A DNA stretch of 42,770 bases, taken from the IMG/VR virus record IMGVR_UViG_3300013137_001104, positions 1 to 42,770 of that record. One strand, 5' to 3'. This document shows, piece after piece, positions 1 through 42,770 of the stretch. The notes beneath the pieces were generated by a model, which saw nothing but the letters and a program-made list of their open reading frames with translations, was not told the DNA's origin and ran no database searches. A program made the translations under genes and the position numbers. This DNA comes from a virus. How positions within the stretch are numbered: position 1 is the first letter of the stretch; each line of letters begins with the position of its first letter.

Positions 1-168
1 ATCAACAAAGGCGCATCCCCTGATGATCGCCTGCACGGCAAGGGTGGCATTGGAGGAGAATGACAAACCGAAGTCGTCGCAGAAAGTCTCGACCTCCGAC
101 TCGGTCACGTAACTGTTCGCCCCCGTGACTACCGTCCCATCCTCAATCACTAAAGTCGGCGCTGCCAT
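1..168 (-). CDS. DnaT_2-like phage neck/connector protein, C-terminus cut by window edge
   Basis: The first 56 residues of a minus-strand gene are present; the rest lies beyond position 1. The segment IEDGTVVTGANSYVTESE, followed by a helix ending in GCAFVD, matches the N-terminus of the phage family labelled 'DnaT-like ssDNA binding' (DnaT_2). In phage genomes these genes sit just after the capsid genes, and they are better read as a head-tail connector or neck component than as a replication protein. The start ATG follows an AGAGGTG ribosome site. It is the last gene of the head module here, downstream of the capsid, cement and glycosyltransferase genes, which fits the neck position. Family recognition rests on a short stretch. 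Confidence 0.6.
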   Translation of the reverse strand, partial: MAAPTLVIEDGTVVTGANSYVTESEVETFCDDFGLSFSSNATLAVQAIIRGCAFVD

Positions 169-178
169 TTTTCACCTC

Positions 179-439
179 TTACCTGGGGATCTTTTTCGCT
201 CGTTTCCCCGTCTCTGGTGCGTCCTCAGGAGTTTCTTTCTCAGGAGCCGCAGATTGAAGTGGGGCAATTCCCTTGACTGTCTCTCCTTCGGATTCTGGAA
301 CTTTCTCGGGTTCAGGAGTCCCAGGAGGATTTGCCAAAAGTCCCGCCCGCAGGGCTTGCTGATAATCAACCCCGTGCCTGAAAGAAACAGGGGTGCCATC
401 TGCCAGGTATGCAACATATGATTTGATTTCTTTTGCCAT
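179..439 (-). CDS. Small hypothetical protein between glycosyltransferase and neck gene
   Basis: An 86-residue protein with a clean GGAGGAAAAGGCA ribosome site before its ATG. The N-terminal 35 residues look folded (YVAYLADGTPVSFRHGVDYQ). The rest is rich in proline, glutamate and lysine and probably disordered, ending in a basic tail. Short proteins of this kind are common next to capsid and neck genes in tailed phages. I do not recognise the family. A second frame is open on the same strand (172-417) but lacks the ribosome site and reads as an arginine/leucine-rich shadow. Confidence 0.7.
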   Translation of the reverse strand: MAKEIKSYVAYLADGTPVSFRHGVDYQQALRAGLLANPPGTPEPEKVPESEGETVKGIAPLQSAAPEKETPEDAPETGKRAKKIPR

Positions 440-452
440 TGCCTTTTCCTCC

Positions 453-1673
453 TTATTGTAATGTTGCAGTCACGAAATTGCCCTTCTTTTCGGGGACTGC
501 CTCTGGTGCCTCTCTCTGGAAATGAACAGGGAACGCAGATTGTGACAGTTCCGCTTCAAGATCCTGCATCATTCCATCCCGGAACGGAGCGTCGAGAGTT
601 TCCAACAACTTAACCAGATTCATCAAAGCCGCTGTTCCATCATTGATCTCTGCGACGGCTTGGTGTTTGAGAGCGAAGGCAAGTGCCTCCGGTCGCAATG
701 CAAAGACGAACCTGTTGCCTCTCAACGCAGGATTTTTTTGGTATTGTTGGTATATTTGTATGAAGTCTTTTGTCGCTTGGATCTGGAGGTCAATGTCTTT
801 GATCCAGACTCCATATTCAAGAGCAGCCATTGCCAAATCAAGATCACCAGGCAGAGCGGCAACGCCACGAATCAACCACTCATGGGCTTTGTCCTTGTCC
901 CCGGTATTCATATACTGCTTGACCATGACGAAATAAATTGAGTCAATGAAATGACCCTCCTCAATAGTGCCCCGATTCTCCCAATACTTCTCTCCCCACG
1001 CAAGCGCCTCTTTTGGTTTCTTGCTATCCGCGTATAACTGGCAGAGATAGAAATATGGAAACGCGTCGGTAACCTCTCCCATCTCTACCTGTCTAAGGAG
1101 AAGAGTCGATGTACGGATAAATTTTTCTTCTTTTTGTTCGGGGGTCAGATCATATCCATAATGAAGAAGTGATGCTCCTTCGCAAAACACTGCCTCTCCA
1201 TCGATCTTGAGGACCGGCTGGTTATGAACAATTCCCTTATATTCAACGTATCCACGACGAAAGAATCTCGTCGTATTGAGCCGAAGCACATTGAATCCTT
1301 TTTGCATATCCTTCAGACTCAGTGCCGCTGCGGGGTATCTGCCTTCGATTCGTTCCAGAAAATTACGAACCTGGCCATATGTTGCCTTGCCTTCTAAAAC
1401 AAATTCTTCATCGGCATCAATGACCATGATCCATCTCCCTTTGGCATAACTGATTGCTTGGTTTCGATGGAGAGAAAAGTCGTGCTGCCATTCATGGTGG
1501 TGGACTCGCGCTCCGAAATGTTTTGCAATCGCAACAGTCCTATCGGTGGAGCCGGTGTCCACCACCACAATTTCGTCGACCAATTTCTCGATAGACTTCA
1601 GGCATCGCTCAAGGTTTCGCTCCTCATTCCTAACGATCAAGCAAGCCGACAATAGAAAAATCCCGGTTTTCAT
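453..1673 (-). CDS. Family 2 glycosyltransferase with C-terminal helical repeat region
   Basis: A 406-residue GT-A fold glycosyltransferase. Residues 8-46 carry the nucleotide-binding start (SACLIVRNEE, then VVDTGSTDRT), and the metal-binding DxD is D86-A-D88 in VIDADEEF. Residues 100-190 complete the GT2 domain with the LRLNTTRFFRR segment. From about residue 195 the protein is helical and TPR-like (YFYLCQLYADSKKPKEALAW), as in SunS-type and other phage/bacterial GT2 proteins that glycosylate proteins or small molecules. It lies between the capsid cement gene and the neck gene, so a role in decorating the virion or a host surface polymer is plausible but inferred. The acceptor and sugar donor cannot be read from sequence. 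The sugar-nucleotide enzymes at 14-24 kb may supply the donor. Confidence 0.88.
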   Translation of the reverse strand: MKTGIFLLSACLIVRNEERNLERCLKSIEKLVDEIVVVDTGSTDRTVAIAKHFGARVHHHEWQHDFSLHRNQAISYAKGRWIMVIDADEEFVLEGKATYGQVRNFLERIEGRYPAAALSLKDMQKGFNVLRLNTTRFFRRGYVEYKGIVHNQPVLKIDGEAVFCEGASLLHYGYDLTPEQKEEKFIRTSTLLLRQVEMGEVTDAFPYFYLCQLYADSKKPKEALAWGEKYWENRGTIEEGHFIDSIYFVMVKQYMNTGDKDKAHEWLIRGVAALPGDLDLAMAALEYGVWIKDIDLQIQATKDFIQIYQQYQKNPALRGNRFVFALRPEALAFALKHQAVAEINDGTAALMNLVKLLETLDAPFRDGMMQDLEAELSQSAFPVHFQREAPEAVPEKKGNFVTATLQ

Positions 1674-1688
1674 TGCAAGCCTCCTTGG

Positions 1689-2159
1689 TTATTTCTTGGT
1701 CAGCCAAGCCTTAAACGTCGCGCCTTTGGTGGTATCAATCGTTCCGTTCTTGCTTGTGTAGAGCCGCAGCCAACGATAGACCGTTCCTCCGAAGTCGTTG
1801 CAGAAGGGAACAATATACCGTGTTGCAGAAATCGTCGCGGCGGTATTGCCACCGGACACCCTGCTCTCCGCCTTCATGACATCTCCGATACCAAGCAACG
1901 CCAACCTGACATATGTGGTGAACGTCGAAGTCGCGGATCCCTGAAGAACGAGATTCACAAGACTGCACGATGCGGTTGTGCCACCAGTATTGATAGCCGA
2001 GATGTCAACCACAAGTCTCCCTTCCGTGAACCCGCCGCCCGTGTCAATCACTTTGGCAACGGCGTCAACCGTGCAAGCGGCAGAGGCGGCAGCGGGGCCG
2101 GAACCACTGTCTGCAATGAGCAGTTCATCATCGATGATCACTTTTCTGTTTTCTAACAT
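1689..2159 (-). CDS. Bbp16-type capsid cement/decoration protein
   Basis: A 156-residue protein directly downstream of the major capsid gene. The first 75 residues read LLIADSGSGPAAASA...AVAKVIDTGGGFTEGRLVVDIS, the layout of Bbp16 family phage cement proteins: a short N-terminal arm, a VIDxGGG turn and a beta-rich body. The rest alternates hydrophobic strands with serine/threonine/glycine loops and no lysine-rich or membrane segment, consistent with an outer-shell beta protein. Such proteins sit on the capsid exterior and stabilise the shell after expansion. Its position after the capsid gene and its size agree with that role. The family assignment is by eye. Confidence 0.72.
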   Translation of the reverse strand: MLENRKVIIDDELLIADSGSGPAAASAACTVDAVAKVIDTGGGFTEGRLVVDISAINTGGTTASCSLVNLVLQGSATSTFTTYVRLALLGIGDVMKAESRVSGGNTAATISATRYIVPFCNDFGGTVYRWLRLYTSKNGTIDTTKGATFKAWLTKK

Positions 2160-2221
2160 TTTTCATACCTCCTTGATAAAGATTTTCAGCACATTGTTAG
2201 ACCACCTGTCGATGATCACTG

Positions 2222-3160
2222 TTACGCTGTGACGGAACCCTCTTTGATTCCTTTCAGCCGCGCCACCGATCTGGGCCGGATCACACCGAGAGTGACATAC
2301 CATTCAACCCTGGTCCGGAAGACCGGTTTGCTCTGCTGCTCGCCAAGATCGCGGACATCCATTTCCGAGGACTGCAGACCCAGCACACCATTCTCTGCGA
2401 AGCTCACGCAGTAAATGGAGGTCGACGTTGCCTTGGTGGAGGCATTGGGCCCGAGCTCGTCGAACGCCATGATGTCCGTGTTGTCCTCGTCTTTGTCAGC
2501 AATGAGGATCGGCAGGTCATTGTACTGCGTCACCCGACGTCCGAAGGCATCGAGCGCGTAGGTGATGTACCCACCAACGTTCTGCGACCGAGCCGCTGCT
2601 GACAGCAGGCGCCGCATGGTCTTGTTCATCAGAAGGTGCGTTGGATCTTCGACTGCATCGATTGCTTCATCCAGTTTGGCGAGAGTCAAGGCGGTAGAGA
2701 GTGTGGTTGCCGAAGCGTGGATCAACTGGTCACCGGTGCAACGGACCTGCAACCCATCGAACGATTTTGGATCGTTCGTCACATCCCCTTTGATAATCGC
2801 CTTGGTCAGACTGAGAGACAGGGCCTTGATTTTCATCTGCTCCTGCGTGGATCTCTGATTGGCGCCCGCGGTCTTGACAAGGAACACATCGACGTCCAGA
2901 TCACCACCTGCGATTGCCAGCGATTCAACAACCGGTTCGAGTTCACCGGTGCTCTCCGAATAACCTTCGTTAACGCCCCTGAAAGCCACCCCGGGGAGCA
3001 TCTTCTCCCGGTTGAACTTCAGTGCGTTGCCCTGGATGTCCTCAAAAGGCATATACTGCAGGATGTCGCTGTTCTTGGCGAACAGTTCCATAACAGTGGC
3101 CTTTAGAGCTTCATCTCTCCCTAACGCGAGTTTTGCTGCCTCAATCAGTGTGAGCGCCAT
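2222..3160 (-). CDS. Major capsid protein, HK97-fold
   Basis: A 312-residue shell protein. The N-terminus (EAAKLALGRDEALKATVMEL, LQYMPFEDIQGNALKFNRE) matches the N-arm and E-loop region of a widespread HK97-fold major capsid protein family. The middle contains the ligand-free P-domain pattern (LSLTKAIIKGDVTNDP, then LDEAIDAVED). The C-terminus has the A-domain strands ending in VEWYVTLGVIRPRSVARLKG. It follows the scaffold-like gene and precedes the cement gene, the canonical order. Translation starts at an ATG after AGGAGGTAATG, one of the strongest ribosome sites here, fitting high expression. A hairpin terminator lies about 50 nt upstream on the same strand. Confidence 0.9.
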   Translation of the reverse strand: MALTLIEAAKLALGRDEALKATVMELFAKNSDILQYMPFEDIQGNALKFNREKMLPGVAFRGVNEGYSESTGELEPVVESLAIAGGDLDVDVFLVKTAGANQRSTQEQMKIKALSLSLTKAIIKGDVTNDPKSFDGLQVRCTGDQLIHASATTLSTALTLAKLDEAIDAVEDPTHLLMNKTMRRLLSAAARSQNVGGYITYALDAFGRRVTQYNDLPILIADKDEDNTDIMAFDELGPNASTKATSTSIYCVSFAENGVLGLQSSEMDVRDLGEQQSKPVFRTRVEWYVTLGVIRPRSVARLKGIKEGSVTA

Positions 3161-3210
3161 TTTTCATTACCTCCTATTAAAATTTTTGTCCCTTGTTTAC
3201 CACTTGCCGT

Positions 3211-3261
3211 AAATAAAAAAATCCCGGCAAGATAACCAAATTGGTTAATCCCACCGGGATT
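3211..3261 (-). terminator. Intrinsic terminator/attenuator between scaffold and capsid genes
   Basis: On the minus strand an 8-bp outer stem (AATCCCGG at 3261-3254 with CCGGGATT at 3227-3220) encloses an inner 5-bp stem (TAACC/GGTTA). It is followed at once by TTTTTTATTT (3219 downward), the form of a rho-independent terminator. It lies 66 nt after the scaffold-like stop and only about 50 nt before the capsid ATG, with little room for a separate promoter. It may act as partial attenuator, RNA-stabilising 3' end for the upstream message, or processing site. Confidence 0.72.
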
Positions 3262-3326
3262 CGTTTCGCTGCGCCGCTTTGAAACTAATTGTCTGTTCTT
3301 GGCCCACCGGGCCGGTAAATCACTCC

Positions 3327-4097
3327 TTATGCTTTTTGCCCAAGGCTCCCTTCGCCGTGAATCATTCTGAGTCTCTCTCCTGGAGGCACTTTGGAAAGAT
3401 CGAGCTTTCCCTGAACCCCTTTGTTCCCTGCATTTCCGGCTCCGCCGGATCCACCCGAGCTCTCAAAGAGGAACGGCGCCGATTCAGCCAGAATGGTTGC
3501 CCATTCATCGAATGTCATAGGATTCTTTCCATCCTTGCCGAATAACAATCTGTCCCCTTCCTTCGGCACCGGCTTGCCTTCCTCTAACCGCCATACCCTT
3601 TTCCCTCTGGCGATGATGTCCTGCATTGCATCTTTCCTGACTCCACCGACCGCGGTCACTGCCTTTGTGATTTCTGAATCAATCAGCACTTCGGAGAGGC
3701 GCTCGTTGGTCTTCGTTAAAGCGACATCCTTGTCATCGACCGCCTTCTTGAGGGCGGAAAGCTGGGATTCAAAATCTGCCCGCATCCGTTCAACCTTCTG
3801 TGCAACCAATTCGTCGATCTTTCCCGCTTCGATCATTTTCTTGTCTTCGATCAACTGGAGCTTCTTTTTCATCTCTGCGATCTGTGCGGGGTCACCGATG
3901 TCTTTGAGTTTGGCCTCCAGTTCTTCCTTCTGCTTCATAAGGGCAATGTTGTTGTTCCGAAATTCATCGAGCTTTTTCTTTCCTTCAACATCTTCCTCAG
4001 TCTGGAGATAGAACTTGCCATCACCTCCCACTTTGTACAGGGATCGAAACACCTCCTCGACCTCTTCTAACTTCGCGACCATCAACTTAAGTGCCAT
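3327..4097 (-). CDS. Scaffold-like coiled-coil head assembly protein
   Basis: A 256-residue protein immediately upstream of the capsid gene. Residues 50-145 are a charged heptad-rich coiled coil (KQKEELEAKLKDI, LIEDKKMIEAGKIDELVAQK). Residues 150-210 form a small folded part (AVGGVRKDAMQDIIARGKRV, MTFDEWATIL). A glycine/serine linker near residue 217 and a short C-terminal segment (LSKVPPGERLRMI) follow. This architecture, low cysteine content and location directly before the capsid gene are typical of phage scaffolding proteins, which template procapsid assembly and leave or are cleaved. No protease motif is seen. The ribosome site AAGGAGATGTAAAA supports the ATG at 4097. Confidence 0.72.
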   Translation of the reverse strand: MALKLMVAKLEEVEEVFRSLYKVGGDGKFYLQTEEDVEGKKKLDEFRNNNIALMKQKEELEAKLKDIGDPAQIAEMKKKLQLIEDKKMIEAGKIDELVAQKVERMRADFESQLSALKKAVDDKDVALTKTNERLSEVLIDSEITKAVTAVGGVRKDAMQDIIARGKRVWRLEEGKPVPKEGDRLLFGKDGKNPMTFDEWATILAESAPFLFESSGGSGGAGNAGNKGVQGKLDLSKVPPGERLRMIHGEGSLGQKA

Positions 4098-4173
4098 TTT
4101 TTACATCTCCTTCCCGGTTGTTGTAATTATCAATAGTCTCTTTTACAAAAAAATAAAAGATATTTTTTTTGTA

Positions 4174-4602
4174 TTACCTCCCTTCTCGCCAGATTCCTCC
4201 ATTATCAAAATGCCCTCCGTAACCGTACTGGCGTCGATAGTCATCGGATCCGTTGTAGGATAGTTTCTTCTTGATTGACCTTGCAGCACCGAGCATTGCA
4301 ACCCATACCTCAGAATAAACACTTGCTCGTTTCTGATCCCGGACCTGGATCTCATGTTTGAAATTGGCATAGTCGATTTCATTGACCTGATTCGCAAGGA
4401 ACTCTTTCAGAGACTTCTTGTGGCAAGTCAATCTGAATTCATAATCCGTGCCACCATTCTCGACAATGGCATGCCGACCGATCACCTTCGCAAGATTGAG
4501 CAGATCCCTTTTGTCCCTGCTCCTGATCGTGACCATGTCGGACCTTTTCTGATCCGGCTTCTGTACAACGCTGAAAAATCCTTCCTTAGTAAATATCCAC
4601 AT
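4174..4602 (-). CDS. Conserved phage protein of unknown function
   Basis: A 142-residue protein starting MWIFTKEGFFSVVQ. This N-terminus, followed by a DMVTIRSRDKRDLLNLAKVI segment, recalls a widespread small family in phages and actinobacteria whose members begin MW(I/L)xTxxGFxS. The core is about 90 residues (EFRLTCHKKSLKEFLANQVN, HEIQVRDQKRASVYSEVWV). The C-terminal 40 residues are rich in glycine, tyrosine and aspartate and probably disordered. It overlaps the end of the upstream gene by 17 nt, so the two are co-translated. No catalytic motif is visible. Confidence 0.72.
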   Translation of the reverse strand: MWIFTKEGFFSVVQKPDQKRSDMVTIRSRDKRDLLNLAKVIGRHAIVENGGTDYEFRLTCHKKSLKEFLANQVNEIDYANFKHEIQVRDQKRASVYSEVWVAMLGAARSIKKKLSYNGSDDYRRQYGYGGHFDNGGIWREGR

Positions 4603-4972
4603 CTGCAGGTATCTCCTCCATAGCCCTTATTCTCGCATTGATCATCGCTTCTGTGATCCCGCGATCCTCCAATACCTTCTGCCACTTTCTTGCATCGGCA
4701 AGCATGCTCCCTTTTTCGTCTGACCAGTGCGTATCATCATGCACTATAGGGGTCACAATAAATCTTTCTTTGCGTCCATTTTCAAATACCCACTCTTCGG
4801 GACCCTCAGAAATCATCTTACCAATCCAATGGAAGGGATTGAAGGAGATATCGTTCTCTGCCCATCCGATATCCAGGAAGGCATATTGATCACCGATCTT
4901 ATGAATACTGGAAACAATCCTCCGCCCGGAGGTTTCACCATCTATTTTCAATAGCTTGTCAGAAAGTTTCAT
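4586..4972 (-). CDS. Hypothetical protein following the MuF polyprotein gene
   Basis: A 128-residue protein. The ATG at 4972 is chosen over an in-frame ATG 18 nt upstream because a GGGAGGAAGTAAAA ribosome site sits exactly before it. The sequence is mixed alpha/beta with several tryptophans (FHWIGKMISEGPEEWVFENG) and a C-terminal helix (GITEAMINARIRAMEEI). It is the first gene after the giant MuF gene, preceded by the candidate promoter motif at 4992-5003, which may restart transcription for the scaffold/capsid block. I do not recognise the family. Confidence 0.72.
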   Translation of the reverse strand: MKLSDKLLKIDGETSGRRIVSSIHKIGDQYAFLDIGWAENDISFNPFHWIGKMISEGPEEWVFENGRKERFIVTPIVHDDTHWSDEKGSMLADARKWQKVLEDRGITEAMINARIRAMEEIPADVDIY

Positions 4973-4991
4973 TTTTACTTCCTCCCACATT

Positions 4992-5003
4992 ATTATATGT
5001 TAC
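4992..5003 (-). promoter_or_regulatory. Candidate phage promoter motif GTAACATATAAT
   Basis: Minus-strand GTAACATATAAT lies in the short gap after the MuF polyprotein stop and about 20 nt before the ATG of the next gene, immediately upstream of its GGGAGG site. It is one of eight similar intergenic elements (consensus GTGACMTATAAT). No good -35 box is seen at 16-18 nt. Confidence 0.45.
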
Positions 5004-5022
5004 GCAATGAAATTGCCGCACA

Positions 5023-8000
5023 TTATTTTCCAACGATGACATCTTCAAGTCGTCGTCCGTCGGGCCATTGATAATACTTATTATCTTTGAAAAACTGAAT
5101 GATCTTTTGAACCTGATCCCGAGGAACAACCATCTTCTCAAAATTTTTGTCAAAGATCGAAAGCGATTGTTTAAAGTTGGTTTCGTTCCTACCCCTTTTC
5201 GCATTACCAACCCAATCATCGATGGTAGTTTTGCGGTTGCTTTTGATAAAGTCTTCCCCGCACTCACCAAAAACATCCCTGTTATACGAAAGCGCATCCA
5301 CTCTTGCCATCACATCAGACCGCCAAACCAACCCATAACCTTCATTTGATTTGGTTTGGCTAACGATGCGGGTGAATACGGAATTGCCACCCCCTGTCGC
5401 CATATCACTTTCTGGAGACGTACGACTCCAATCAAATCCTTTTCGGAATTTGTCAACAGTCGCAGTAAGATCCCCTCCATTATTAACGACCTTTTCAATC
5501 ATTACATCGTAGTCTGTTCCGGACCATAATTGATGTCGTATACGATACTTTTCCTTGAAATCCTCCCACTCTGGACCATTCAAATCAGGCCTGTATCTAT
5601 TCACCTTTCCGACATCAAATGCCGTCGCAATACCCTCTGGTTTATATTCAGAAACCTTAGTAATATCATACCCAGCCTTCTTGGACAACTCCCTTTGTAG
5701 ATACTCAATTTGCTTTTCTGCCGATTCATACGATGAAACATTGGAAATCAACGCTCGTCCAAAGTTGTCATTACGTGCATATGCTATCTGTTTGAGATAC
5801 ATCAATTCATCCTCAGCAGCAGTAGCACGTGTCAGATCGACCTTCAAACGGTCCTGAAGAACAGACATGATTCTTTCAATATCGATTGTCTGGTTGCCCG
5901 ATGTTTCTGCTCGCACCAATCCGCGGTGGGAGAACCAGATGTCGTCGGTGTTTGGCCAATACTTTACCTTGACACCATCAATCTCGGCCTCCAAATATTT
6001 ATCTTTCAATGCACGAATCACTTCATTTTTCTGTTGCGCAAATCCCTTTATATTTGTCTTTACATACATGGCGCCATCAGACTTAGTAAATGCAATCCCC
6101 GTTTCTATCTTTGTTACCTTGGGTGGAATGGCCTTTATGTTTCTAAACTTAGTTAATGCCTCTTTGAAGGTTGTATCATCGGGCATCTTGTATTTCCTGC
6201 CCTCTCCGGTTGTGATCACTTCTTTCAACCTTTCCAGCCAAGGTTTATAATGCTTCGCCATGGCGTCAACATCTGCATTGGAGAAAAGAGGATTGGCTTT
6301 TAGCGAATTGATTTCTTTTGCAAAAGCATCCAAAGTGGTTTTTGCTCGTTCAATATCCTTTGCTCGCAATGCTTCACCACCGCGAGATTGCATGGCAATA
6401 CCCCTGAAAGAATCCAAGATTGAAGAATGAAGTTCGTTTGTATTGTAAAAATGCGCCTTTTCAAAACTGGAGGCGTCAGCAATCGCATTCATTTTTTCTG
6501 CACCTTGACCCCGCAACTTGAATTGTACCGCAGTGACAGGCTTACCGGTAACATCCTTCTCATACCACACAAGGAACTGATGATCCTCAATCGCCTCTTT
6601 GTCGACTTTGATCACATACCCGTTAATTCTTGACGTTTCAATCGCCTGGTGCTCAAAATCGGAAACTGCATTTTCCAGATCCTTGGGCGCCTTTGCTATC
6701 GCCTCCTCAACCTTGATGTGGGGGAACTGCTCTTGAATGTATTTCTTCCGCGCAATTAACGTCTCTGCGAGGCGATCGCGCTCCACTTGATTAAGTGGTC
6801 CAAACTCATTAACGAGCTCCCTGATCTGTGAATCCGACACCGAGAGAACCTTGCGTGCTCCAGCATCAAGTTCCGATTGTTTGATTTTTTTGAACACAGC
6901 CGCTGCTTTTGGATTGGTTCTGCCATCTCTCATTGAAGATAATTCCAAAACCTTGTCGCTGAACTGACCGCCTTTGGCACCACCTTGTGCTCTGAATCTC
7001 AACGATCCGCCAACATCAACTCTGACGGCACGGATGCCATCTTTGATTTGAAGGTTATCGTAACTCATACCAACTACGTCCCAGTCACCAAGCCAGGCAT
7101 CAACAACGAAGTCATCATAGATACCCGCTCGCAAAGCCCCAGACTTCAGAAGTTCGGAATTTTTCTCAATCCCGTCAATGATTCTTGATGCAACCGCTTT
7201 CTCGCCATTGGCATTGATGATCTGAAGCTCTGGAACTTCAACGCCAGCAGCCTTGTAAAGCTTGCCCGCAAGGACTTCATTTCTCACCGTCTCCTCATTA
7301 CCTGGCATCTTGATATAGTAGCGCTCTGCAGGATTGTTGATGTTCCTATAAAACCCGCCCGTATTCGATCCCTCTTGTCCGGAATACTTTGTCATACTAT
7401 TGAAGTCAAGAGAGGCAGGCGCTTTCTCAACTACTGGTGACACCGGTTTAATATCAACACCGCTCAGTTGAGCAATTTTCTTGTCAATCTTTGCCTGCGC
7501 CTCCTCGGTTAAGAAATTGTAGGCATCCATCTGACCCTTCGATGCTGCCTTGCCCTTGGCAAGATTCTTGGTGTATTCACCTACAAGAGCAGACTGATTG
7601 GATTTGAACTTTGCAAGATCCTCCGGCAAGTCAAGATTATAAGCCGTCTTTCCCATCTCAACCGTTCCAGTCAATGCGCCTTGCTTCAATGGCGGTGGTA
7701 TGTATTCTGGAACTGCTTTTTCAGTTGCATTCAAACCCATTTGGCCCAATAGATCATCAACAGAGGCGGATGCCGCCTTTGTTGTGGTAAATTCAGAATA
7801 TCCTTTTGCGGATAATTGAGAGAGCGCCTTCTGTTCGACGGTTTTCTCCGCATACCCGAATTGAAACTCTGCGGGAACTTTTGACATCTGTTTTCCGGCC
7901 CATTCCTCAAAATACTTCGCCTTGGTGGATGCGGGTTGCTTTTCCCAGATATAGACGAGTTCCTCTTTTGTATACCCCGTTGTAGATTGCAGATCAATTT

Positions 8001-11000
8001 GATTAAGGTCGAGCCATCCTTTTTTTATCCCATCGTCAAGGAATTCCAATGCATGCGTCTCTGCCTGAGCATCGAGTCCCACAGGTTGGCGAACACCAAA
8101 CTTTCCAGAAAAATATTCTGGCCATGAAATTCCCATCGCATTCTTTTCCGAAGTTGCAATATCGGTCAGGCTCATTGTAAACTTATCGCTGATGGCATAT
8201 GGGTACACCTGGATAACATCAGGATCGATCTTCAATGCATAAAAATCGTCCATGGTATTGATTGAATGGTCAGGCAAACGCTCTAATTGCGACAAAGTTG
8301 TAATCTCATATTTGCTCACAGCTTTGCCTGCTGTAGATCCTGCCTTTATCTCCTCAACCATCTTGATGTCGGATGGACTGAGTAATTCAGCAGGAATCCT
8401 TGCCTTGGCAGCAACCCATTCCTCAAGAAATGGTTTCTTCAGAGAGGTATCAAGGCTTTGCCAGACCTTTGTGGCTTTACTTTTCCATGTAGAAGAAGCA
8501 AGTTCCCATTGATATTTTTTTTCTTCGTCTCCTGTAAATCCTTTCCATGGGGGCGTCTTTATCAAATCAGACAGATCGGTCATCTTTTTCTGTTCTATCA
8601 AATCCAAATCGCTCCAGAGTTTGCCATTGAGCACACCATCGTTTTTTGGCAGATCGGTTACCGCCTGCCACAATCTCTTTTCTGTTGGCCCCATCCATGC
8701 GGGTGGAGGAGAAACGCCAACGTTTGCCCATCCCTTCATGAGTGATTGTTTCACAGAGCTGTCCAACATATTCCAGAGTTCAGTTGACTGTTTTTTGAAC
8801 GCTGGTCCGGAATCAATCCATTCCCATGCTGGTGTTTTCATGTATCCATCAAGGATATTCAGAATATCCTTTTGTTTGACCGTCAGATCGGCAACCAACT
8901 TCCCGGAAATAGATCCAGGCTGACCTGGTATGCCTGTCTTTTTCTTGTAGGTCTCAATCGATTCTTGTAGCCACTTGACCTGGTCTTGAACTTTCATTAC
9001 TTCCAAATCGAATTTCAAGTGCTCCGCAAGCTGTTTAACCGCCTTGCCATCCGATGTGGCCAAAATATTTTTTTTCTCTGTAAGCGCTGTTGCTATTTGT
9101 TTGGCAAGACTTCCTTTTTTGTTTGGAACAAACATCGCCAGTTTCTCATAAGCACCCATCTCACCCCATCCGGGAACCTGGTTTCCAAGTTCATTGAATA
9201 TTGCCGTGCCTTTCTGGCTCCCAGAGAGAAGATTGGCAATCTTCTCTTTGGCAATCTTCTCCAATTCTTTTGCCTTTTCCATGACCGCCGCTGCTTTATC
9301 TTCTCCCTGCCAATACCCGAATCCGGATAGTTTTTTCAACTCTGCGTGTGCAACAGCTTCAGCAGACCCGGGCTTAATTCCCGCAAGATAAGATTCCCAG
9401 CTGTCCTGCGTTGGCTGTTTCATTATCTGATCTTCAAGCCACGATTTCACATCTTGGGGTTTCCACGTCGAGAGGATTTTTTGATTTGCTTCTGCCCAAA
9501 CTGTTTGTCCCTCTGGCATCTTGAGTAGCTTATCGATTTCCTGCAATGAAAACTTGATCTGTTTACCAAGATCACCATCGTAATATGCACGTTGTTCCCA
9601 CGGAGTCAGATCATCCCAATTGGATACCTGTTTCTGCATTGCAGAAAAGACATTTGGTGCCACCTTCTTCTCTGTCTCCAGGTATATCTTGGCATTGCTA
9701 TTGATCAAGTTCGCCTCCTCTTGAATGGCCTTGATCTTTCCTTCTGATCCAAGCGCTTTGAATACCGCACCCTTTACATTGCCGGGAATCGATGGTATAT
9801 CATTCATTGCAATAGATTCTGCAGATCCCGGTTTGATCAAATCAATGAAGAAATCGAATTTTGTGAATAGAGCTTCTTTCTCCGCCTGCACCGCTTTGAT
9901 CTTCACAAGAGGATCTGTCGCGTTGGTGATCGATCCTCTTTTGAATGCATTGACAAATGCCTGTCCTCCATCTGCCGTTGATGTAAGTGCAATCAAATCT
10001 GAATCGGCTTGCGTCTGTAATATTTTAACCTGTTCCGAAAGTTTAGAGTAGTAGGCGATTGGATCATCAATGAATTTGGTTTGGTTATATGCCTTGGAAC
10101 CGATTGTACCAATCTCACTTTGCCACACAGCTATCTGGTCTGCCGCGGCATTGTCCATCTCATACTTCAAATACTGGTACTGCGCGTTCTCACCAAGTTC
10201 CACCAAATTCGGGACTGCTGCGAGTTTCTTTTTTGCAATATCTGCCAATGTGGTATTACTCGCCAGCAATTTCTCTTTCAATGGCACAGCGATCTTGTCT
10301 TGATCGAGCAGCCGGAACCCAATCTTGAAATCACCCTTGCCGAGTTCGAGCGCCTTGGTATATTGTTCAATGAAATCCTGTGCGATCTTTTTATCGATTG
10401 CAGTATTGAGAAGATCGGTCAGTTGATTGGTTGGCACCAAATTGACCGCCTCTGATTCCCATCCCATCATGGTGGGAGAACCACCAGTCTTGACTCCAAC
10501 GTAATAACGAGTTGTCGAAGTCGTCTTCTGATAGTCCCCAAGATGATAGATCGGCCTTGCTTGCAATCCAGTTTCTTCAAAGACTTCCTTGATCGCAGTT
10601 GTTTGCAGATCAATAGGGCCTGGGGCATAAACCTTATCCCATGTGCCTTTGGGGAAAGTATTCTTGTATCCCCCGAATTGATTGGTCGGTGAATTGATCC
10701 AAATCTTGCCAGTCGCTTCATCGACGATAATCATTCCGGAAGAGTTTTTCAATCCCTGCGTTTCTTTCAATGCGGGTTGAAAGAAATCCCCGTACTTAAA
10801 TTCGAGCTTGCCATAGTTGGCTCCTCCTCCTTTGGCACCAGCAAAGGCACCTTCGATGGGATTATACAGGCCAGGAGGTAAAGATTGACCAGGGACGAAT
10901 TTTGCGACTTTTTCCGGGTCATTGATGGTCTTGAGCAGCCGCGCCTCTGCCCTGGCTGCTTTCTCTGCTTCGATTGATTGAACTGCATCCTTGTAAAACT

Positions 11001-12870
11001 GCGTGATCCCGCCTTTCTCTTGAAGGATCTTTCCCACTGTTGGGTCGGCGTTCTTCATCAATTCGATCTGTTGAGAAAACGCAGGCAGTGCTCCTGCTTC
11101 TGCAGCGGCAGTAACCATCAACGCTTCGAGCGCAACTTCCTTCTTTGCCAAGATGTCACCAAGGTTCGCCGCCAATTGTTTCAAGGTGAGAGGGTTGCCA
11201 GAGTTATCGATCAAATCCATCATGTCCAACTTATTCTCTGACCACATCTTCCACTTGCCTGGTCCGAGGACGCTTTTCTGGAATTCGACGGATTGAGTTT
11301 TCAGCCAATCATTGTATGTGAGGTTTGAGGGGACTGGACCATTCATCGATGCCCGTTCACCAGCCGGGATATTGTCAAGCTCTTTGATTTTGGAGGGGGG
11401 AAGTTGTGACTTGGGACCAGCCAATGCTGCCCATGATTTTGTAATCGGGATGGTTGTACTTCTGCAATTGTGGACAACAAATCCACGAGCGATATAACTT
11501 TCGTCTTCTTCAACACTAAAATTATAAAGCGTTCGGGCCTTTTTCAATCTCCATTTATTTATAACACAAATTTCATATTCGGAAAACTGGTAAAGTTCTT
11601 TATGGTTGCTCGCTATTCTGAGCACCTCTTTTTCAACACATCCAAAATTTTTATTTATTTGGTCTTCTCCAAATCTAAAAACTTGCCATCCCTCGCCTTC
11701 AATATTTTTTTGACGGATATTGTCTTTTTCTTTATCCTTATGCCAATACGATCCATCAACTCGCTTACACTTATGAGACAACAAAACAACCTTGTCCCCA
11801 CTCTTCAATTCTCCTGCACTAATCCATCCTTTATCAGTCAAAATGGGATGACCAGAAGTAACAGAAATGGGCAAATGACTTCCGCGGCCTTTCAATGCAA
11901 ATTTTACGACATTTGGCGTTTGAAGTGGCGTCCGAATAATTTCAGTAACATTTCTGAATCTTCCCTTATGAGTAAGAACAAAATCTCCGGTTTTTATGTT
12001 TCTGATTGCAACCCAACCTTTTGATGTGTAAATAGGAGTTTGTCCATCAATAAAACAATTAAAATGAAATGGCGGGCCTCCGGGGTATGGGAAACCATGA
12101 CCGATGGGCACAAGATCAAAAGTCCAACGTTTACCATCGAGTGCTCTGCACAACTCCGTCGTTCGATCATCAAGAGTCGCAACCACTTCAAACCCATCAA
12201 GGACGTCTACATTGGCTTTGTATGTTTCCAATCTGACTGCATTCGAAACCTGGGAAACGCTCGTCCTCACCAGCGCTGTTGCTTCTCTCTTGGTAACGCT
12301 CATGACTCCTGGGGTTGTTTTGGTGCCTCTGACTCGATTGATCAAATCACCAACGGTCTCTCCCTGCACAAGTCCTATCTGAATCGCTTGAGTACCTGCA
12401 GCCATCGATGCAGAGAGCTTTGCTTTTGTATCCGCGGATTGCTTCTCCCACCACTTCCCGATGGTATTACCTTGAATCATCGTATTTTCAACAATTGCCT
12501 TGACTCCTGAAGGAGTGAGATTGATATCAAATAGATCGGCGCCAACAGAACCATTGAATGAATCAACAACATTCTTGGCTTGCAAACCCCCCATCTTTTT
12601 CAACTGGGAATCAATGTGCTTGTTAATATTGCCATAACCGGAATCAAGGATTGCGCTGATTTCCTCGTTGAGCTTTTCAAGACGTGCCGTCTTGTATTTG
12701 GTCATCGTGGGAGCGGTTGGATCATTCTTGGCGATAGCAGCGACAATCTCGTCTTGGGTACCTTGCAAAAGAGATTGCACCCGCTTGTTCAGACTTGCGG
12801 AATATTGATCAAAATATACGCCATCCTTAACAGCAGCGTTGTAAATCTTGTCGGGTATATTTTCTGGCAT
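5023..12870 (-). CDS. Giant MuF 'polyvalent' head protein with intein, Nudix and kinase-like domains
   Basis: A 2615-residue protein just after the portal gene (3-nt gap). Residues 195-271 and 469-477 form a MuF/SPP1 gp7-like domain (VRTSVSQVSNAVR, LDDRTTELCRALDGKRW, PPFHFN joined to CRSTTIPI), split by an intein at 272-468. Residues about 705-815 are a Nudix domain: FPKGTWD and KEVFEETGL with E762, E765, E766. Residues 900-1700 are alpha-helical with repeats (KPGSAE at 1013-1018 and 1166-1171; tryptophan-rich TPxW...EW modules). Residues about 1825-2010 look like a HipA/PI3K-type kinase: YYIK (K1853), R1862-NE1864, and the VDVGGS motif at D1951. Residues 2440-2615 form a conserved-looking C-terminal domain (TGGGNSVFTRI, NETNF) whose function I cannot name. 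MuF polyvalent proteins are packaged and injected with DNA, so these domains may act in the host early in infection; that role is inference. Confidence 0.9.
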   Translation of the reverse strand: MPENIPDKIYNAAVKDGVYFDQYSASLNKRVQSLLQGTQDEIVAAIAKNDPTAPTMTKYKTARLEKLNEEISAILDSGYGNINKHIDSQLKKMGGLQAKNVVDSFNGSVGADLFDINLTPSGVKAIVENTMIQGNTIGKWWEKQSADTKAKLSASMAAGTQAIQIGLVQGETVGDLINRVRGTKTTPGVMSVTKREATALVRTSVSQVSNAVRLETYKANVDVLDGFEVVATLDDRTTELCRALDGKRWTFDLVPIGHGFPYPGGPPFHFNCFIDGQTPIYTSKGWVAIRNIKTGDFVLTHKGRFRNVTEIIRTPLQTPNVVKFALKGRGSHLPISVTSGHPILTDKGWISAGELKSGDKVVLLSHKCKRVDGSYWHKDKEKDNIRQKNIEGEGWQVFRFGEDQINKNFGCVEKEVLRIASNHKELYQFSEYEICVINKWRLKKARTLYNFSVEEDESYIARGFVVHNCRSTTIPITKSWAALAGPKSQLPPSKIKELDNIPAGERASMNGPVPSNLTYNDWLKTQSVEFQKSVLGPGKWKMWSENKLDMMDLIDNSGNPLTLKQLAANLGDILAKKEVALEALMVTAAAEAGALPAFSQQIELMKNADPTVGKILQEKGGITQFYKDAVQSIEAEKAARAEARLLKTINDPEKVAKFVPGQSLPPGLYNPIEGAFAGAKGGGANYGKLEFKYGDFFQPALKETQGLKNSSGMIIVDEATGKIWINSPTNQFGGYKNTFPKGTWDKVYAPGPIDLQTTAIKEVFEETGLQARPIYHLGDYQKTTSTTRYYVGVKTGGSPTMMGWESEAVNLVPTNQLTDLLNTAIDKKIAQDFIEQYTKALELGKGDFKIGFRLLDQDKIAVPLKEKLLASNTTLADIAKKKLAAVPNLVELGENAQYQYLKYEMDNAAADQIAVWQSEIGTIGSKAYNQTKFIDDPIAYYSKLSEQVKILQTQADSDLIALTSTADGGQAFVNAFKRGSITNATDPLVKIKAVQAEKEALFTKFDFFIDLIKPGSAESIAMNDIPSIPGNVKGAVFKALGSEGKIKAIQEEANLINSNAKIYLETEKKVAPNVFSAMQKQVSNWDDLTPWEQRAYYDGDLGKQIKFSLQEIDKLLKMPEGQTVWAEANQKILSTWKPQDVKSWLEDQIMKQPTQDSWESYLAGIKPGSAEAVAHAELKKLSGFGYWQGEDKAAAVMEKAKELEKIAKEKIANLLSGSQKGTAIFNELGNQVPGWGEMGAYEKLAMFVPNKKGSLAKQIATALTEKKNILATSDGKAVKQLAEHLKFDLEVMKVQDQVKWLQESIETYKKKTGIPGQPGSISGKLVADLTVKQKDILNILDGYMKTPAWEWIDSGPAFKKQSTELWNMLDSSVKQSLMKGWANVGVSPPPAWMGPTEKRLWQAVTDLPKNDGVLNGKLWSDLDLIEQKKMTDLSDLIKTPPWKGFTGDEEKKYQWELASSTWKSKATKVWQSLDTSLKKPFLEEWVAAKARIPAELLSPSDIKMVEEIKAGSTAGKAVSKYEITTLSQLERLPDHSINTMDDFYALKIDPDVIQVYPYAISDKFTMSLTDIATSEKNAMGISWPEYFSGKFGVRQPVGLDAQAETHALEFLDDGIKKGWLDLNQIDLQSTTGYTKEELVYIWEKQPASTKAKYFEEWAGKQMSKVPAEFQFGYAEKTVEQKALSQLSAKGYSEFTTTKAASASVDDLLGQMGLNATEKAVPEYIPPPLKQGALTGTVEMGKTAYNLDLPEDLAKFKSNQSALVGEYTKNLAKGKAASKGQMDAYNFLTEEAQAKIDKKIAQLSGVDIKPVSPVVEKAPASLDFNSMTKYSGQEGSNTGGFYRNINNPAERYYIKMPGNEETVRNEVLAGKLYKAAGVEVPELQIINANGEKAVASRIIDGIEKNSELLKSGALRAGIYDDFVVDAWLGDWDVVGMSYDNLQIKDGIRAVRVDVGGSLRFRAQGGAKGGQFSDKVLELSSMRDGRTNPKAAAVFKKIKQSELDAGARKVLSVSDSQIRELVNEFGPLNQVERDRLAETLIARKKYIQEQFPHIKVEEAIAKAPKDLENAVSDFEHQAIETSRINGYVIKVDKEAIEDHQFLVWYEKDVTGKPVTAVQFKLRGQGAEKMNAIADASSFEKAHFYNTNELHSSILDSFRGIAMQSRGGEALRAKDIERAKTTLDAFAKEINSLKANPLFSNADVDAMAKHYKPWLERLKEVITTGEGRKYKMPDDTTFKEALTKFRNIKAIPPKVTKIETGIAFTKSDGAMYVKTNIKGFAQQKNEVIRALKDKYLEAEIDGVKVKYWPNTDDIWFSHRGLVRAETSGNQTIDIERIMSVLQDRLKVDLTRATAAEDELMYLKQIAYARNDNFGRALISNVSSYESAEKQIEYLQRELSKKAGYDITKVSEYKPEGIATAFDVGKVNRYRPDLNGPEWEDFKEKYRIRHQLWSGTDYDVMIEKVVNNGGDLTATVDKFRKGFDWSRTSPESDMATGGGNSVFTRIVSQTKSNEGYGLVWRSDVMARVDALSYNRDVFGECGEDFIKSNRKTTIDDWVGNAKRGRNETNFKQSLSIFDKNFEKMVVPRDQVQKIIQFFKDNKYYQWPDGRRLEDVIVGK
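11467..12057 (-). other. Mini-intein in the MuF domain with nuclease remnant
   Basis: A 197-residue in-frame insertion (residues 272-468) splits the motif that in MuF domains reads PPFHxNCRSTT. It starts CFIDGQTPIY (block A), has the block B TxxH at T338-H341 (VTSGHPILT), and ends SYIARGFVVHN before +1 Cys469, so all class 1 splicing residues (Cys1, TxxH, HN, Cys+1) are present. Residues 371-404 (VDG, D383, then GWQVFRF) match the C-terminal half of a DUF559/Vsr-type nuclease but lack its catalytic core. It is therefore probably splicing-competent but no longer mobile by itself. Confidence 0.88.
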
Positions 12871-12873
12871 CGA

Positions 12874-14340
12874 TTATTCTCCCGTATTTGGTTTTTGTTG
12901 ATCCTCCGGAGGCATGTTGCCATCGCCAGGCATGAAATTGTTATTGGAAATGGGTGCCGGCTCTGGCTTGGTCGCTTCGATCTTGGTCTTCTCCTCCTCA
13001 ATTGTTCTGCCAGGAGGTAGAACTTCTCCAACAGTTAATTGATACAAGAAAGTATCCAGACTGAGTGCTCCTGCCTGCCACGATTGAAGTAGTGCAGTAA
13101 TCTCCTGAGGCGTGAGCTTCGCAGCGACAAAATCGCGATTCATCTTGACTTCCGCGTTGGCGGGAATCTTTAACCAATCACCCAAAAGATTGATTGCCTT
13201 CTGGATACCTTGCTCAACCGAAGTCACGATGTTGGCCAAGGTGGCAGTATCACCAGAATACCGCATCTGGACTGTCTCTGCCGCCTCTGCCGCCTTTTTC
13301 TGCTCCTCCAACATTCTGGCACCCATGACCGCCATTTGCCTCTCTAACTGCAGGAGCGCTTCTCTCACCTCTTTCAGCCCCGCTCCAGAAAACTCAAGAA
13401 ACCCGCACTTGGCTTCTGGATTTTCAGAAATCCAAGCCTTCAAAGCACCAAGATAAAGTTCCGTGCCCTTTTCAAATCCTGCGGCCCATGGAGTCGGAAT
13501 TGCACAATAATGTAACCCGTGGTAATAGTCAACATTCACCTGCCAGTGTTTGATATTCAGATTGGCCAGATCCATCAATGGGGGATTGGTTGGCACTGGA
13601 TTATTCGACATGGCGCCAAAGAAAACAAAGGGGATGAAAGTCATCCGATCCCCTCTGATCGCTGGGAGTATATCATCACCGATTTGTGACCACATCTCTT
13701 TTCCTCTTGAATCTTGTGATTTCTGGTAGATTCTCACGACGAGCAGTCCTTCCTCTATCTGAAATAACCTGACCTGCTCAACCTCAACCAATTCCAGCGT
13801 GTTATCTGGATTCTTTTTATAAACTGCCTCTCCCAATGCGAGCATGATCAACTTCGCCTCGTCTCCAACCTGTTGTGTTTCAAAATTCAGAATTGCACCA
13901 GGCGAATACAGTGCAAAGTATGGAATGGCATCAGGGGAAACGACTTCTCCCGTTGCCGCCGGCGCCATGTCTGCCAAGATCCCATAGTACCCGAACTCGA
14001 TCACGTTAAGCGTTACAAGACGTATGACCTCTTGGATCGATTCTCCAGCCAATGTGATAGACGGCAACAGATCATTGATCTTGGCTGCCACTTTGATCGA
14101 TGGCTCTTTTCTCACAATGGCACCGGTCAACCCTTCGGCCGTCCTCAGAAATGCGTTGAAGAATGATCCTCGATCTTTATACGAAGTGTACTCCATGGGA
14201 GTCTGACCAGAGAGTTTTGGCAGATATAGTTCACCCGCATCTTTCACCCCATCCTCACCTTGCAAGATGGTTTGAATCTTTGTCCATTTCAGTTGCTGCG
14301 CCTTGTAATGGATCCCTTTGGTATTCGGAACAAAGTCCAT
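12874..14340 (-). CDS. Portal protein, DUF4055-like
   Basis: A 488-residue portal candidate. The N-terminal half begins PNTKGIHYKAQQLKWTKIQT with a YKDRGSFFNAFLRTAEGLTG segment. The central part carries PFVFFGAMSNNPVPTNPPL, then MDLANLNIKHWQVNVDYYHG and LHYCAIPTPWAAGFEKG, the most recognisable stretch of DUF4055-type phage portal proteins. A long coiled helix follows (EVREALLQLERQMAVMGARM), then a proline-rich, disordered tail. Portal proteins form the dodecameric ring for DNA passage and contact terminase. It lies directly upstream of the MuF gene, as in most tailed phages; terminase is about 10 kb upstream, separated by the sugar island. A GGGGAGGTATAAAA site precedes the ATG. Confidence 0.87.
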   Translation of the reverse strand: MDFVPNTKGIHYKAQQLKWTKIQTILQGEDGVKDAGELYLPKLSGQTPMEYTSYKDRGSFFNAFLRTAEGLTGAIVRKEPSIKVAAKINDLLPSITLAGESIQEVIRLVTLNVIEFGYYGILADMAPAATGEVVSPDAIPYFALYSPGAILNFETQQVGDEAKLIMLALGEAVYKKNPDNTLELVEVEQVRLFQIEEGLLVVRIYQKSQDSRGKEMWSQIGDDILPAIRGDRMTFIPFVFFGAMSNNPVPTNPPLMDLANLNIKHWQVNVDYYHGLHYCAIPTPWAAGFEKGTELYLGALKAWISENPEAKCGFLEFSGAGLKEVREALLQLERQMAVMGARMLEEQKKAAEAAETVQMRYSGDTATLANIVTSVEQGIQKAINLLGDWLKIPANAEVKMNRDFVAAKLTPQEITALLQSWQAGALSLDTFLYQLTVGEVLPPGRTIEEEKTKIEATKPEPAPISNNNFMPGDGNMPPEDQQKPNTGE

Positions 14341-14367
14341 TTTTATACCTCCCCTTCTCCGGCCTTG

Positions 14368-15276
14368 TTATCTTTCCATTTCTCTCTTGAAATCTTTCAT
14401 CCCATCAATGTAAGAATATCTTGGAGACCACCCGAATTCCCGCTGCGCTTTGGAGATGTCAAATACGCAACTTACTTTTCTGTACTCAGGTATTTCCGGA
14501 CGGTAAAACAAAAGGCTTCTCTTTTCTACACAAAACGCTTCGATGATCGCCAGTGCCTCTTGCTCAATCGTCAATCCGATTCCCGTTCCGATATTGTAAA
14601 GCCCCCGGGCGGCGGGATTGTCAACGGCCATTATAATCGCCCGGCAGACATCCTTCACGTAGATCATGTCTCGCCTGGTTGTTGGCGGGTCCCCCCAAAT
14701 CTCAATGTCCTCCCCTTTGATCGCCCTTTGCACAAATTGGTGAAACACACAATTGTGCTTTGCATCCTGACTGCCGAACCCCCTGATGTTCGCCAGGCGC
14801 AGACTCACGCCGCGAAGGACATGCTGGCGATCATAGGCGGTTACCATATTGAGCGCAGTGATCTTGCTCGCAATGAATGGGATTGAGTTCTTGTTGCAAT
14901 CCCAACTTCCTGTTCCAAAATACTGTGGAGTCTCGCTGCGCATTTTTGTTTCTGGGAAACTATGGAGCAAATTGGTATCAGAATGTGTCATAGCATAAAC
15001 AAACGTCCCGATGCCGTTCCTGCGAGCAAATTCCAGCGCATTGAAAGTCCCAATGGCATTCGTCATAAAGTATTGCTCGGGTTGATGGCCATCGATCATC
15101 AATAACGCGGCAAGATGAACCACGGCGTTGATGTTCTGCCCGAATGAATTCTGGATGGGAATCCTGACATCCAGTTCTCCTTTGCCTGGCGCCAAAACCT
15201 CCCATCCAATCCCCTGCATCTCTCTCGTGAGATACTTCCCTATGAACCCCTGTCCCCCGGTTACAAGAACTTTCAT
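14368..15276 (-). CDS. NAD-dependent nucleotide-sugar epimerase/dehydratase (extended SDR)
   Basis: A 302-residue extended short-chain dehydrogenase. ATG 15276 is chosen over a GTG 6 nt upstream because AAGGAG sits 5 nt before it. The Rossmann motif is VTGGQGFIGKYL at residues 5-16. An AVVHLAAL strand follows. The catalytic region is atypical: no plain YxxxK is obvious after TGSWDCNKNSIPFIASKI, where YxxxK may have become FIASK. The C-terminus has substrate-domain motifs (RRDMIYVKDVCRAII, GLYNIGTG). It resembles RmlD/GalE-type enzymes acting on dTDP- or UDP-sugars. It is the most distal sugar gene, between tRNA-Pro and portal. Substrate unknown; a missing tyrosine, if real, would suggest altered chemistry. 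Confidence 0.85.
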   Translation of the reverse strand: MKVLVTGGQGFIGKYLTREMQGIGWEVLAPGKGELDVRIPIQNSFGQNINAVVHLAALLMIDGHQPEQYFMTNAIGTFNALEFARRNGIGTFVYAMTHSDTNLLHSFPETKMRSETPQYFGTGSWDCNKNSIPFIASKITALNMVTAYDRQHVLRGVSLRLANIRGFGSQDAKHNCVFHQFVQRAIKGEDIEIWGDPPTTRRDMIYVKDVCRAIIMAVDNPAARGLYNIGTGIGLTIEQEALAIIEAFCVEKRSLLFYRPEIPEYRKVSCVFDISKAQREFGWSPRYSYIDGMKDFKREMER

Positions 15277-15291
15277 CTTCACTCCTTAATC

Positions 15292-15368
15292 TGGTCCGGG
15301 CAGTAGGATTTGAACCTACGACCTCGTGCTCCCAAAGCACTCACGCTACCTGGCTGCGTCATGCCCGG
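15292..15368 (-). tRNA. tRNA-Pro(UGG)
   Basis: A complete cloverleaf reads on the minus strand: 7-bp acceptor stem CCGGGCA/TGCCCGG, D-arm ACGC...GCGT, anticodon loop TTTGGGA giving anticodon UGG, T-arm GTAGG-TTCAAAT-CCTAC, discriminator A and an encoded CCA end. The only flaw is an A-G mismatch at the top of the anticodon stem (27-43). UGG reads proline codons, chiefly CCA. It lies alone between an epimerase gene and two tiny basic ORFs. Confidence 0.95.
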
Positions 15369-15381
15369 TTTTGGTCTTGAA

Positions 15382-15456
15382 TTATTTTCCCTTGCCTTTT
15401 TTGATCACGATCGTCTGCCCGTTGCTTCTCAATAACGTAACTGATTTCTTTGCCAT
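15382..15456 (-). CDS. Tiny basic protein (24 aa)
   Basis: A 24-codon ORF, MAKKSVTLLRSNGQTIVIKK followed by GKGK. It has a GGAGG ribosome site 7 nt before the ATG, which overlaps the TAG stop of the 51-residue ORF upstream, indicating coupled translation. It ends 14 nt before the tRNA. Lysine-rich with a short beta-like middle; nucleic-acid contact is possible but unproven. Its size makes the call uncertain, but the ribosome site and packing favour a real gene. Confidence 0.5.
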   Translation of the reverse strand: MAKKSVTLLRSNGQTIVIKKGKGK

Positions 15457-15467
15457 CTTTCATCCTC

Positions 15468-15623
15468 CTATTTGACAATCCTCCCGCCGCCACCCTTCCA
15501 TTTGAATTTCAATTTTTTACCCTGCGCTTTGGCCTGCTTACGTATTGCCTGTTGGAATGCATTATAGGACATTGGTTTTCCTTTTCCGCTTCCTTTCCGT
15601 CTCCCTGATCCTGGGCCTCCCAT
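15468..15623 (-). CDS. Small basic Gly/Lys-rich protein (51 aa)
   Basis: A 51-residue ORF beginning MGGPGSGRRKGSGKGKPMSY, with a central helix (NAFQQAIRKQAKAQGKK) and a basic glycine-rich end (WKGGGGRIVK). ATAGGAGGGTTATT precedes the ATG. It lies just after the FemAB-like gene and its stop codon lies inside the ribosome site of the next ORF. The N-terminal GGPGSGRRxG pattern is common at the start of small phage and prophage proteins. Probable nucleic-acid-binding protein by charge only; no family recognised. Confidence 0.62.
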   Translation of the reverse strand: MGGPGSGRRKGSGKGKPMSYNAFQQAIRKQAKAQGKKLKFKWKGGGGRIVK

Positions 15624-15636
15624 AATAACCCTCCTA

Positions 15637-16707
15637 TCATTCCCCGGTGGTTTCGAGCAATGAATACGGCATCACATAGAAGTAACGATAATTCTCAACA
15701 AGCCATTGAGGAGTCACTTCAAGATCCATTGGTGGGGTATGATACACCTGCGTGTAATAGGTGTACTCAGATTCCTGTGCTCCAAATTGCGTCTTGAAAT
15801 GATATACCCCTTGCTGACCAGGAAGTTTCGTGCCTCCCCAATTCCACCACTTCATTCCCCTTTGTGCCGCATCTCCCATTGCGGAAAATATCAACAAATT
15901 CATCGGGCATAAATGCCGATAATCCTCGACGATTGTCGGGCAGATATACTCGACCGTCTTGTTGAAATATTCAACGAGCAATGCCGCGCATCTATTGGCA
16001 TTAGAATCATTTGTCAGTGCGACGTATAGTTTATAGTCATGTCCTTTCTTGAAATACTTCCGGATCACATCAAACTCTTTGTCCTTGACGGGACCATCAA
16101 CTGCCGTCATTCCGATCCGATGTTGTTCTTTCAGAAACGCCCAGTCGTCAGGCCCATAAGACTCATACGCACAGCAGGTCTGCATCGACTTGATAATCTG
16201 ATTCCTGGCCTTTTGATGAATCAGATTCAGCAGATCCTTTGCAAACTGATCAGGACCCGTGAAAACAGGCAACGGAGTGATCATCCCAATCCTCGTATCC
16301 GGGAACACATCTCTTTTTGCAAAGAAGGCGTCATACATTTCTTGATCTTGATTGGGAGGAGTGATGAAAGTTGAAGAAAAGCACCCTGTCCATTTTGCAA
16401 TATTGTCAAATCCCTGCAACAGATACATCTCTGCCTGTGTGTCGTCTGCAAGGATTCCCGGATTGGATCCAAACCAAGGCAATGAATTCAGAACAGGTCC
16501 CAAAGGACCTTTCTTGATAAATGTCGGCAGCACCCCAACAATCTCGTCGTCCTCTATCGCCAGCAAATAATAGGGGAGCGCATCTGGACACATAACCCGA
16601 ATGAAGTCCCGGAATACCAGTGACGAGTTAAAGAGTGAATGATCGTGTTTCATCAAATATGCCGAGTATGCTGCATCTTTCTCTTGCGTCAATACCTCTA
16701 CTTTCAT
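15637..16707 (-). CDS. FemAB/GNAT-fold acyl- or aminoacyl-transferase
   Basis: A 356-residue protein with the double-GNAT layout of FemAB/Acetyltransf_6 proteins. The N-terminal half has YYLLAIEDDEIVGVLPTFIK. The C-terminal half has the diagnostic helix-strand-loop LLIFSAMGDAAQRGMKWWNW followed by GGTKLPGQQGVYHFKTQFGA, where the G-x-x-x-FK-x-x-FGA motif is characteristic. Such proteins add amino acids (from aminoacyl-tRNA) to peptidoglycan or acyl groups to exopolysaccharides and sugar nucleotides. In this island of nucleotide-sugar enzymes, modification of an amino-sugar is the likeliest role, by inference. GGGGGG precedes the ATG, and a candidate promoter motif lies 20 nt further upstream. 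Confidence 0.78.
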   Translation of the reverse strand: MKVEVLTQEKDAAYSAYLMKHDHSLFNSSLVFRDFIRVMCPDALPYYLLAIEDDEIVGVLPTFIKKGPLGPVLNSLPWFGSNPGILADDTQAEMYLLQGFDNIAKWTGCFSSTFITPPNQDQEMYDAFFAKRDVFPDTRIGMITPLPVFTGPDQFAKDLLNLIHQKARNQIIKSMQTCCAYESYGPDDWAFLKEQHRIGMTAVDGPVKDKEFDVIRKYFKKGHDYKLYVALTNDSNANRCAALLVEYFNKTVEYICPTIVEDYRHLCPMNLLIFSAMGDAAQRGMKWWNWGGTKLPGQQGVYHFKTQFGAQESEYTYYTQVYHTPPMDLEVTPQWLVENYRYFYVMPYSLLETTGE

Positions 16708-16726
16708 TGCACCCCCCTTTTTTTGG

Positions 16727-16738
16727 ATAATAAGTCAT
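16727..16738 (-). promoter_or_regulatory. Candidate phage promoter motif ATGACTTATTAT
   Basis: Minus-strand ATGACTTATTAT matches 9 of 12 positions of the GTGACATATAAT form of the motif and lies in the gap between the upstream epimerase and the FemAB-like gene, about 20 nt before the latter's ATG. It is a weaker member of the set. Confidence 0.3.
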
Positions 16739-16749
16739 TGTTTCTGTGA

Positions 16750-17691
16750 CTAAAAGATGTTTTCCTCGGCCAGGTAATACTTTATTGTCTCTTTCAATCC
16801 CTGATCCATTGGAACGGAATGTTCAAACTTCAGCACATCTTTCGCCTTGATCACATTTGCAATATGACGGCGAACATCTCCTGGTCGTGCCGGTTGGTAA
16901 TCGATCTGTCTATATTGGCACCCCATCAGTTCCCGGATTTCTTTCACAAGCCAGTTGATCGAATACTCATGGCCAGAGGCAACGTTGATTACCTCCCCTT
17001 TCAGATCCATGCGTTTACCCATCATAACTGCGGCCATGGCGGTATCTTTCACAAAGATGTAATCTCTGGTTTGTTCGCCATCTCCGTAGACTATGATCGG
17101 ATCTCCGCACTTGATTCGATTGATCGTCAAAGGAATGATGCCGGCATAGGATCCTGCATTCTGTCTGGGCCCATAGTTATTGAAAGGACGAATGATCGAT
17201 ATGTCGCAACCAAACGTTCTCACATAGGACAGGCAGATCATATCCCCCGCAGCCTTTGATGCAGCATAGGGCGTCGATGCTTTCCATGGATGGTTCTCAC
17301 ACATTGGCTCATACTGCGCAGATCCATAAACCTCCGAAGAGGAGAAGTGTACCATCTTTTTGAACAGTCCCATTCTCTGCATCTCACAAAGATTCTGAAC
17401 CATCGCAATATTTTGTTGTACATTTCCGTAAGGGTACTTGAGGGAATGCGGGAGAGGAACAACCGCAAGATTGTAAACCAAACCGGGCTTGAAATCGACA
17501 ATGAATCTGTACAAATCTTCCCAGTTTGAGACATCGACGTCTGCCCAAATGGCAGTGGGATTGATATTCTCTGGCTTTCCAAGAAAGAAATTATCAACAC
17601 AGCAGACAACATCAACCTGGTCGGCTAACAAATCGACCAGGTGACTCCCGATGAATCCCGCACCGCCTGTAACCATCACCCTCTTGATCAT
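16750..17691 (-). CDS. GalE/uronate-epimerase-like NAD-dependent sugar epimerase
   Basis: A 313-residue extended SDR. The start at 17691 overlaps the upstream stop (ATGA), so it is translationally coupled. Motifs are VMVTGGAGFIGSHLVDLL (Rossmann, residues 4-21), VYNLAVVPLP, SSSEVYG with the catalytic serine, YAASK (Tyr/Lys), RPFNNYGPRQ, GDGEQTRDYIFVKDTA and GEVINVASG. These define a UDP-sugar 4-epimerase/decarboxylase-type enzyme (GalE, WbpP, ArnA-like). All catalytic residues are present, so it should be active. Candidate substrates are UDP-GlcNAc, UDP-GlcA or their derivatives. It neighbours the DegT aminotransferase and FemAB-like genes. Confidence 0.92.
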   Translation of the reverse strand: MIKRVMVTGGAGFIGSHLVDLLADQVDVVCCVDNFFLGKPENINPTAIWADVDVSNWEDLYRFIVDFKPGLVYNLAVVPLPHSLKYPYGNVQQNIAMVQNLCEMQRMGLFKKMVHFSSSEVYGSAQYEPMCENHPWKASTPYAASKAAGDMICLSYVRTFGCDISIIRPFNNYGPRQNAGSYAGIIPLTINRIKCGDPIIVYGDGEQTRDYIFVKDTAMAAVMMGKRMDLKGEVINVASGHEYSINWLVKEIRELMGCQYRQIDYQPARPGDVRRHIANVIKAKDVLKFEHSVPMDQGLKETIKYYLAEENIF

Positions 17692-17990
17692 CCCCGATAT
17701 TCCTCCCAATGATGGAATGCGCCCATTCCAAGGAATTTGGCATCATCGAAGCCACAAATGTCTTCGGGATTTTCTGCAAGTGCATCAAACGTAACCATCT
17801 CCGTATACTCGACGATCTGCCCCCCAGCGAGTTCCCCGTATGTTCGATCATGTCCTTGATTTCTGAGTAACCGCCATTCTTTTTCAGAGAACCAAAGAGC
17901 ACCCGACAATGTTGTGACTGCTTGTGGGTGCTGGCGCAGATATTCCATGACCATTCTCGTTACTTCCTCATGGCTTGCTGTTGTGCCCAT
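17688..17990 (-). CDS. Hypothetical protein embedded in the sugar cluster
   Basis: A 100-residue protein with GGAGGAATGGT before its ATG. It overlaps the aminotransferase gene by 23 nt and the epimerase start by 4 nt. The sequence is acidic with a tryptophan-rich middle (LWFSEKEWRLLRNQG) and an acidic C-terminus (FHHWEEYRG). No motif or membrane segment is visible. Tight packing on both sides suggests co-expression with the sugar enzymes, but no function can be assigned. Confidence 0.72.
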   Translation of the reverse strand: MGTTASHEEVTRMVMEYLRQHPQAVTTLSGALWFSEKEWRLLRNQGHDRTYGELAGGQIVEYTEMVTFDALAENPEDICGFDDAKFLGMGAFHHWEEYRG

Positions 17991-19101
17991 ACCATTCCTC
18001 CTTTACCTCTAACCCATAATACCTCGGAAAAGAAATCGAATTGTTGTACAAATAATTCGACACCGCAAGACTCTCTATCCCCCCAAAGATATTTGGGTAC
18101 TTGTGGCACGCGTGTGTGCCGATCCCGGTTGCGAAACCTTTCCGCTTCATATATTCCATAACCGCAGGCCGTTCTCCATTCTTACAAACGGCGACATACG
18201 ACTGATAGATATGCGTACCATCATGCACAATGTCTGGTTTGATAATGATTGATTTCCTCAGGAATGGATCGTTATTGATCACATGGTCCCATTCGCTGGC
18301 AACCTTGATCCTCCAAGAGGTCAATCGATTGATTTTTTTCAACTGACTGAGCGCCAATGCCGCCGTGATGTCTGACATCTTATAGTTGTTGGCCTTGGGA
18401 TGAAAAAAGAATGGCGCCATGTTCTTTCCTCTGCGGTATGTTCTTTCATCCCCAAAACATGACAAACGCCTCATACGTTCAGCCAGATCATCATCCGCCG
18501 TACATATCAACCCACCTTCTCCCGTTGTGATGCCTTTACTGGCCTGGAGGGAGAAACATCCGATATGGCCAAATGTCCCCGCCTTTTTGAATTCTGTAGT
18601 TCCTGCGGAGCTTGGCTTTCTGATATTTGTTCCCAACGCGCAGGCAGCATCTTCGATGATCTTGAGTTCATGCTCCATCGCCAATTCGACAATTGGATTC
18701 ATATCACATCCCAGGCCAAAGATATGTACAGGGATAATCGCAACCGTCCTATCGGTAATTGCTCGCTCAATCAGACTGACGTCTGTGTTGTAACTTCCGA
18801 TCTTAACGTCAACCAAAACGGGAGTCGCACCAACATTGGTCACGGCAATCGCAGTCGCAGGAAAAGTGAAATCGGAAAGAATCACTTCATCACCTGGTCC
18901 AATATCAAGCGCCATGAGCGCCAGAGTCAATGCCATGGTACAATTCGTCGTACTGATGACATGCTCAATATCCAGATACTTTGCCGCAGCCTCCTCAAAT
19001 TCTTCAACCTTTGGGCCCTGAGCAACCCAACCAGATTGAAGTACTTCTCTGATCGCTTGAAAATCTTCCTCGTCATAATACGGTTTGATGAATGGAATCA
19101 T
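17968..19101 (-). CDS. DegT/DnrJ/EryC1 (WbpE/WlbC-like) sugar aminotransferase
   Basis: A 377-residue PLP enzyme of the sugar aminotransferase family. It starts IPFIKPYYDEEDFQAIREVL with the substrate loop GWVAQGPKVEEFE. PLP contacts follow at IIEDAACALG (D151), and CFSLQASKGITTGEGG holds the Schiff-base lysine K189. The C-terminal half has KANNYKMSDITAALALSQL, typical of the family. These enzymes convert a keto-sugar nucleotide to an amino sugar using glutamate. With the N-acetyltransferase immediately downstream and a WlbA-like oxidoreductase nearby, the natural reading is 3-amination of a UDP-3-keto-uronate (WbpE step). Exact substrate is inferred from context. Confidence 0.93.
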   Translation of the reverse strand: MIPFIKPYYDEEDFQAIREVLQSGWVAQGPKVEEFEEAAAKYLDIEHVISTTNCTMALTLALMALDIGPGDEVILSDFTFPATAIAVTNVGATPVLVDVKIGSYNTDVSLIERAITDRTVAIIPVHIFGLGCDMNPIVELAMEHELKIIEDAACALGTNIRKPSSAGTTEFKKAGTFGHIGCFSLQASKGITTGEGGLICTADDDLAERMRRLSCFGDERTYRRGKNMAPFFFHPKANNYKMSDITAALALSQLKKINRLTSWRIKVASEWDHVINNDPFLRKSIIIKPDIVHDGTHIYQSYVAVCKNGERPAVMEYMKRKGFATGIGTHACHKYPNIFGGIESLAVSNYLYNNSISFPRYYGLEVKEEWYGHNSKP

Positions 19102-19235
19102 TGCTCCTCCTTCTGTTTTATATTGTCTCGCTTCATCTCACATCCTGCGCATTCCCTCTTTATGTACGGGCATAGGTGATTGGGCAGAAAGGATTCGCAA
19201 TGAGGCATCAATCCAAAAATCTTTGGAACGGTCAT
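19098..19235 (-). CDS. Small cysteine-rich protein
   Basis: A 45-residue ORF starting MTVPKIFGLMPHCESF and containing four cysteines in C-x8-C-x6-C-x2-C spacing (HCES...LCPYIKRECAGCEMK), suggesting a small metal-binding or Fe-S fold. It fills the gap between the acetyltransferase stop and the aminotransferase start, overlapping the latter by 4 nt (ATGA). The ribosome site is weak. A longer in-frame start would overlap the acetyltransferase coding end and is less likely. Confidence 0.5.
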   Translation of the reverse strand: MTVPKIFGLMPHCESFLPNHLCPYIKRECAGCEMKRDNIKQKEEQ

Positions 19236-19243
19236 AATTGAAT

Positions 19244-19702
19244 TCACGGCACTATTTCCCCTTTGACACAATGAAAAGTGCTTCTGATAATTCTTCGACA
19301 AGGGTTGCCAACAACGCGATAACCAGCCGGAATGTTCTTTGTTACAACCGTGCCGGCTCCAATCATTGCTCCTTCGCCTATCTCAACTCCTGGAAGTATT
19401 ACAGAACCGGCTCCTATGCTCGCCTTTGTCTTGATCAGGATCGGTCGCCAATTCTCTTTACCGCTTGGCGGATAGCGATCATTGGTAAAAATTGTTCCAG
19501 GGCCCACGAACACATCATCCTCAATTGTGACTCCCTCGGGGATGAAACAATGCGCCCCGATTCTGCAACGTTTGCCAATAACAACTCCAGGGCCTATCTC
19601 TGCGAAGGCCCCAATGTTGCACTCCTCTCCAATTATGCAATTCCCATATATGTTGGTCAAGTGTGGGTGCCATATCTTGACCGTCGGGTGAATAGTCGGC
19701 AT
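19244..19702 (-). CDS. Left-handed beta-helix N-acetyltransferase, WbpD/WlbB-like
   Basis: A 152-residue hexapeptide-repeat acetyltransferase. ATG 19702 is preceded by GGGGGAAAGC. Repeats run through IYGNCIIGEECNIGAFAEIG, VVIGKRCRIGAHC and VTIEDDVFVGPG, then the active-site loop TIFTNDRYPP, then IGAGSVILPGVEIGEGAMIG and NIPAGYRVVGNPCRRI. The FTNDxYP loop and overall length match UDP-2-acetamido-3-amino-uronate N-acetyltransferases (WbpD/WlbB/PglB-type), which acetylate the 3-amino group with acetyl-CoA. Its gene follows the DegT aminotransferase order-wise, as in wbp/wlb clusters. A candidate promoter motif lies just upstream. Confidence 0.88.
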   Translation of the reverse strand: MPTIHPTVKIWHPHLTNIYGNCIIGEECNIGAFAEIGPGVVIGKRCRIGAHCFIPEGVTIEDDVFVGPGTIFTNDRYPPSGKENWRPILIKTKASIGAGSVILPGVEIGEGAMIGAGTVVTKNIPAGYRVVGNPCRRIIRSTFHCVKGEIVP

Positions 19703-19723
19703 GCTTTCCCCCTTCTCTGATTC

Positions 19724-19735
19724 ATTATAGATCAC
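19724..19735 (-). promoter_or_regulatory. Candidate phage promoter motif GTGATCTATAAT
   Basis: Minus-strand GTGATCTATAAT overlaps the end of the glycosyltransferase gap region and lies 22 nt before the acetyltransferase ATG, upstream of its GGGGG ribosome site. It has a perfect TATAAT hexamer preceded by GTGA, like three other intergenic copies. Confidence 0.42.
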
Positions 19736-19739
19736 GTTT

Positions 19740-20729
19740 TCAGAAGTCGTATATTTCTCTTGGCGCTAACCCTCCATGCATGTATCTGTCCTGTGTCTGA
19801 ATCAGATCAATCAAATACAAATACCTTTTCAGAATGGTCTTGGTCGAGAAGGTGCGAATTGCAAAATCTCTGCTATCCCTGCCGATCATCTCCCACATCT
19901 TGGGAGAACTACATAACGCCTCCAGTTTTTCTTTCAATGTTGACTTTGTCACAATCACGGTGGGGTTGTCGGGATACAAAGACATCACCCAGGGATCCAA
20001 ACAACCGATGATTGCATGCCCCAAGTACATCGATTCAATCCCGCTGATCCCCCATCCCCCGTGCAGCGATGTGAAAGTGCAATTGTGCTCTCTCTTTCTC
20101 TCCAGGCAGACCTTGTTGGAAACCTGCGATATAAACTCCAACTCGATCAAGCACCCTTTGGCTTTCAGCTGCTGAACAATCTCATGCAGAACTTCATATC
20201 CCTTGAGTGGCGATCCTGCCGACCCTGCGCAAATCCTCAGAACGGTGCTGAAACCATCCCACATATTGTGCATTGGAATATCTGCCGGCTCCATATCTCC
20301 ATACTTCGTGAAATAAGATCCGAGGTGATAGAATGAATTGGGAAGATGGCCAGTGATTGTCCAATCTGTCCCGGTGATGGCGGCGAGTCCTGTTTGTTCG
20401 TGGAACGCATTGACCTTTTGCCAGTTCTCTCTCAATTCAGATCCGTAATACTTCACGCAGCAGTTGTTGATGTTGAGGATCTCGTTGAAATCGATCCCGG
20501 GCCAATTGAAGATTGATCTCCCGAAGTGAAAAAAGTCGGCGGTCTTGCAAAACTCTGCCGCCTCCTCCTTTGCCTCTGGGGTATTCAGAATGATGTCCTT
20601 GTCATACTGGAAATGATCATCCCGTGCAATGATGCATCTCGCCTGGTGATTGGTATACTTATTGATCGCTCTCCATAGTGCTGTTGGTTGACCCCCTATA
20701 TTGAAGTCACTGATGATTGCAATTTTCAT
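19740..20729 (-). CDS. Glycosyltransferase-like protein (GT-B fold)
   Basis: A 329-residue protein; the second of two ATGs is used because GGAGG sits 6 nt before it and directly abuts the first. It begins MKIAIISDFNIGGQPTALWR, the start of a GT4-type GT-B enzyme. The C-terminal half has RICAGSAGSPLKGYEVLHEI (donor-site strand), then FTSLHGGWGISGIESMYLGH, the ES(M/L)xxGxP-like acceptor/donor loop in which glutamate contacts the nucleotide sugar. The last part (LYLIDLIQTQDRYMHGG) is helical. It overlaps the dehydrogenase-like gene by 23 nt. Probably transfers a sugar made by the neighbouring enzymes; acceptor unknown. Confidence 0.75.
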   Translation of the reverse strand: MKIAIISDFNIGGQPTALWRAINKYTNHQARCIIARDDHFQYDKDIILNTPEAKEEAAEFCKTADFFHFGRSIFNWPGIDFNEILNINNCCVKYYGSELRENWQKVNAFHEQTGLAAITGTDWTITGHLPNSFYHLGSYFTKYGDMEPADIPMHNMWDGFSTVLRICAGSAGSPLKGYEVLHEIVQQLKAKGCLIELEFISQVSNKVCLERKREHNCTFTSLHGGWGISGIESMYLGHAIIGCLDPWVMSLYPDNPTVIVTKSTLKEKLEALCSSPKMWEMIGRDSRDFAIRTFSTKTILKRYLYLIDLIQTQDRYMHGGLAPREIYDF

Positions 20730-21444
20730 TTTCATCCTCCGTATTCAGATCGAGCACTCCTTGAATGAAAGGATGGGGTTTCTTCGCGGCTAATAGCGGC
20801 AGATTCTGGCGTACGCAATGTCCGCCTATGATCCCTACCGGAGCGTCAAGATTATATCGCACAAGGTTGCGATTCTTGTGAACCTTCTGCACCAGGAAAT
20901 TGTAATCATAGTTGTAGCGCTTGACAAGATCGAAATTGAACCCCAACTCGTCAGCCATTTCCTTGCAATACCGCGCCCATTCGATATTGATCCCATAAAT
21001 GGCAGTGGAGGCAAGCTTCAAGAACTCCGTTATCTCAGGATCTTTGACGGCATGTATAGATAACCCGGCGTCCCGAAAGAATTGAGAAACAACTCCATCA
21101 GGATCATGTCCGGCAATCCATCTGGTATGCACCCTTATCGATACTGCCATGTTGTCATGTTTTCCTTCAATGGGAGAATGAAGTGCCCCCACCAACCTAC
21201 AAGTGCCGATGGGGACTGTAGAGAAGACAACGATTGCTTTGGGAAGGTGAGTCAAAGAATATTTCTTGACAATTTCAGCAAAATTCTTTGAATACGGAAT
21301 AGCCACCAACATGAGGTCATAAAGCTCTGGTGGTGCAATCATCCCATATTGAGGATCTTCAATGTAAATTTCATGTTGTTCTTGGATCGCTCCAAAAACC
21401 CCTTTCCCAACCTCTCCGTAACCGATCAATACAGCTTTCACCAT
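20707..21444 (-). CDS. Short UDP-sugar 6-dehydrogenase-like protein (WecC/WbpA family, C-domain missing)
   Basis: A 245-residue protein resembling the first two domains of UDP-GlcNAc/ManNAc dehydrogenases. The NAD-binding start is VLIGYGEVGKGVF. FSTVPIGTCRLV is the TVxPGTT-like loop. The linking helix region EITEFLKLASTAIYGINIEW with YNYDYN corresponds to the ELxKLxxNxxxAxxI segment. The end GIIGGHCVRQNLPLL matches the GGHCIPVDP active-site cysteine loop. Full-length family members are about 420 residues and add a C-terminal UDP-binding domain that is absent here. It may be a minimal enzyme, or bind a different substrate. AGGAGGTGA precedes the ATG. Activity is uncertain. Confidence 0.78.
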   Translation of the reverse strand: MVKAVLIGYGEVGKGVFGAIQEQHEIYIEDPQYGMIAPPELYDLMLVAIPYSKNFAEIVKKYSLTHLPKAIVVFSTVPIGTCRLVGALHSPIEGKHDNMAVSIRVHTRWIAGHDPDGVVSQFFRDAGLSIHAVKDPEITEFLKLASTAIYGINIEWARYCKEMADELGFNFDLVKRYNYDYNFLVQKVHKNRNLVRYNLDAPVGIIGGHCVRQNLPLLAAKKPHPFIQGVLDLNTEDENENCNHQ

Positions 21445-21458
21445 TCACCTCCTGGATG

Positions 21459-22121
21459 CTATTTCTTTTTCTGGTCAGGACCAGGTGCCGGGGGCGCTGG
21501 TGATTCGGTCGTTGGTTCATCCCACATGAAAGGCAGCGAAGAAATGAGGAGCCCGAAGTCGGGATCGTCAGCCAGATGTTCCACTTTGTCAAGCTCGAAA
21601 GTCATAATCTCCAGCTCGTTCTCCAATTCCATGATCTCCTCAATGTCGCGATTGAACTGAACCATGTTCTTGGCGGCGATCATTTCCTTCTGCGTGCCCA
21701 TGGGATTCTTTTTGATCCAGGCGTCGAATTTCGGAGCCAAGGAAGTCTGTGCGTCTTTCATCTCGTCAAACATATCCTTGGGGATCATTTGAATGTCCTT
21801 GGCCCGGTCGGAGTATCTGTTGTATGCTGCCGCCAGTTCCGGGTGCTTGTCGGTGATGTTGGACAACTCACCAAAGATGGCGGTAAGGAATTCGTCGATC
21901 TTTTCTTTGCGGACGGCCGCGACGTCTCCGTAAAGCTCGATCAACTTCTTGCGTTCTCGGTCATAGTGGTTGCTTGCGGATTCGACGTGGTCCTTGTTCC
22001 AACCGATCCAATAACGGATGGTGGCTGAAATCCCCGTGACCTTGGCCTCCTCAACGAACTTCGTGAGGATCTTTACCGCCGACAGAATCTTCTTGTTGCT
22101 CAACGTGACTTTCTTTTTCAT
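21459..22121 (-). CDS. DUF1617-like phage protein
   Basis: A 220-residue, almost wholly helical protein. The N-terminus (VTLSNKKILSAVKILTKFVE, RERKKLIELYGD) resembles DUF1617 family phage proteins, which are usually 130-180 residues. The middle is helical with charged residues, and the C-terminus ends in an acidic/proline-rich linker (PAPPAPGPDQKKK). AAAGGAGGAAAAGAG precedes the ATG. DUF1617 genes are found near tail and lysis genes, function unknown. Length and extra C-terminal helices differ from the usual family. Confidence 0.72.
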   Translation of the reverse strand: MKKKVTLSNKKILSAVKILTKFVEEAKVTGISATIRYWIGWNKDHVESASNHYDRERKKLIELYGDVAAVRKEKIDEFLTAIFGELSNITDKHPELAAAYNRYSDRAKDIQMIPKDMFDEMKDAQTSLAPKFDAWIKKNPMGTQKEMIAAKNMVQFNRDIEEIMELENELEIMTFELDKVEHLADDPDFGLLISSLPFMWDEPTTESPAPPAPGPDQKKK

Positions 22122-22219
22122 CTCTTTTCCTCCTTTGAATTTGTTTGTCCGCTTTCACATGCAAAAGTGCGCTTGGAGAGGTACACCCTGGCCAAATCGC
22201 ACAATTGCTTCCTACTTTG

Positions 22220-22231
22220 ATGATATGTGAC
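22220..22231 (-). promoter_or_regulatory. Candidate phage promoter motif GTCACATATCAT
   Basis: Minus-strand GTCACATATCAT follows directly after the stop of the upstream small gene, at the start of a 111-nt gap leading to the DUF1617-like gene. It differs from the GTGACATATAAT core at two positions. This is the weakest member, about 100 nt from the next ATG. Confidence 0.22.
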
Positions 22232-22232
22232 G

Positions 22233-22499
22233 TCAATGAATTGTCACCCCTGTTTTCTGGGTCGCAAGGGCAGGATTCTCTGGTTCCATAATCTCACCAG
22301 TTGAAGCGACTTCGTAATGCTTCTTTTTGTCCAGTTTGTATTTCTCTTGAACGATAGTTACAAAGCTCTGACTGGTCCAAGCCATCAAGCGCCCGAGCGC
22401 TTGAAAAATTGGGGTGACCAATTTCAGGTCATTCAGAAGCATCACATCCTCTGGCGTGAGGAATTTGCCTGTCCCGATGTATCTAATCTCGTCAGCCAT
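22233..22499 (-). CDS. Hypothetical small protein
   Basis: An 88-residue protein starting MADEIRYIGTGKFLTPEDVM. The ATG at 22499 overlaps the TGA of the upstream gene (TGATG) and has GAAGGG upstream. It contains a possible amphipathic helix (LVTPIFQALGRLMAWTSQSF) and an acidic, proline-containing tail. It is the last gene of a lysis-like cluster (transglycosylase plus membrane proteins) and is probably co-translated with it. No family recognised. Confidence 0.7.
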   Translation of the reverse strand: MADEIRYIGTGKFLTPEDVMLLNDLKLVTPIFQALGRLMAWTSQSFVTIVQEKYKLDKKKHYEVASTGEIMEPENPALATQKTGVTIH

Positions 22500-22693
22500 C
22501 ACTTTCCCTTCCTCTCTTTTTCTAACTGATCATAGACCATCTTCTCGGCTGCCCTCAGTGCCGGCTGTTCATTCTGAACGATCCTCTTTTCCAGAGGTTG
22601 ATATACAGGACCGAATGACACGGAAGCCAAAACCAAAAGGACAATCGCAATCGCCGTAATCACCAACAACGCAAGAAACTCCGTCACCTTCAT
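22499..22693 (-). CDS. Small single-pass membrane protein
   Basis: A 64-residue protein with one strongly hydrophobic N-terminal segment (FLALLVITAIAIVLLVLASV, residues 6-25) followed by a charged helix (LEKRIVQNEQPALRAAEKMV). Start and stop overlap both neighbours (ATGA and TGATG), so it is translated with the transmembrane protein upstream. A single TM plus a cytoplasmic or periplasmic helix is the layout of inner-membrane spanins and some holins. Next to a transglycosylase, a lysis role is reasonable but unproven. Confidence 0.75.
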   Translation of the reverse strand: MKVTEFLALLVITAIAIVLLVLASVSFGPVYQPLEKRIVQNEQPALRAAEKMVYDQLEKERKGK

Positions 22694-22914
22694 AACCTCT
22701 CCTTCATATCATACACTTTGTTTTCGATCACAATCCCACCCAACCGCGTAGAGTCTTTCAGCCTCTTGCCAATGATTATATCTTGTGCGTAAAAAATGCC
22801 AGCGATAAATCCGAGGATAAATATGATCAACGACCAAAAGGCGATCTTGTATCTGTCGCCGATGCCGACGCATTGTTTCAACTCCCCAATCTGATATGAA
22901 TGTTCCTCAGCCAT
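22690..22914 (-). CDS. Membrane protein in the lysis-like cluster
   Basis: A 74-residue protein. The ATG at 22914 (MAEEHSYQIGELKQ) is chosen over a longer frame because GAGGTG precedes it and the extension lies wholly inside the transglycosylase gene. One central transmembrane helix (IAFWSLIIFILGFIAGIFYA) separates a polar N-terminus from a basic C-terminus. It follows the transglycosylase stop by 1 nt. Holin-like or accessory lysis membrane protein is the best guess from context; no motif confirms it. Confidence 0.7.
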   Translation of the reverse strand: MAEEHSYQIGELKQCVGIGDRYKIAFWSLIIFILGFIAGIFYAQDIIIGKRLKDSTRLGGIVIENKVYDMKERL

Positions 22915-22915
22915 G

Positions 22916-23416
22916 CTACACCTCATTGATCTTTCTTGCGAGTGTGATAACCCTATCTGCCTGGCGTCCTCCGTTGGGGTCACCGATAGGCCATCCCTTG
23001 TACAGGATGATTGCTTTTCTATAGTCCCCCTTTGTGATCGCCAGTTTCTCCAGAAAGATTCGAGCGCCGATAATGCAATTGGCGTCTTCATAGTGCACCT
23101 TTTGAGGTATTTGCATTAACCCTTGATAGTTCTTGCTCGATACGGCGCTTCTGTTGAACGAGGATTCCGAATACATCAAAGAGAGCAGAAACGACTCCGA
23201 CAGCTTTGTCTGTCTGCTCGCTATTCGAATCGCTTCTGCGATCTTCCCCCCCGGATCTCCTATCCCCGCTTTGATTGCCGCTTCCCTCAACAAATCTGAT
23301 TTCTCCATCTGGGACTGATTTGACATCACTGGCTGGACCATCGACGTCAAGCCGACCTGTTGGTAAAGGACCACCAACATAACCACCGCTATCAACGCGC
23401 CTTGTAGCACCTTCAT
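22916..23416 (-). CDS. Membrane-anchored lytic transglycosylase (SLT domain), probable lysis enzyme
   Basis: A 166-residue protein. ATG 23416 follows GGAGGAGAAAAAAG. Residues 1-20 are a hydrophobic signal-anchor (VLQGALIAVVMLVVLYQQ). The catalytic domain spans about residues 55-160: SFLLSLMYSESSFNRSAVS holds the catalytic glutamate E84, and YQGLMQIPQ the GLMQ substrate motif (99-104). This is a soluble lytic transglycosylase (Slt/gene 5-type) fold, cleaving the MurNAc-GlcNAc bond. A signal-anchor form fits SAR-type endolysins or a virion-associated enzyme. Two small membrane proteins follow. The 5' part overlaps the zinc-ribbon gene by 329 nt in another frame. Confidence 0.85.
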   Translation of the reverse strand: MKVLQGALIAVVMLVVLYQQVGLTSMVQPVMSNQSQMEKSDLLREAAIKAGIGDPGGKIAEAIRIASRQTKLSESFLLSLMYSESSFNRSAVSSKNYQGLMQIPQKVHYEDANCIIGARIFLEKLAITKGDYRKAIILYKGWPIGDPNGGRQADRVITLARKINEV

Positions 23417-23579
23417 CTTTTTTCTCCTCCTTGCGGTTAAGCACGCGCCCGATATTGAGCACGCTCTTGTTGCCACAGATTGGACAAATGGGATAATGGA
23501 TATAAATAATGTTTTGTGGTTCTATGAATGAAAAAACTTCGTCGCAATCTGGGCATAAATAGGTATCGTTGCTCTTCAT
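23088..23579 (-). CDS. Zinc-ribbon protein with long out-of-frame overlap onto the transglycosylase gene
   Basis: A 163-codon ORF. The first 50 residues form a convincing zinc ribbon (YLCPDCDEVF, then HYPICPICGNKSVL: CxxC-n-CxxC) starting at ATG 23579 after an AAGAGGTGAGTC site. From about residue 55 the sequence turns low-complexity and glycine/serine/arginine-rich and runs antiphase over the signal-anchor and catalytic part of the transglycosylase. The N-terminal part is surely coding. The tail may be a passive extension that happens to lack stops. No function beyond probable metal binding. Confidence 0.6.
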   Translation of the reverse strand: MKSNDTYLCPDCDEVFSFIEPQNIIYIHYPICPICGNKSVLNIGRVLNRKEEKKDEGATRRVDSGGYVGGPLPTGRLDVDGPASDVKSVPDGEIRFVEGSGNQSGDRRSGGEDRRSDSNSEQTDKAVGVVSALFDVFGILVQQKRRIEQELSRVNANTSKGAL

Positions 23580-23597
23580 GACTCACCTCTTGGAATC

Positions 23598-23609
23598 ATC
23601 ATAGGTGAC
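23598..23609 (-). promoter_or_regulatory. Candidate phage promoter motif GTCACCTATGAT
   Basis: Minus-strand GTCACCTATGAT lies between the oxidoreductase stop and the zinc-ribbon ATG, 18 nt before the latter. It differs from GTGACCTATAAT at two positions and is a weaker member of the intergenic set. Confidence 0.3.
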
Positions 23610-23620
23610 CATTGGATCCA

Positions 23621-24421
23621 TTACAGCATTTCTTTCGGAATGCTTATCTTTTGTCCAATGCCACCGAACCTGTATCCGAACAGGTCACTATATCTATTCA
23701 GCACCCAGGTCAGATAGAATATGTCCTTGGGTCTGATTCCTTTCCCTTTCAGGATATCCTCATACATCCGATTGTAACAATCTTGCATATCAACCTGCAT
23801 GATGTCATAGCACCAGAGAGCACCATTGGGAGGCGCTCCGATTTCATCATACATGCCATGAATCTCTCTGACCTGCTTGCCCTCGGGAATGACCTCCCCT
23901 TCAAATGCGGCGCCAAGTTGTATTGCCAGATCGATGTAGTGAATAAAAAATTCGTAGATGTTACCGCCTGCTTTCCTTGGATCCCCTTTCCAAGATTGGA
24001 AAAATGTGTCGTTCCTTGCCATCACTGCCTTAACCAAATTGGCACGCTTTGGCAACTCCCGCATCCAACGAAGTTGCAGCACAACATTGATTCGATCATC
24101 ATCAATCAATTGTTCCCATGGCAGACAAAGAGGCTTTTCACAAATGATCTGTGGAATCTCTGTATTCAGAACCATCTTGATCTGTGATCTGTGCAAATAT
24201 GTGGGAGAGCAGATCACAACGTAATCAACATTCCTGATTGTCAATAGGTTTGGCAGGCGGGAAAGCAACAATACGTCAGATGGCACGGTAGCACTTAACA
24301 TCGACTTGGCGTCAGAGAACAAAGGATCATAAATCCACTTCAGTTCTCCCCCGACATGATTAATTGCCTCTTTATGTCTGGCAGAGATTGCGCCGTTGCC
24401 GATCATTCCAAATCTGGTCAT
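23621..24421 (-). CDS. Gfo/Idh/MocA oxidoreductase, WlbA/WbpB-like
   Basis: A 266-residue NAD-dependent oxidoreductase. The Rossmann start is RFGMIGNGAISARHKEAI. VDYVVICSPTYLHRSQIKMV and IICEKPLCLP carry the conserved EKP lysine motif. The C-terminal domain has SWKGDPRKAGGNIYEFFIHY-IDLAIQLG, corresponding to the WKGD...GG...HxxD segment of WlbA/WbpB enzymes that oxidise UDP-GlcNAc-uronate at C3. Family members are usually 310-320 residues, so this is a shortened form. With the downstream aminotransferase and acetyltransferase it forms a logical 3-oxidation, 3-amination, 3-acetylation series. It is the first sugar gene after terminase in transcription order. Confidence 0.88.
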   Translation of the reverse strand: MTRFGMIGNGAISARHKEAINHVGGELKWIYDPLFSDAKSMLSATVPSDVLLLSRLPNLLTIRNVDYVVICSPTYLHRSQIKMVLNTEIPQIICEKPLCLPWEQLIDDDRINVVLQLRWMRELPKRANLVKAVMARNDTFFQSWKGDPRKAGGNIYEFFIHYIDLAIQLGAAFEGEVIPEGKQVREIHGMYDEIGAPPNGALWCYDIMQVDMQDCYNRMYEDILKGKGIRPKDIFYLTWVLNRYSDLFGYRFGGIGQKISIPKEML

Positions 24422-24427
24422 ATACCC

Positions 24428-24607
24428 CTACTTTTCAATGTAGCCAATCAACTCACAAGGCTGATTACATTCGGAGCAGATGTAATAGTCATCTCCGGAT
24501 CCATCTGCATTTTCATTTCCAACAACTGCAACTGCCTCACAGCATTCGCTGATGAACTTGACCTTTGGAGGCAAAAGGTGCTTATGACCGTTTGTCATCT
24601 CTTTCAT
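24428..24607 (-). CDS. Small zinc-ribbon protein
   Basis: A 59-residue protein. ATG 24607 follows AAGGAGACGGTCG. Two cysteine pairs (SECCEA near residue 22 and YYICSECNQPC near residue 43) form a short zinc ribbon, with ADGSGDDYY between them. Small zinc ribbons like this are common beside terminase and late genes of phages and their role is unknown. A candidate promoter motif lies 23 nt upstream. Confidence 0.75.
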   Translation of the reverse strand: MKEMTNGHKHLLPPKVKFISECCEAVAVVGNENADGSGDDYYICSECNQPCELIGYIEK

Positions 24608-24629
24608 CGACCGTCTCCTTTTCACAACA

Positions 24630-24641
24630 ATTATAGCTCAC
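24630..24641 (-). promoter_or_regulatory. Candidate phage promoter motif GTGAGCTATAAT
   Basis: Minus-strand GTGAGCTATAAT sits in the gap after the large terminase stop, 22 nt before the zinc-ribbon ATG. Upstream a TTGTTA lies at about 18 nt spacing, a partial -35 match. It would drive the sugar/lysis block. Confidence 0.45.
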
Positions 24642-24665
24642 CATTCCAATTTGTAACAAAATATT

Positions 24666-26036
24666 TTATACTCCCCTTGTAACAACCATGCCTTGGTCGA
24701 CCTTTCTGACCGGGAACTTTTTCCAAATGTAATAACCAACTCCGTCTGACAAATGAGAGAGCTCTGGATTGATCTTTTTGTCAATCTCCCCAGATCCTCC
24801 CTTGACGCATTGAACACCTTCAAAATCCTTTACCATGTGGGGGGCTTTCTGAGGATCGATCATCATACGAACCTTTCCCCCCATGGTCCTCAGACGCGAA
24901 TTTACGGTGTTTACCCTATCTCTTTCGGAAGGATTGGCAGGCGGCACCTCGAAGGATACTCTATCGCCAAAGTGGTTGCGTAAGATTTTCTTTACAAGAT
25001 CCCAGTCAGATCCAAAAGTCGCAGAAGTCTTGCTCGCGCCACCGGTCGCATCACCATAACAAATGATCAATCCTTGATGATCACCCCAGTCCTTAATCAA
25101 TCGATTGCAGACCAAAGGAGTATTGGAATTCCGTGGGATGAAGACTTCCCCTATAACCCCGGTTACAGTTTCGCCAATTAACACCGCGCCGGTTTTCAAA
25201 TCACTCACTTGTTTTTCTTGTAGAACACCAGCGGTGCCGGGTGCGACGTTGAAGTCGAAGGTGAATATCAATGGTTGCTTTGGATCGTATGAGATTCTTG
25301 CATTGTGTGTCTGCTCAAGATATGGGTAATACGTACGACCTTCAAAATTGATGAATGATGCTTCGTATTCTTGTTGGTAGGTCAGTTCATCCAAGTCTTC
25401 CTTAGCCGCTTGTATTTCTGATTCCGGCAGGATGTCAGCACTGATCCACCAGAAATATCCCCACTCTCCAGATTTGTTTTCTTGTGCTTCCTTCGCCAGA
25501 TCATAATAGTGGTTGCGTCCTTCTGGAACTCCAATCAGATCACACCACCCTTTTCTATCTGATAACGCAGGACGAACATTCTTGCCCCAGGCATCTTTTT
25601 TCATATTGCCGAATTCATCAAGGATCCCTCCGTCCCAGCCGGTTCCTTCGATTCTCTCCGGTTTGTCCATCCCCAATACATGAATGGTTGATCCATTAAC
25701 TCCGTAAATCACAAGTTCTGATTCAGAAGGGGGCTTGATTTGGAACCACCTCGGGGTGAGTCTTTTCAAGTCATCCCAGTAAATACGTTTCGCCTGATCC
25801 CTTGTTGGTGCGGCTGCGAAGAATCTGGGGTCCTCAAACCGAGTCCCTTTCATCGCCTTCTTGACCAACTTACGTTTGGCCAATTCTGTTTTACCAGATC
25901 GCCTACCTGCAGGGTTTACATTGAAACGAGCTGGGTGATGCCATAAACGCAATTGCTCTGGATGATCTCTCAAAAGAGTCCATCTCGTTGTGAGGCAATC
26001 AGGAGTATCACGCTCTGGTTGTCTGTATATTTTCAT
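24666..26036 (-). CDS. terL: Terminase large subunit
   Basis: A 456-residue packaging motor. The ATPase has Walker A GRRSGKTE at residues 44-51, the coupling/adenine motif APTRDQAKRIYW near 75, and Walker B GGILDEFGN at 136-144 with E141 catalytic. The RuvC/RNase H-like nuclease has the three metal-binding aspartates D261 (FTFDFNVAPG), D329 (IICYGDATGG) and D431 (SHLSDGVGYYI). Both domains look intact. It cuts concatemeric DNA and pumps it through the portal. The small subunit lies about 600 nt upstream, separated by two small genes. The start is an ATG with only a weak GGAAG site; the frame extends 9 nt upstream to a TTG. Confidence 0.96.
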   Translation of the reverse strand: MKIYRQPERDTPDCLTTRWTLLRDHPEQLRLWHHPARFNVNPAGRRSGKTELAKRKLVKKAMKGTRFEDPRFFAAAPTRDQAKRIYWDDLKRLTPRWFQIKPPSESELVIYGVNGSTIHVLGMDKPERIEGTGWDGGILDEFGNMKKDAWGKNVRPALSDRKGWCDLIGVPEGRNHYYDLAKEAQENKSGEWGYFWWISADILPESEIQAAKEDLDELTYQQEYEASFINFEGRTYYPYLEQTHNARISYDPKQPLIFTFDFNVAPGTAGVLQEKQVSDLKTGAVLIGETVTGVIGEVFIPRNSNTPLVCNRLIKDWGDHQGLIICYGDATGGASKTSATFGSDWDLVKKILRNHFGDRVSFEVPPANPSERDRVNTVNSRLRTMGGKVRMMIDPQKAPHMVKDFEGVQCVKGGSGEIDKKINPELSHLSDGVGYYIWKKFPVRKVDQGMVVTRGV

Positions 26037-26069
26037 CGCTTCCAATTCTTTCCAAAACTATCCAAGTAC

Positions 26070-26411
26070 CTATGAGCATTTTCCAGTGCGATTCTTTCTT
26101 GCAGCATATATTCTTGACCCCACGTACCAGATATTGCGCTTCATGACCCGATGGTATACCCTGTATTCCCCTGGCAACTTCTCATAACCCTGCAGCCGAT
26201 TGGACCATGTCATCCAAAGGTCCCATTCGCCATAATCATCACCGCAGAGCGCAGAGAGTCCCCATGCCTTTGATGGAGATGTTGAGAAAGCAACATATGG
26301 AGGCCTCCAAAGTCCATCCCGGGATTTCTTTCCAGGGCACAATCCATATTTCCTTATTCCCTTGCGCCTTGTTGCAAGAGACCAATGAAACAGCAAAAAA
26401 GGTTGTGCCAT
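26070..26411 (-). CDS. Conserved phage protein between terminase genes, possibly ART-like
   Basis: A 113-residue protein starting MAQPFLLFHWSLATRRKGIR. The pattern HWSxxxRRxxIxxxGLxP, then SRDGLWRPPYVAFSTSPSKA-W and EWDLWMTWSNR, is one I recall in conserved phage proteins beside terminase. The H-n-R-xxx-I-xxx-GL arrangement is reminiscent of ADP-ribosyltransferase/RNA phosphotransferase folds, but this is only an impression. Its ATG overlaps the upstream TAA (TAATG), and GAGGG lies upstream. Rich in tryptophan and arginine, no membrane segment. Confidence 0.72.
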   Translation of the reverse strand: MAQPFLLFHWSLATRRKGIRKYGLCPGKKSRDGLWRPPYVAFSTSPSKAWGLSALCGDDYGEWDLWMTWSNRLQGYEKLPGEYRVYHRVMKRNIWYVGSRIYAARKNRTGKCS

Positions 26412-26650
26412 TAGTTTGCCCTCTCAGTCCACTTTGTAAAAATCCTTCGCAGCGCATAAGAACGGACCAAAGAAACAACGGTCAATGCAACACTGAGTTC
26501 GACATTGTGCTGTAAGGATACCTGGACATCAATCGCCTTGAGGAAATAGATTTGTGCGAGTAGCGCTATTGCGTAACCAACAATGATATTTGTAACGGAT
26601 TCAATCAATGAGTGTCTCTTAGTTTGCACCTGTGCCTCCTGTACATTCAT
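26411..26650 (-). CDS. Small membrane protein, DUF7220-like
   Basis: A 79-residue protein with two hydrophobic stretches (NIIVGYAIALLAQIYFL and VELSVALTVVSLVRSYAL) and the C-terminal motif SLVRSYALRRIFTKW. The start (RHSLIESVTNIIVGYAIALL) and that ending match the DUF7220 family of phage two-TM proteins. Function is unknown; holin-like behaviour has been a guess from topology. It overlaps the small terminase gene by 32 nt and the next gene by 1 nt, so it is co-translated within the packaging module. Confidence 0.8.
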   Translation of the reverse strand: MNVQEAQVQTKRHSLIESVTNIIVGYAIALLAQIYFLKAIDVQVSLQHNVELSVALTVVSLVRSYALRRIFTKWTERAN

Positions 26651-27251
26651 TCATCTGACCAACCGCCCTTTGTATCTTCTTTGCAATCTCCATCGGATCA
26701 ATCTGGGTGTTGTTATTCTCCCAAAACATGCCAAGGTGTTTTCCAAGATCAACCAGGCATGCTCTCTTATCAGAAGACGACGGTGTCTTGAACTCCAGAT
26801 CAATTCCTCCAAACTGTTTAGGTATAACCTTGATCGCTGAAATGATTGCTGTTTGCTCTCTGGTGAGTTCGCCGAATGGCTTCAATTGGAAGGTGTGTCC
26901 ATCCCATGTTGAGATGTCCCGAATGTTACAAAAAGCAAGTAGAGCCAGCTCCTTCAGCACCATATCTTGACTTATTTCAACCCTTTGTGACCGTGATGCT
27001 TCTGCATCAGCTATCATCTTTTGGATCTTTGGTTGGTTTAATAGCTTGATGGCATTAACTCCATCGGATTGATCATTCCCATTTCCGTAACCAGCTCTCT
27101 GATATGCTCTGGTTGCATTGAGGTCTACCAAATACTCTTCCACAAATCTCTTTGATAGTTTGTATTTCCTATGGGAACGTTCATCGATGACGTTACATGG
27201 CCCTTTGGGTCTCCCCCTCTTTTTCTTTTCGACAGGACGATAAATTTTCAT
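26619..27251 (-). CDS. terS: Terminase small subunit
   Basis: A 210-residue DNA-recognition subunit. A basic N-terminus with an AT-hook-like KKKRGRPKGP (residues 9-18) precedes the helix-turn-helix core FVEEYLVDLNATRAYQRAGY, the characteristic phrase of Terminase_2 proteins. NAIKLLNQPKIQKMIADAEA and ISQDMVLKELALLAFCNIRD follow, then the oligomerisation region with the LVDLGKHLGMF helix. It recognises the packaging site and regulates the large subunit. Position just upstream of the large subunit supports it. The C-terminal TerL-binding tail is short and glycine-ended. Confidence 0.92.
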   Translation of the reverse strand: MKIYRPVEKKKRGRPKGPCNVIDERSHRKYKLSKRFVEEYLVDLNATRAYQRAGYGNGNDQSDGVNAIKLLNQPKIQKMIADAEASRSQRVEISQDMVLKELALLAFCNIRDISTWDGHTFQLKPFGELTREQTAIISAIKVIPKQFGGIDLEFKTPSSSDKRACLVDLGKHLGMFWENNNTQIDPMEIAKKIQRAVGQMNECTGGTGAN

Positions 27252-27293
27252 GTCCTGATTTATAGTCTGTTTACTGTTTCAGAAAAAGATATT

Positions 27294-27860
27294 TTATCTG
27301 TTTGTGATCAATTTATGGTAAATCTCTCTTGCAATTCCTGCATCGTATAGGGCATTGTGTTGCTTGGATTCATCTATTGGTATTTTCAGATATTCGGCAA
27401 CAGTGCCCAATTTGAAGTTACGTAACTCTTTTCTTTCTTCCATTGCGTAGAATGCTGCAACGTTCATCATACAAATCCAGGGGTGCCAGAACCAGCTCCC
27501 GAAGTAGTCGTCGTCGTTTCTTTCAAACCACCTACGGAGGAACGCCTGATCGAATTCAGCCCCGAAGTTGACGGCGGTGAACTTATCTTTCTTATCGTAT
27601 TTGTCTACGTATTTACTCAACAACTCGATGAACTTGTCGTAGGTTTCTCCTGGGTCTGGGAGTTTTCCGAGTTTCTCCAGAGTGATCCCAGTCTTCTCCA
27701 TACATTGATCTTGGAACAGATTTTGTTCGAATATATCACACTCGAACAGGAATTCCTCTGATCTTTTCCCGCACTCAATGATCCCGCCAATCTGCCAGAT
27801 CCCACATTTATCGGTATCAATCCCTGTCGTCTCGGTATCCAAAAAAATCAATTTCAGCAT
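27294..27860 (-). CDS. DnaQ-like 3'-5' exonuclease (DEDDh)
   Basis: A 188-residue exonuclease. Motif I is IFLDTETTGID (D8, E10), motif II region is NFGAEFDQAFLRRW, and motif III is KQHNALYDAGIAREI with the catalytic His and Asp of the DEDDh group. The length corresponds to a bare exonuclease domain like the Pol III epsilon N-terminus. Because the phage polymerase is a Pol III alpha without an exonuclease domain of its own, this enzyme is the natural proofreading partner, by inference. It may equally act in DNA degradation. It is the last replication-type gene before the terminase module. Confidence 0.9.
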   Translation of the reverse strand: MLKLIFLDTETTGIDTDKCGIWQIGGIIECGKRSEEFLFECDIFEQNLFQDQCMEKTGITLEKLGKLPDPGETYDKFIELLSKYVDKYDKKDKFTAVNFGAEFDQAFLRRWFERNDDDYFGSWFWHPWICMMNVAAFYAMEERKELRNFKLGTVAEYLKIPIDESKQHNALYDAGIAREIYHKLITNR

Positions 27861-27884
27861 TTGTTACTCCTCCCTCTTTCATTC

Positions 27885-28364
27885 CTATATTGATACCCGA
27901 TCCAATGTTGTGATGATGATTCTGCAATTGTCACAAAGGTGGTAGTAATCGGGAGTCCCACCGAGTCCCTTGAAGACCTCTGATTTGAAGACCCTTTCAC
28001 ATCTCAAACAAATGACCTCTACATAATTCTTTTCTTTTTTCTTGTATCCTTCCGCTCTCTTGATAACCGGTCGGCCAAGCGTGGCGCTGGTCTCGCCGCC
28101 GAATTTCCTCCTACAAATTATACACCAGTCAGGATGTTCTGCTTTGGCATGAAAACACGTGATTGATTTTGTCGTATTGCATTTGGTGCAACGCTTCTTT
28201 CGTCCGTAAAAACTGATGCGAAGGATATTTCTGCGGATGGTATAAATATCCGCGATCTTCATTTGTAAGATGTCTGCAATATCTTGATCTGTTTTTTCCT
28301 CCGCAACCAACAATCTTACGGAATCAAGCACCTCTTGCGATACGTCTTTTCGTTGTAGGGGCAT
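27885..28364 (-). CDS. Helix-turn-helix protein with two zinc-binding motifs
   Basis: A 159-residue protein. ATG 28364 follows GGGAG; an in-frame extension would lie inside the Rad50-like gene. Residues 5-45 contain a helix-turn-helix (VRLLVAEEKTDQDIADILQM, KIADIYTIRRNILRI). Two cysteine clusters follow: RCTKCNTTKSITCF with WCIICRRKFG, and ICLRCERVFKSEV with HLCDNCR. HTH plus zinc ribbons suggests a DNA-binding regulator or a late transcription factor. An HNH-type nuclease is less likely because no HNH residues are seen. It sits between recombination and terminase genes. Confidence 0.75.
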   Translation of the reverse strand: MPLQRKDVSQEVLDSVRLLVAEEKTDQDIADILQMKIADIYTIRRNILRISFYGRKKRCTKCNTTKSITCFHAKAEHPDWCIICRRKFGGETSATLGRPVIKRAEGYKKKEKNYVEVICLRCERVFKSEVFKGLGGTPDYYHLCDNCRIIITTLDRVSI

Positions 28365-29010
28365 TAGCCGGATCTCCCTTGGCAAGTTCAGCATGAGATT
28401 TGTTGCCATCATGTGTAATATAATAGGCCCTGTCGGCAATTTCTATCAATTCGTCCTCATGTGTAATGACAATAAGTTGGAAGTCCAATTTGTGACTGAT
28501 CTCTTTCAGAATCTGTCCAGCCAATGTAACAAGCTTTCCAAGATTTTTCATTGGCTCGTCCAGCACGATGACATTTCTTGATCTTGGTTTCTCCAAACTC
28601 CATAGAACCACTCTAAGCGCGAAAGATATGATGTCGACGATCCCACCTCCCATATCTTCGGCGGGATCAAATACTCTATTCCTGCCATTGACCACCTCTC
28701 TGATCTCTGGCTGGCACTCCATTTTATTTCTCTTGCGCTCGAATTCAAGAACAAATTGAAACGGCCGATCAAATACAGATCGGATCGCCATGGTTACGAG
28801 ATTCTCGACCTTCTCCTTGAATCTCTTCTGAGTGATCGTTGCAACCTCGGTCAAGATCCATCGGGCTTTGATTTTCTTCTCAACAAGTTCTTTCTCTGCG
28901 AGGATCTGTCCAACGGTCTGATCGATCTTCTCTTCCAGTAACCGATGGCGTGCCTTGGCCTCAGCAAACCCTTGGGTGATTTCTGTGATCGTCATCTGTG
29001 CGTATGGCAT
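28324..29010 (-). CDS. C-terminal half of a split Rad50/SbcC-type ATPase
   Basis: A 228-residue protein. Residues 5-75 are a short coiled coil (EKIDQTVGQILAEKELVEKK). The ABC signature is GGGIVDIISFALR (121-133), Walker B is VIVLDEP (D151, E152), and the H-loop is VITHEDEL (H184). There is no Walker A, which is on the separate gene at 30351-31583. ATG 29010 is chosen because AAAGGA lies 7 nt upstream. Together the two halves should rebuild one ATP-binding head of the Mre11-Rad50 (SbcCD, T4 gp46/47) complex that processes DNA ends. The C-terminus is basic. Confidence 0.9.
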   Translation of the reverse strand: MPYAQMTITEITQGFAEAKARHRLLEEKIDQTVGQILAEKELVEKKIKARWILTEVATITQKRFKEKVENLVTMAIRSVFDRPFQFVLEFERKRNKMECQPEIREVVNGRNRVFDPAEDMGGGIVDIISFALRVVLWSLEKPRSRNVIVLDEPMKNLGKLVTLAGQILKEISHKLDFQLIVITHEDELIEIADRAYYITHDGNKSHAELAKGDPANAPTTKRRIARGA

Positions 29011-29014
29011 TTTA

Positions 29015-29269
29015 TTATCCTTTGTAGCCGGCGAGTTTCTCTTGTGCGATCTTGAGTAACTCCTCTCGCCTCTCTTGTTTGGCCTCAATATCCATGCCCA
29101 GCCCTTCCAGTTTATCATACGCTTCATCAAGAGTCTTGACGGAAAAATCTTTCTTGATCCGCTCCAAGATCGAATTCCGTTCCCCCTCTTTTACCGCGAC
29201 ATCCCTTTTCAGATCCTCAATTTTCTTTTTGAGTTCTGTCAAGGTCGTCTGTTCATCTTGCTTGGCCAT
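29015..29269 (-). CDS. Small coiled-coil protein in the Mre11-Rad50 cluster
   Basis: An 84-residue protein, almost entirely heptad-patterned (TLTELKKKIEDLKRDVAVKE, IKKDFSVKTLDEAYDKLEGL). AGGAGGACAGA precedes the ATG. It ends 4 nt before the Rad50 C-half ATG, so it may belong physically with it, for instance as a detached piece of the Rad50 coiled coil returning from the hook. This is inference from location and heptads; no motif is seen. Confidence 0.78.
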   Translation of the reverse strand: MAKQDEQTTLTELKKKIEDLKRDVAVKEGERNSILERIKKDFSVKTLDEAYDKLEGLGMDIEAKQERREELLKIAQEKLAGYKG

Positions 29270-29278
29270 TCTGTCCTC

Positions 29279-29431
29279 CTATTTCCATTTGTTGATGATT
29301 CTCGCCGGTTTCTTTCCATTCTTCTCCAACCGGGTCATCGTTGCATTCAGGTCTTTTTCATCGCGAACATATGCGAGTTCTTTGTTGCGTGAATCCAGGA
29401 TCACTTTGTAAGGCACTTTCTTCCTGCTCAC
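29279..29431 (-). CDS. Small basic protein (50 aa), GTG start
   Basis: A 50-residue protein, MSRKKVPYKVILDSRNKELA at the start and KKPARIINKWK at the end. It starts at a GTG that overlaps the TGA of the Mre11-like gene (GTGA) with GGAGG 4 nt upstream, and its TAG stop lies inside the ribosome site of the next gene. This tight coupling supports it as a real gene despite its size. Highly basic and probably binds nucleic acid or the complex; no family recognised. Confidence 0.7.
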   Translation of the reverse strand: MSRKKVPYKVILDSRNKELAYVRDEKDLNATMTRLEKNGKKPARIINKWK

Positions 29432-30354
29432 AACCCCTCCCTTTTCGTGCCGATATACCTGGCAAGCACATCCATCACGGATTTGTCGACATTGTTTTCT
29501 TTTGTGAATTTGAGAAGATTTTCAACAAAGGAGACGCCAAGGTTTTCATCCTTGCCGGATTTGATCGAGTCAACAAATTCATCCAGCAAGCCCTCTGCCT
29601 CTGTCTTGCGTTCGATATGATCACGAGAGAGAATCTTGGTTGCCTCGGTATGGGGGATCTCAATATACCGACTTTTCTTTCTGTCATCGGTATCGAGCAG
29701 ATATACAGACGGTTTATGTTGGAGGTTATATTCCGTTGCCTCTTTTCTCAACATCGGGCCGACATTGATCAACTGCCGATGCGTCTTTGGATCATATACA
29801 TCAAAAGTCCGATGAATGTCCCCAACCAAAATGAAATCATACCCAGGGTGATCATACAAATATTTGTCGGCGGCAGTAAATTGATGACCAGGCCAAAGAG
29901 CGGCGTCAGATATACCCGCATGGATAATCCCCACGGTAAAGCACGAACGCTCAATCTGCGCCAGTTCTTGCCCGAAATTCGCGCCAAATAGATCAATGCC
30001 TTGGACTCGGATTGGCTTTTCAGGATTCAATGCGATAACCAAACCCACCTTTTCCAAGATACCCAGCGTTGTTCGCTCTCTGGTTTCATCGGAATACATG
30101 TAGTCATCATGCTGCCCCCGCACTCCATAAATCTTGACTCCGTATTTCTTGAGCAGATCAATCACCACGGGAAGGAGCATCCAGCTGCGGGGCTTGTTGA
30201 ACATATCACCAGCCTGCAAGATCGCCGCATCCTCTTTTCGTGCCAAGCCCAAAATGAATTCAAACTTAGCGAACTGAACATCAACCAAATTATCCAATCT
30301 TGCTTCTGGATTCTCGGTCAACAAATGCATATCGCTCACGGCAATGAATTTCAC
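29428..30354 (-). CDS. Mre11/SbcD-like nuclease (T4 gp47-like)
   Basis: A 308-residue metallophosphoesterase. Motifs in order are AVSDMHLL (D-x-H), ILQAGDMFN (GD), YGVRGQHDDY (GNHD variant with glutamine), IIHAGIS (H), and LVGDIHRTFDV (GD-x-H), all the metal ligands of Mre11/SbcD. A C-terminal helical part (FVENLLKFTKENNVDKSVMD) is the likely Rad50-binding region. It has 3'-5' exo- and endonuclease activity controlled by the Rad50 ATPase. Its gene lies between the two halves of the split Rad50 and overlaps the N-half stop (ATGA). Confidence 0.93.
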   Translation of the reverse strand: MKFIAVSDMHLLTENPEARLDNLVDVQFAKFEFILGLARKEDAAILQAGDMFNKPRSWMLLPVVIDLLKKYGVKIYGVRGQHDDYMYSDETRERTTLGILEKVGLVIALNPEKPIRVQGIDLFGANFGQELAQIERSCFTVGIIHAGISDAALWPGHQFTAADKYLYDHPGYDFILVGDIHRTFDVYDPKTHRQLINVGPMLRKEATEYNLQHKPSVYLLDTDDRKKSRYIEIPHTEATKILSRDHIERKTEAEGLLDEFVDSIKSGKDENLGVSFVENLLKFTKENNVDKSVMDVLARYIGTKREGL

Positions 30355-31583
30355 AGTACTGCTCCGATCTCTTTCAGATGTTTGGTGTTAATATCTGCAA
30401 AACATGTCGGGCATTTCTTGACATCCCGAAGAACATCCATGTAACGCTCTTTTGCTTTTTTCAAATCCTCAACAAAATCCTCTCGCTCTTGATCTGTACA
30501 CTCATATTGCATCAATTGTGTTTGTAGGTGTTTGAACACCAAAACATCTTCGTCCAATTTCTCTGCCTTGACAACGTATCTCTCGGCCTTGATCGCCTCT
30601 GTCCAAACCTCATATTGAGCGCGATAGACCTCATACTCCTCAATCAATCGTTTGAGCAAATCTCTCTTGTCGGTATTGAATTCAGACAGAGCAAGATCCC
30701 GATCAATAACCAGCAGGTCGTCCAATCTGAATTGTGAGTCAATGATTCCATCCGTCAGTTTGTTATGCTCCGAAATCAGATCGGCAAGCGTTCGCCATTC
30801 ATCGATGTCTTGTTGTAGTTTTTCTGCCTTCTTAACGTATCGCTCTGCTACCATGAACTCGTCCAACTTCTCGCTCTCTCTTGTCGCATCCTCAAATTGG
30901 ATAAGTGCATTGTCCAGGTCGTTCCTTTGTATCAACATCCTGGCGATTATTCCAACGATCGTCTGCAATTCGACGATCGCCTTTTCTGTCTCCTCAATAT
31001 CTTTGTAAACATCAATCTCTTGAAGGAGTGACTTCGCCTCTGCCTCCATACGGACAATATCTCTATTGGTTGCATTGATCTCATTGGTTAACTCGGAAAC
31101 CCAATCATCGACCTCCTCCAATCTTGTGATGCGGTTGATCGTCTTTGCAATCTCCCCGCCTGACGATGATACCAGAAATGGAGGATCGAATTGGCGCTGG
31201 ATATTCAATTCGGAGATATTGAGCACCGCTTGTACCTGGTCAGGCACCTGGTCCTTGGGAGAAGAAAACTCTGTACCACCAATTTGGTACTGGGTTGCCG
31301 TTACAACTTTTTCTCCCTCTTTGTTGACCCTAATTGATTTGATTACGGAGATGTCCTCTTGACCATCAATCCCGATTGTTATCTTTGTCTGTCCTTTCTC
31401 ACCAACGAAGTCAGAAAAGAACTTGCCACCCAGAGGACGGTTATAAATCAGCAATCGCATAGCCCTCGCAAGCGCAGTCTTTCCCGCCTGGCTGAGTCCG
31501 AAGATAACGTTGACGCCACGATCGAAGTCAATCCTGGTTTTCTCGTGGCTCTGAAAATTTTCAAGTTGTAGGAATCGGAACAT
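30351..31583 (-). CDS. N-terminal half of a split Rad50/SbcC-type ATPase, ending at the zinc hook
   Basis: A 410-residue protein. It starts FRFLQLENFQSHEKTRIDFD, Walker A is GLSQAGKT (29-36), and Q-loop/lobe I extends to about 130 (SELNIQRQFDPPFLVSSSGG). Residues 145-385 are coiled coil with an internal near-repeat (AERYVKKAEKL and AERYVVKAEKL). The protein stops just 16 residues after CPTC (C391, C394), the zinc-hook CxxC. Ordinary Rad50 would continue back along the coil to Walker B; here that half is a separate gene at 28324-29010. The split coincides with the natural turning point of the molecule. Confidence 0.92.
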   Translation of the reverse strand: MFRFLQLENFQSHEKTRIDFDRGVNVIFGLSQAGKTALARAMRLLIYNRPLGGKFFSDFVGEKGQTKITIGIDGQEDISVIKSIRVNKEGEKVVTATQYQIGGTEFSSPKDQVPDQVQAVLNISELNIQRQFDPPFLVSSSGGEIAKTINRITRLEEVDDWVSELTNEINATNRDIVRMEAEAKSLLQEIDVYKDIEETEKAIVELQTIVGIIARMLIQRNDLDNALIQFEDATRESEKLDEFMVAERYVKKAEKLQQDIDEWRTLADLISEHNKLTDGIIDSQFRLDDLLVIDRDLALSEFNTDKRDLLKRLIEEYEVYRAQYEVWTEAIKAERYVVKAEKLDEDVLVFKHLQTQLMQYECTDQEREDFVEDLKKAKERYMDVLRDVKKCPTCFADINTKHLKEIGAVL

Positions 31584-31782
31584 TGTTTTTCACCAATACC
31601 TGTAGGGCTTTCCCATGATTCTTTTTGTTGGAGTAGTAATATCGATGAAACTCCTCCAGCGCATAAACGCTCTTCAGATGATACGTATAGGACCTTGTCT
31701 TTCCGTTGTCGTCCTTGATGATCACCGACACATCGATGATCCCCTCCGGTTGTTTTACAAGCGCTTCAAGTAATAGTCTCAT
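31561..31782 (-). CDS. Hypothetical small protein upstream of the Rad50 N-half
   Basis: A 73-residue protein from ATG 31782 (MRLLLEALVKQPEGIIDVSV), with a beta-rich start and a helical C-terminus (YALEEFHRYYYSNKKNHGKA). It overlaps the Rad50 N-half start by 23 nt. The start is uncertain: the frame is open to a TTG at 31851 within the nuclease gene, an intermediate GTG exists at 31800, and no site has a good ribosome sequence at usual spacing. No family recognised; co-translated with the Mre11-Rad50 genes. Confidence 0.6.
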   Translation of the reverse strand: MRLLLEALVKQPEGIIDVSVIIKDDNGKTRSYTYHLKSVYALEEFHRYYYSNKKNHGKALQVLVKNNVPIPTT

Positions 31783-31788
31783 GTCGGA

Positions 31789-31800
31789 ATTATAGGTCAC
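31789..31800 (-). promoter_or_regulatory. Candidate phage promoter motif GTGACCTATAAT
   Basis: Minus-strand GTGACCTATAAT lies just after the nuclease stop and 6 nt before ATG 31782. If it acts as a promoter the transcript would start at or inside the small ORF and serve the Rad50/Mre11 genes. It could instead be coding (Val-Thr-Tyr-Asn) if the upstream start is used, so it is less certain than the other copies. Confidence 0.32.
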
Positions 31801-31810
31801 CTTTCTGAAT

Positions 31811-32485
31811 TTAGTCGGACAAAATACCACAGGGCGGTTGAGCCCACTCAAAAAAAGTTTTCAAAGACATCAAGATCACGGGGTCGCCATTCAGATTCAA
31901 AAAGATAATCTTATCAGGGTTGATCTTGCCAAGGTATTTGTCTCTGCTGAAATAATATGACCTTCGTATGCAAATGCATGGGCGCCGGTTATTCCTGCGA
32001 AAGATCAAAATTGGAATCCTGGAGCTCTCGTCTGCATCCCTTACACATTGTTTCCACATCATCGACAGCACGGGATTTGTCTGGCGGGAATCAATCAGAT
32101 CCAGAAGGTCCCATAGGACAACCGCAGTTTTGTCCTTCCACCCAATGATCACTCGTTCCTCTGGTTTCTTTGTTTCCTCGCCTTTCTTGACCTTTGCGTA
32201 GATGGGAATCTTGATCACATCACCATCTGCATCTTTGACCTTGTTCTTTGGGGCGTATCCGGTCTTTACTTCAATGCTCCATATCTTGATCAATGGTTCC
32301 CCGATCGCGTCGTTGAACGTCAAATCCCCCGCTTGATTGGCAGTGTCTTGCCCTTTCTTTCTCCTCTGCGTAAATCTGCCACCCGAGCAATCAGAGCGAC
32401 CAAAAACATCATCTCTCTTCTTGTCAGTGAACCAAAGAGACAATGCCTTTGCAATTTCATTTTCAAAACTACCACCTTTACTCAT
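31811..32485 (-). CDS. PD-(D/E)XK nuclease-like phage protein
   Basis: A 224-residue protein starting MSKGGSFENEIAKALSLWFT. The start helix glutamate (FENEI), GDLTFND (metal Asp near residue 53) and IWSIEVKTGY (E-x-K) give the PD-(D/E)XK pattern. RSDCSGGRFTQRRKKGQD and the SKGxxFExEIxKxLSxWxT opening match phage PDDEXK endonuclease or recombinase-associated proteins. The C-terminal half has FLNLNGDPVILMSLKTFFEW. Possible roles are Holliday junction or end processing with the RecA and Rad50 proteins nearby. Specific substrate cannot be told. Confidence 0.82.
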   Translation of the reverse strand: MSKGGSFENEIAKALSLWFTDKKRDDVFGRSDCSGGRFTQRRKKGQDTANQAGDLTFNDAIGEPLIKIWSIEVKTGYAPKNKVKDADGDVIKIPIYAKVKKGEETKKPEERVIIGWKDKTAVVLWDLLDLIDSRQTNPVLSMMWKQCVRDADESSRIPILIFRRNNRRPCICIRRSYYFSRDKYLGKINPDKIIFLNLNGDPVILMSLKTFFEWAQPPCGILSD

Positions 32486-32494
32486 TATACTTCC

Positions 32495-32689
32495 TCATAT
32501 TTCCTCCTGAACATGCAGATCAAACTTGTTACGGTACGCTATCTCTTTTTTGATGTTAGCGTATAGCGTTGGTTCTCTCGTCATAAACCAATCCTCACCA
32601 GTAATCCAAGTCAGATAAGAATCGGGGACGTCTTCGATGTCAATCCCTCTGTATTTTCCGAACGGGATTTGTCCCAGACTTTCCGCCAT
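32495..32689 (-). CDS. DUF3820-like small protein
   Basis: A 64-residue protein. ATG 32689 has GGAGG 8 nt upstream. The motif QIPFGKYRGIDIEDVPDSYL-TWI is the signature of the DUF3820 family ('PFGKYKGxxIxDLPxxYLxW'), found alone or attached to exonucleases and helicases in bacteria and phages. The remainder is a charged helix. It overlaps the end of the FEN-like exonuclease gene by 50 nt. Function unknown; frequent association with nucleases suggests a nucleic-acid role. Confidence 0.82.
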   Translation of the reverse strand: MAESLGQIPFGKYRGIDIEDVPDSYLTWITGEDWFMTREPTLYANIKKEIAYRNKFDLHVQEEI

Positions 32690-33566
32690 TCTCGCCACCT
32701 CCAAAGAATATTTTTTCCCACTTATAAGCCTCCTCGTCTTTCAATAGCGATCGGAATCCATATTGCCCAAAGATCGCCCTGAAATTATCGGCCGTGATAG
32801 CATCGTCATACAATCCAAAAATCTTGATCGGCTTCCGTCCGTTGGGATACGGGAGAGCAACCAACGGCATATTTCTGTTTATGGTGTCCTTGCCCTCTTT
32901 CGACATGATCTTGTCCATTATCTTTCCCGGGCGGAGCTCTCCTGCGAGATACTTGGACGCCAGAGTAAGCCCCACACCTCCCAGCCCTTCAACATCGTCG
33001 GTCTCGCAACCAGCAATCGCCTTGACGTGTGCCCATTTGATGGGTTCCAGATTGAACCACCTCTTACGGAATTCTGCTTCGTCAATGATCTTTTGGAAAT
33101 TGAAGATACGTATGGGGCAATAACGATCTTGTTTCAACAACTGCAGCAGATCATTGTCGGTCGAACAGATGATTGTGTCATCAGGCAATCGCCAGGCAAT
33201 GTGAGCAATCAGATCATCGGCCTCGTACCCGCTCTGGTGATAGATGTTGCGGAATCCCATCATTGGCAACAGAACTTCTCTGACCTCGTCAAACTGCCGA
33301 AAGGCATCCTCCATATCAATCTGTTGCTCTGCGGTGAGACCTTTTCTGCGATTGGATTTGTACGGAGGATATTCAAGCTTGCGATAGGAATTCTTGCTGT
33401 CCCAGCAAAAGATAAAACGGTTGGAATCAAATTTGGTTGCAAGCGTCAACATCTGCTTTGCAAATCCGTAGACAACACCGACTTTTTTTTGATCTTGGGA
33501 GAGGTCACCCATGACCCAGAGCGCTTTATAGCAAAGGCAATTGCAGTCAATGATCAACCTGACCAT
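32640..33566 (-). CDS. 5'-3' exonuclease/flap endonuclease (FEN/PolA N-domain type)
   Basis: A 308-residue FEN-family enzyme. It opens LIIDCNCLCYKALW (first metal Asp). FIFCWDSKNSYRKLEYPPYK is the characteristic D-x-x-x-x-x-R...YK segment. GYEADDLIAHIAW and IICSTDNDLLQLL carry the acidic cluster, and AIAGCETDDVEGLGGVGLTL is the helix-hairpin-helix with two Asp. It would remove RNA primers and flaps during replication or act in recombination. All metal ligands appear intact. The C-terminus ends in a glycine-rich tail overlapping the DUF3820-like gene. Confidence 0.92.
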   Translation of the reverse strand: MVRLIIDCNCLCYKALWVMGDLSQDQKKVGVVYGFAKQMLTLATKFDSNRFIFCWDSKNSYRKLEYPPYKSNRRKGLTAEQQIDMEDAFRQFDEVREVLLPMMGFRNIYHQSGYEADDLIAHIAWRLPDDTIICSTDNDLLQLLKQDRYCPIRIFNFQKIIDEAEFRKRWFNLEPIKWAHVKAIAGCETDDVEGLGGVGLTLASKYLAGELRPGKIMDKIMSKEGKDTINRNMPLVALPYPNGRKPIKIFGLYDDAITADNFRAIFGQYGFRSLLKDEEAYKWEKIFFGGGENGGKSGTNPVRKIQRD

Positions 33567-33575
33567 GGGATCTCC

Positions 33576-34682
33576 TTAATATTTGCTGATCCTATTTGGA
33601 CGCATATTGTCTTCGATCTCGTTCCACCATCGCTCGACTCTCGCAGAGAGTTCATCCTGCAAGTTGTGGTCTTCGATATGTTTAATCAGATCGGCACGGC
33701 TGTATTTGATACCGTCCCAGTCCAACTGTGGGACCTTGGGCCTGTAAAGATATGCCAGACTGGATCCGATATCATCAACGCCATAGTCGAACAGCACGAT
33801 GAACTCTGCTTCCCGGAACGGCTTGGACACCTTGCTCCTTTTCATCTTGGCGAGAACTCTGATTCCATAAACCCGTTCCTCACCTCTGAATGTCTTCTTG
33901 AGTTTCTCGACCTCTGCAAGCCAACAAACTTGATGCGTATAGAAATCCAAAGACTTGCCGCCGGCGCGATTGTATTTCTCCCCGAACGTAACTCCGATCT
34001 TCATCCGGATTTGGGAAATGATCACGATGGTCACGTCTTTCCCGGTGATCATCGAGCACATGTTGGAGAAGAAGCTTTTGCTCAGGTAGGCGGCTTTCTC
34101 TGTCCCATATGTCCCATCTTCCTCTTTGTCCTTCTCTGCCGCCTTTTCAAAGCGCTCCAATCCCTCCTGAGATGTCAGGGCATCGAGTGAGTCCGTTATG
34201 TACAACAAGAGTTCCCCAGGCTTGTTCGCCAGAACCTCTCTCGCAACATTTCTGCCCCATGCCTGAACCGTCGCAGACGAAATCCATTCAACGGCATCAA
34301 CGAATGCTTTCCCATACATCTTATCAATCGGGAAATCCATGACGCCCTCGGTATTGTCGTAAACGATTCGGATCTTTTTCACAGGAGGAAAGTTGATTGA
34401 TCTATTGCCCATCATCTTGTAAAAGACAAATGCCGCCAGTTCCAGAGAGAGAAGTGTTTTCCCACTCGATCCATCACCAACAAGATTGATGATCCTACCA
34501 CGTGCCCAACCACCATTCTTTGCCTTGCCAGAGGCAGCACAATTCAATACCGCACAGCTGGAATTGAGAAACTCAACCGGAGTGCTGTCGGTTGATTTGG
34601 ATGCCTCTTTGATCATCTCCACCGCCACCGAAAGATCGTCCTTCGGTGCTTCAGAGACTGCCGCCGATCTATCAATCTTCAT
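33576..34682 (-). CDS. RecA/UvsX-like recombinase
   Basis: A 368-residue RecA-fold ATPase. ATG 34682 is taken because GGAG lies 6 nt before it; an in-frame ATG is 6 nt upstream. Walker A is GDGSSGKTLLSLELAA. Walker B/strand is LLLYITDSLDALT, and VTIVIISQIRMKIGVTF is the switch segment including the glutamine that senses ATP. FGEKYNRAGGKSLDFYTHQV is L2/core. Basic N-terminal filament-contact region and acidic C-terminus are present. It resembles phage UvsX/Sak4-scale RecA proteins more than host RecA. It is transcribed just after the ssDNA-binding protein gene and before the FEN gene, a T4-like recombination set. Confidence 0.92.
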   Translation of the reverse strand: MKIDRSAAVSEAPKDDLSVAVEMIKEASKSTDSTPVEFLNSSCAVLNCAASGKAKNGGWARGRIINLVGDGSSGKTLLSLELAAFVFYKMMGNRSINFPPVKKIRIVYDNTEGVMDFPIDKMYGKAFVDAVEWISSATVQAWGRNVAREVLANKPGELLLYITDSLDALTSQEGLERFEKAAEKDKEEDGTYGTEKAAYLSKSFFSNMCSMITGKDVTIVIISQIRMKIGVTFGEKYNRAGGKSLDFYTHQVCWLAEVEKLKKTFRGEERVYGIRVLAKMKRSKVSKPFREAEFIVLFDYGVDDIGSSLAYLYRPKVPQLDWDGIKYSRADLIKHIEDHNLQDELSARVERWWNEIEDNMRPNRISKY

Positions 34683-34794
34683 TTTCATCTCCGTTTATTT
34701 GGTCGGGGATGCAGTTTGAGCACAGGATTTCATGTCGTTCCCCGAAGGAATAGGGAACAATGGGTCCGTCGTCTCCGGTTTTATGTACGGTGTA
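34672..34794 (-). pseudogene. Zinc-binding small ORF without a start codon (possible frameshift)
   Basis: Between the SSB stop and the RecA start a 40-codon frame reads protein-like: VHKTGDDGPIVPYSFG, then ERHEILCSNCIPDQ (CxxC) and an acidic end overlapping the RecA start by 11 nt, like other overlaps here. But after an in-frame TAA it has no ATG, GTG or TTG. Removing one C near 34787 would connect it to ATG 34802 in another frame (MLIH). It is either a gene with a sequencing or natural frameshift, or one using a non-standard start. Confidence 0.38.
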
Positions 34795-34825
34795 TTAGCA
34801 TCTCGGTGCCCATTGCCCCATTCCG

Positions 34826-35941
34826 TTACTTCCGTTTCGCCTTCTCAATGGCATCTGCTTCCTTTGCGCAATCTTTCCAGACCACGCATTTGTCGCATTC
34901 TTTCAGATCATCGATGTCGACGCCGAAGTTCTTTCCCGCCGGACAACGGTTCCCAACGCTCTCTGGGACGTCTTTTTCCTCACCCCGCCTTGATCTACCG
35001 GACTCTTCCTGCGCCGGCTCTGCGTCGCGTCTCGACCGCGTGCTCTCTGCCGGAGAAGGCGGATCCGGTTCCGGTGTGCGCCTGGTCCTACCAGAGGGAG
35101 CCGGATCGACAACACGTACTCTCTCGGGTTCAGGTGGCGGTGGGGGATCTCTCCGTTCTCCTATCTGTGTCTCCGGAGTGGCGGTAACATTCTCGCCACC
35201 AAATGGCACACCCCAGAAATCCCGGTACACGTCTTCGTAGGTAGGCCAGGCAACCAGATCATCGAGCACATGAGCTGCATCTGCAATCACATCACTGATT
35301 TTGTAATCCCGATCCTCGAAGCGGATGCCGATGAACTTGGTATTTTCCTTCTGCCCCTCACGTTTGAAAGCGACAGACTTTCCGTCGTCCAGATCCATGA
35401 ACGGGATGAATGGTTCGACGCCGGCGGACTGACCACCACGGATCGGTTTCTTGGCCAATGCGAGCAGGTACTGCTGGAGGAGATAATTGCTCGTGTGCCA
35501 AATCTGCACGCCCTTGGACTGCTCGTCGGCATTATCATAGCAGACGATGTTGTAGATCGATCGGGGATAGCGGCTCGGCGTCAACTCTTTGATTCTCGCT
35601 TCATCCTCTCCCTTCTTGATCAACCGGCGCCGCTCTTCGCAGATCGGACAGGGCTGCTTGAAGGTCTCTGACAAACAGATGATCATCCCCTCCTGCTGAC
35701 CGACATTGTTGTGAACGAACAGCTCCAGAACGTAGCTCTCGGATCCCGGAGCAATCGGATCATTCTCCCCCGCCGTATAGGGAATGATATCAATGATATG
35801 CTCACCCTCTTTGCATGACCAGAAATTCACGCCACGCAGATCGGACCGAAAAAGAGAGCCACCACCTTTTTTGCGATTGTAATCGCCCTCCAACCTCTTC
35901 ATCAATTCTTCCTTGGCACTTCTCCTGCTTGGTCTTGGCAT
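34826..35941 (-). CDS. T4 gp32-like single-stranded DNA-binding protein
   Basis: A 371-residue SSB. The core (residues about 25-245) starts GGSLFRSDLRGVNFWSCKEG and has the zinc-binding PCPICEERRRLIKKG motif and FIGIRFEDRDYKISD. This is the gp32-type OB fold of phage ssDNA-binding proteins. Residues 260-335 are a proline/arginine/glutamate-rich disordered linker. The last 40 residues hold a second cysteine cluster (NRCPAGKNFG, KECDKCVVWKDC), unusual for SSB tails, which are normally just acidic. It lies next to RecA, and with FEN and polymerase genes forms a replication-recombination unit. Confidence 0.85.
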   Translation of the reverse strand: MPRPSRRSAKEELMKRLEGDYNRKKGGGSLFRSDLRGVNFWSCKEGEHIIDIIPYTAGENDPIAPGSESYVLELFVHNNVGQQEGMIICLSETFKQPCPICEERRRLIKKGEDEARIKELTPSRYPRSIYNIVCYDNADEQSKGVQIWHTSNYLLQQYLLALAKKPIRGGQSAGVEPFIPFMDLDDGKSVAFKREGQKENTKFIGIRFEDRDYKISDVIADAAHVLDDLVAWPTYEDVYRDFWGVPFGGENVTATPETQIGERRDPPPPPEPERVRVVDPAPSGRTRRTPEPDPPSPAESTRSRRDAEPAQEESGRSRRGEEKDVPESVGNRCPAGKNFGVDIDDLKECDKCVVWKDCAKEADAIEKAKRK

Positions 35942-35943
35942 TG

Positions 35944-36072
35944 TTATTCCTCCTTCTTTGGTTTCTTGGCGTCAAAATAACTCCGGAATATTCCATAGGA
36001 CCACAACCTGACCACGATGTATCCAAGGAATATAACGGCAAGCACAGCCGCTATGATTTTCAGCGCTTCCAT
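35944..36072 (-). CDS. Small single-pass membrane protein (42 aa)
   Basis: A 42-codon ORF: MEALKIIAAVLAVIFLGYIV begins it, giving one transmembrane helix (residues 5-22). A short basic/acidic tail (DAKKPKKEE) follows. GAGAGGGTGATACC precedes the ATG, which lies 4 nt after the upstream stop; its own TAA is inside the ribosome site region of the SSB gene. Positioning between two replication genes makes it a likely real gene. It could anchor replication components to the membrane, but that is a guess. Confidence 0.66.
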   Translation of the reverse strand: MEALKIIAAVLAVIFLGYIVVRLWSYGIFRSYFDAKKPKKEE

Positions 36073-36076
36073 GGTA

Positions 36077-36544
36077 TCACCCTCTCGCGATTTTCTTGCG
36101 TTGCAGCCCCTCTCTCAATCCCACGTCAACATCTTTCAGTGAGTCCGATCGATTGATACTTGACGCCATAAAGAAGCCACGATCACGATCTACACAAAGA
36201 CGTTCCAGGGATTTCCCTTTTTCGACCATCGACCACTTGCCACCATCGATGATGTCGTACTTCTCCTCTGCATCAATCAATTCTTGGGAGACTCTGGCGT
36301 ATTCCGGATTGGTCCTCACCTCCGATTCAAGATCGGCCCCGGTCGGTTTTCTCCCCACCTGCTCGAATTTCTCCTTGGCTTCTTTGTACAACTTCGCCTT
36401 GAGTATCTTTCTGCGAAGGTAAATCTGTTTCTGTTGTTTGGATGCTGTCGCCGCAAGCCCAACCCATTGGTTATACAGGGCTGCCTGTCGGAGAACTTCG
36501 CCATCCAGATCATTCTCATTGATGTCAAAATCATTCTGCGCCAT
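36077..36544 (-). CDS. Helical protein upstream of SSB/RecA, possible recombination mediator
   Basis: A 155-residue, highly helical and charged protein (QAALYNQWVGLAATASKQQK, RRKILKAKLYKEAKEKFEQV, NPEYARVSQELIDAEEKYDI) with a DRDRGFFMASSINR segment. AAGGAGGTTAATC precedes the ATG and a candidate promoter lies further upstream. Size, composition and position next to SSB and RecA are like T4 UvsY, the mediator that loads UvsX on gp32-coated DNA. I see no sequence match strong enough to call it so. Confidence 0.7.
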   Translation of the reverse strand: MAQNDFDINENDLDGEVLRQAALYNQWVGLAATASKQQKQIYLRRKILKAKLYKEAKEKFEQVGRKPTGADLESEVRTNPEYARVSQELIDAEEKYDIIDGGKWSMVEKGKSLERLCVDRDRGFFMASSINRSDSLKDVDVGLREGLQRKKIARG

Positions 36545-36563
36545 GATTAACCTCCTTGGATCA

Positions 36564-36575
36564 ATTATATGTCAC
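36564..36575 (-). promoter_or_regulatory. Candidate phage promoter motif GTGACATATAAT
   Basis: Minus-strand GTGACATATAAT lies after the clamp loader stop and 19 nt before the next ATG, just upstream of AAGGAGGT. It is the reference copy of the intergenic motif and would start transcription of the SSB/RecA/nuclease block. No clear -35 box. Confidence 0.48.
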
Positions 36576-36600
36576 GATGGGGAATCACATCCATTTTCTT

Positions 36601-38691
36601 TCAATGAGCAGCCATGTAACAAGCATACGTGAACCCTGCCTTTCCCGATTGAATGAAGGAGTCCAGAAAACCCTCCATGATGATCGCAGCGTCTTTATTT
36701 CCAGAATTCAGAAGCACCGCATTCATATAACCCAGGATCGCATAGCGCATCTTCTCAACCTTGTCTGTGTCCTTTTCGCCTTCGTCTTTGGTCAAAAGCA
36801 CTTTCAAAATCGGTGCGATTGTCTTCCAATCGTGCTTTTCCAACAGAGCCTTGCAAAGATCAACCACGGTCTTTTCGTTGAAGCTATAATCGACCACAGC
36901 GTTGATCAATTCATCATCGTCCTGAATATCGATCACAGAGTCCAAAATCACCAATGCCTGCCTCGGCGAACCTCCGCAAACCTTGCAGATTTCATCCAGC
37001 GCGGCTGACGGGAAGTTGTTGATTTTTTCCTTCTCCAGCACATTTTTCAACAGCAGTTTTATATCCCAGCCAAGCAATGATTGGACCTGAAAGGTAGTGC
37101 ACCTGGTTCTAACCGCCTTGATCAATTTTTCCGGGTCTGTTGTGCAGAGAATCAGGTACACATAGTCGGGGGTATCTTCGAGCAACTTTAATAACGCATT
37201 TTGTGCATCGTTTGTAAGTTTGTGGCAATTATGGACAAGACATCCATTTGCGTAATAGGAAGGATGTCCATCTATTTCAAGGTCGTAGAATTCGACATAC
37301 CCTTGATTTTTCTCTGTATCACCGATAATACCGACGAAGGATCCATCATTATTTCCTTGTTTGTAAACCTCAACACTGTCCACCCTAATTCTGTCAATTT
37401 GGTCGTCTTTTTCTGATCGAGCAACATATTTTCTTTCAATAGATGCCCAATCCCGTCGACCTCTATTGCAAGTTTCAAAATCTCGTTTCCGATATCTACC
37501 TTGTAACAAGTGGGAAAGCCACTCTTTACCCTTGAACTTGAGAATGTTTTGACAGGAACTTCCATCGGCCATCCTAACGCGCTTGCCAACAAATATTGAG
37601 CAGGCGGTATCTTTCCATTCCCTCCACGTTCTCCAGACCAAATATGCAAAGTGCCCTTGATTCTTTTCGTCGCTTTCCCTTTCTCGATAATCATTGGATC
37701 GTGAAATGGATTCTTTATCTTCATCCGTCGTGAGCGTTCTCTGGATAATTTTTCTTTTATTTCTGTAGAAAGATTCAAATGGGAATTGCTGATCTTCAAC
37801 GCAGTTTCCTCCGTACATATATGAGGATAATGAACTTCCCTCCATGCACAAACACATTTGTTGGAACAAAATCTTTTCTGATTCTTTTTGTGAGTCACAA
37901 AATAGGTTATTAAATTCCCGCACCATTCGCAAGGCCTTTTTGCAGTAATACCCAACCCTGCTTCTTTGTTCCTTAATTTCTGTCCGCAGCGTTTGGAACA
38001 TGTGCGTTGAGTATCCTTTAGCTCTTTGAACTCTGCCAAACATATCTCGCATATCTTCATCTTTTTTTGCCTCCAAGGGTGATCTGTTGGAATTCATTAT
38101 ATCACTCTTTCTGCTAAAAATAAAGATATTCTTATCCAGATCAATCGCCTTTTCCCATCCAAATTCAGTAAAAAACAGATGGTCTTTGCTACAGACAATG
38201 TCTGGCCCTTCTGATAATTTGACCTTTACAACCCTGTCTGTTGCAACCTTGTTTTTGAAAACATTCTTAACTTTACATTTTCCGGTCATATTATACACAA
38301 TATCTCCCACTTGAACCGTCTCTATTTTCCTTTTACCAAGCGGAGTCGAAACTATAGTCCCAGAAGCAAAACATTCATCCAAGAGGAACATCTTGATACT
38401 TCCCTGGTGAGGATAATACGCAGCATCTTCGACCAATTCTCGGATGGAGTCAATCCCCCTAACATTTGCAGAATTCAACTCCCTAAAATCCAAATCCGAG
38501 CATCCCAACTGATTCTTGATAATTCTCGCGATTGTTGTCTTGCCGCAACCAGATGGACCAGAGAAGAGAAAAGAGTGCGGGATTCCATCTTTACGTGACA
38601 TGATACTTTTGATGGAATCGATTGCGCTTTTGTTGCCAACCACATCGTCCAATGTTGTTGGACGGTATTTCAAATGAAGTGCCTGTGTCAT
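36601..38691 (-). CDS. DnaX-like clamp loader ATPase, interrupted by an intein
   Basis: A 696-codon ORF: a 314-residue AAA+ clamp loader after removal of a 382-residue intein. Extein motifs are LKYRPTTLDDVVGNKSAIDS (start), Walker A FSGPSGCGKTTIARI (about 43-57), Walker B MFLLDE (101-106), cut by the intein directly after DE, then CHKLTNDAQNALLKLLEDTP. Sensor 1 is LILCTTDPEKL, the SRC-like arginine finger is VRTRCTTFQ, and lid/collar is KVCGGSPRQALVILD. It opens the sliding clamp for loading at primer ends. The ATG overlaps the polymerase stop (ATGA). Without splicing the ATPase cannot form. No tau-like extension is present. Confidence 0.94.
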   Translation of the reverse strand: MTQALHLKYRPTTLDDVVGNKSAIDSIKSIMSRKDGIPHSFLFSGPSGCGKTTIARIIKNQLGCSDLDFRELNSANVRGIDSIRELVEDAAYYPHQGSIKMFLLDECFASGTIVSTPLGKRKIETVQVGDIVYNMTGKCKVKNVFKNKVATDRVVKVKLSEGPDIVCSKDHLFFTEFGWEKAIDLDKNIFIFSRKSDIMNSNRSPLEAKKDEDMRDMFGRVQRAKGYSTHMFQTLRTEIKEQRSRVGYYCKKALRMVREFNNLFCDSQKESEKILFQQMCLCMEGSSLSSYMYGGNCVEDQQFPFESFYRNKRKIIQRTLTTDEDKESISRSNDYRERESDEKNQGHFAYLVWRTWREWKDTACSIFVGKRVRMADGSSCQNILKFKGKEWLSHLLQGRYRKRDFETCNRGRRDWASIERKYVARSEKDDQIDRIRVDSVEVYKQGNNDGSFVGIIGDTEKNQGYVEFYDLEIDGHPSYYANGCLVHNCHKLTNDAQNALLKLLEDTPDYVYLILCTTDPEKLIKAVRTRCTTFQVQSLLGWDIKLLLKNVLEKEKINNFPSAALDEICKVCGGSPRQALVILDSVIDIQDDDELINAVVDYSFNEKTVVDLCKALLEKHDWKTIAPILKVLLTKDEGEKDTDKVEKMRYAILGYMNAVLLNSGNKDAAIIMEGFLDSFIQSGKAGFTYACYMAAH
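37228..38373 (-). other. Intein in the clamp loader Walker B motif
   Basis: Residues 107-488 of the clamp loader ORF. Block A is CFASGTIVSTPLGKRK with ETVQVGDIVYN; block B is DIVCSKDHLFF with H171 (SxxH in place of TxxH). The C-terminal blocks are VEFYDLEIDGHPSYYANG and CLVHN before +1 Cys489. Cys1, His, Asn and Cys+1 of a class 1 intein are in place. About 255 residues between the splicing blocks (211-465) have no recognisable in-frame domain, because that DNA encodes an endonuclease in another frame. Confidence 0.92.
37272..38060 (-). CDS. Vsr/DUF559-type homing endonuclease nested out of frame inside the intein
   Basis: A 262-residue protein read in the +1 frame relative to the clamp loader ORF. 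Two Cys4 fingers (C4, C7, C21, C25 and C44, C47, C65, C69) are followed by a NUMOD3-like DNA-binding segment (KNPFHDPMIIEKGKATKR, 116-133). A PD-(D/E)XK-related nuclease domain follows: YKVDIGNEI (D189), LAIEVDGIGHL (E200, D202, H206), D215, GWTVLRF (226-232). GGAGG lies 9 nt before ATG 38060, inside the intein coding sequence. It ends just before the C-terminal splicing block. The layout matches the Vsr-like endonucleases described with fractured genes and I-Bth0305I. It would cut intein-less alleles to spread the intein. Confidence 0.88.
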   Translation of the reverse strand: MKICEICLAEFKELKDTQRTCSKRCGQKLRNKEAGLGITAKRPCEWCGNLITYFVTHKKNQKRFCSNKCVCAWREVHYPHICTEETALKISNSHLNLSTEIKEKLSRERSRRMKIKNPFHDPMIIEKGKATKRIKGTLHIWSGERGGNGKIPPAQYLLASALGWPMEVPVKTFSSSRVKSGFPTCYKVDIGNEILKLAIEVDGIGHLLKENMLLDQKKTTKLTELGWTVLRFTNKEIMMDPSSVLSVIQRKIKGMSNSTTLK

Positions 38692-41600
38692 ATTAACCCT
38701 CCCAAAGTCTCTATTTTTTCAACAAAGTTTTTTACGCCTGCTTGGAATTCCGATTTGTGCTCGGGGTTTCTCAATACTGCCGCCGGGTGAATGCACCAGC
38801 AAATCCACATGCCATATTTTTCTGACCATTCTGTCTTTCCATTGTGTTTAGTGATGCCTCCATCCTCTCCCTTGAAGTATTTTAAGGAACTGTTTCCGAA
38901 CGCAAGCGATAATTTTATCTCGGCTTGTTTCAGTTCCTCGTCCAACCATTTGCTGCACGCCCTCAAGTGGGATTCATTTGGTGTCTTGATCGATCCCGGA
39001 TAACACTTCGCACAATTGGTTACGTGAAAGAATCTACGGACCATATCGTACTTCGCAAACTCTTTCCAAACCAGATCGCCAGCACGGCCAACGAATCCTT
39101 TCCCCTCAACATCCTCGTCACCTCCAGGAGCCTCGCCGATGATCGCGATGTTATATCTGCCTGGCGATGGCATCACAGGGCGGCGGCACTGACCTCTCAA
39201 TGCACAAGCATCACAATACAACAAATCGGGATTCTGGAACTTGGTCGTCTCACGAATCATCCTGATCCTGCCGCCTGGCGGAAGTGAGAGATTCAAAATT
39301 GAGTCAAGATCCTTTGGCACAGATGCAAACCCAAGTGTGTTACACAAAACAGGGAATTCATCTCGTTTGTCCTGTTTCACCTCAAATGTAAAATACTTGG
39401 AAAGATCCTCATCGGGAGTGTCGCCAATGGCGCCAACAGATCGCAATATTTTCTCGATCTTTCCACCCCCTTTTTGTGCAACTCCCAGATTGAAAAAGCC
39501 CTGTGTTGACTGCACTCGATAGTTCGCACAATCAAATGCTGTTTTATCACCGATGCCTTTGATCTCTATGAATGGTATATACAAGCACCCCTCTTTCACA
39601 ACCCATGACTTTGCTTCTGAAACACCAACTTTCGGAAGAACAACTTTCAACCCAAGCCGGCGTGCCTCTTTGACGATCTCTTCTTTCTTTCCGTCGGATC
39701 CAAACGACAGATTGGCACAAATAAACTCGGCAGGAAAATACAGTTTGCACCACGCACACCAATAGGCGATCATTGCATATTCGATGGAATGGGATCGGTT
39801 GAATGAATAGTTGGAATGCTTCTCCAGAGCATCCCAAAATTCCAATGCTTCTTTCTCTGATAGGGTGTCCTCTTTTTTGCAGCCGTCAACAAACATCTGT
39901 TTGTATTCCTCAAACGCCTTGATGTCTCTCTTCTTTGCGATGATCTTTCGGATTTTGTCCGCAGTGGCATACGATAATCCCGCCACCTGATTGATCACTT
40001 GCATAACCTGTTCTTGATACACGATTATCCCGAAGGTATCCTTGGTTATGCGCTCGTATGCGCGATGTTTCTTTTTCCATTTGGCGCCATGTTTTCTCTT
40101 GGTGAAATCAGCCGTCATACCAGAATCGGCAGGTCCAGGTCTGACCAGAGCAATCACGTCGCTCATGAGGCCGAATGTATTTATGCCGATCTCTTTACAA
40201 AGTTTGGTTGTGGAATAAGTATTGAATTGAAAGACCCCAACTGTCTCGCCTTTGGATAGCATTTCAAAGACCTGTTGGTTATCCAATTCGATCTTTTCAA
40301 AGACGATCTTCTTTCCCCGGTTCACCTCGATCAATCTCCGCGTCTCATTGAGAATCGACAATGTATTGAGCCCAAGGATGTCCAACTTCATCAACCCGAC
40401 ATACTCTGCGTCATCCTTGTCCCAATTCACAACCTCCTGATTCGATCTCACAGACAAATTGCATCTCGTGCCCAGAGTCAAATCCTCCCCAGATACAACC
40501 AAGGCAGCGGCATGCTGGCCACATCCTCTGACCTGCCCTTCCAACTTCATTGCCGCGGCAACAACGTCAGGGTATTCTCTCTTAAACTGCTGGCCCTCCG
40601 GAGTCATGGATGCTTTTTCGATCGTTGTGTTGTCGGACTGTTCATCATCCTCAATACTCTTTGCAAACTCGTCAACACGGAAGTATGGAGTATCAAAAAC
40701 TCTGGCAACATCTCTGATCGCGGCACGTCCTTTCATATCCATAAAGGTCGAAACGGATGCGATATTATTCTTGCCGTACATCTCCTCCAGGTGCCCTCTG
40801 ATCAATGGTCTTTTTACATCTTCAAAATCCAGATCAATATCTGGATAATCAATGCGATCCTCTGCAATGAATCTTGAGAAGAGCAGGTTGAATTGGATTG
40901 GATCGACTGTTGTAATCCCGATCAAGTAGGCAATCAAACTACCACCGACCGATCCTCTCCCAGGTCCTATCATAATGTTGTTCTTTCGACACCATTCAGT
41001 AAGTTCCCACACGACGAGAAAATAGCGCACGAAGTTCTTGCGTCTGATCATGTCAAACTCTTCGTTGAACCGGTCAATATAAGTCTGGCTCCATTCTGGC
41101 ACGCCAAAGATTCTTTCGTACCCATCGCAACAGAGCTTTTTCAGAAACGCATCCTCTGGTTCATTTTTCATCAAAATGGATGGCAAGAAGATGTCGTGTT
41201 TTTTGATTTTGAATCCACAACACTTCTCTGCAACATCTGCAGTATTGCTCATGGCCAAAAGACACTGCACTTTGCTCAAGATCCCCTGTTTACCAAATGC
41301 GGTCTTCATCTGCTCTGCCGATCGCATGAACAGGTCTTTCGTTTCAAATCGGAAGCGATCTTTGTCTGTCCACTTCGCCTTGGTCTGAATAGCCAACAAA
41401 ACCTCATGAACCAGAGAATCATCCTCCCGCACATAATGGCAATCATTCGTCGCAATAAGAGGCAGTTCCATCTGTGCCGATAGATCGATACACTTGCGAT
41501 TTACGGACTCCTGATCGGGAAGTATATGGGGCATAACCTCCAAATAAACATCACCTGTGTACCTCTCGCTCAACATCCTGATGAAAGCAATTCCGCGAGG

Positions 41601-42023
41601 ATCGACAATGCACGAGAATCCGCAACCAGTCATGAACACAAGACCCGCGCCATGAACAAGGAGAGTTTCAAAATCCGTCCTGGGTTTATAATAGAATCCG
41701 TGAAGATTCGCCTTGGTCAAGACGTGACTGAGGTTTACAAATCCCTCCTCATTCTTGATCAAAACAGTGATGTGGAATCGTTTTTCTTTTGGAACTTTCA
41801 CTGAGGCATCCGGAACCAGATATAACTCGCACCCAAGAACGGGTTTGATTCCTTGTTTGTCTGCCTCTCTCTGAAATCTGATCAATCCGTCAATATTGCC
41901 GTGGTTAGTGATCCCGCAAAATTCTTGCCCGAGTTCTTTCGCTCTTTGCACATAATCTTTTGAACTGCCATAACCATCAAGTATACTGAATTCGTTGTGT
42001 ACATGTAGATGGCAAAATCTCAT
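38688..42023 (-). CDS. DNA polymerase III alpha (DnaE) fused to a uracil-DNA glycosylase domain
   Basis: A 1111-residue replicative polymerase. The PHP domain (1-210) starts FCHLHVHNEFSILDGYGSSK, with ITNHGNIDG. GPGRGSVGGSLIAYLIGI (353-370) and YPDIDLDFEDVKR (393-405) hold two palm aspartates, and VGLMKLDILGL the third. HSNYSFNRSHSIEYAMIAYW is the fingers motif. Helix-hairpin-helix lies near 840 (IKGIGDKTAFD). Instead of the usual OB and tau-binding C-domain, residues about 936-1111 form a family 4-type uracil-DNA glycosylase: four cysteines (YCDACALRGQC, NCAKC, RACSK), the catalytic loop IIGEAPGGDEDVEGKGFVGR, and IHPAAVL. It should copy DNA and monitor uracil. The start follows GAGGAAG. Confidence 0.94.
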   Translation of the reverse strand: MRFCHLHVHNEFSILDGYGSSKDYVQRAKELGQEFCGITNHGNIDGLIRFQREADKQGIKPVLGCELYLVPDASVKVPKEKRFHITVLIKNEEGFVNLSHVLTKANLHGFYYKPRTDFETLLVHGAGLVFMTGCGFSCIVDPRGIAFIRMLSERYTGDVYLEVMPHILPDQESVNRKCIDLSAQMELPLIATNDCHYVREDDSLVHEVLLAIQTKAKWTDKDRFRFETKDLFMRSAEQMKTAFGKQGILSKVQCLLAMSNTADVAEKCCGFKIKKHDIFLPSILMKNEPEDAFLKKLCCDGYERIFGVPEWSQTYIDRFNEEFDMIRRKNFVRYFLVVWELTEWCRKNNIMIGPGRGSVGGSLIAYLIGITTVDPIQFNLLFSRFIAEDRIDYPDIDLDFEDVKRPLIRGHLEEMYGKNNIASVSTFMDMKGRAAIRDVARVFDTPYFRVDEFAKSIEDDEQSDNTTIEKASMTPEGQQFKREYPDVVAAAMKLEGQVRGCGQHAAALVVSGEDLTLGTRCNLSVRSNQEVVNWDKDDAEYVGLMKLDILGLNTLSILNETRRLIEVNRGKKIVFEKIELDNQQVFEMLSKGETVGVFQFNTYSTTKLCKEIGINTFGLMSDVIALVRPGPADSGMTADFTKRKHGAKWKKKHRAYERITKDTFGIIVYQEQVMQVINQVAGLSYATADKIRKIIAKKRDIKAFEEYKQMFVDGCKKEDTLSEKEALEFWDALEKHSNYSFNRSHSIEYAMIAYWCAWCKLYFPAEFICANLSFGSDGKKEEIVKEARRLGLKVVLPKVGVSEAKSWVVKEGCLYIPFIEIKGIGDKTAFDCANYRVQSTQGFFNLGVAQKGGGKIEKILRSVGAIGDTPDEDLSKYFTFEVKQDKRDEFPVLCNTLGFASVPKDLDSILNLSLPPGGRIRMIRETTKFQNPDLLYCDACALRGQCRRPVMPSPGRYNIAIIGEAPGGDEDVEGKGFVGRAGDLVWKEFAKYDMVRRFFHVTNCAKCYPGSIKTPNESHLRACSKWLDEELKQAEIKLSLAFGNSSLKYFKGEDGGITKHNGKTEWSEKYGMWICWCIHPAAVLRNPEHKSEFQAGVKNFVEKIETLGGLI

Positions 42024-42176
42024 TGTTCTTCCTCACTAAGTATTGGAATTCTTTTAACCCGTTTCCTGATGCAAGCTCAAAATAAGAACACAGTTTTTTG
42101 CAGACCGGCAGCCAACCAAGAATTTAATTGTGGCTCGTTATGAATCCCCCGACATGCCGGCTAAGTAAATCTTCAT
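42024..42176 (-). pseudogene. Broken third copy of the MKIY(F/L)AG micro-ORF family
   Basis: An ATG at 42176 opens MKIYLAGMSGDS and then stops. Shifting to the +1 frame gives GGFITSHN, a stop, and then ILGWLPVCKKLCSYFELASG-NGLKEFQYLV, running into the polymerase ribosome site. The N-terminal motif is the same as in the two intact paralogues directly upstream, so this is best read as a decayed copy with a frameshift and a nonsense codon. It fills the gap before the polymerase gene. Confidence 0.5.
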
Positions 42177-42179
42177 TTT

Positions 42180-42323
42180 TTATACTCTATATTCTACACT
42201 GGAACTCTTTGTAGAAACGTTCATGCCGCGAATGTCACGCAAAAGAATATAGTCTATTTGCCCCCGCAAGATCAACATCTGTTCTCTTGGAGGCATCACG
42301 TTACCGGCGAAGTAAATTTTCAT
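42180..42323 (-). CDS. MKIYFAG-type micro-protein, copy 2
   Basis: A 47-residue ORF: MKIYFAGNVMPPREQMLILR, then GQIDYILLRDIRGMN and a serine-rich tail. It starts 3 nt after the stop of copy 1 with only a weak GGATAG site, so it is probably coupled. The shared N-terminus (beta strand then FAGN loop) recalls the opening of nucleotide-binding or MazG/nucleoside 2-deoxyribosyltransferase-like folds, but the proteins are far too short for these. Function unknown. Confidence 0.6.
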   Translation of the reverse strand: MKIYFAGNVMPPREQMLILRGQIDYILLRDIRGMNVSTKSSSVEYRV

Positions 42324-42326
42324 TGA

Positions 42327-42467
42327 CTATCCAAAAAATGTCTTTTTTTCTGCATCTGGAGGAAGGATGGCTGCATAGCTGATCAACTTTCTCGTCATGC
42401 CAACTCTCACGCACATCTCTAAACGAGCAATCTCTCCCTGAAGGTTGCCGGCGAAGTAGATGTTCAT
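42327..42467 (-). CDS. MKIYFAG-type micro-protein, copy 1
   Basis: A 46-residue ORF: MNIYFAGNLQGEIARLEMCV, then TRKLISYAAILPPDAEKK. Its ATG overlaps the TGA of the sliding-clamp gene (ATGA). It shares the M(N/K)IYFAGN opening with the next ORF and with the broken third copy. RKLISY corresponds to KKLCSY of copy 3, supporting common origin along the length. No function known. Confidence 0.62.
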   Translation of the reverse strand: MNIYFAGNLQGEIARLEMCVRVGMTRKLISYAAILPPDAEKKTFFG

Positions 42468-42770
42468 TTTCTCGCCTTCAGCGCAATGATGTGCTCAAAA
42501 GAATCCGATCGGAACATGATGGCCGAATCCGTATAGGACATCTTTGTCGAATGCCCCAAAATCTGGAGCAGAAAAATCGGATTGATATGAAATATAACAT
42601 CCGATTCAGATTGGAAGTCGATTTTCTTTTTTCCTTTGATCCATCCGTTTTTGCTCTGACTCTTGCAACTGATCGATCCCCCCGTGATCTCAACTTCAAT
42701 CACTTTGTTGACATCGTCGTCATCGCCACAGAGAACCGCAGCCACTTCTACCATGCTCCCCATGTCCTTG
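42464..42770 (-). CDS. Sliding clamp (beta/PCNA-like), N-terminus cut by window edge
   Basis: The last 102 codons of a gene that continues beyond the window; the frame is open upstream of Met 42763. The segment KKIDFQSESDVIFHINPIFL-LQILG, with SYTDSAIMFRS and the C-terminal strand HIIALKAR, follows the C-terminal domain of processivity clamps (strand-helix xxFxINxxYLLDxL, then xxPxxF strand). Location immediately upstream of the DnaE and clamp loader genes supports it. Only part of one domain is seen, so beta versus gp45 type cannot be settled. Confidence 0.68.
   Translation of the reverse strand, partial: KDMGSMVEVAAVLCGDDDDVNKVIEVEITGGSISCKSQSKNGWIKGKKKIDFQSESDVIFHINPIFLLQILGHSTKMSYTDSAIMFRSDSFEHIIALKARK

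What the first reader, a model, noticed from the sequence alone, without database searches (positions are those of the whole stretch)
5023..12870. 2615-residue MuF polyvalent protein with Nudix, kinase-like and unknown effector domains
A capsid MuF domain is joined to a Nudix hydrolase (E765, E766), long helical repeats, a HipA/PI3K-like kinase and a C-terminal GGG...VFTRI...NE domain. MuF-linked polyvalent proteins are thought to travel in the virion and act in the host on entry. The combination of Nudix and kinase could target nucleotide signals, capped RNA or host enzymes.
Basis: partly seen in the sequence, partly recalled or inferred. Interest (0 to 1): 0.78.

Follow-up and report, generated by a model that had tools for sequence, protein, structure and literature searches.

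The report
Phage head protein carrying three enzymes
A virus of bacteria carries a giant head protein that probably delivers several enzymes into its host, and one of them belongs to a little-described kinase family that repeatedly travels with Nudix and ADP-ribosyltransferase enzymes in phage heads.

Summary
The 2615-aa ORF lies on the minus strand. It is a MuF head protein (interrupted by an intein at residues 272-468), then a Nudix domain with its ExxEE residues (E762, E765, E766), a tandemly duplicated linker, a HipA/PI4K/CtkA-fold kinase, and a conserved C-terminal module (CTD) with no Pfam or PDB sequence match. The kinase fold was predicted in the window protein itself; the Nudix fold in a family member. 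The new part is the context. The kinase is a large family that Pfam hardly recognises, with catalytic residues intact in 116 of 116 covered members. Its C-terminal neighbour is either an ADP-ribosyltransferase or this CTD, never both (36/36/0 of 99 tails). This Nudix subfamily is fused to or within 2 kb of the kinase in 58 of 64 cases, including 480-568-aa two-domain proteins. Homologues are annotated as particle-associated in Yersinia phage fHe-Yen8-01. Best reading: a portal-proximal, head-packaged effector carrier whose enzymes act in the host at entry. MuF-effector fusions, including MuF-Nudix, are known; the kinase family as a hub and the ART/CTD exchange appear undescribed in the papers searched. 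Delivery, substrates and CTD chemistry are inferred.

The parts
5023..12870 (-). whole ORF, 2615 aa MuF polyvalent protein (P0001)
12058..12870 (-). MuF domain, N-terminal part (residues 1-271)
   Evidence: PF04233 3.6e-10, phrog_241 2.3e-91; 49% identity to L009 over 1-272
11467..12057 (-). intein, residues 272-468: Cys1 at 272, block-B SGHP at 339, His467-Asn468, Cys+1 at 469; carries only the C-terminal part of a DUF559-type nuclease
   Evidence: PF07591, PF13403, DUF559 profile positions 59-106 of 109; intein_Cterm TIGR01443; residues; uninterrupted sequence at this point in L009 and L015. Which residues splice is recalled knowledge.
11101..11466 (-). MuF domain, C-terminal part (about residues 469-590), CRST motif
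   Evidence: alignment A7; 44% identity to L009 over 468-589
10369..10953 (-). Nudix domain with its N-terminal extension (residues 640-834), ExxEE at 762/765/766, further Glu at 805
   Evidence: PF00293; family alignment A2; residue counts
7471..10368 (-). linker with two tandem duplications (residues 835-1800; repeats 1012-1149/1165-1305 and 1312-1400/1405-1504)
   Evidence: no phage record matches residues 871-1795
6721..7425 (-). HipA/CtkA-fold kinase domain (residues 1816-2050): K1854, E1865, D1931, N1939, D1952
   Evidence: alignment A1, residue counts, fold match
5026..6663 (-). C-terminal module (residues 2070-2615), shared with L009, L015 and, in part, Pseudanabaena phage Pan1
5026..5673 (-). 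CTD core (about residues 2400-2615): H2446, GG2493-2494, FTR2499-2501, Y2529, E2563, PDGR2603
   Evidence: alignment A6, 35 sequences
12874..14340 (-). portal protein gene directly upstream
   Evidence: phrog_145 1.3e-109, DUF4055
3327..4097 (-). head scaffolding protein downstream
   Evidence: phrog_206 1.2e-35
2222..3160 (-). major head protein downstream
   Evidence: phrog_212 1.3e-85

Best explanation
This is a head-borne effector carrier. The MuF domain (made whole by intein self-splicing) sits next to the portal inside the head, and the roughly 2000-residue tail is packaged with the DNA and ejected with it. In the new host the tail supplies several enzymes: a Ser/Thr-type kinase of HipA/CtkA fold that phosphorylates host protein(s), a Nudix hydrolase that cleaves an NDP-X compound (dinucleoside polyphosphate or ADP-ribose type), and a C-terminal effector (CTD) that stands in the place where sister proteins carry an ADP-ribosyltransferase and probably also modifies a host macromolecule. 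Kinase and Nudix work as a linked pair. SHOWN here by computation: the domain order, the kinase fold, the Nudix family, intact catalytic residues, the recurrent kinase-Nudix and kinase-ART/CTD linkage, and the portal-MuF-scaffold-major-head gene order. INFERRED: splicing, packaging, ejection, catalysis and substrates.
For: Head gene order in the window and in L009. 26 of 27 kinase-CTD relatives have Pfam MuF. Portal families are found directly upstream: phrog_113 in 24 and phrog_145 in 6 of 55 upstream ORFs (the call was given 55 of the 58 picked). Catalytic K, D, N, D intact in 116 of 116 covered members of 119; Nudix E762, E766, E805 in 113 of 113 covered of 115. Nudix-seeded scan: kinase in the same ORF in 30 and within 2 kb in 28 of 64 dereplicated ORFs. 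Kinase-seeded scan: 12 of 119 fused, 15 Nudix ORFs within 2 kb, 0 further away in 752 kb. Minimal two-domain Nudix-kinase proteins of 480-568 aa. Tails after the kinase: ART 36, CTD 36, both 0, neither 27 of 99. These links need at least 9 (CTD/ART) and 11 (Nudix link) changes on the kinase tree. Homologues of the kinase and Nudix parts are labelled particle-associated in OR620963.
Against: No virion proteomics exists here for this virus, and the fHe-Yen8-01 label is the depositor's word; no paper was found for it. No substrate is known. Kinase-CTD proteins mostly lack Nudix (of 45 CTD-type ORFs, 3 fused and 1 near), so the pair is not obligatory for this branch. Profile comparison did not link the CTD to ARTs, though the positive controls failed as well. 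The window Nudix carries a 5-residue insertion just before its catalytic helix relative to sister proteins. The kinase tree is a quick FastTree with 45 of 158 inner branches drawn open for weak support.
Confidence: 0.62

Rival explanations
1. Counter-defence reading: the Nudix and CTD act mainly on small nucleotide signals or NAD-derived immune messengers (ADP-ribose derivatives, ApnA) and the kinase inactivates a defence protein. The protein is an injected anti-defence kit rather than a host-takeover kit.
For: Nudix family profile best matches in the PDB are Ap4A hydrolase 3i7u (3.6e-14) and, by fold of family member L161, MutT1-type enzymes (Z 16.7, rmsd 1.8, 121 aligned). Reviews propose that phage Nudix and MuF-fused enzymes degrade host nucleotide signals (PMC9503650 section 24 and find passages, PMC7824862 find passages).
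Against: No defence system or target is linked in the window. Frequent linkage to macromolecule-modifying ARTs (49 of 64 Nudix ORFs have an ART in the same ORF or within 2 kb) fits modification of proteins or nucleic acids at least as well.
Confidence: 0.35
2. Polymorphic-toxin reading: the tail is a MuF toxin released into or against competitors, with a small downstream gene as immunity.
For: MuF toxins with ART (14% of 191) and metallopeptidase (20%) domains are described (PMC5576092, find passages). Small ORFs follow the gene here (134 and 142 aa).
Against: The 134-aa neighbour is also found in L009 (29% identity) together with the head genes, so it may be a head protein. No toxin-immunity pairing was tested. 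That paper's main text has no occurrence of 'kinase' or 'nudix'.
Confidence: 0.15
3. Producer-cell reading: the enzymes work before packaging, in head assembly or nucleotide supply, and the tail is only an internal head scaffold or ejection aid.
For: Lies between portal and scaffold genes; long repetitive linker.
Against: The same kinase occurs C-terminal to other carriers: Phage_min_cap2 (L192, L193), a WGR protein (L178), and in two-domain Nudix-kinase proteins. An assembly-specific role does not predict that. ART and CTD are effector-like.
Confidence: 0.15

Closest known systems
MuF polyvalent proteins / MuF polymorphic toxins (PMC5512222, PMC5576092)
   Same: N-terminal MuF head domain next to the portal gene, fused to several enzymatic domains; a metallopeptidase-like motif in sister proteins L009 and L015; zeta toxin in 2 of 27 relatives
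   Different: Carries a HipA/CtkA-fold kinase plus a new CTD; is split by an intein; about 2000 residues of tail
MuF-Nudix fusions and head-packaged ARTs (PMC9503650, sections 24 and 27 read)
   Same: Nudix domain fused to a MuF head protein, predicted to be packaged and injected
   Different: That paper places most phage Nudix domains in NudE-like or NadM-like clades. This subfamily matches Ap4A-hydrolase and MutT1-type Nudix best and is almost always linked to the kinase. 'hipa', 'pi3k', 'protein kinase' and 'ctka' do not occur in that text.
Kinases of polyvalent proteins (PMC5512222, section 10 read)
   Same: Kinase-superfamily domains inside large injected proteins
   Different: Those are described as STYK-type, having lost the C-terminal subdomain, with a conserved His and an insert before the Asp. 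The present family has a predicted C-lobe (helices after residue 176 of the model), a DAWLxNWD..DN motif without that His, and is nearest in fold to CtkA, PI4K, CotH and HipA.
Helicobacter CtkA and HipA/HipT kinases
   Same: Fold (Z 16.7, 10.8 and 11.9 with 214, 199 and 199 residues aligned); HipA_C Pfam match in 3 of 27 relatives
   Different: 13-19% identity in the structural alignments; embedded in phage head proteins; no HipB-like partner was looked for
MuF intein of Escherichia phage Snoke (MK931441)
   Same: Intein inside a MuF head protein
   Different: Annotated there as 273 residues; here 197 residues with only a piece of the nuclease

Membership tests
MuF head proteins | MuF domain above Pfam cut-off | tested here: met
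   PF04233 41 bits against cut-off 29.6; phrog_241
MuF head proteins | Gene directly after portal, before scaffold and major head protein | tested here: met
MuF head proteins | Present in the virion | not testable with these tools
   needs mass spectrometry; homologues labelled particle-associated in OR620963
Nudix hydrolases | Nudix profile match above cut-off | tested here: met
   PF00293 23.8 bits, cut-off 21.1
Nudix hydrolases | Catalytic ExxEE of the REUxEExGU core | tested here: met
   KEVFEETGL, E762/E765/E766; invariant in A2 (8 of 8). The first Glu of the classical Nudix box (recalled motif) is not seen in this family.
Nudix hydrolases | Nudix fold | tested here: met
   family member L161 modelled, not the window protein: 3i7u 4.6e-7, MutT1 Z 16.7, rmsd 1.8, 121 aligned
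HipA/PI4K/CtkA-type kinases | Kinase fold of this type | tested here: met
   model of window residues 1800-2615: CtkA Z 16.7, PI4KIIalpha Z 14.0
HipA/PI4K/CtkA-type kinases | Lys in N-lobe, catalytic Asp with Asn, metal-binding Asp | tested here: met
   K1854, D1931, N1939, D1952 intact in 116 of 116 covered of 119; assignment of roles to these residues is by motif (recalled)
HipA/PI4K/CtkA-type kinases | Sequence profile match (HipA_C) | tested here: inconclusive
   none in the window protein; 3 of 27 relatives
Polyvalent-protein STYK kinases of PMC5512222 | Loss of the whole C-terminal subdomain; conserved His before the catalytic Asp | tested here: not met
   C-lobe helices predicted; motif DAWLGDWD has no such His; definition from section 10
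ADP-ribosyltransferases (for the CTD) | ART sequence profile | tested here: inconclusive
   0 of 35 CTDs match an ART family in Pfam; hhalign to ART, DarT and KptA sets gave nothing, but these known ART families did not find each other either
ADP-ribosyltransferases (for the CTD) | ART fold | tested here: inconclusive
   model covers the CTD but the kinase filled the match list (one search says other parts are barely tested)
ADP-ribosyltransferases (for the CTD) | H-Y-E type triad | tested here: inconclusive
   candidates H2446 (33 of 35), a Tyr in 31 of 35 that is Ser2497 in the window, Y2529 (33 of 35), E2563 (35 of 35); geometry not tested
Inteins | HINT domain, Cys1, His-Asn end, Cys+1, uninterrupted sequence in relatives | tested here: met
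   splicing itself not tested

The most novel reading that the evidence does not exclude
Phages carry a little-described HipA/CtkA-fold kinase family as the constant hub of head-borne effector proteins. On its C-terminal side sits either an ADP-ribosyltransferase or the CTD, which would be a new ART-like family, and beside it a dedicated Nudix hydrolase. The three would act as one pathway on entry: a nucleotidyl or ADP-ribosyl mark is placed on a host target, trimmed by the Nudix domain to a phosphoribosyl or phosphate remnant, and used or completed by the kinase-fold enzyme. This would be a multi-step host modification injected as a single polypeptide.
Probability: 0.3. Interest if true: 0.82.

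Novelty: new variant of a known kind. Interest (0 to 1): 0.64.

Why it matters
MuF effector proteins are a main candidate route by which phages put enzymes into a cell with their DNA, yet few of their enzymes have been tested. If the linkage found here reflects one pathway, it gives a family-level prediction (kinase, Nudix and ART/CTD act together) and a practical entry point: 480-568-residue proteins that hold only Nudix and kinase (L161, L164, L060/L062, L068/L077, L074/L075, L079) can be expressed and assayed without the giant carrier. It also flags a conserved C-terminal enzyme candidate with no Pfam or PDB sequence match.

Tried and rejected
Protein-only relative searches with single window domains in viral contigs found 1, 0 and 0 relatives; alignments were needed.

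CTD as an R-S-E ADP-ribosyltransferase, DarT or KptA: hhalign gave nothing, but ART, DarT and KptA also failed against each other, so the test cannot decide. A PARP set could not be built (0 of 200 genomes, control silent).

Kinase, Nudix and CTD profiles against PDB sequences: Nudix 48 hits at 0.01, kinase and CTD none credible. PHROGs: 0 families in window residues 1800-2615 and one unnamed family in 1 of 35 members.

The first self-comparison for repeats with blastp returned nothing; a Smith-Waterman comparison replaced it.

A claim that Nudix is universal in kinase-CTD proteins was rejected (3 fused and 1 near of 45). Tallies of raw ORFs were replaced by dereplicated ones. In one search, 20 of 119 ORFs were dropped because the C-terminus was missing or short; among the 27 'neither' tails several look ART-like by eye (L199, L200, L202, L206), and L187 and L191 end in Nudix. 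Upstream-gene scan: 55 of 58 upstream ORFs were given; the 3 left out lie upstream of two-domain Nudix-kinase genes. The search for related loci returned at most 80 loci per call, so 80 of 412 kinase and 80 of 103 Nudix matches were examined.

Literature: searches for MuF with Nudix and polyvalent protein, fHe-Yen8-01 (56), MuF toxins, Nudix with ART, virion and HipA, MuF with intein, CtkA with HipA and phage, HipA with Nudix and ADP-ribosyl, ART, Nudix, capsid, injected and kinase, and Yersinia phage particle gave no description of this kinase family in the listings and passages I saw. The library holds open-licence papers only. What I saw of papers: PMC9503650 sections 24 and 27 plus find passages; PMC5512222 section 10 plus find passages; PMC5576092 and PMC7824862 find passages only; all others search listings only.

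Full report
What is there. The ORF at 5023-12870 is on the minus strand and encodes 2615 residues without a stop. The portal gene ends 3 nt before it. Two small ORFs, the scaffold gene and the major head protein gene follow. Residues 1-271 and 469-about 590 form a MuF head domain. Residues 272-468 are an intein: HINT profiles, an intein C-terminal motif, Cys272, SGHP at 339, His467-Asn468 and Cys469. Two relatives with the same MuF start, L009 and L015, read straight through the same place. Only the last half of a DUF559-type nuclease remains in it, so homing activity is probably lost (inference). L033 carries a HINT segment at the equivalent MuF position, and phage Snoke has an annotated MuF intein.

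Nudix. Pfam places a Nudix domain at 714-831 above its cut-off. The family alignment runs from about residue 640 to 834. The sister proteins are separate Nudix genes in the six named phage records that I opened and an ORF of an unnamed phage record, L014. E762, E765 and E766 form the ExxEE core. E762, E766 and E805 are present in 113 of 113 covered of 115 family ORFs, and all three core Glu are invariant in 8 of 8 rows of A2. The closest solved structures are Ap4A hydrolase by profile (3.6e-14) and MutT1-type and Ap4A hydrolases by fold of family member L161 (Z 16.7, rmsd 1.8, 121 aligned).

Kinase. Pfam, NCBIfam and PHROGs do not recognise residues 1816-2050 of the window protein. AlphaFold of residues 1800-2615 with an alignment of 35 rows has mean pLDDT 87.1. 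Its kinase part matches CtkA (Z 16.7), PI4KIIalpha (14.0), CotH (13.9), HipT (11.9) and HipA (10.8), over 199-217 residues at 3.2-4.0 A. Three of 27 relatives match HipA_C in Pfam. K1854, D1931, N1939 and D1952 are intact in 116 of 116 covered of 119 dereplicated members. So the family appears to be under selection to keep a working site.

C-terminal module. Residues 2070-2615 are shared with L009 and L015 and partly with the MuF protein of Pseudanabaena phage Pan1, in which I find MuF and CTD parts only. The core, about 2400-2615, has 14 invariant positions in 35 sequences. No Pfam family (0 credible of 35) and no PDB sequence matches it. Its fold was predicted with confidence but not tested against known folds, because the kinase filled the lists.

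Architecture series. L009 is MuF, an HExxH metallopeptidase-like segment (motif, recalled; no Pfam hit), kinase, CTD. L015 is MuF, metallopeptidase-like segment, Nudix, kinase, CTD. The window is MuF, Nudix, duplicated linker, kinase, CTD. Two of 27 relatives match a zeta toxin; MuF is present in 26 of 27. So there is a variable slot between constant MuF and constant kinase-CTD.

Linkage. Kinase-seeded scans gave 412 relatives of 433 pattern matches in viral contigs (80 kept) and 57 of 108 in genome contigs; 119 kinase ORFs remain after dereplication. Nudix is fused in 12 of 119. Fifteen further Nudix ORFs lie within 2 kb (384 kb searched) and none further off (752 kb). An independent Nudix-seeded scan gave 64 dereplicated ORFs: kinase fused in 30, within 2 kb in 28, further in 1, absent in 5, of which 3 have short flanks. 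Minimal proteins of 480-568 aa hold Nudix and kinase alone. After the kinase come an ART in 36, the CTD in 36, both in 0 and neither in 27 of 99 tails. In four ORFs (L041, L073, L179, L181; L073 and L181 look identical) the segment that follows the kinase in CTD proteins is followed by an ART instead, which is direct evidence of exchange at one slot. On a quick tree of 161 kinases the CTD/ART label changes at least 9 times and the Nudix link at least 11. Clustering by descent is strong, so counts of ORFs are not independent events; the change counts are the better measure.

Delivery. Evidence is indirect. Portal families appear directly upstream (phrog_113 in 24, phrog_145 in 6 of 55). In the record of Yersinia phage fHe-Yen8-01 the ART-kinase protein, the small gene after it and the Nudix protein all carry a particle-associated label. 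The label is the depositor's, and no paper was found.

Mechanism. The best-supported account is a head-packaged carrier that delivers kinase, Nudix and CTD with the DNA (0.62). That the enzymes act jointly is supported by linkage, not by chemistry. That the CTD is ART-like rests on slot exchange and on a possible H-Y-E pattern (H2446 33 of 35; a Tyr in 31 of 35 that is Ser2497 here; Y2529 33 of 35; E2563 35 of 35). Profile tests could not decide.

Novelty. MuF-effector fusions, MuF-Nudix fusions and head-packaged ARTs are in print (PMC5512222, PMC5576092, PMC9503650). The polyvalent-protein kinases described in 2017 differ by definition. I found no description of this kinase family or of its tie to Nudix and ART in the searches listed under Tried and rejected. 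I therefore call it a new variant of a known kind.

Noticed in passing
L187:7182-9332, L188, L191, L204: Pseudomonas syringae-group chromosomal proteins with this kinase and this Nudix in one chain, and in L187 an ART-like N-terminus (read by eye), i.e. the same combination outside a phage head gene.
   Followed up: partly
L199, L200, L202, L206 (bacterial MAG contigs): About 685-aa proteins with this kinase and a C-terminal segment that looks ART-like by eye but escaped my ART profile.
   Followed up: no
L033:6343-11361: Another kinase-CTD MuF protein with a HINT/intein segment at the same conserved MuF site, suggesting that this site is a recurrent intein target.
   Followed up: partly
L009:6590-6860 (approximate) and the equivalent region of L015: HExxH metallopeptidase-like segment in the slot before or in place of the Nudix domain; Pfam does not recognise it in L009.
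   Followed up: no
BFVD A0A6J5S481: A 1201-aa protein named HK97 portal in an uncultured phage matches the kinase-CTD model, a possible portal-kinase fusion.
   Followed up: no
window 14368-24421: Between portal and terminase lies a sugar cassette: two nucleotide-sugar epimerase-like ORFs, a DegT aminotransferase, a GFO/IDH oxidoreductase, and a FemAB-like ORF.
   Followed up: no
window 15292-15368: tRNA-Pro (TGG) gene on the minus strand, inside that cassette.
   Followed up: no
window 36601-42023: 1111-aa DNA polymerase (phrog_405) with a clamp-loader-like ORF beside it.
   Followed up: no
L002, L003, L005, L006, L007 and L008: gene between the ART-kinase and Nudix genes: A gene of 159-167 aa of unknown function sits between the two in all six records; in L002 it is labelled particle-associated.
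   Followed up: no

Follow-up and report, generated by a model that had tools for sequence, protein, structure and literature searches.

A probable naturally split Mre11-Rad50 complex with a modular hook-bearing arm in phages and Bacillota

The window (the whole stretch of DNA analysed, a 42.8-kb fragment of a phage genome) very probably encodes a naturally split Mre11-Rad50 (SbcCD-like) complex, in which the ATPase heads would assemble in trans from two Rad50 chains, the zinc hook would be carried by the N-terminal chain, and a small protein, S, would serve as an arm subunit. Sequence comparison points to this reading through the homologies of the parts, a conserved split site, obligate co-occurrence of the halves, replacement of SbcC, nested gene fusions, the association of S with the hook, and 47-residue repeats in the arm; from these we infer the physical assembly of the complex, its stoichiometry, its activity, and its use by phages in processing DNA ends and in recombination-dependent replication. 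In the open reading frame (ORF) listing the genes of the module are all on the minus strand, as follows.

30351 to 31583, minus strand: Rad50 N-half, 410 aa; an ORF matching AAA_23 (E=5e-11), phrog_16465 (E=1e-33) and structures of the Rad50 N-lobe and zinc hook, with a predicted fold assigned to Rad50 by Foldseek
30405 to 30415 (codons approximate), minus strand: zinc-hook motif CPTC, 16 residues ahead of the N-half stop
29428 to 30354, minus strand: Mre11/SbcD-type nuclease, 308 aa; matches Metallophos, phrog_100 and Mre11 structures
29279 to 29431, minus strand: basic ORF of 50 aa, without homologue in any relative
29015 to 29269, minus strand: S, a helix-turn-helix coiled-coil protein of 84 aa; a conserved family tied to hook-bearing loci
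28324 to 29010, minus strand: Rad50 C-half, 228 aa; matches phrog_15167 (E=2e-25), and the solved structure that it matches best is chain B of an engineered split Pyrococcus Rad50

The ORF listed for the C-half (28324 to 29130, 268 aa) opens with TTG and shares 116 bases with the 84-aa ORF; because the alignment with its relatives starts only at about the ATG at 29010, the gene likely comprises 28324 to 29010 (228 aa) rather than starting at 29130. The initial annotation had read the locus as Rad50/SbcC encoded in two genes with Mre11 between them, and the ORFs, the profile matches to Rad50 and Mre11, and conservation across loci bear out the two genes; the intervening position of Mre11 holds for the window and others, but is only one of several gene orders. 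Full-length Rad50, the presence of which would have told against a split, was found neither in the window nor in eight records of related phages, of which two are complete genomes; as the window is a fragment, this phage may have a further Rad50 beyond it. In a phage, the neighbourhood of the module contains replication and recombination genes: DnaE, a clamp loader, a RecA-like protein, a 5'-3' exonuclease and terminase.

In the N-half, ATPase lobe I (residues ~1-150, containing Walker A and the Q-loop) is followed by a long helical arm (~155-388), the complete zinc hook (CPTC at 391-394) and a tail of 16 residues, in agreement with the initial annotation's Walker A, coiled coil and stop 16 residues past CPTC. 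Walker A in the window reads GLSQAGKT; across the family GxxxxGK[ST] and Gln131 are invariant, lobe I is homologous to that of Rad50, and both hook cysteines are invariant in 26 N-halves. The tail beyond the hook measures 3-36 residues (median 17.5, n=76). The best solved structures for the family profile are archaeal Rad50 proteins, and the end of the profile matches two zinc-hook structures (1l8d and 6zff). Structures predicted for two N-halves, each as a single chain, display the lobe, the hook and an arm that is largely helical; confidence in the arm is low, and the pairing mode of its repeats is not visible in the two predictions. The arm, whose length changes in increments of ~47 residues between ~130 and 426, contains exact 47-residue repeats that occur in the split family only and are absent from 19 canonical SbcC proteins. 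The split family has rebuilt its N-arm from such repeats. In phage Magritte, the N-half has no zinc hook.

The C-half was correctly described as having a signature, Walker B and only a short coil; with the corrected start at 29010, the coil comprises ~45 residues (~45-50 in the family), accompanied by a GGG-type signature, Walker B (LDEP) and an H-loop. The best solved match of the family profile is archaeal Rad50 (E=1.6e-16). The signature is GGG(I/V) rather than LSGGE, with glycine in place of the serine of LSGGE in our alignment, and the D-loop is atypical; ATP hydrolysis may therefore differ. Canonical Bacillota SbcC has ~350 coil residues per arm, compared with ~45 in the return arm of the split C-half, so that the single chain with two equal antiparallel arms by which Rad50/SbcC is recognized is not found in the split family, and the return strand of Rad50 is gone. 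Because of this short coil and the repeat-built N-arm, the system is not simply a Rad50 cut at the hook: the proposal of a split exactly at the zinc hook stands in that the split site adjoins the hook, but not as a simple cut.

The Mre11/SbcD partner is encoded with the split Rad50, and its family profile matches Mre11 nucleases and solved Mre11 structures. Of the eight residues of the metal site, six are kept in the clade of the window; the other two are changed from asparagine to glutamine (residue 81) and from histidine to aspartate (residue 179), substitutions that covary in nine of ten sequences.

The module of N-half, Mre11, S and C-half recurs at ~70 other loci, not only in other phages, where the initial annotation had suggested looking, but also on bacterial chromosomes; the cultured relative vB_BboS-125 has the same two Rad50 half genes. 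The C-half alone, the alignment of which contains no sufficiently conserved block, gave no match as a query against viral contigs. Among 299 Bacillota genomes sampled for co-occurrence, 49 encode the N-half, 48 the C-half and 48 both (about one genome in six), and in the other 250 genomes the two were never found apart (Fisher p ~5e-55). Canonical SbcC is present in only 3 of the 49 split genomes, compared with 120 of the 250 others (p=6e-9), suggesting that in bacteria the split system mostly takes the place of canonical SbcC. The halves need not be neighbours: in one Clostridia genome (G001) the C-half is ~1.1 Mb away from Mre11-N-S, in another (G002) the two are on different contigs, and in phage Magritte the two half genes are far apart. 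Natural fusions, Mre11-N-C and N-C, with the head lobes in the order N then C, are nested within the split clade (G057, G325, G369, G314, G360 and G334) and lack coil, hook and S; in this nested clade the heads have been fused into one chain, with arm, hook and S lost together. The existence of these fusions shows that Mre11, N-half and C-half belong together.

S is a family of 74-117 aa predicted from sequence to form two antiparallel helices; against solved structures its profile matches generic coiled coils only. In an analysis that included genome-wide searches, S is encoded at all 70 hook-bearing loci (two of them read by eye) and at none of 10 hookless fused loci, and its gene adjoins that of the C-half or N-half in nearly all loci. 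Its length and that of the C-half are near constant while the N-arm varies, with no correlation (Spearman 0.22, p=0.18). Among the four genes, that of S is on average preceded by the strongest ribosome-binding site (AGGAGG in the window), although the margin is small and starts were picked by best score. S is thus most likely a conserved arm-associated subunit. The 50-aa basic ORF, in contrast, has its slot, a variable one, filled by other ORFs elsewhere and is probably incidental.

In the proposed assembly, lobe I of the N-half and lobe II of the C-half would associate in trans to form one ABC ATPase head, an arrangement for which the two-chain Pyrococcus head matched by the C-half is a precedent; two such heads would sandwich ATP; and Mre11 would dock at the head and coil root and cut DNA ends. 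The N chain alone would bear the long arm and zinc hook, with S as a small helical-hairpin arm subunit pairing with the N-arm or the short C-half coil. Hooks of N chains could tether two complexes, and the ATPase state would have the N-arm (and S) as its only route to the hook, instead of two covalently linked strands. In phages, the complex would be used in DNA end processing and recombination-dependent replication.

Several other readings of the module were considered. The odd layout, and the different ORFs that lie between the halves in other phages, might be put down to an error of sequencing or assembly, or to a gene in decay after a mobile insertion had interrupted it, but the chance of this is negligible: the split site is the same in ~70 phage and bacterial loci, the halves are open with conserved active-site motifs, and they are retained at separate loci in two Clostridia. 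Recurrence of the arrangement at so many loci excludes artefact and chance, including the sequencing error that the initial annotation had considered. It is highly improbable that each half has a function of its own, one perhaps as an SMC-like regulator and the other as an ABC protein, as might be supposed from their listing in PHROGs as unlinked exonuclease and ATPase families and from the distance between the genes in Magritte; the near-perfect co-occurrence of N and C, the single-chain fusions, in which N precedes C whether Mre11 is joined to them or not, and the complementarity of the halves as lobes of one ATPase fold all argue for a single Rad50. The ATPase halves match the LmuB, GajA, AriA and mad3 profiles weakly and in part, which raised the prospect of a Lamassu-, Gabija- or MADS-type defence against phages. 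We rejected this identity as very unlikely, since no effector gene is present, Mre11 and S do not match defence profiles, the phage genes adjoin replication and recombination genes, and the bacterial module replaces SbcC.

Within the split Mre11-Rad50 complex, the part played by S may be envisaged in more than one way. The suggestion of the initial annotation that the 84-aa ORF supplies extra coil is upheld insofar as S accompanies the arm, but not as a one-for-one make-up of length. If S were the missing return strand at 1:1, with the N-arm pairing end to end with the C-coil and S, its strict linkage to the hook-bearing form and the position of its gene beside those of the halves would be expected; this is unlikely, however, given the range of N-arm lengths against near-constant S and C-coil. 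Alternatively, each 47-residue repeat of the N-arm might be lined by its own copy of S, several copies in all, so that repeat number would set arm length. Consistent with this are the restriction of the repeat to the split family, the independence of S length from arm length, the joint loss of S and arm, and the ribosome-binding site of S; the indirect nature of this evidence, the smallness of the difference in ribosome-binding sites, and predicted models that give no view of repeat folding, weigh against it, and we regard it as possible but doubtful. A broader model, which we offer tentatively at slightly less than even chances, is of a modular N-chain arm, built of 47-residue repeats up to the hook at its end and lined by S (perhaps one per repeat), with the C-half as head only; arm length would evolve by gain and loss of repeats, and one lineage would have dropped arm, hook and S while keeping a fused Mre11-Rad50 head.

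In most models of Rad50, one chain folds back on itself to form two equal strands, and how head, coil and hook communicate has long been debated. A split Rad50 would challenge the assumption that a long arm needs two equal strands from one chain. The missing return strand, the hook on one chain and the existence of armless fused relatives may allow arm-dependent functions to be separated from head-only functions. Two unlinked phage protein families would gain a name and a partner, and genes in about one sixth of the sampled Bacillota genomes, from which canonical SbcC is mostly missing and to which no end-processing enzyme of this kind had been assigned, would gain an identity.

We found no prior description of a split Rad50/SbcC in the open-access literature, although an account in a closed journal is possible; a survey of jumbo phages reported split polymerases, and also SbcC, but not SbcC in split form (PMC7824862). 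PHROGs contains the N-half as phrog_16465 (exonuclease) and the C-half as phrog_15167 (ATPase), linking them neither to each other nor to Rad50 or S. Phage T4 encodes a Rad50/Mre11 pair, gp46/gp47, which is used in recombination-dependent replication. T4 gp46 is a single chain without S, whereas the split family has two chains and S. Fusions of Mre11 and Rad50 (MRFP/SbcDC, including Mimivirus R555) are known from viruses, bacteria including Firmicutes, and plasmids (PMC3175470); their Rad50 part contains the coiled coil, unlike the fusions of the split clade, which lack coil, hook and S. In the Pyrococcus Rad50 head (PDB 1f2t/1f2u, 1ii8, 3qkr), as in the split family, N-lobe and C-lobe are two chains, which together make a working head; that head is engineered and armless, whereas the phage and bacterial split is natural and comes with arm, hook and S. 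With the canonical SbcCD and Mre11-Rad50 of E. coli, archaea and eukaryotes, the split family has in common the ABC lobes, Walker A, Q-loop, Walker B, H-loop, CxxC hook and Mre11 partner; it differs in having two Rad50 chains, a return arm of ~45 rather than ~350 residues, the 47-residue repeat of the N-arm, and the additional subunit S.

The window, a 42,770-base tailed-phage fragment (IMG/VR) with terminase and replication genes, encodes Rad50 as two proteins, an N-half (lobe I, arm and hook) and a C-half (lobe II), within the following module:

30351-31583, minus strand: Rad50 N-half, 410-aa ORF, first in transcription order
29428-30354, minus strand: Mre11, 308-aa ORF, second
29279-29431, minus strand: 50-aa ORF, third
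29015-29269, minus strand: S, 84-aa coiled-coil ORF, fourth
ATG start at 29010, minus strand: Rad50 C-half, 228 aa, last

The ORF sequences bear out the initial annotation, which gave the N-half a Walker A motif, a coiled coil and a stop 16 residues past CPTC, and the C-half a short coil, a signature and Walker B; in detail, the N-half has Walker A as GLSQAGKT, a Q-loop glutamine and a long helical region, and the C-half a GGG-type signature, Walker B as LDEP and an H-loop. The C-half start at ATG 29010 is preferable to TTG 29130 because the longer, TTG-started ORF runs into S, and alignment with relatives begins only near its residue 41. The N-half family profile matches Rad50 of Methanocaldococcus and Pyrococcus (solved structures) best, with its last 70 positions matching both solved zinc-hook structures (1l8d and 6zff); in the AlphaFold2 model a confident lobe I leads into a long arm that is helical for the most part, and the chain ends in a confident hook hairpin plus a short helix; and Foldseek ranks Rad50 structures top for the predicted N-half. 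Therefore, the N chain bears a complete zinc hook. The top match of the C-half family profile is chain B of the Pyrococcus Rad50 head (3qkr, 1ii8, 1f2t), which is two-chain by design. In the C-half signature region (window 28444-28650) the ABC signature reads xGGG(I/V), with Gly at the Ser place of LSGGE, and is kept in all relatives of the split family. The Mre11 of the module matches Mre11 and SbcD nucleases; in the window its residues 81 and 179 are changed, Asn to Gln in the GNHD motif and His to Asp in the GHxH motif, and these metal ligands covary (Asp in 9/9 Gln sequences versus 1/16 others).

A search of other phages for the arrangement returned relatives on IMG/VR contigs, in Bacillus phage vB_BboS-125 and in Microbacterium phage Magritte; others lie on bacterial contigs of Bacillota. 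Gene orders include Mre11-N-S-C (49 loci), the N-Mre11-S-C of the window (13 loci) and N-S-C-Mre11 (5 loci). Phage vB_BboS-125 has N, an AP2-domain gene, S, C and a 118-aa ORF, plus an Mre11 (L001, its locus, 9238-10218) that sits between gp36 and gp37 and is missing from the public annotation. The two half genes are far apart in Magritte. Pseudobacteroides cellulosolvens has Mre11-N-S before rimO and the C-half after folD, about 1.1 Mb off within one contig; Acetivibrio alkalicellulosi has them on different contigs, with the same neighbours. Among 299 Bacillota genomes, profiles built in this analysis detect the C-half in 48, the N-half in 49 and both in 48 (Fisher p ~5e-55). Halves retained at separate chromosomal sites are working genes, not debris, and the split module is a conserved system. 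Canonical SbcC (bacterial Rad50), scored by TIGR00618 at E<=1e-10 with few candidates per genome, is matched in 123 of the 299 genomes and in 3 of the 49 with a split N-half, two of them weakly (Fisher p = 6e-9); the split system stands in for SbcC in Bacillota genomes.

Natural fusions tie N, C and Mre11 into one machine. In six related genomes a single chain (~684-783 aa) holds Mre11 and both lobes, and in four a single chain of lobes I and II adjoins Mre11. All ten lack a CxxC, a long arm and an S gene. In a FastTree tree of both lobes the split family stands apart from canonical SbcC, and within it the fused proteins sampled make up one clade; fusion and arm loss are therefore derived. Arm, hook and S were lost together. 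A profile finds S in 68 of the 70 hook-bearing loci (all with both halves), the other two carrying an S-like ORF of 84 aa directly ahead of the C-half (relatives L030, 9927-10181, and L036, 9462-9716), and in none of the ten hookless fused loci (p = 4e-11; as relatives are counted individually, such probabilities are upper bounds on surprise); a genome-wide search for S in four hookless fused genomes yielded chance-level coils only.

S is thus tied to the hooked arm, and is most likely an arm component, in a family whose N-arm has been rebuilt. A sharp 47-residue period runs through the N-arms (z = 38 in 53 bacterial arms, and z = 34 there at offset 94; z = 11.6 in 19 phage arms; z = 2.0 in the window arm alone), and N-arm lengths cluster at ~237, 283 and 330 residues, in steps of ~47. 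Nineteen canonical SbcC of the same phylum, treated identically, have two arms of ~330-400 residues each and no such period (N-arm z = -1.2; C-arm z = -0.9). The suggestion that S supplies the missing coil length fails one for one: the coil of the C-half (~45 residues in all loci, in a protein of 184-268 aa, median 218) and S (74-117 aa, median 85.5) are near-constant while the arm varies, and S length does not follow N-arm length (Spearman 0.22, p = 0.18). S may sit singly at one place or in several copies along the repeats; its ribosome-binding site, on average the strongest of the four genes, is a faint hint of more than one copy.

Sequence shows the homology, the split, the co-occurrence of the halves and the tie between S and the hook. 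As to assembly, stoichiometry and activity, we infer that lobes I and II would most likely join in trans into a normal Rad50 head, like the engineered Pyrococcus head; heads would dimerise upon ATP, Mre11 would dock and cut DNA ends, and complexes would be tethered through the N-chain hooks. For the phage, the expected role is to process DNA ends during recombination-dependent replication, together with three products of neighbouring genes: a RecA-like protein, a 5'-3' exonuclease and the DnaE polymerase. DnaE (DNA polymerase III alpha; window 38688-42023, minus strand) has a C-terminal family-4 uracil-DNA glycosylase domain (residues ~935-1100). The clamp-loader gene (gamma/tau-like AAA; 36601-38691, minus strand) is interrupted by an intein of ~380 residues, its Hint and intein splicing domains falling between residues 106 and 484 of the AAA protein; at another relative's locus (L034, 5200-7572) a ThyX-like thymidylate synthase gene appears to be split by an intein that contains a LAGLIDADG-like domain. 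The window also holds a tRNA-Pro (TGG) amid late genes (15292-15368, minus strand) and an ORF of 2615 aa (5023-12870, minus strand), unusually long beside the rest of the window.

Mre11-Rad50 fusions are already known (PMC3175470), and PHROGs already contains the N-half and C-half, as unlinked families named exonuclease and ATPase; no description of a natural split of Rad50/SbcC was found in the open-access papers searched. By sequence the split parts belong to the Mre11-Rad50/SbcCD family, whose hallmark is a single chain with two equal arms; because the split system departs from that hallmark, it is best classed as a variant within the family.

What the first reader, a model, noticed from the sequence alone, without database searches (positions are those of the whole stretch)
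37228..38373. Homing endonuclease gene nested in an alternate reading frame inside a contiguous intein
Seen directly: the clamp loader frame is open from Cys1 to the terminal HN/Cys of the intein, while the same strand in the +1 frame encodes a complete 262-residue protein with two Cys4 fingers, a NUMOD3-like segment and a Vsr/DUF559 nuclease core (D189, E200, D202). It has GGAGG 9 nt before its ATG and spans almost exactly the gap between the splicing blocks. With 263 codons, the chance of no stop in an unconstrained second frame at equal base use is roughly (61/64)^263, about 3 in a million, so both frames appear to be maintained. Known inteins carry the endonuclease in frame, and fractured genes carry Vsr-like endonucleases between split intein halves; a dual-coded form would be an intermediate or third solution.
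Basis: partly seen in the sequence, partly recalled or inferred. Interest (0 to 1): 0.92.

Follow-up and report, generated by a model that had tools for sequence, protein, structure and literature searches.

The report
Endonuclease gene hidden inside an intein
In this phage and in more than 50 diverged relatives, one stretch of DNA is read in two frames, one giving an uninterrupted self-splicing protein insert and the other a separate DNA-cutting enzyme thought to spread that insert, and the data show that both readings are kept by natural selection.

Summary
On the minus strand, a clamp-loader gene (36601-38691) holds a complete intein (37228-38373). A 262-aa Vsr/DUF559-type endonuclease gene (37272-38060) lies inside it in the +1 frame, with GGAGG 9 nt before its ATG. 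It is neither chance nor a sequencing error. Every relative of the nuclease that I could read has the host frame open across it. Over 53 lineages (<70% identical), 0 host-frame stops occur where synonymous-codon shuffles predict 588; the third frame has 1137 (expected 1057). Inside the overlap, substitutions fall on the nuclease's third codon position; outside it, on the host's. Most of the host-frame linker is merely kept open, but at the nuclease's GWxVLRF motif and C-terminal tail the intein frame is also constrained, so conserved elements of two proteins share nucleotides. 49 of 51 copies sit exactly after Walker-B Asp-Glu (DE^C) in clamp loaders and SF2/SNF2 helicases. Corynebacterium phages phi673 (occupied) and phi674 (empty) show a homing-like footprint. 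Splicing, nuclease expression and cleavage remain inferred. The nearest published case (ShiLan, PMC11855218) lacks a splicing domain. A 2025 preprint on 'non-canonical' phage inteins could not be read, so priority is uncertain.

The parts
36601..38691 (-). Host ORF: phage clamp loader (DnaX/RFC small-subunit-like AAA+ ATPase) with a contiguous intein, 696 aa
   Evidence: DNA_pol3_delta2 3.2e-19, AAA 8.5e-11, dnaX_nterm 1.5e-50, Intein_splicing 6.8e-10
38374..38691 (-). N-extein, ending in Walker B ...FLLDE
37228..38373 (-). Intein, 382 aa in the host frame (Cys1 to terminal His-Asn)
   Evidence: Cys1, block-B His and terminal Asn invariant in 51 homologues; AF2 plus Foldseek Hint fold
38104..38373 (-). 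Intein N-terminal splicing half (residues 1-90)
   Evidence: AF2 pLDDT 93-98
37399..38103 (-). Host-frame linker (residues 91-325) that runs over most of the nuclease gene; kept open, mostly without amino-acid constraint of its own
   Evidence: AF2 pLDDT about 38-76, below 50 over 180-199 and 221-307
38070..38074 (-). GGAGG Shine-Dalgarno-like site, 9 nt before the nuclease ATG
   Evidence: family-wide SD enrichment
37272..38060 (-). Nested homing-endonuclease gene, 262 aa, in the +1 frame of the host gene
37986..38051 (-). First Cys4 finger (C4, C7, C21, C25)
   Evidence: Sequence; alignment A1
37854..37931 (-). Second Cys4 finger (C44, C47, C65, C69)
   Evidence: C44, C47, C69 invariant in 38 relatives, C65 nearly so
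37305..37505 (-). Vsr/DUF559 (EDxHD-like) nuclease core, residues 186-252
   Evidence: Pfam DUF559 1.1e-11; Foldseek 3r3p I-Bth0305I, 3hrl, 1vsr
37365..37398 (-). Doubly constrained segment: nuclease GWTVLRF (frame +1) over intein strand RIRVDSVEVYK (host frame)
   Evidence: Host-frame conservation beyond synonymous shuffles z=12.1, third frame 5.8
37228..37299 (-). Intein C-terminal block (VEFYDLEIDGHPSYYANGCLVHN)
36601..37227 (-). C-extein, starting CHKL (Cys+1)

Best explanation
This is a mobile intein whose homing-endonuclease gene is out of frame and independently initiated. The host mRNA carries two overlapping genes on one strand. Ribosomes that start at the clamp loader read straight through: N-extein, splicing half, a linker of about 235 residues, splicing half, C-extein. 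The folded splicing halves then cut out the intein and restore the ATPase at its Walker B motif. Other ribosomes start inside the intein, at a Shine-Dalgarno site and ATG near the end of the N-terminal splicing half, read the +1 frame, and make a free zinc-finger/Vsr-like (EDxHD-type) endonuclease. That enzyme cuts intein-less copies of the Walker-B coding sequence, so that repair copies the whole element in. Host-frame stops are removed by silent changes in the nuclease: in this register every possible stop needs a nuclease codon ending in T, and T to C is always silent. Shown computationally: both ORFs, selection on both frames, the register, the exact insertion site, occupied/empty/mini alleles, and intein DNA more similar than the flanks in close pairs. 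Inferred: protein splicing, expression from the internal start, cleavage, and homing as an event.
For: 53 nuclease lineages below 70% identity: 0 host-frame stops against 588 expected; third frame 1137 against 1057. Among NNY codons, T-ending ones before AAN/AGN/GAN: 0 of 840, against 2350 of 3597 elsewhere. Substitution positions flip: exteins and splicing halves vary mostly at host position 3 (0.51-0.60), the overlap at host position 1 = nuclease position 3 (0.47-0.53). Host-frame amino-acid conservation beyond expectation peaks at the shared strand and C-terminal tail. Cys1, block-B His and terminal Asn invariant in 51; 50 of 51 match Intein_splicing; 49 of 51 sit at DE^C. SD signal at nuclease starts, p about 4e-12. 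AF2: nuclease pLDDT 89, splicing halves mostly 92-98, linker low; Foldseek finds inteins and I-Bth0305I. phi673 and phi674 are 99.1% identical over the 1200 nt spanning the junction, with 7 mismatches in the first 78 nt on the right flank, turning Val+1 into Cys+1. Intein DNA exceeds flank identity in nearly all close pairs, e.g. 98.7% vs 83%.
Against: No transcript, ribosome-profiling, splicing or cleavage data. About 14% of starts lack an SD match (7 of 50). Some members end in SN or GN instead of HN. The third frame also shows raised conservation at the nuclease C-terminus (z 5.8), so part of the z of 12.1 reflects nucleotide-level conservation. Foldseek support for the nuclease is modest (E 4.8e-3, probability 1.00).
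Confidence: 0.88

Rival explanations
1. Chance: the host frame happens to be open over the nuclease (or the reverse), with no selection for dual coding.
For: A single locus alone has a small but non-zero chance of being open.
Against: 0 of 588 expected stops over 53 diverged lineages while the third frame is full of stops; 0 of 840 forbidden T-ending codons.
Confidence: 0.01
2. The nuclease is made not by internal initiation but by ribosomal frameshifting, as a fusion to the N-terminal splicing half.
For: The nuclease is always in the same register relative to the host; A-runs precede some starts.
Against: SD sites are enriched at the nuclease ATG, and in the window a lone GGAGG precedes the ATG. 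No shared slippery motif was looked for systematically.
Confidence: 0.06
3. Split-intein use: the C-terminal half is translated from its own start and trans-splices (a 'fractured' gene in the making), and the open linker is unused.
For: Relatives of the splicing fold (gp41-1) are split inteins.
Against: An unused linker would gather stops, and none does. In the nine gp41-1 fractured loci read, the host frame closes right after IntN, and none of the 50 loci fetched holds this nuclease family.
Confidence: 0.03
4. The host-frame linker is itself a functional domain under protein-level selection.
For: Weak excess conservation over the zinc-finger and spacer region (z about 4).
Against: No excess in the nuclease core (z 0.5-0.9); linker pLDDT largely below 75; substitutions follow the nuclease frame. 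A 150-aa mini-intein without the linker occupies the same helicase site in Vibrio phages.
Confidence: 0.04

Closest known systems
ShiLan element (out-of-frame HNH endonuclease in a mycobacteriophage methylase; Arsenault, Gosselin, Gogarten 2025, PMC11855218)
   Same: An endonuclease gene is hidden out of frame within an insertion that keeps the host frame open; signs of homing.
   Different: The authors find no intein or intron; the insert is thought to stay in the protein. HNH type, third frame, GTG start, no RBS, non-essential host. Here a complete intein is present, the nuclease is Vsr-like, in the second frame, usually with ATG and SD, in replication ATPases.
Fractured genes with split inteins and Vsr-like endonucleases (Dassa et al. 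2009, NAR 37:2560; paper not held, recalled)
   Same: Inteins in phage replication genes with a separately translated endonuclease gene between the splicing halves.
   Different: There the host frame is closed and the halves trans-splice; gp41-1 loci tested have a stop right after IntN and a different nuclease. Here the frame is open and contiguous.
Canonical inteins with in-frame homing endonuclease (e.g. PI-SceI)
   Same: Hint splicing domain interrupted by a homing endonuclease at the usual position.
   Different: There the nuclease is a domain of the intein polypeptide; here it is a different protein from another frame.
I-Bth0305I / EDxHD homing endonucleases (PDB 3r3p; group I intron in a phage recA; paper not held, recalled)
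   Same: Vsr-like catalytic domain; top Foldseek match and a weak profile match.
   Different: Intron-borne; here in an intein, out of frame.
In-frame DUF559 inteins of Mu-F-like head proteins (window 11467-12057; L152, L155, L163)
   Same: Related nuclease (zinc finger, DUF559-type core) inside a phage intein.
   Different: In the host frame, i.e. canonical; truncated in the window.

Membership tests
Class 1 cis-splicing intein | Cys/Ser at position 1, block-B His, C-terminal Asn and Cys/Ser/Thr +1 | tested here: met
   Cys1, block-B His and terminal Asn invariant in 51; Cys+1 in at least 90%; penultimate His replaced by Ser or Gly in some
Class 1 cis-splicing intein | Hint fold | tested here: met
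   Pfam 50 of 51; AF2 plus Foldseek to gp41-1 and DnaB inteins, 1.3e-7
Class 1 cis-splicing intein | Protein splicing activity | not testable with these tools
   Needs expression
Canonical endonuclease-bearing intein | Endonuclease in the same reading frame as the splicing domain | tested here: not met
   Nuclease always in the +1 frame
Fractured gene / split intein | Host frame closed between the two halves; separate C-half ORF | tested here: not met
   Host frame open in all relatives read; contrast gp41-1 loci
Vsr-like (EDxHD) homing endonuclease | Vsr/DUF559 fold with conserved acidic/His active site | tested here: met
   DUF559 1.1e-11; D189, E200, D202, H206, D215 invariant; Foldseek 3r3p, 3hrl, 1vsr
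Vsr-like (EDxHD) homing endonuclease | Site-specific cleavage at the intein-less allele | not testable with these tools
   Indirect only: empty/occupied pair with clustered flank changes
ShiLan-type out-of-frame insertion | No splicing domain in the insert | tested here: not met
   Splicing domain present
Group I/II intron | Intron RNA in the insert | tested here: not met
   No Rfam match in 36400-38900

The most novel reading that the evidence does not exclude
A third general architecture for mobile inteins: an uninterrupted cis-splicing intein whose homing endonuclease is a separate gene overprinted in the +1 frame. It is maintained across a broad family in phage replication ATPases, with conserved elements of both proteins sharing nucleotides and the register dictated by the genetic code. 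Not described before in this form.
Probability: 0.65. Interest if true: 0.87.

Novelty: new variant of a known kind. Interest (0 to 1): 0.8.

Why it matters
Inteins are normally thought to carry the endonuclease as an in-frame domain, or to lose it. Here the nuclease is freed from the splicing protein without breaking the host gene, by overprinting. The system separates expression of nuclease and host gene, gives a clear natural case of two conserved folds written over each other, and explains why such nucleases escape annotation: in the eight cultured-phage records opened, the gene is drawn as a single helicase-position CDS. It also makes questions testable in cultured phages: does overprinting slow nuclease decay, how is the internal start used, and how are inteins targeted to Walker B motifs across unrelated ATPases? 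The pair phi673 (occupied) and phi674 (empty), on the laboratory host Corynebacterium glutamicum, is nearly isogenic in this gene.

Tried and rejected
Chance openness: rejected by the synonymous-shuffle test. Sequencing indel: rejected by the many relatives and by cultured phage genomes. Fractured gene/split intein: relatives are never closed; 50 gp41-1 loci hold no member of this nuclease family. Intron: no Rfam match. Functional linker domain: no excess conservation in the middle. Literature searches found only the ShiLan paper as a near match. Papers I wanted but that are not held: Dassa 2009, Gorbalenya 1998 (Non-canonical inteins), Gosselin 2025 preprint 10.1101/2025.01.02.630785, and the I-Bth0305I paper. 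A relative of the window's own clamp loader with an empty site was not sought; the empty-site evidence comes from the helicase-borne members.

Full report
WHAT IS THERE. On the minus strand the window (a 42,770-base virus record) encodes a 696-aa clamp loader (36601-38691) interrupted right after the Walker B residues Asp-Glu by an intein of 382 residues (37228-38373). A 262-aa ORF (37272-38060) lies within the intein in the +1 frame. The host frame scores as clamp loader plus intein splicing domain; the nested ORF scores as DUF559. GGAGG stands 9 nt before the nested ATG.

IT IS A FAMILY. Searching with the nested protein gave relatives in viral contigs, bacterial genome contigs and 40 phage records. 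All records opened or read show the same layout: nuclease ORF inside a host ORF that stays open, always in the same register. In the eight cultured-phage records opened (Vibrio phages 1.088.O, 1.194.O, K391, CP-T1, 159E43-1b and 104E43.1; Pseudomonas MR14; Corynebacterium phi673) the gene is drawn as one CDS and the nuclease is not annotated. Hosts are SF2 helicases, SNF2-type helicases and clamp loaders; 49 of 51 insertions fall exactly at DE^C, the other two a few residues away.

BOTH FRAMES ARE UNDER SELECTION. For 53 lineages below 70% identity I shuffled synonymous codons within each nuclease gene. Host-frame stops: observed 0, expected 588. Third frame: observed 1137, expected 1057. In the observed register a host-frame stop arises only when a nuclease codon ending in T precedes AAN, AGN or GAN. 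Among T/C-ending codons in that context 0 of 840 end in T, against 2350 of 3597 elsewhere. Dynamic programming shows that the observed register never forces a stop, whereas the other sense register would force on average 3.4 unavoidable stops per nuclease and be stop-free in only 3 of 53. So the register is either inherited from one origin, or the only one that leaves the nuclease sequence free; probably both. Substitutions in pairs of relatives confirm it: exteins and splicing halves change mainly at host codon position 3 (51-60%), while in the overlap 47-53% of changes fall on host position 1, which is nuclease position 3. For Vibrio phages 1.088.O and 1.194.O the counts in the nuclease core are 30, 2 and 0 at host positions 1, 2 and 3.

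WHERE THE TWO PROTEINS SHARE CONSERVED LETTERS. Against synonymous shuffles that also avoid stops, host-frame amino-acid similarity is not raised over the nuclease core (z 0.5-0.9), weakly raised over the zinc-finger and spacer region (z about 4), and strongly raised at LGWTVLRF (z 12.1) and at the C-terminal tail (z 9.1), using 32 sequences below 50% identity. The third frame reaches only 5.8 and 5.9 there (larger set). In the intein model this segment is a confident strand (residues 326-336, RIRVDSVEVYK), while residues 180-199 and 221-307 of the linker are below pLDDT 50. So most of the linker is just kept open, but the nuclease's GWxVLRF motif and a structural strand of the intein are written over each other.

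HOW IT PROBABLY WORKS. Splicing residues are intact family-wide: Cys1, block-B His and terminal Asn invariant, and the fold matches solved inteins, best gp41-1. The nuclease model is confident (pLDDT 88.9); its closest solved structures are the catalytic domain of I-Bth0305I, a DUF559 protein and Vsr. The ATG nearest upstream of the first zinc finger carries a better Shine-Dalgarno match than internal nuclease ATGs or host-frame ATGs (p about 4e-12 and 6e-12). I therefore infer two translation starts on one message: one makes the spliced ATPase, the other a free nuclease. No expression data were available.

MOBILITY. In 15 of 16 close pairs the intein DNA is as similar as or more similar than the flanking exteins, often by 10-18 points (98.7% against 82.7/83.2%; 95.8% against 78.6/77.0%); the exception, L058/L061, is essentially identical throughout. 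Corynebacterium phage phi674 has an empty site; phi673 has the element; they agree at 99.1% over the 1200 nt spanning the junction, and seven mismatches lie in the first 78 nt of the right flank, turning Val+1 into the Cys+1 needed for splicing. That is the footprint of co-conversion from a donor. In Vibrio phages the same helicase site occurs empty, with the nested-nuclease intein, or with a 150-aa mini-intein of a different sequence lineage. Nuclease, splicing-domain and extein distances correlate (Mantel r 0.73-0.80), so nuclease and intein largely travel together. No lineage with the nuclease outside an intein turned up.

COMPARISON WITH WHAT IS KNOWN. It works like a mobile intein, but fails the in-frame criterion of canonical endonuclease inteins and the closed-frame criterion of fractured genes. 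In the nine gp41-1 split-intein loci I read, the host frame stops right after IntN, and none of the 50 gp41-1 loci holds this nuclease. [quoted passage not shown] That paper cites a 2025 preprint on 'non-canonical architecture' of actinobacteriophage inteins and Gorbalenya 1998 in connection with overlapping frames; neither was available, so I claim a new variant, not priority. The window also shows the canonical alternative: its second intein, in a Mu-F-like head protein, carries a truncated DUF559 stretch in the host frame, and relatives have the full in-frame version.

LIMITS. Splicing, internal initiation, cleavage and homing are inferred. Homologues come from pattern-based scans and are not a full census. 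Shuffling tests treat related lineages as separate; at 30-50% protein identity silent sites should be near saturation, but this was not modelled on a tree. The AF2 alignments are shallow (38 and 42 rows).

Noticed in passing
window 11467-12057 (-), in ORF 5023-12870: A second intein, in a 2615-aa Mu-F-like head protein, carries a truncated DUF559 nuclease stretch in the host frame; relatives L152, L155, L163 have the fuller in-frame nuclease and L168, L169 an HNH-like one.
   Followed up: partly
window 38688-42023 (-): DnaE-type DNA polymerase III alpha subunit fused to a C-terminal uracil-DNA-glycosylase superfamily domain (PF03167, 4e-21).
   Followed up: no
L147 (Vibrio phage PS65A.1) and L148 (Vibrio phage 13VV501A): The same helicase carries two inteins, one at the Walker A motif (GGGK^C...HN^T) and one at Walker B.
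   Followed up: partly
L145, L146, L150 (Vibrio phages K389, K459, 268E42.1): A 150-aa mini-intein without any endonuclease occupies the same site at which close relatives have the nested-nuclease intein or an empty site.
   Followed up: partly
L055 versus L051: A small deletion removes the nuclease C-terminus and shifts the host frame; possibly a decaying copy or an assembly error.
   Followed up: no
L058 and L061: The host ORF is open over the whole 7,663-base locus (2,554 codons), a very large SNF2-type phage protein with the nested element.
   Followed up: no
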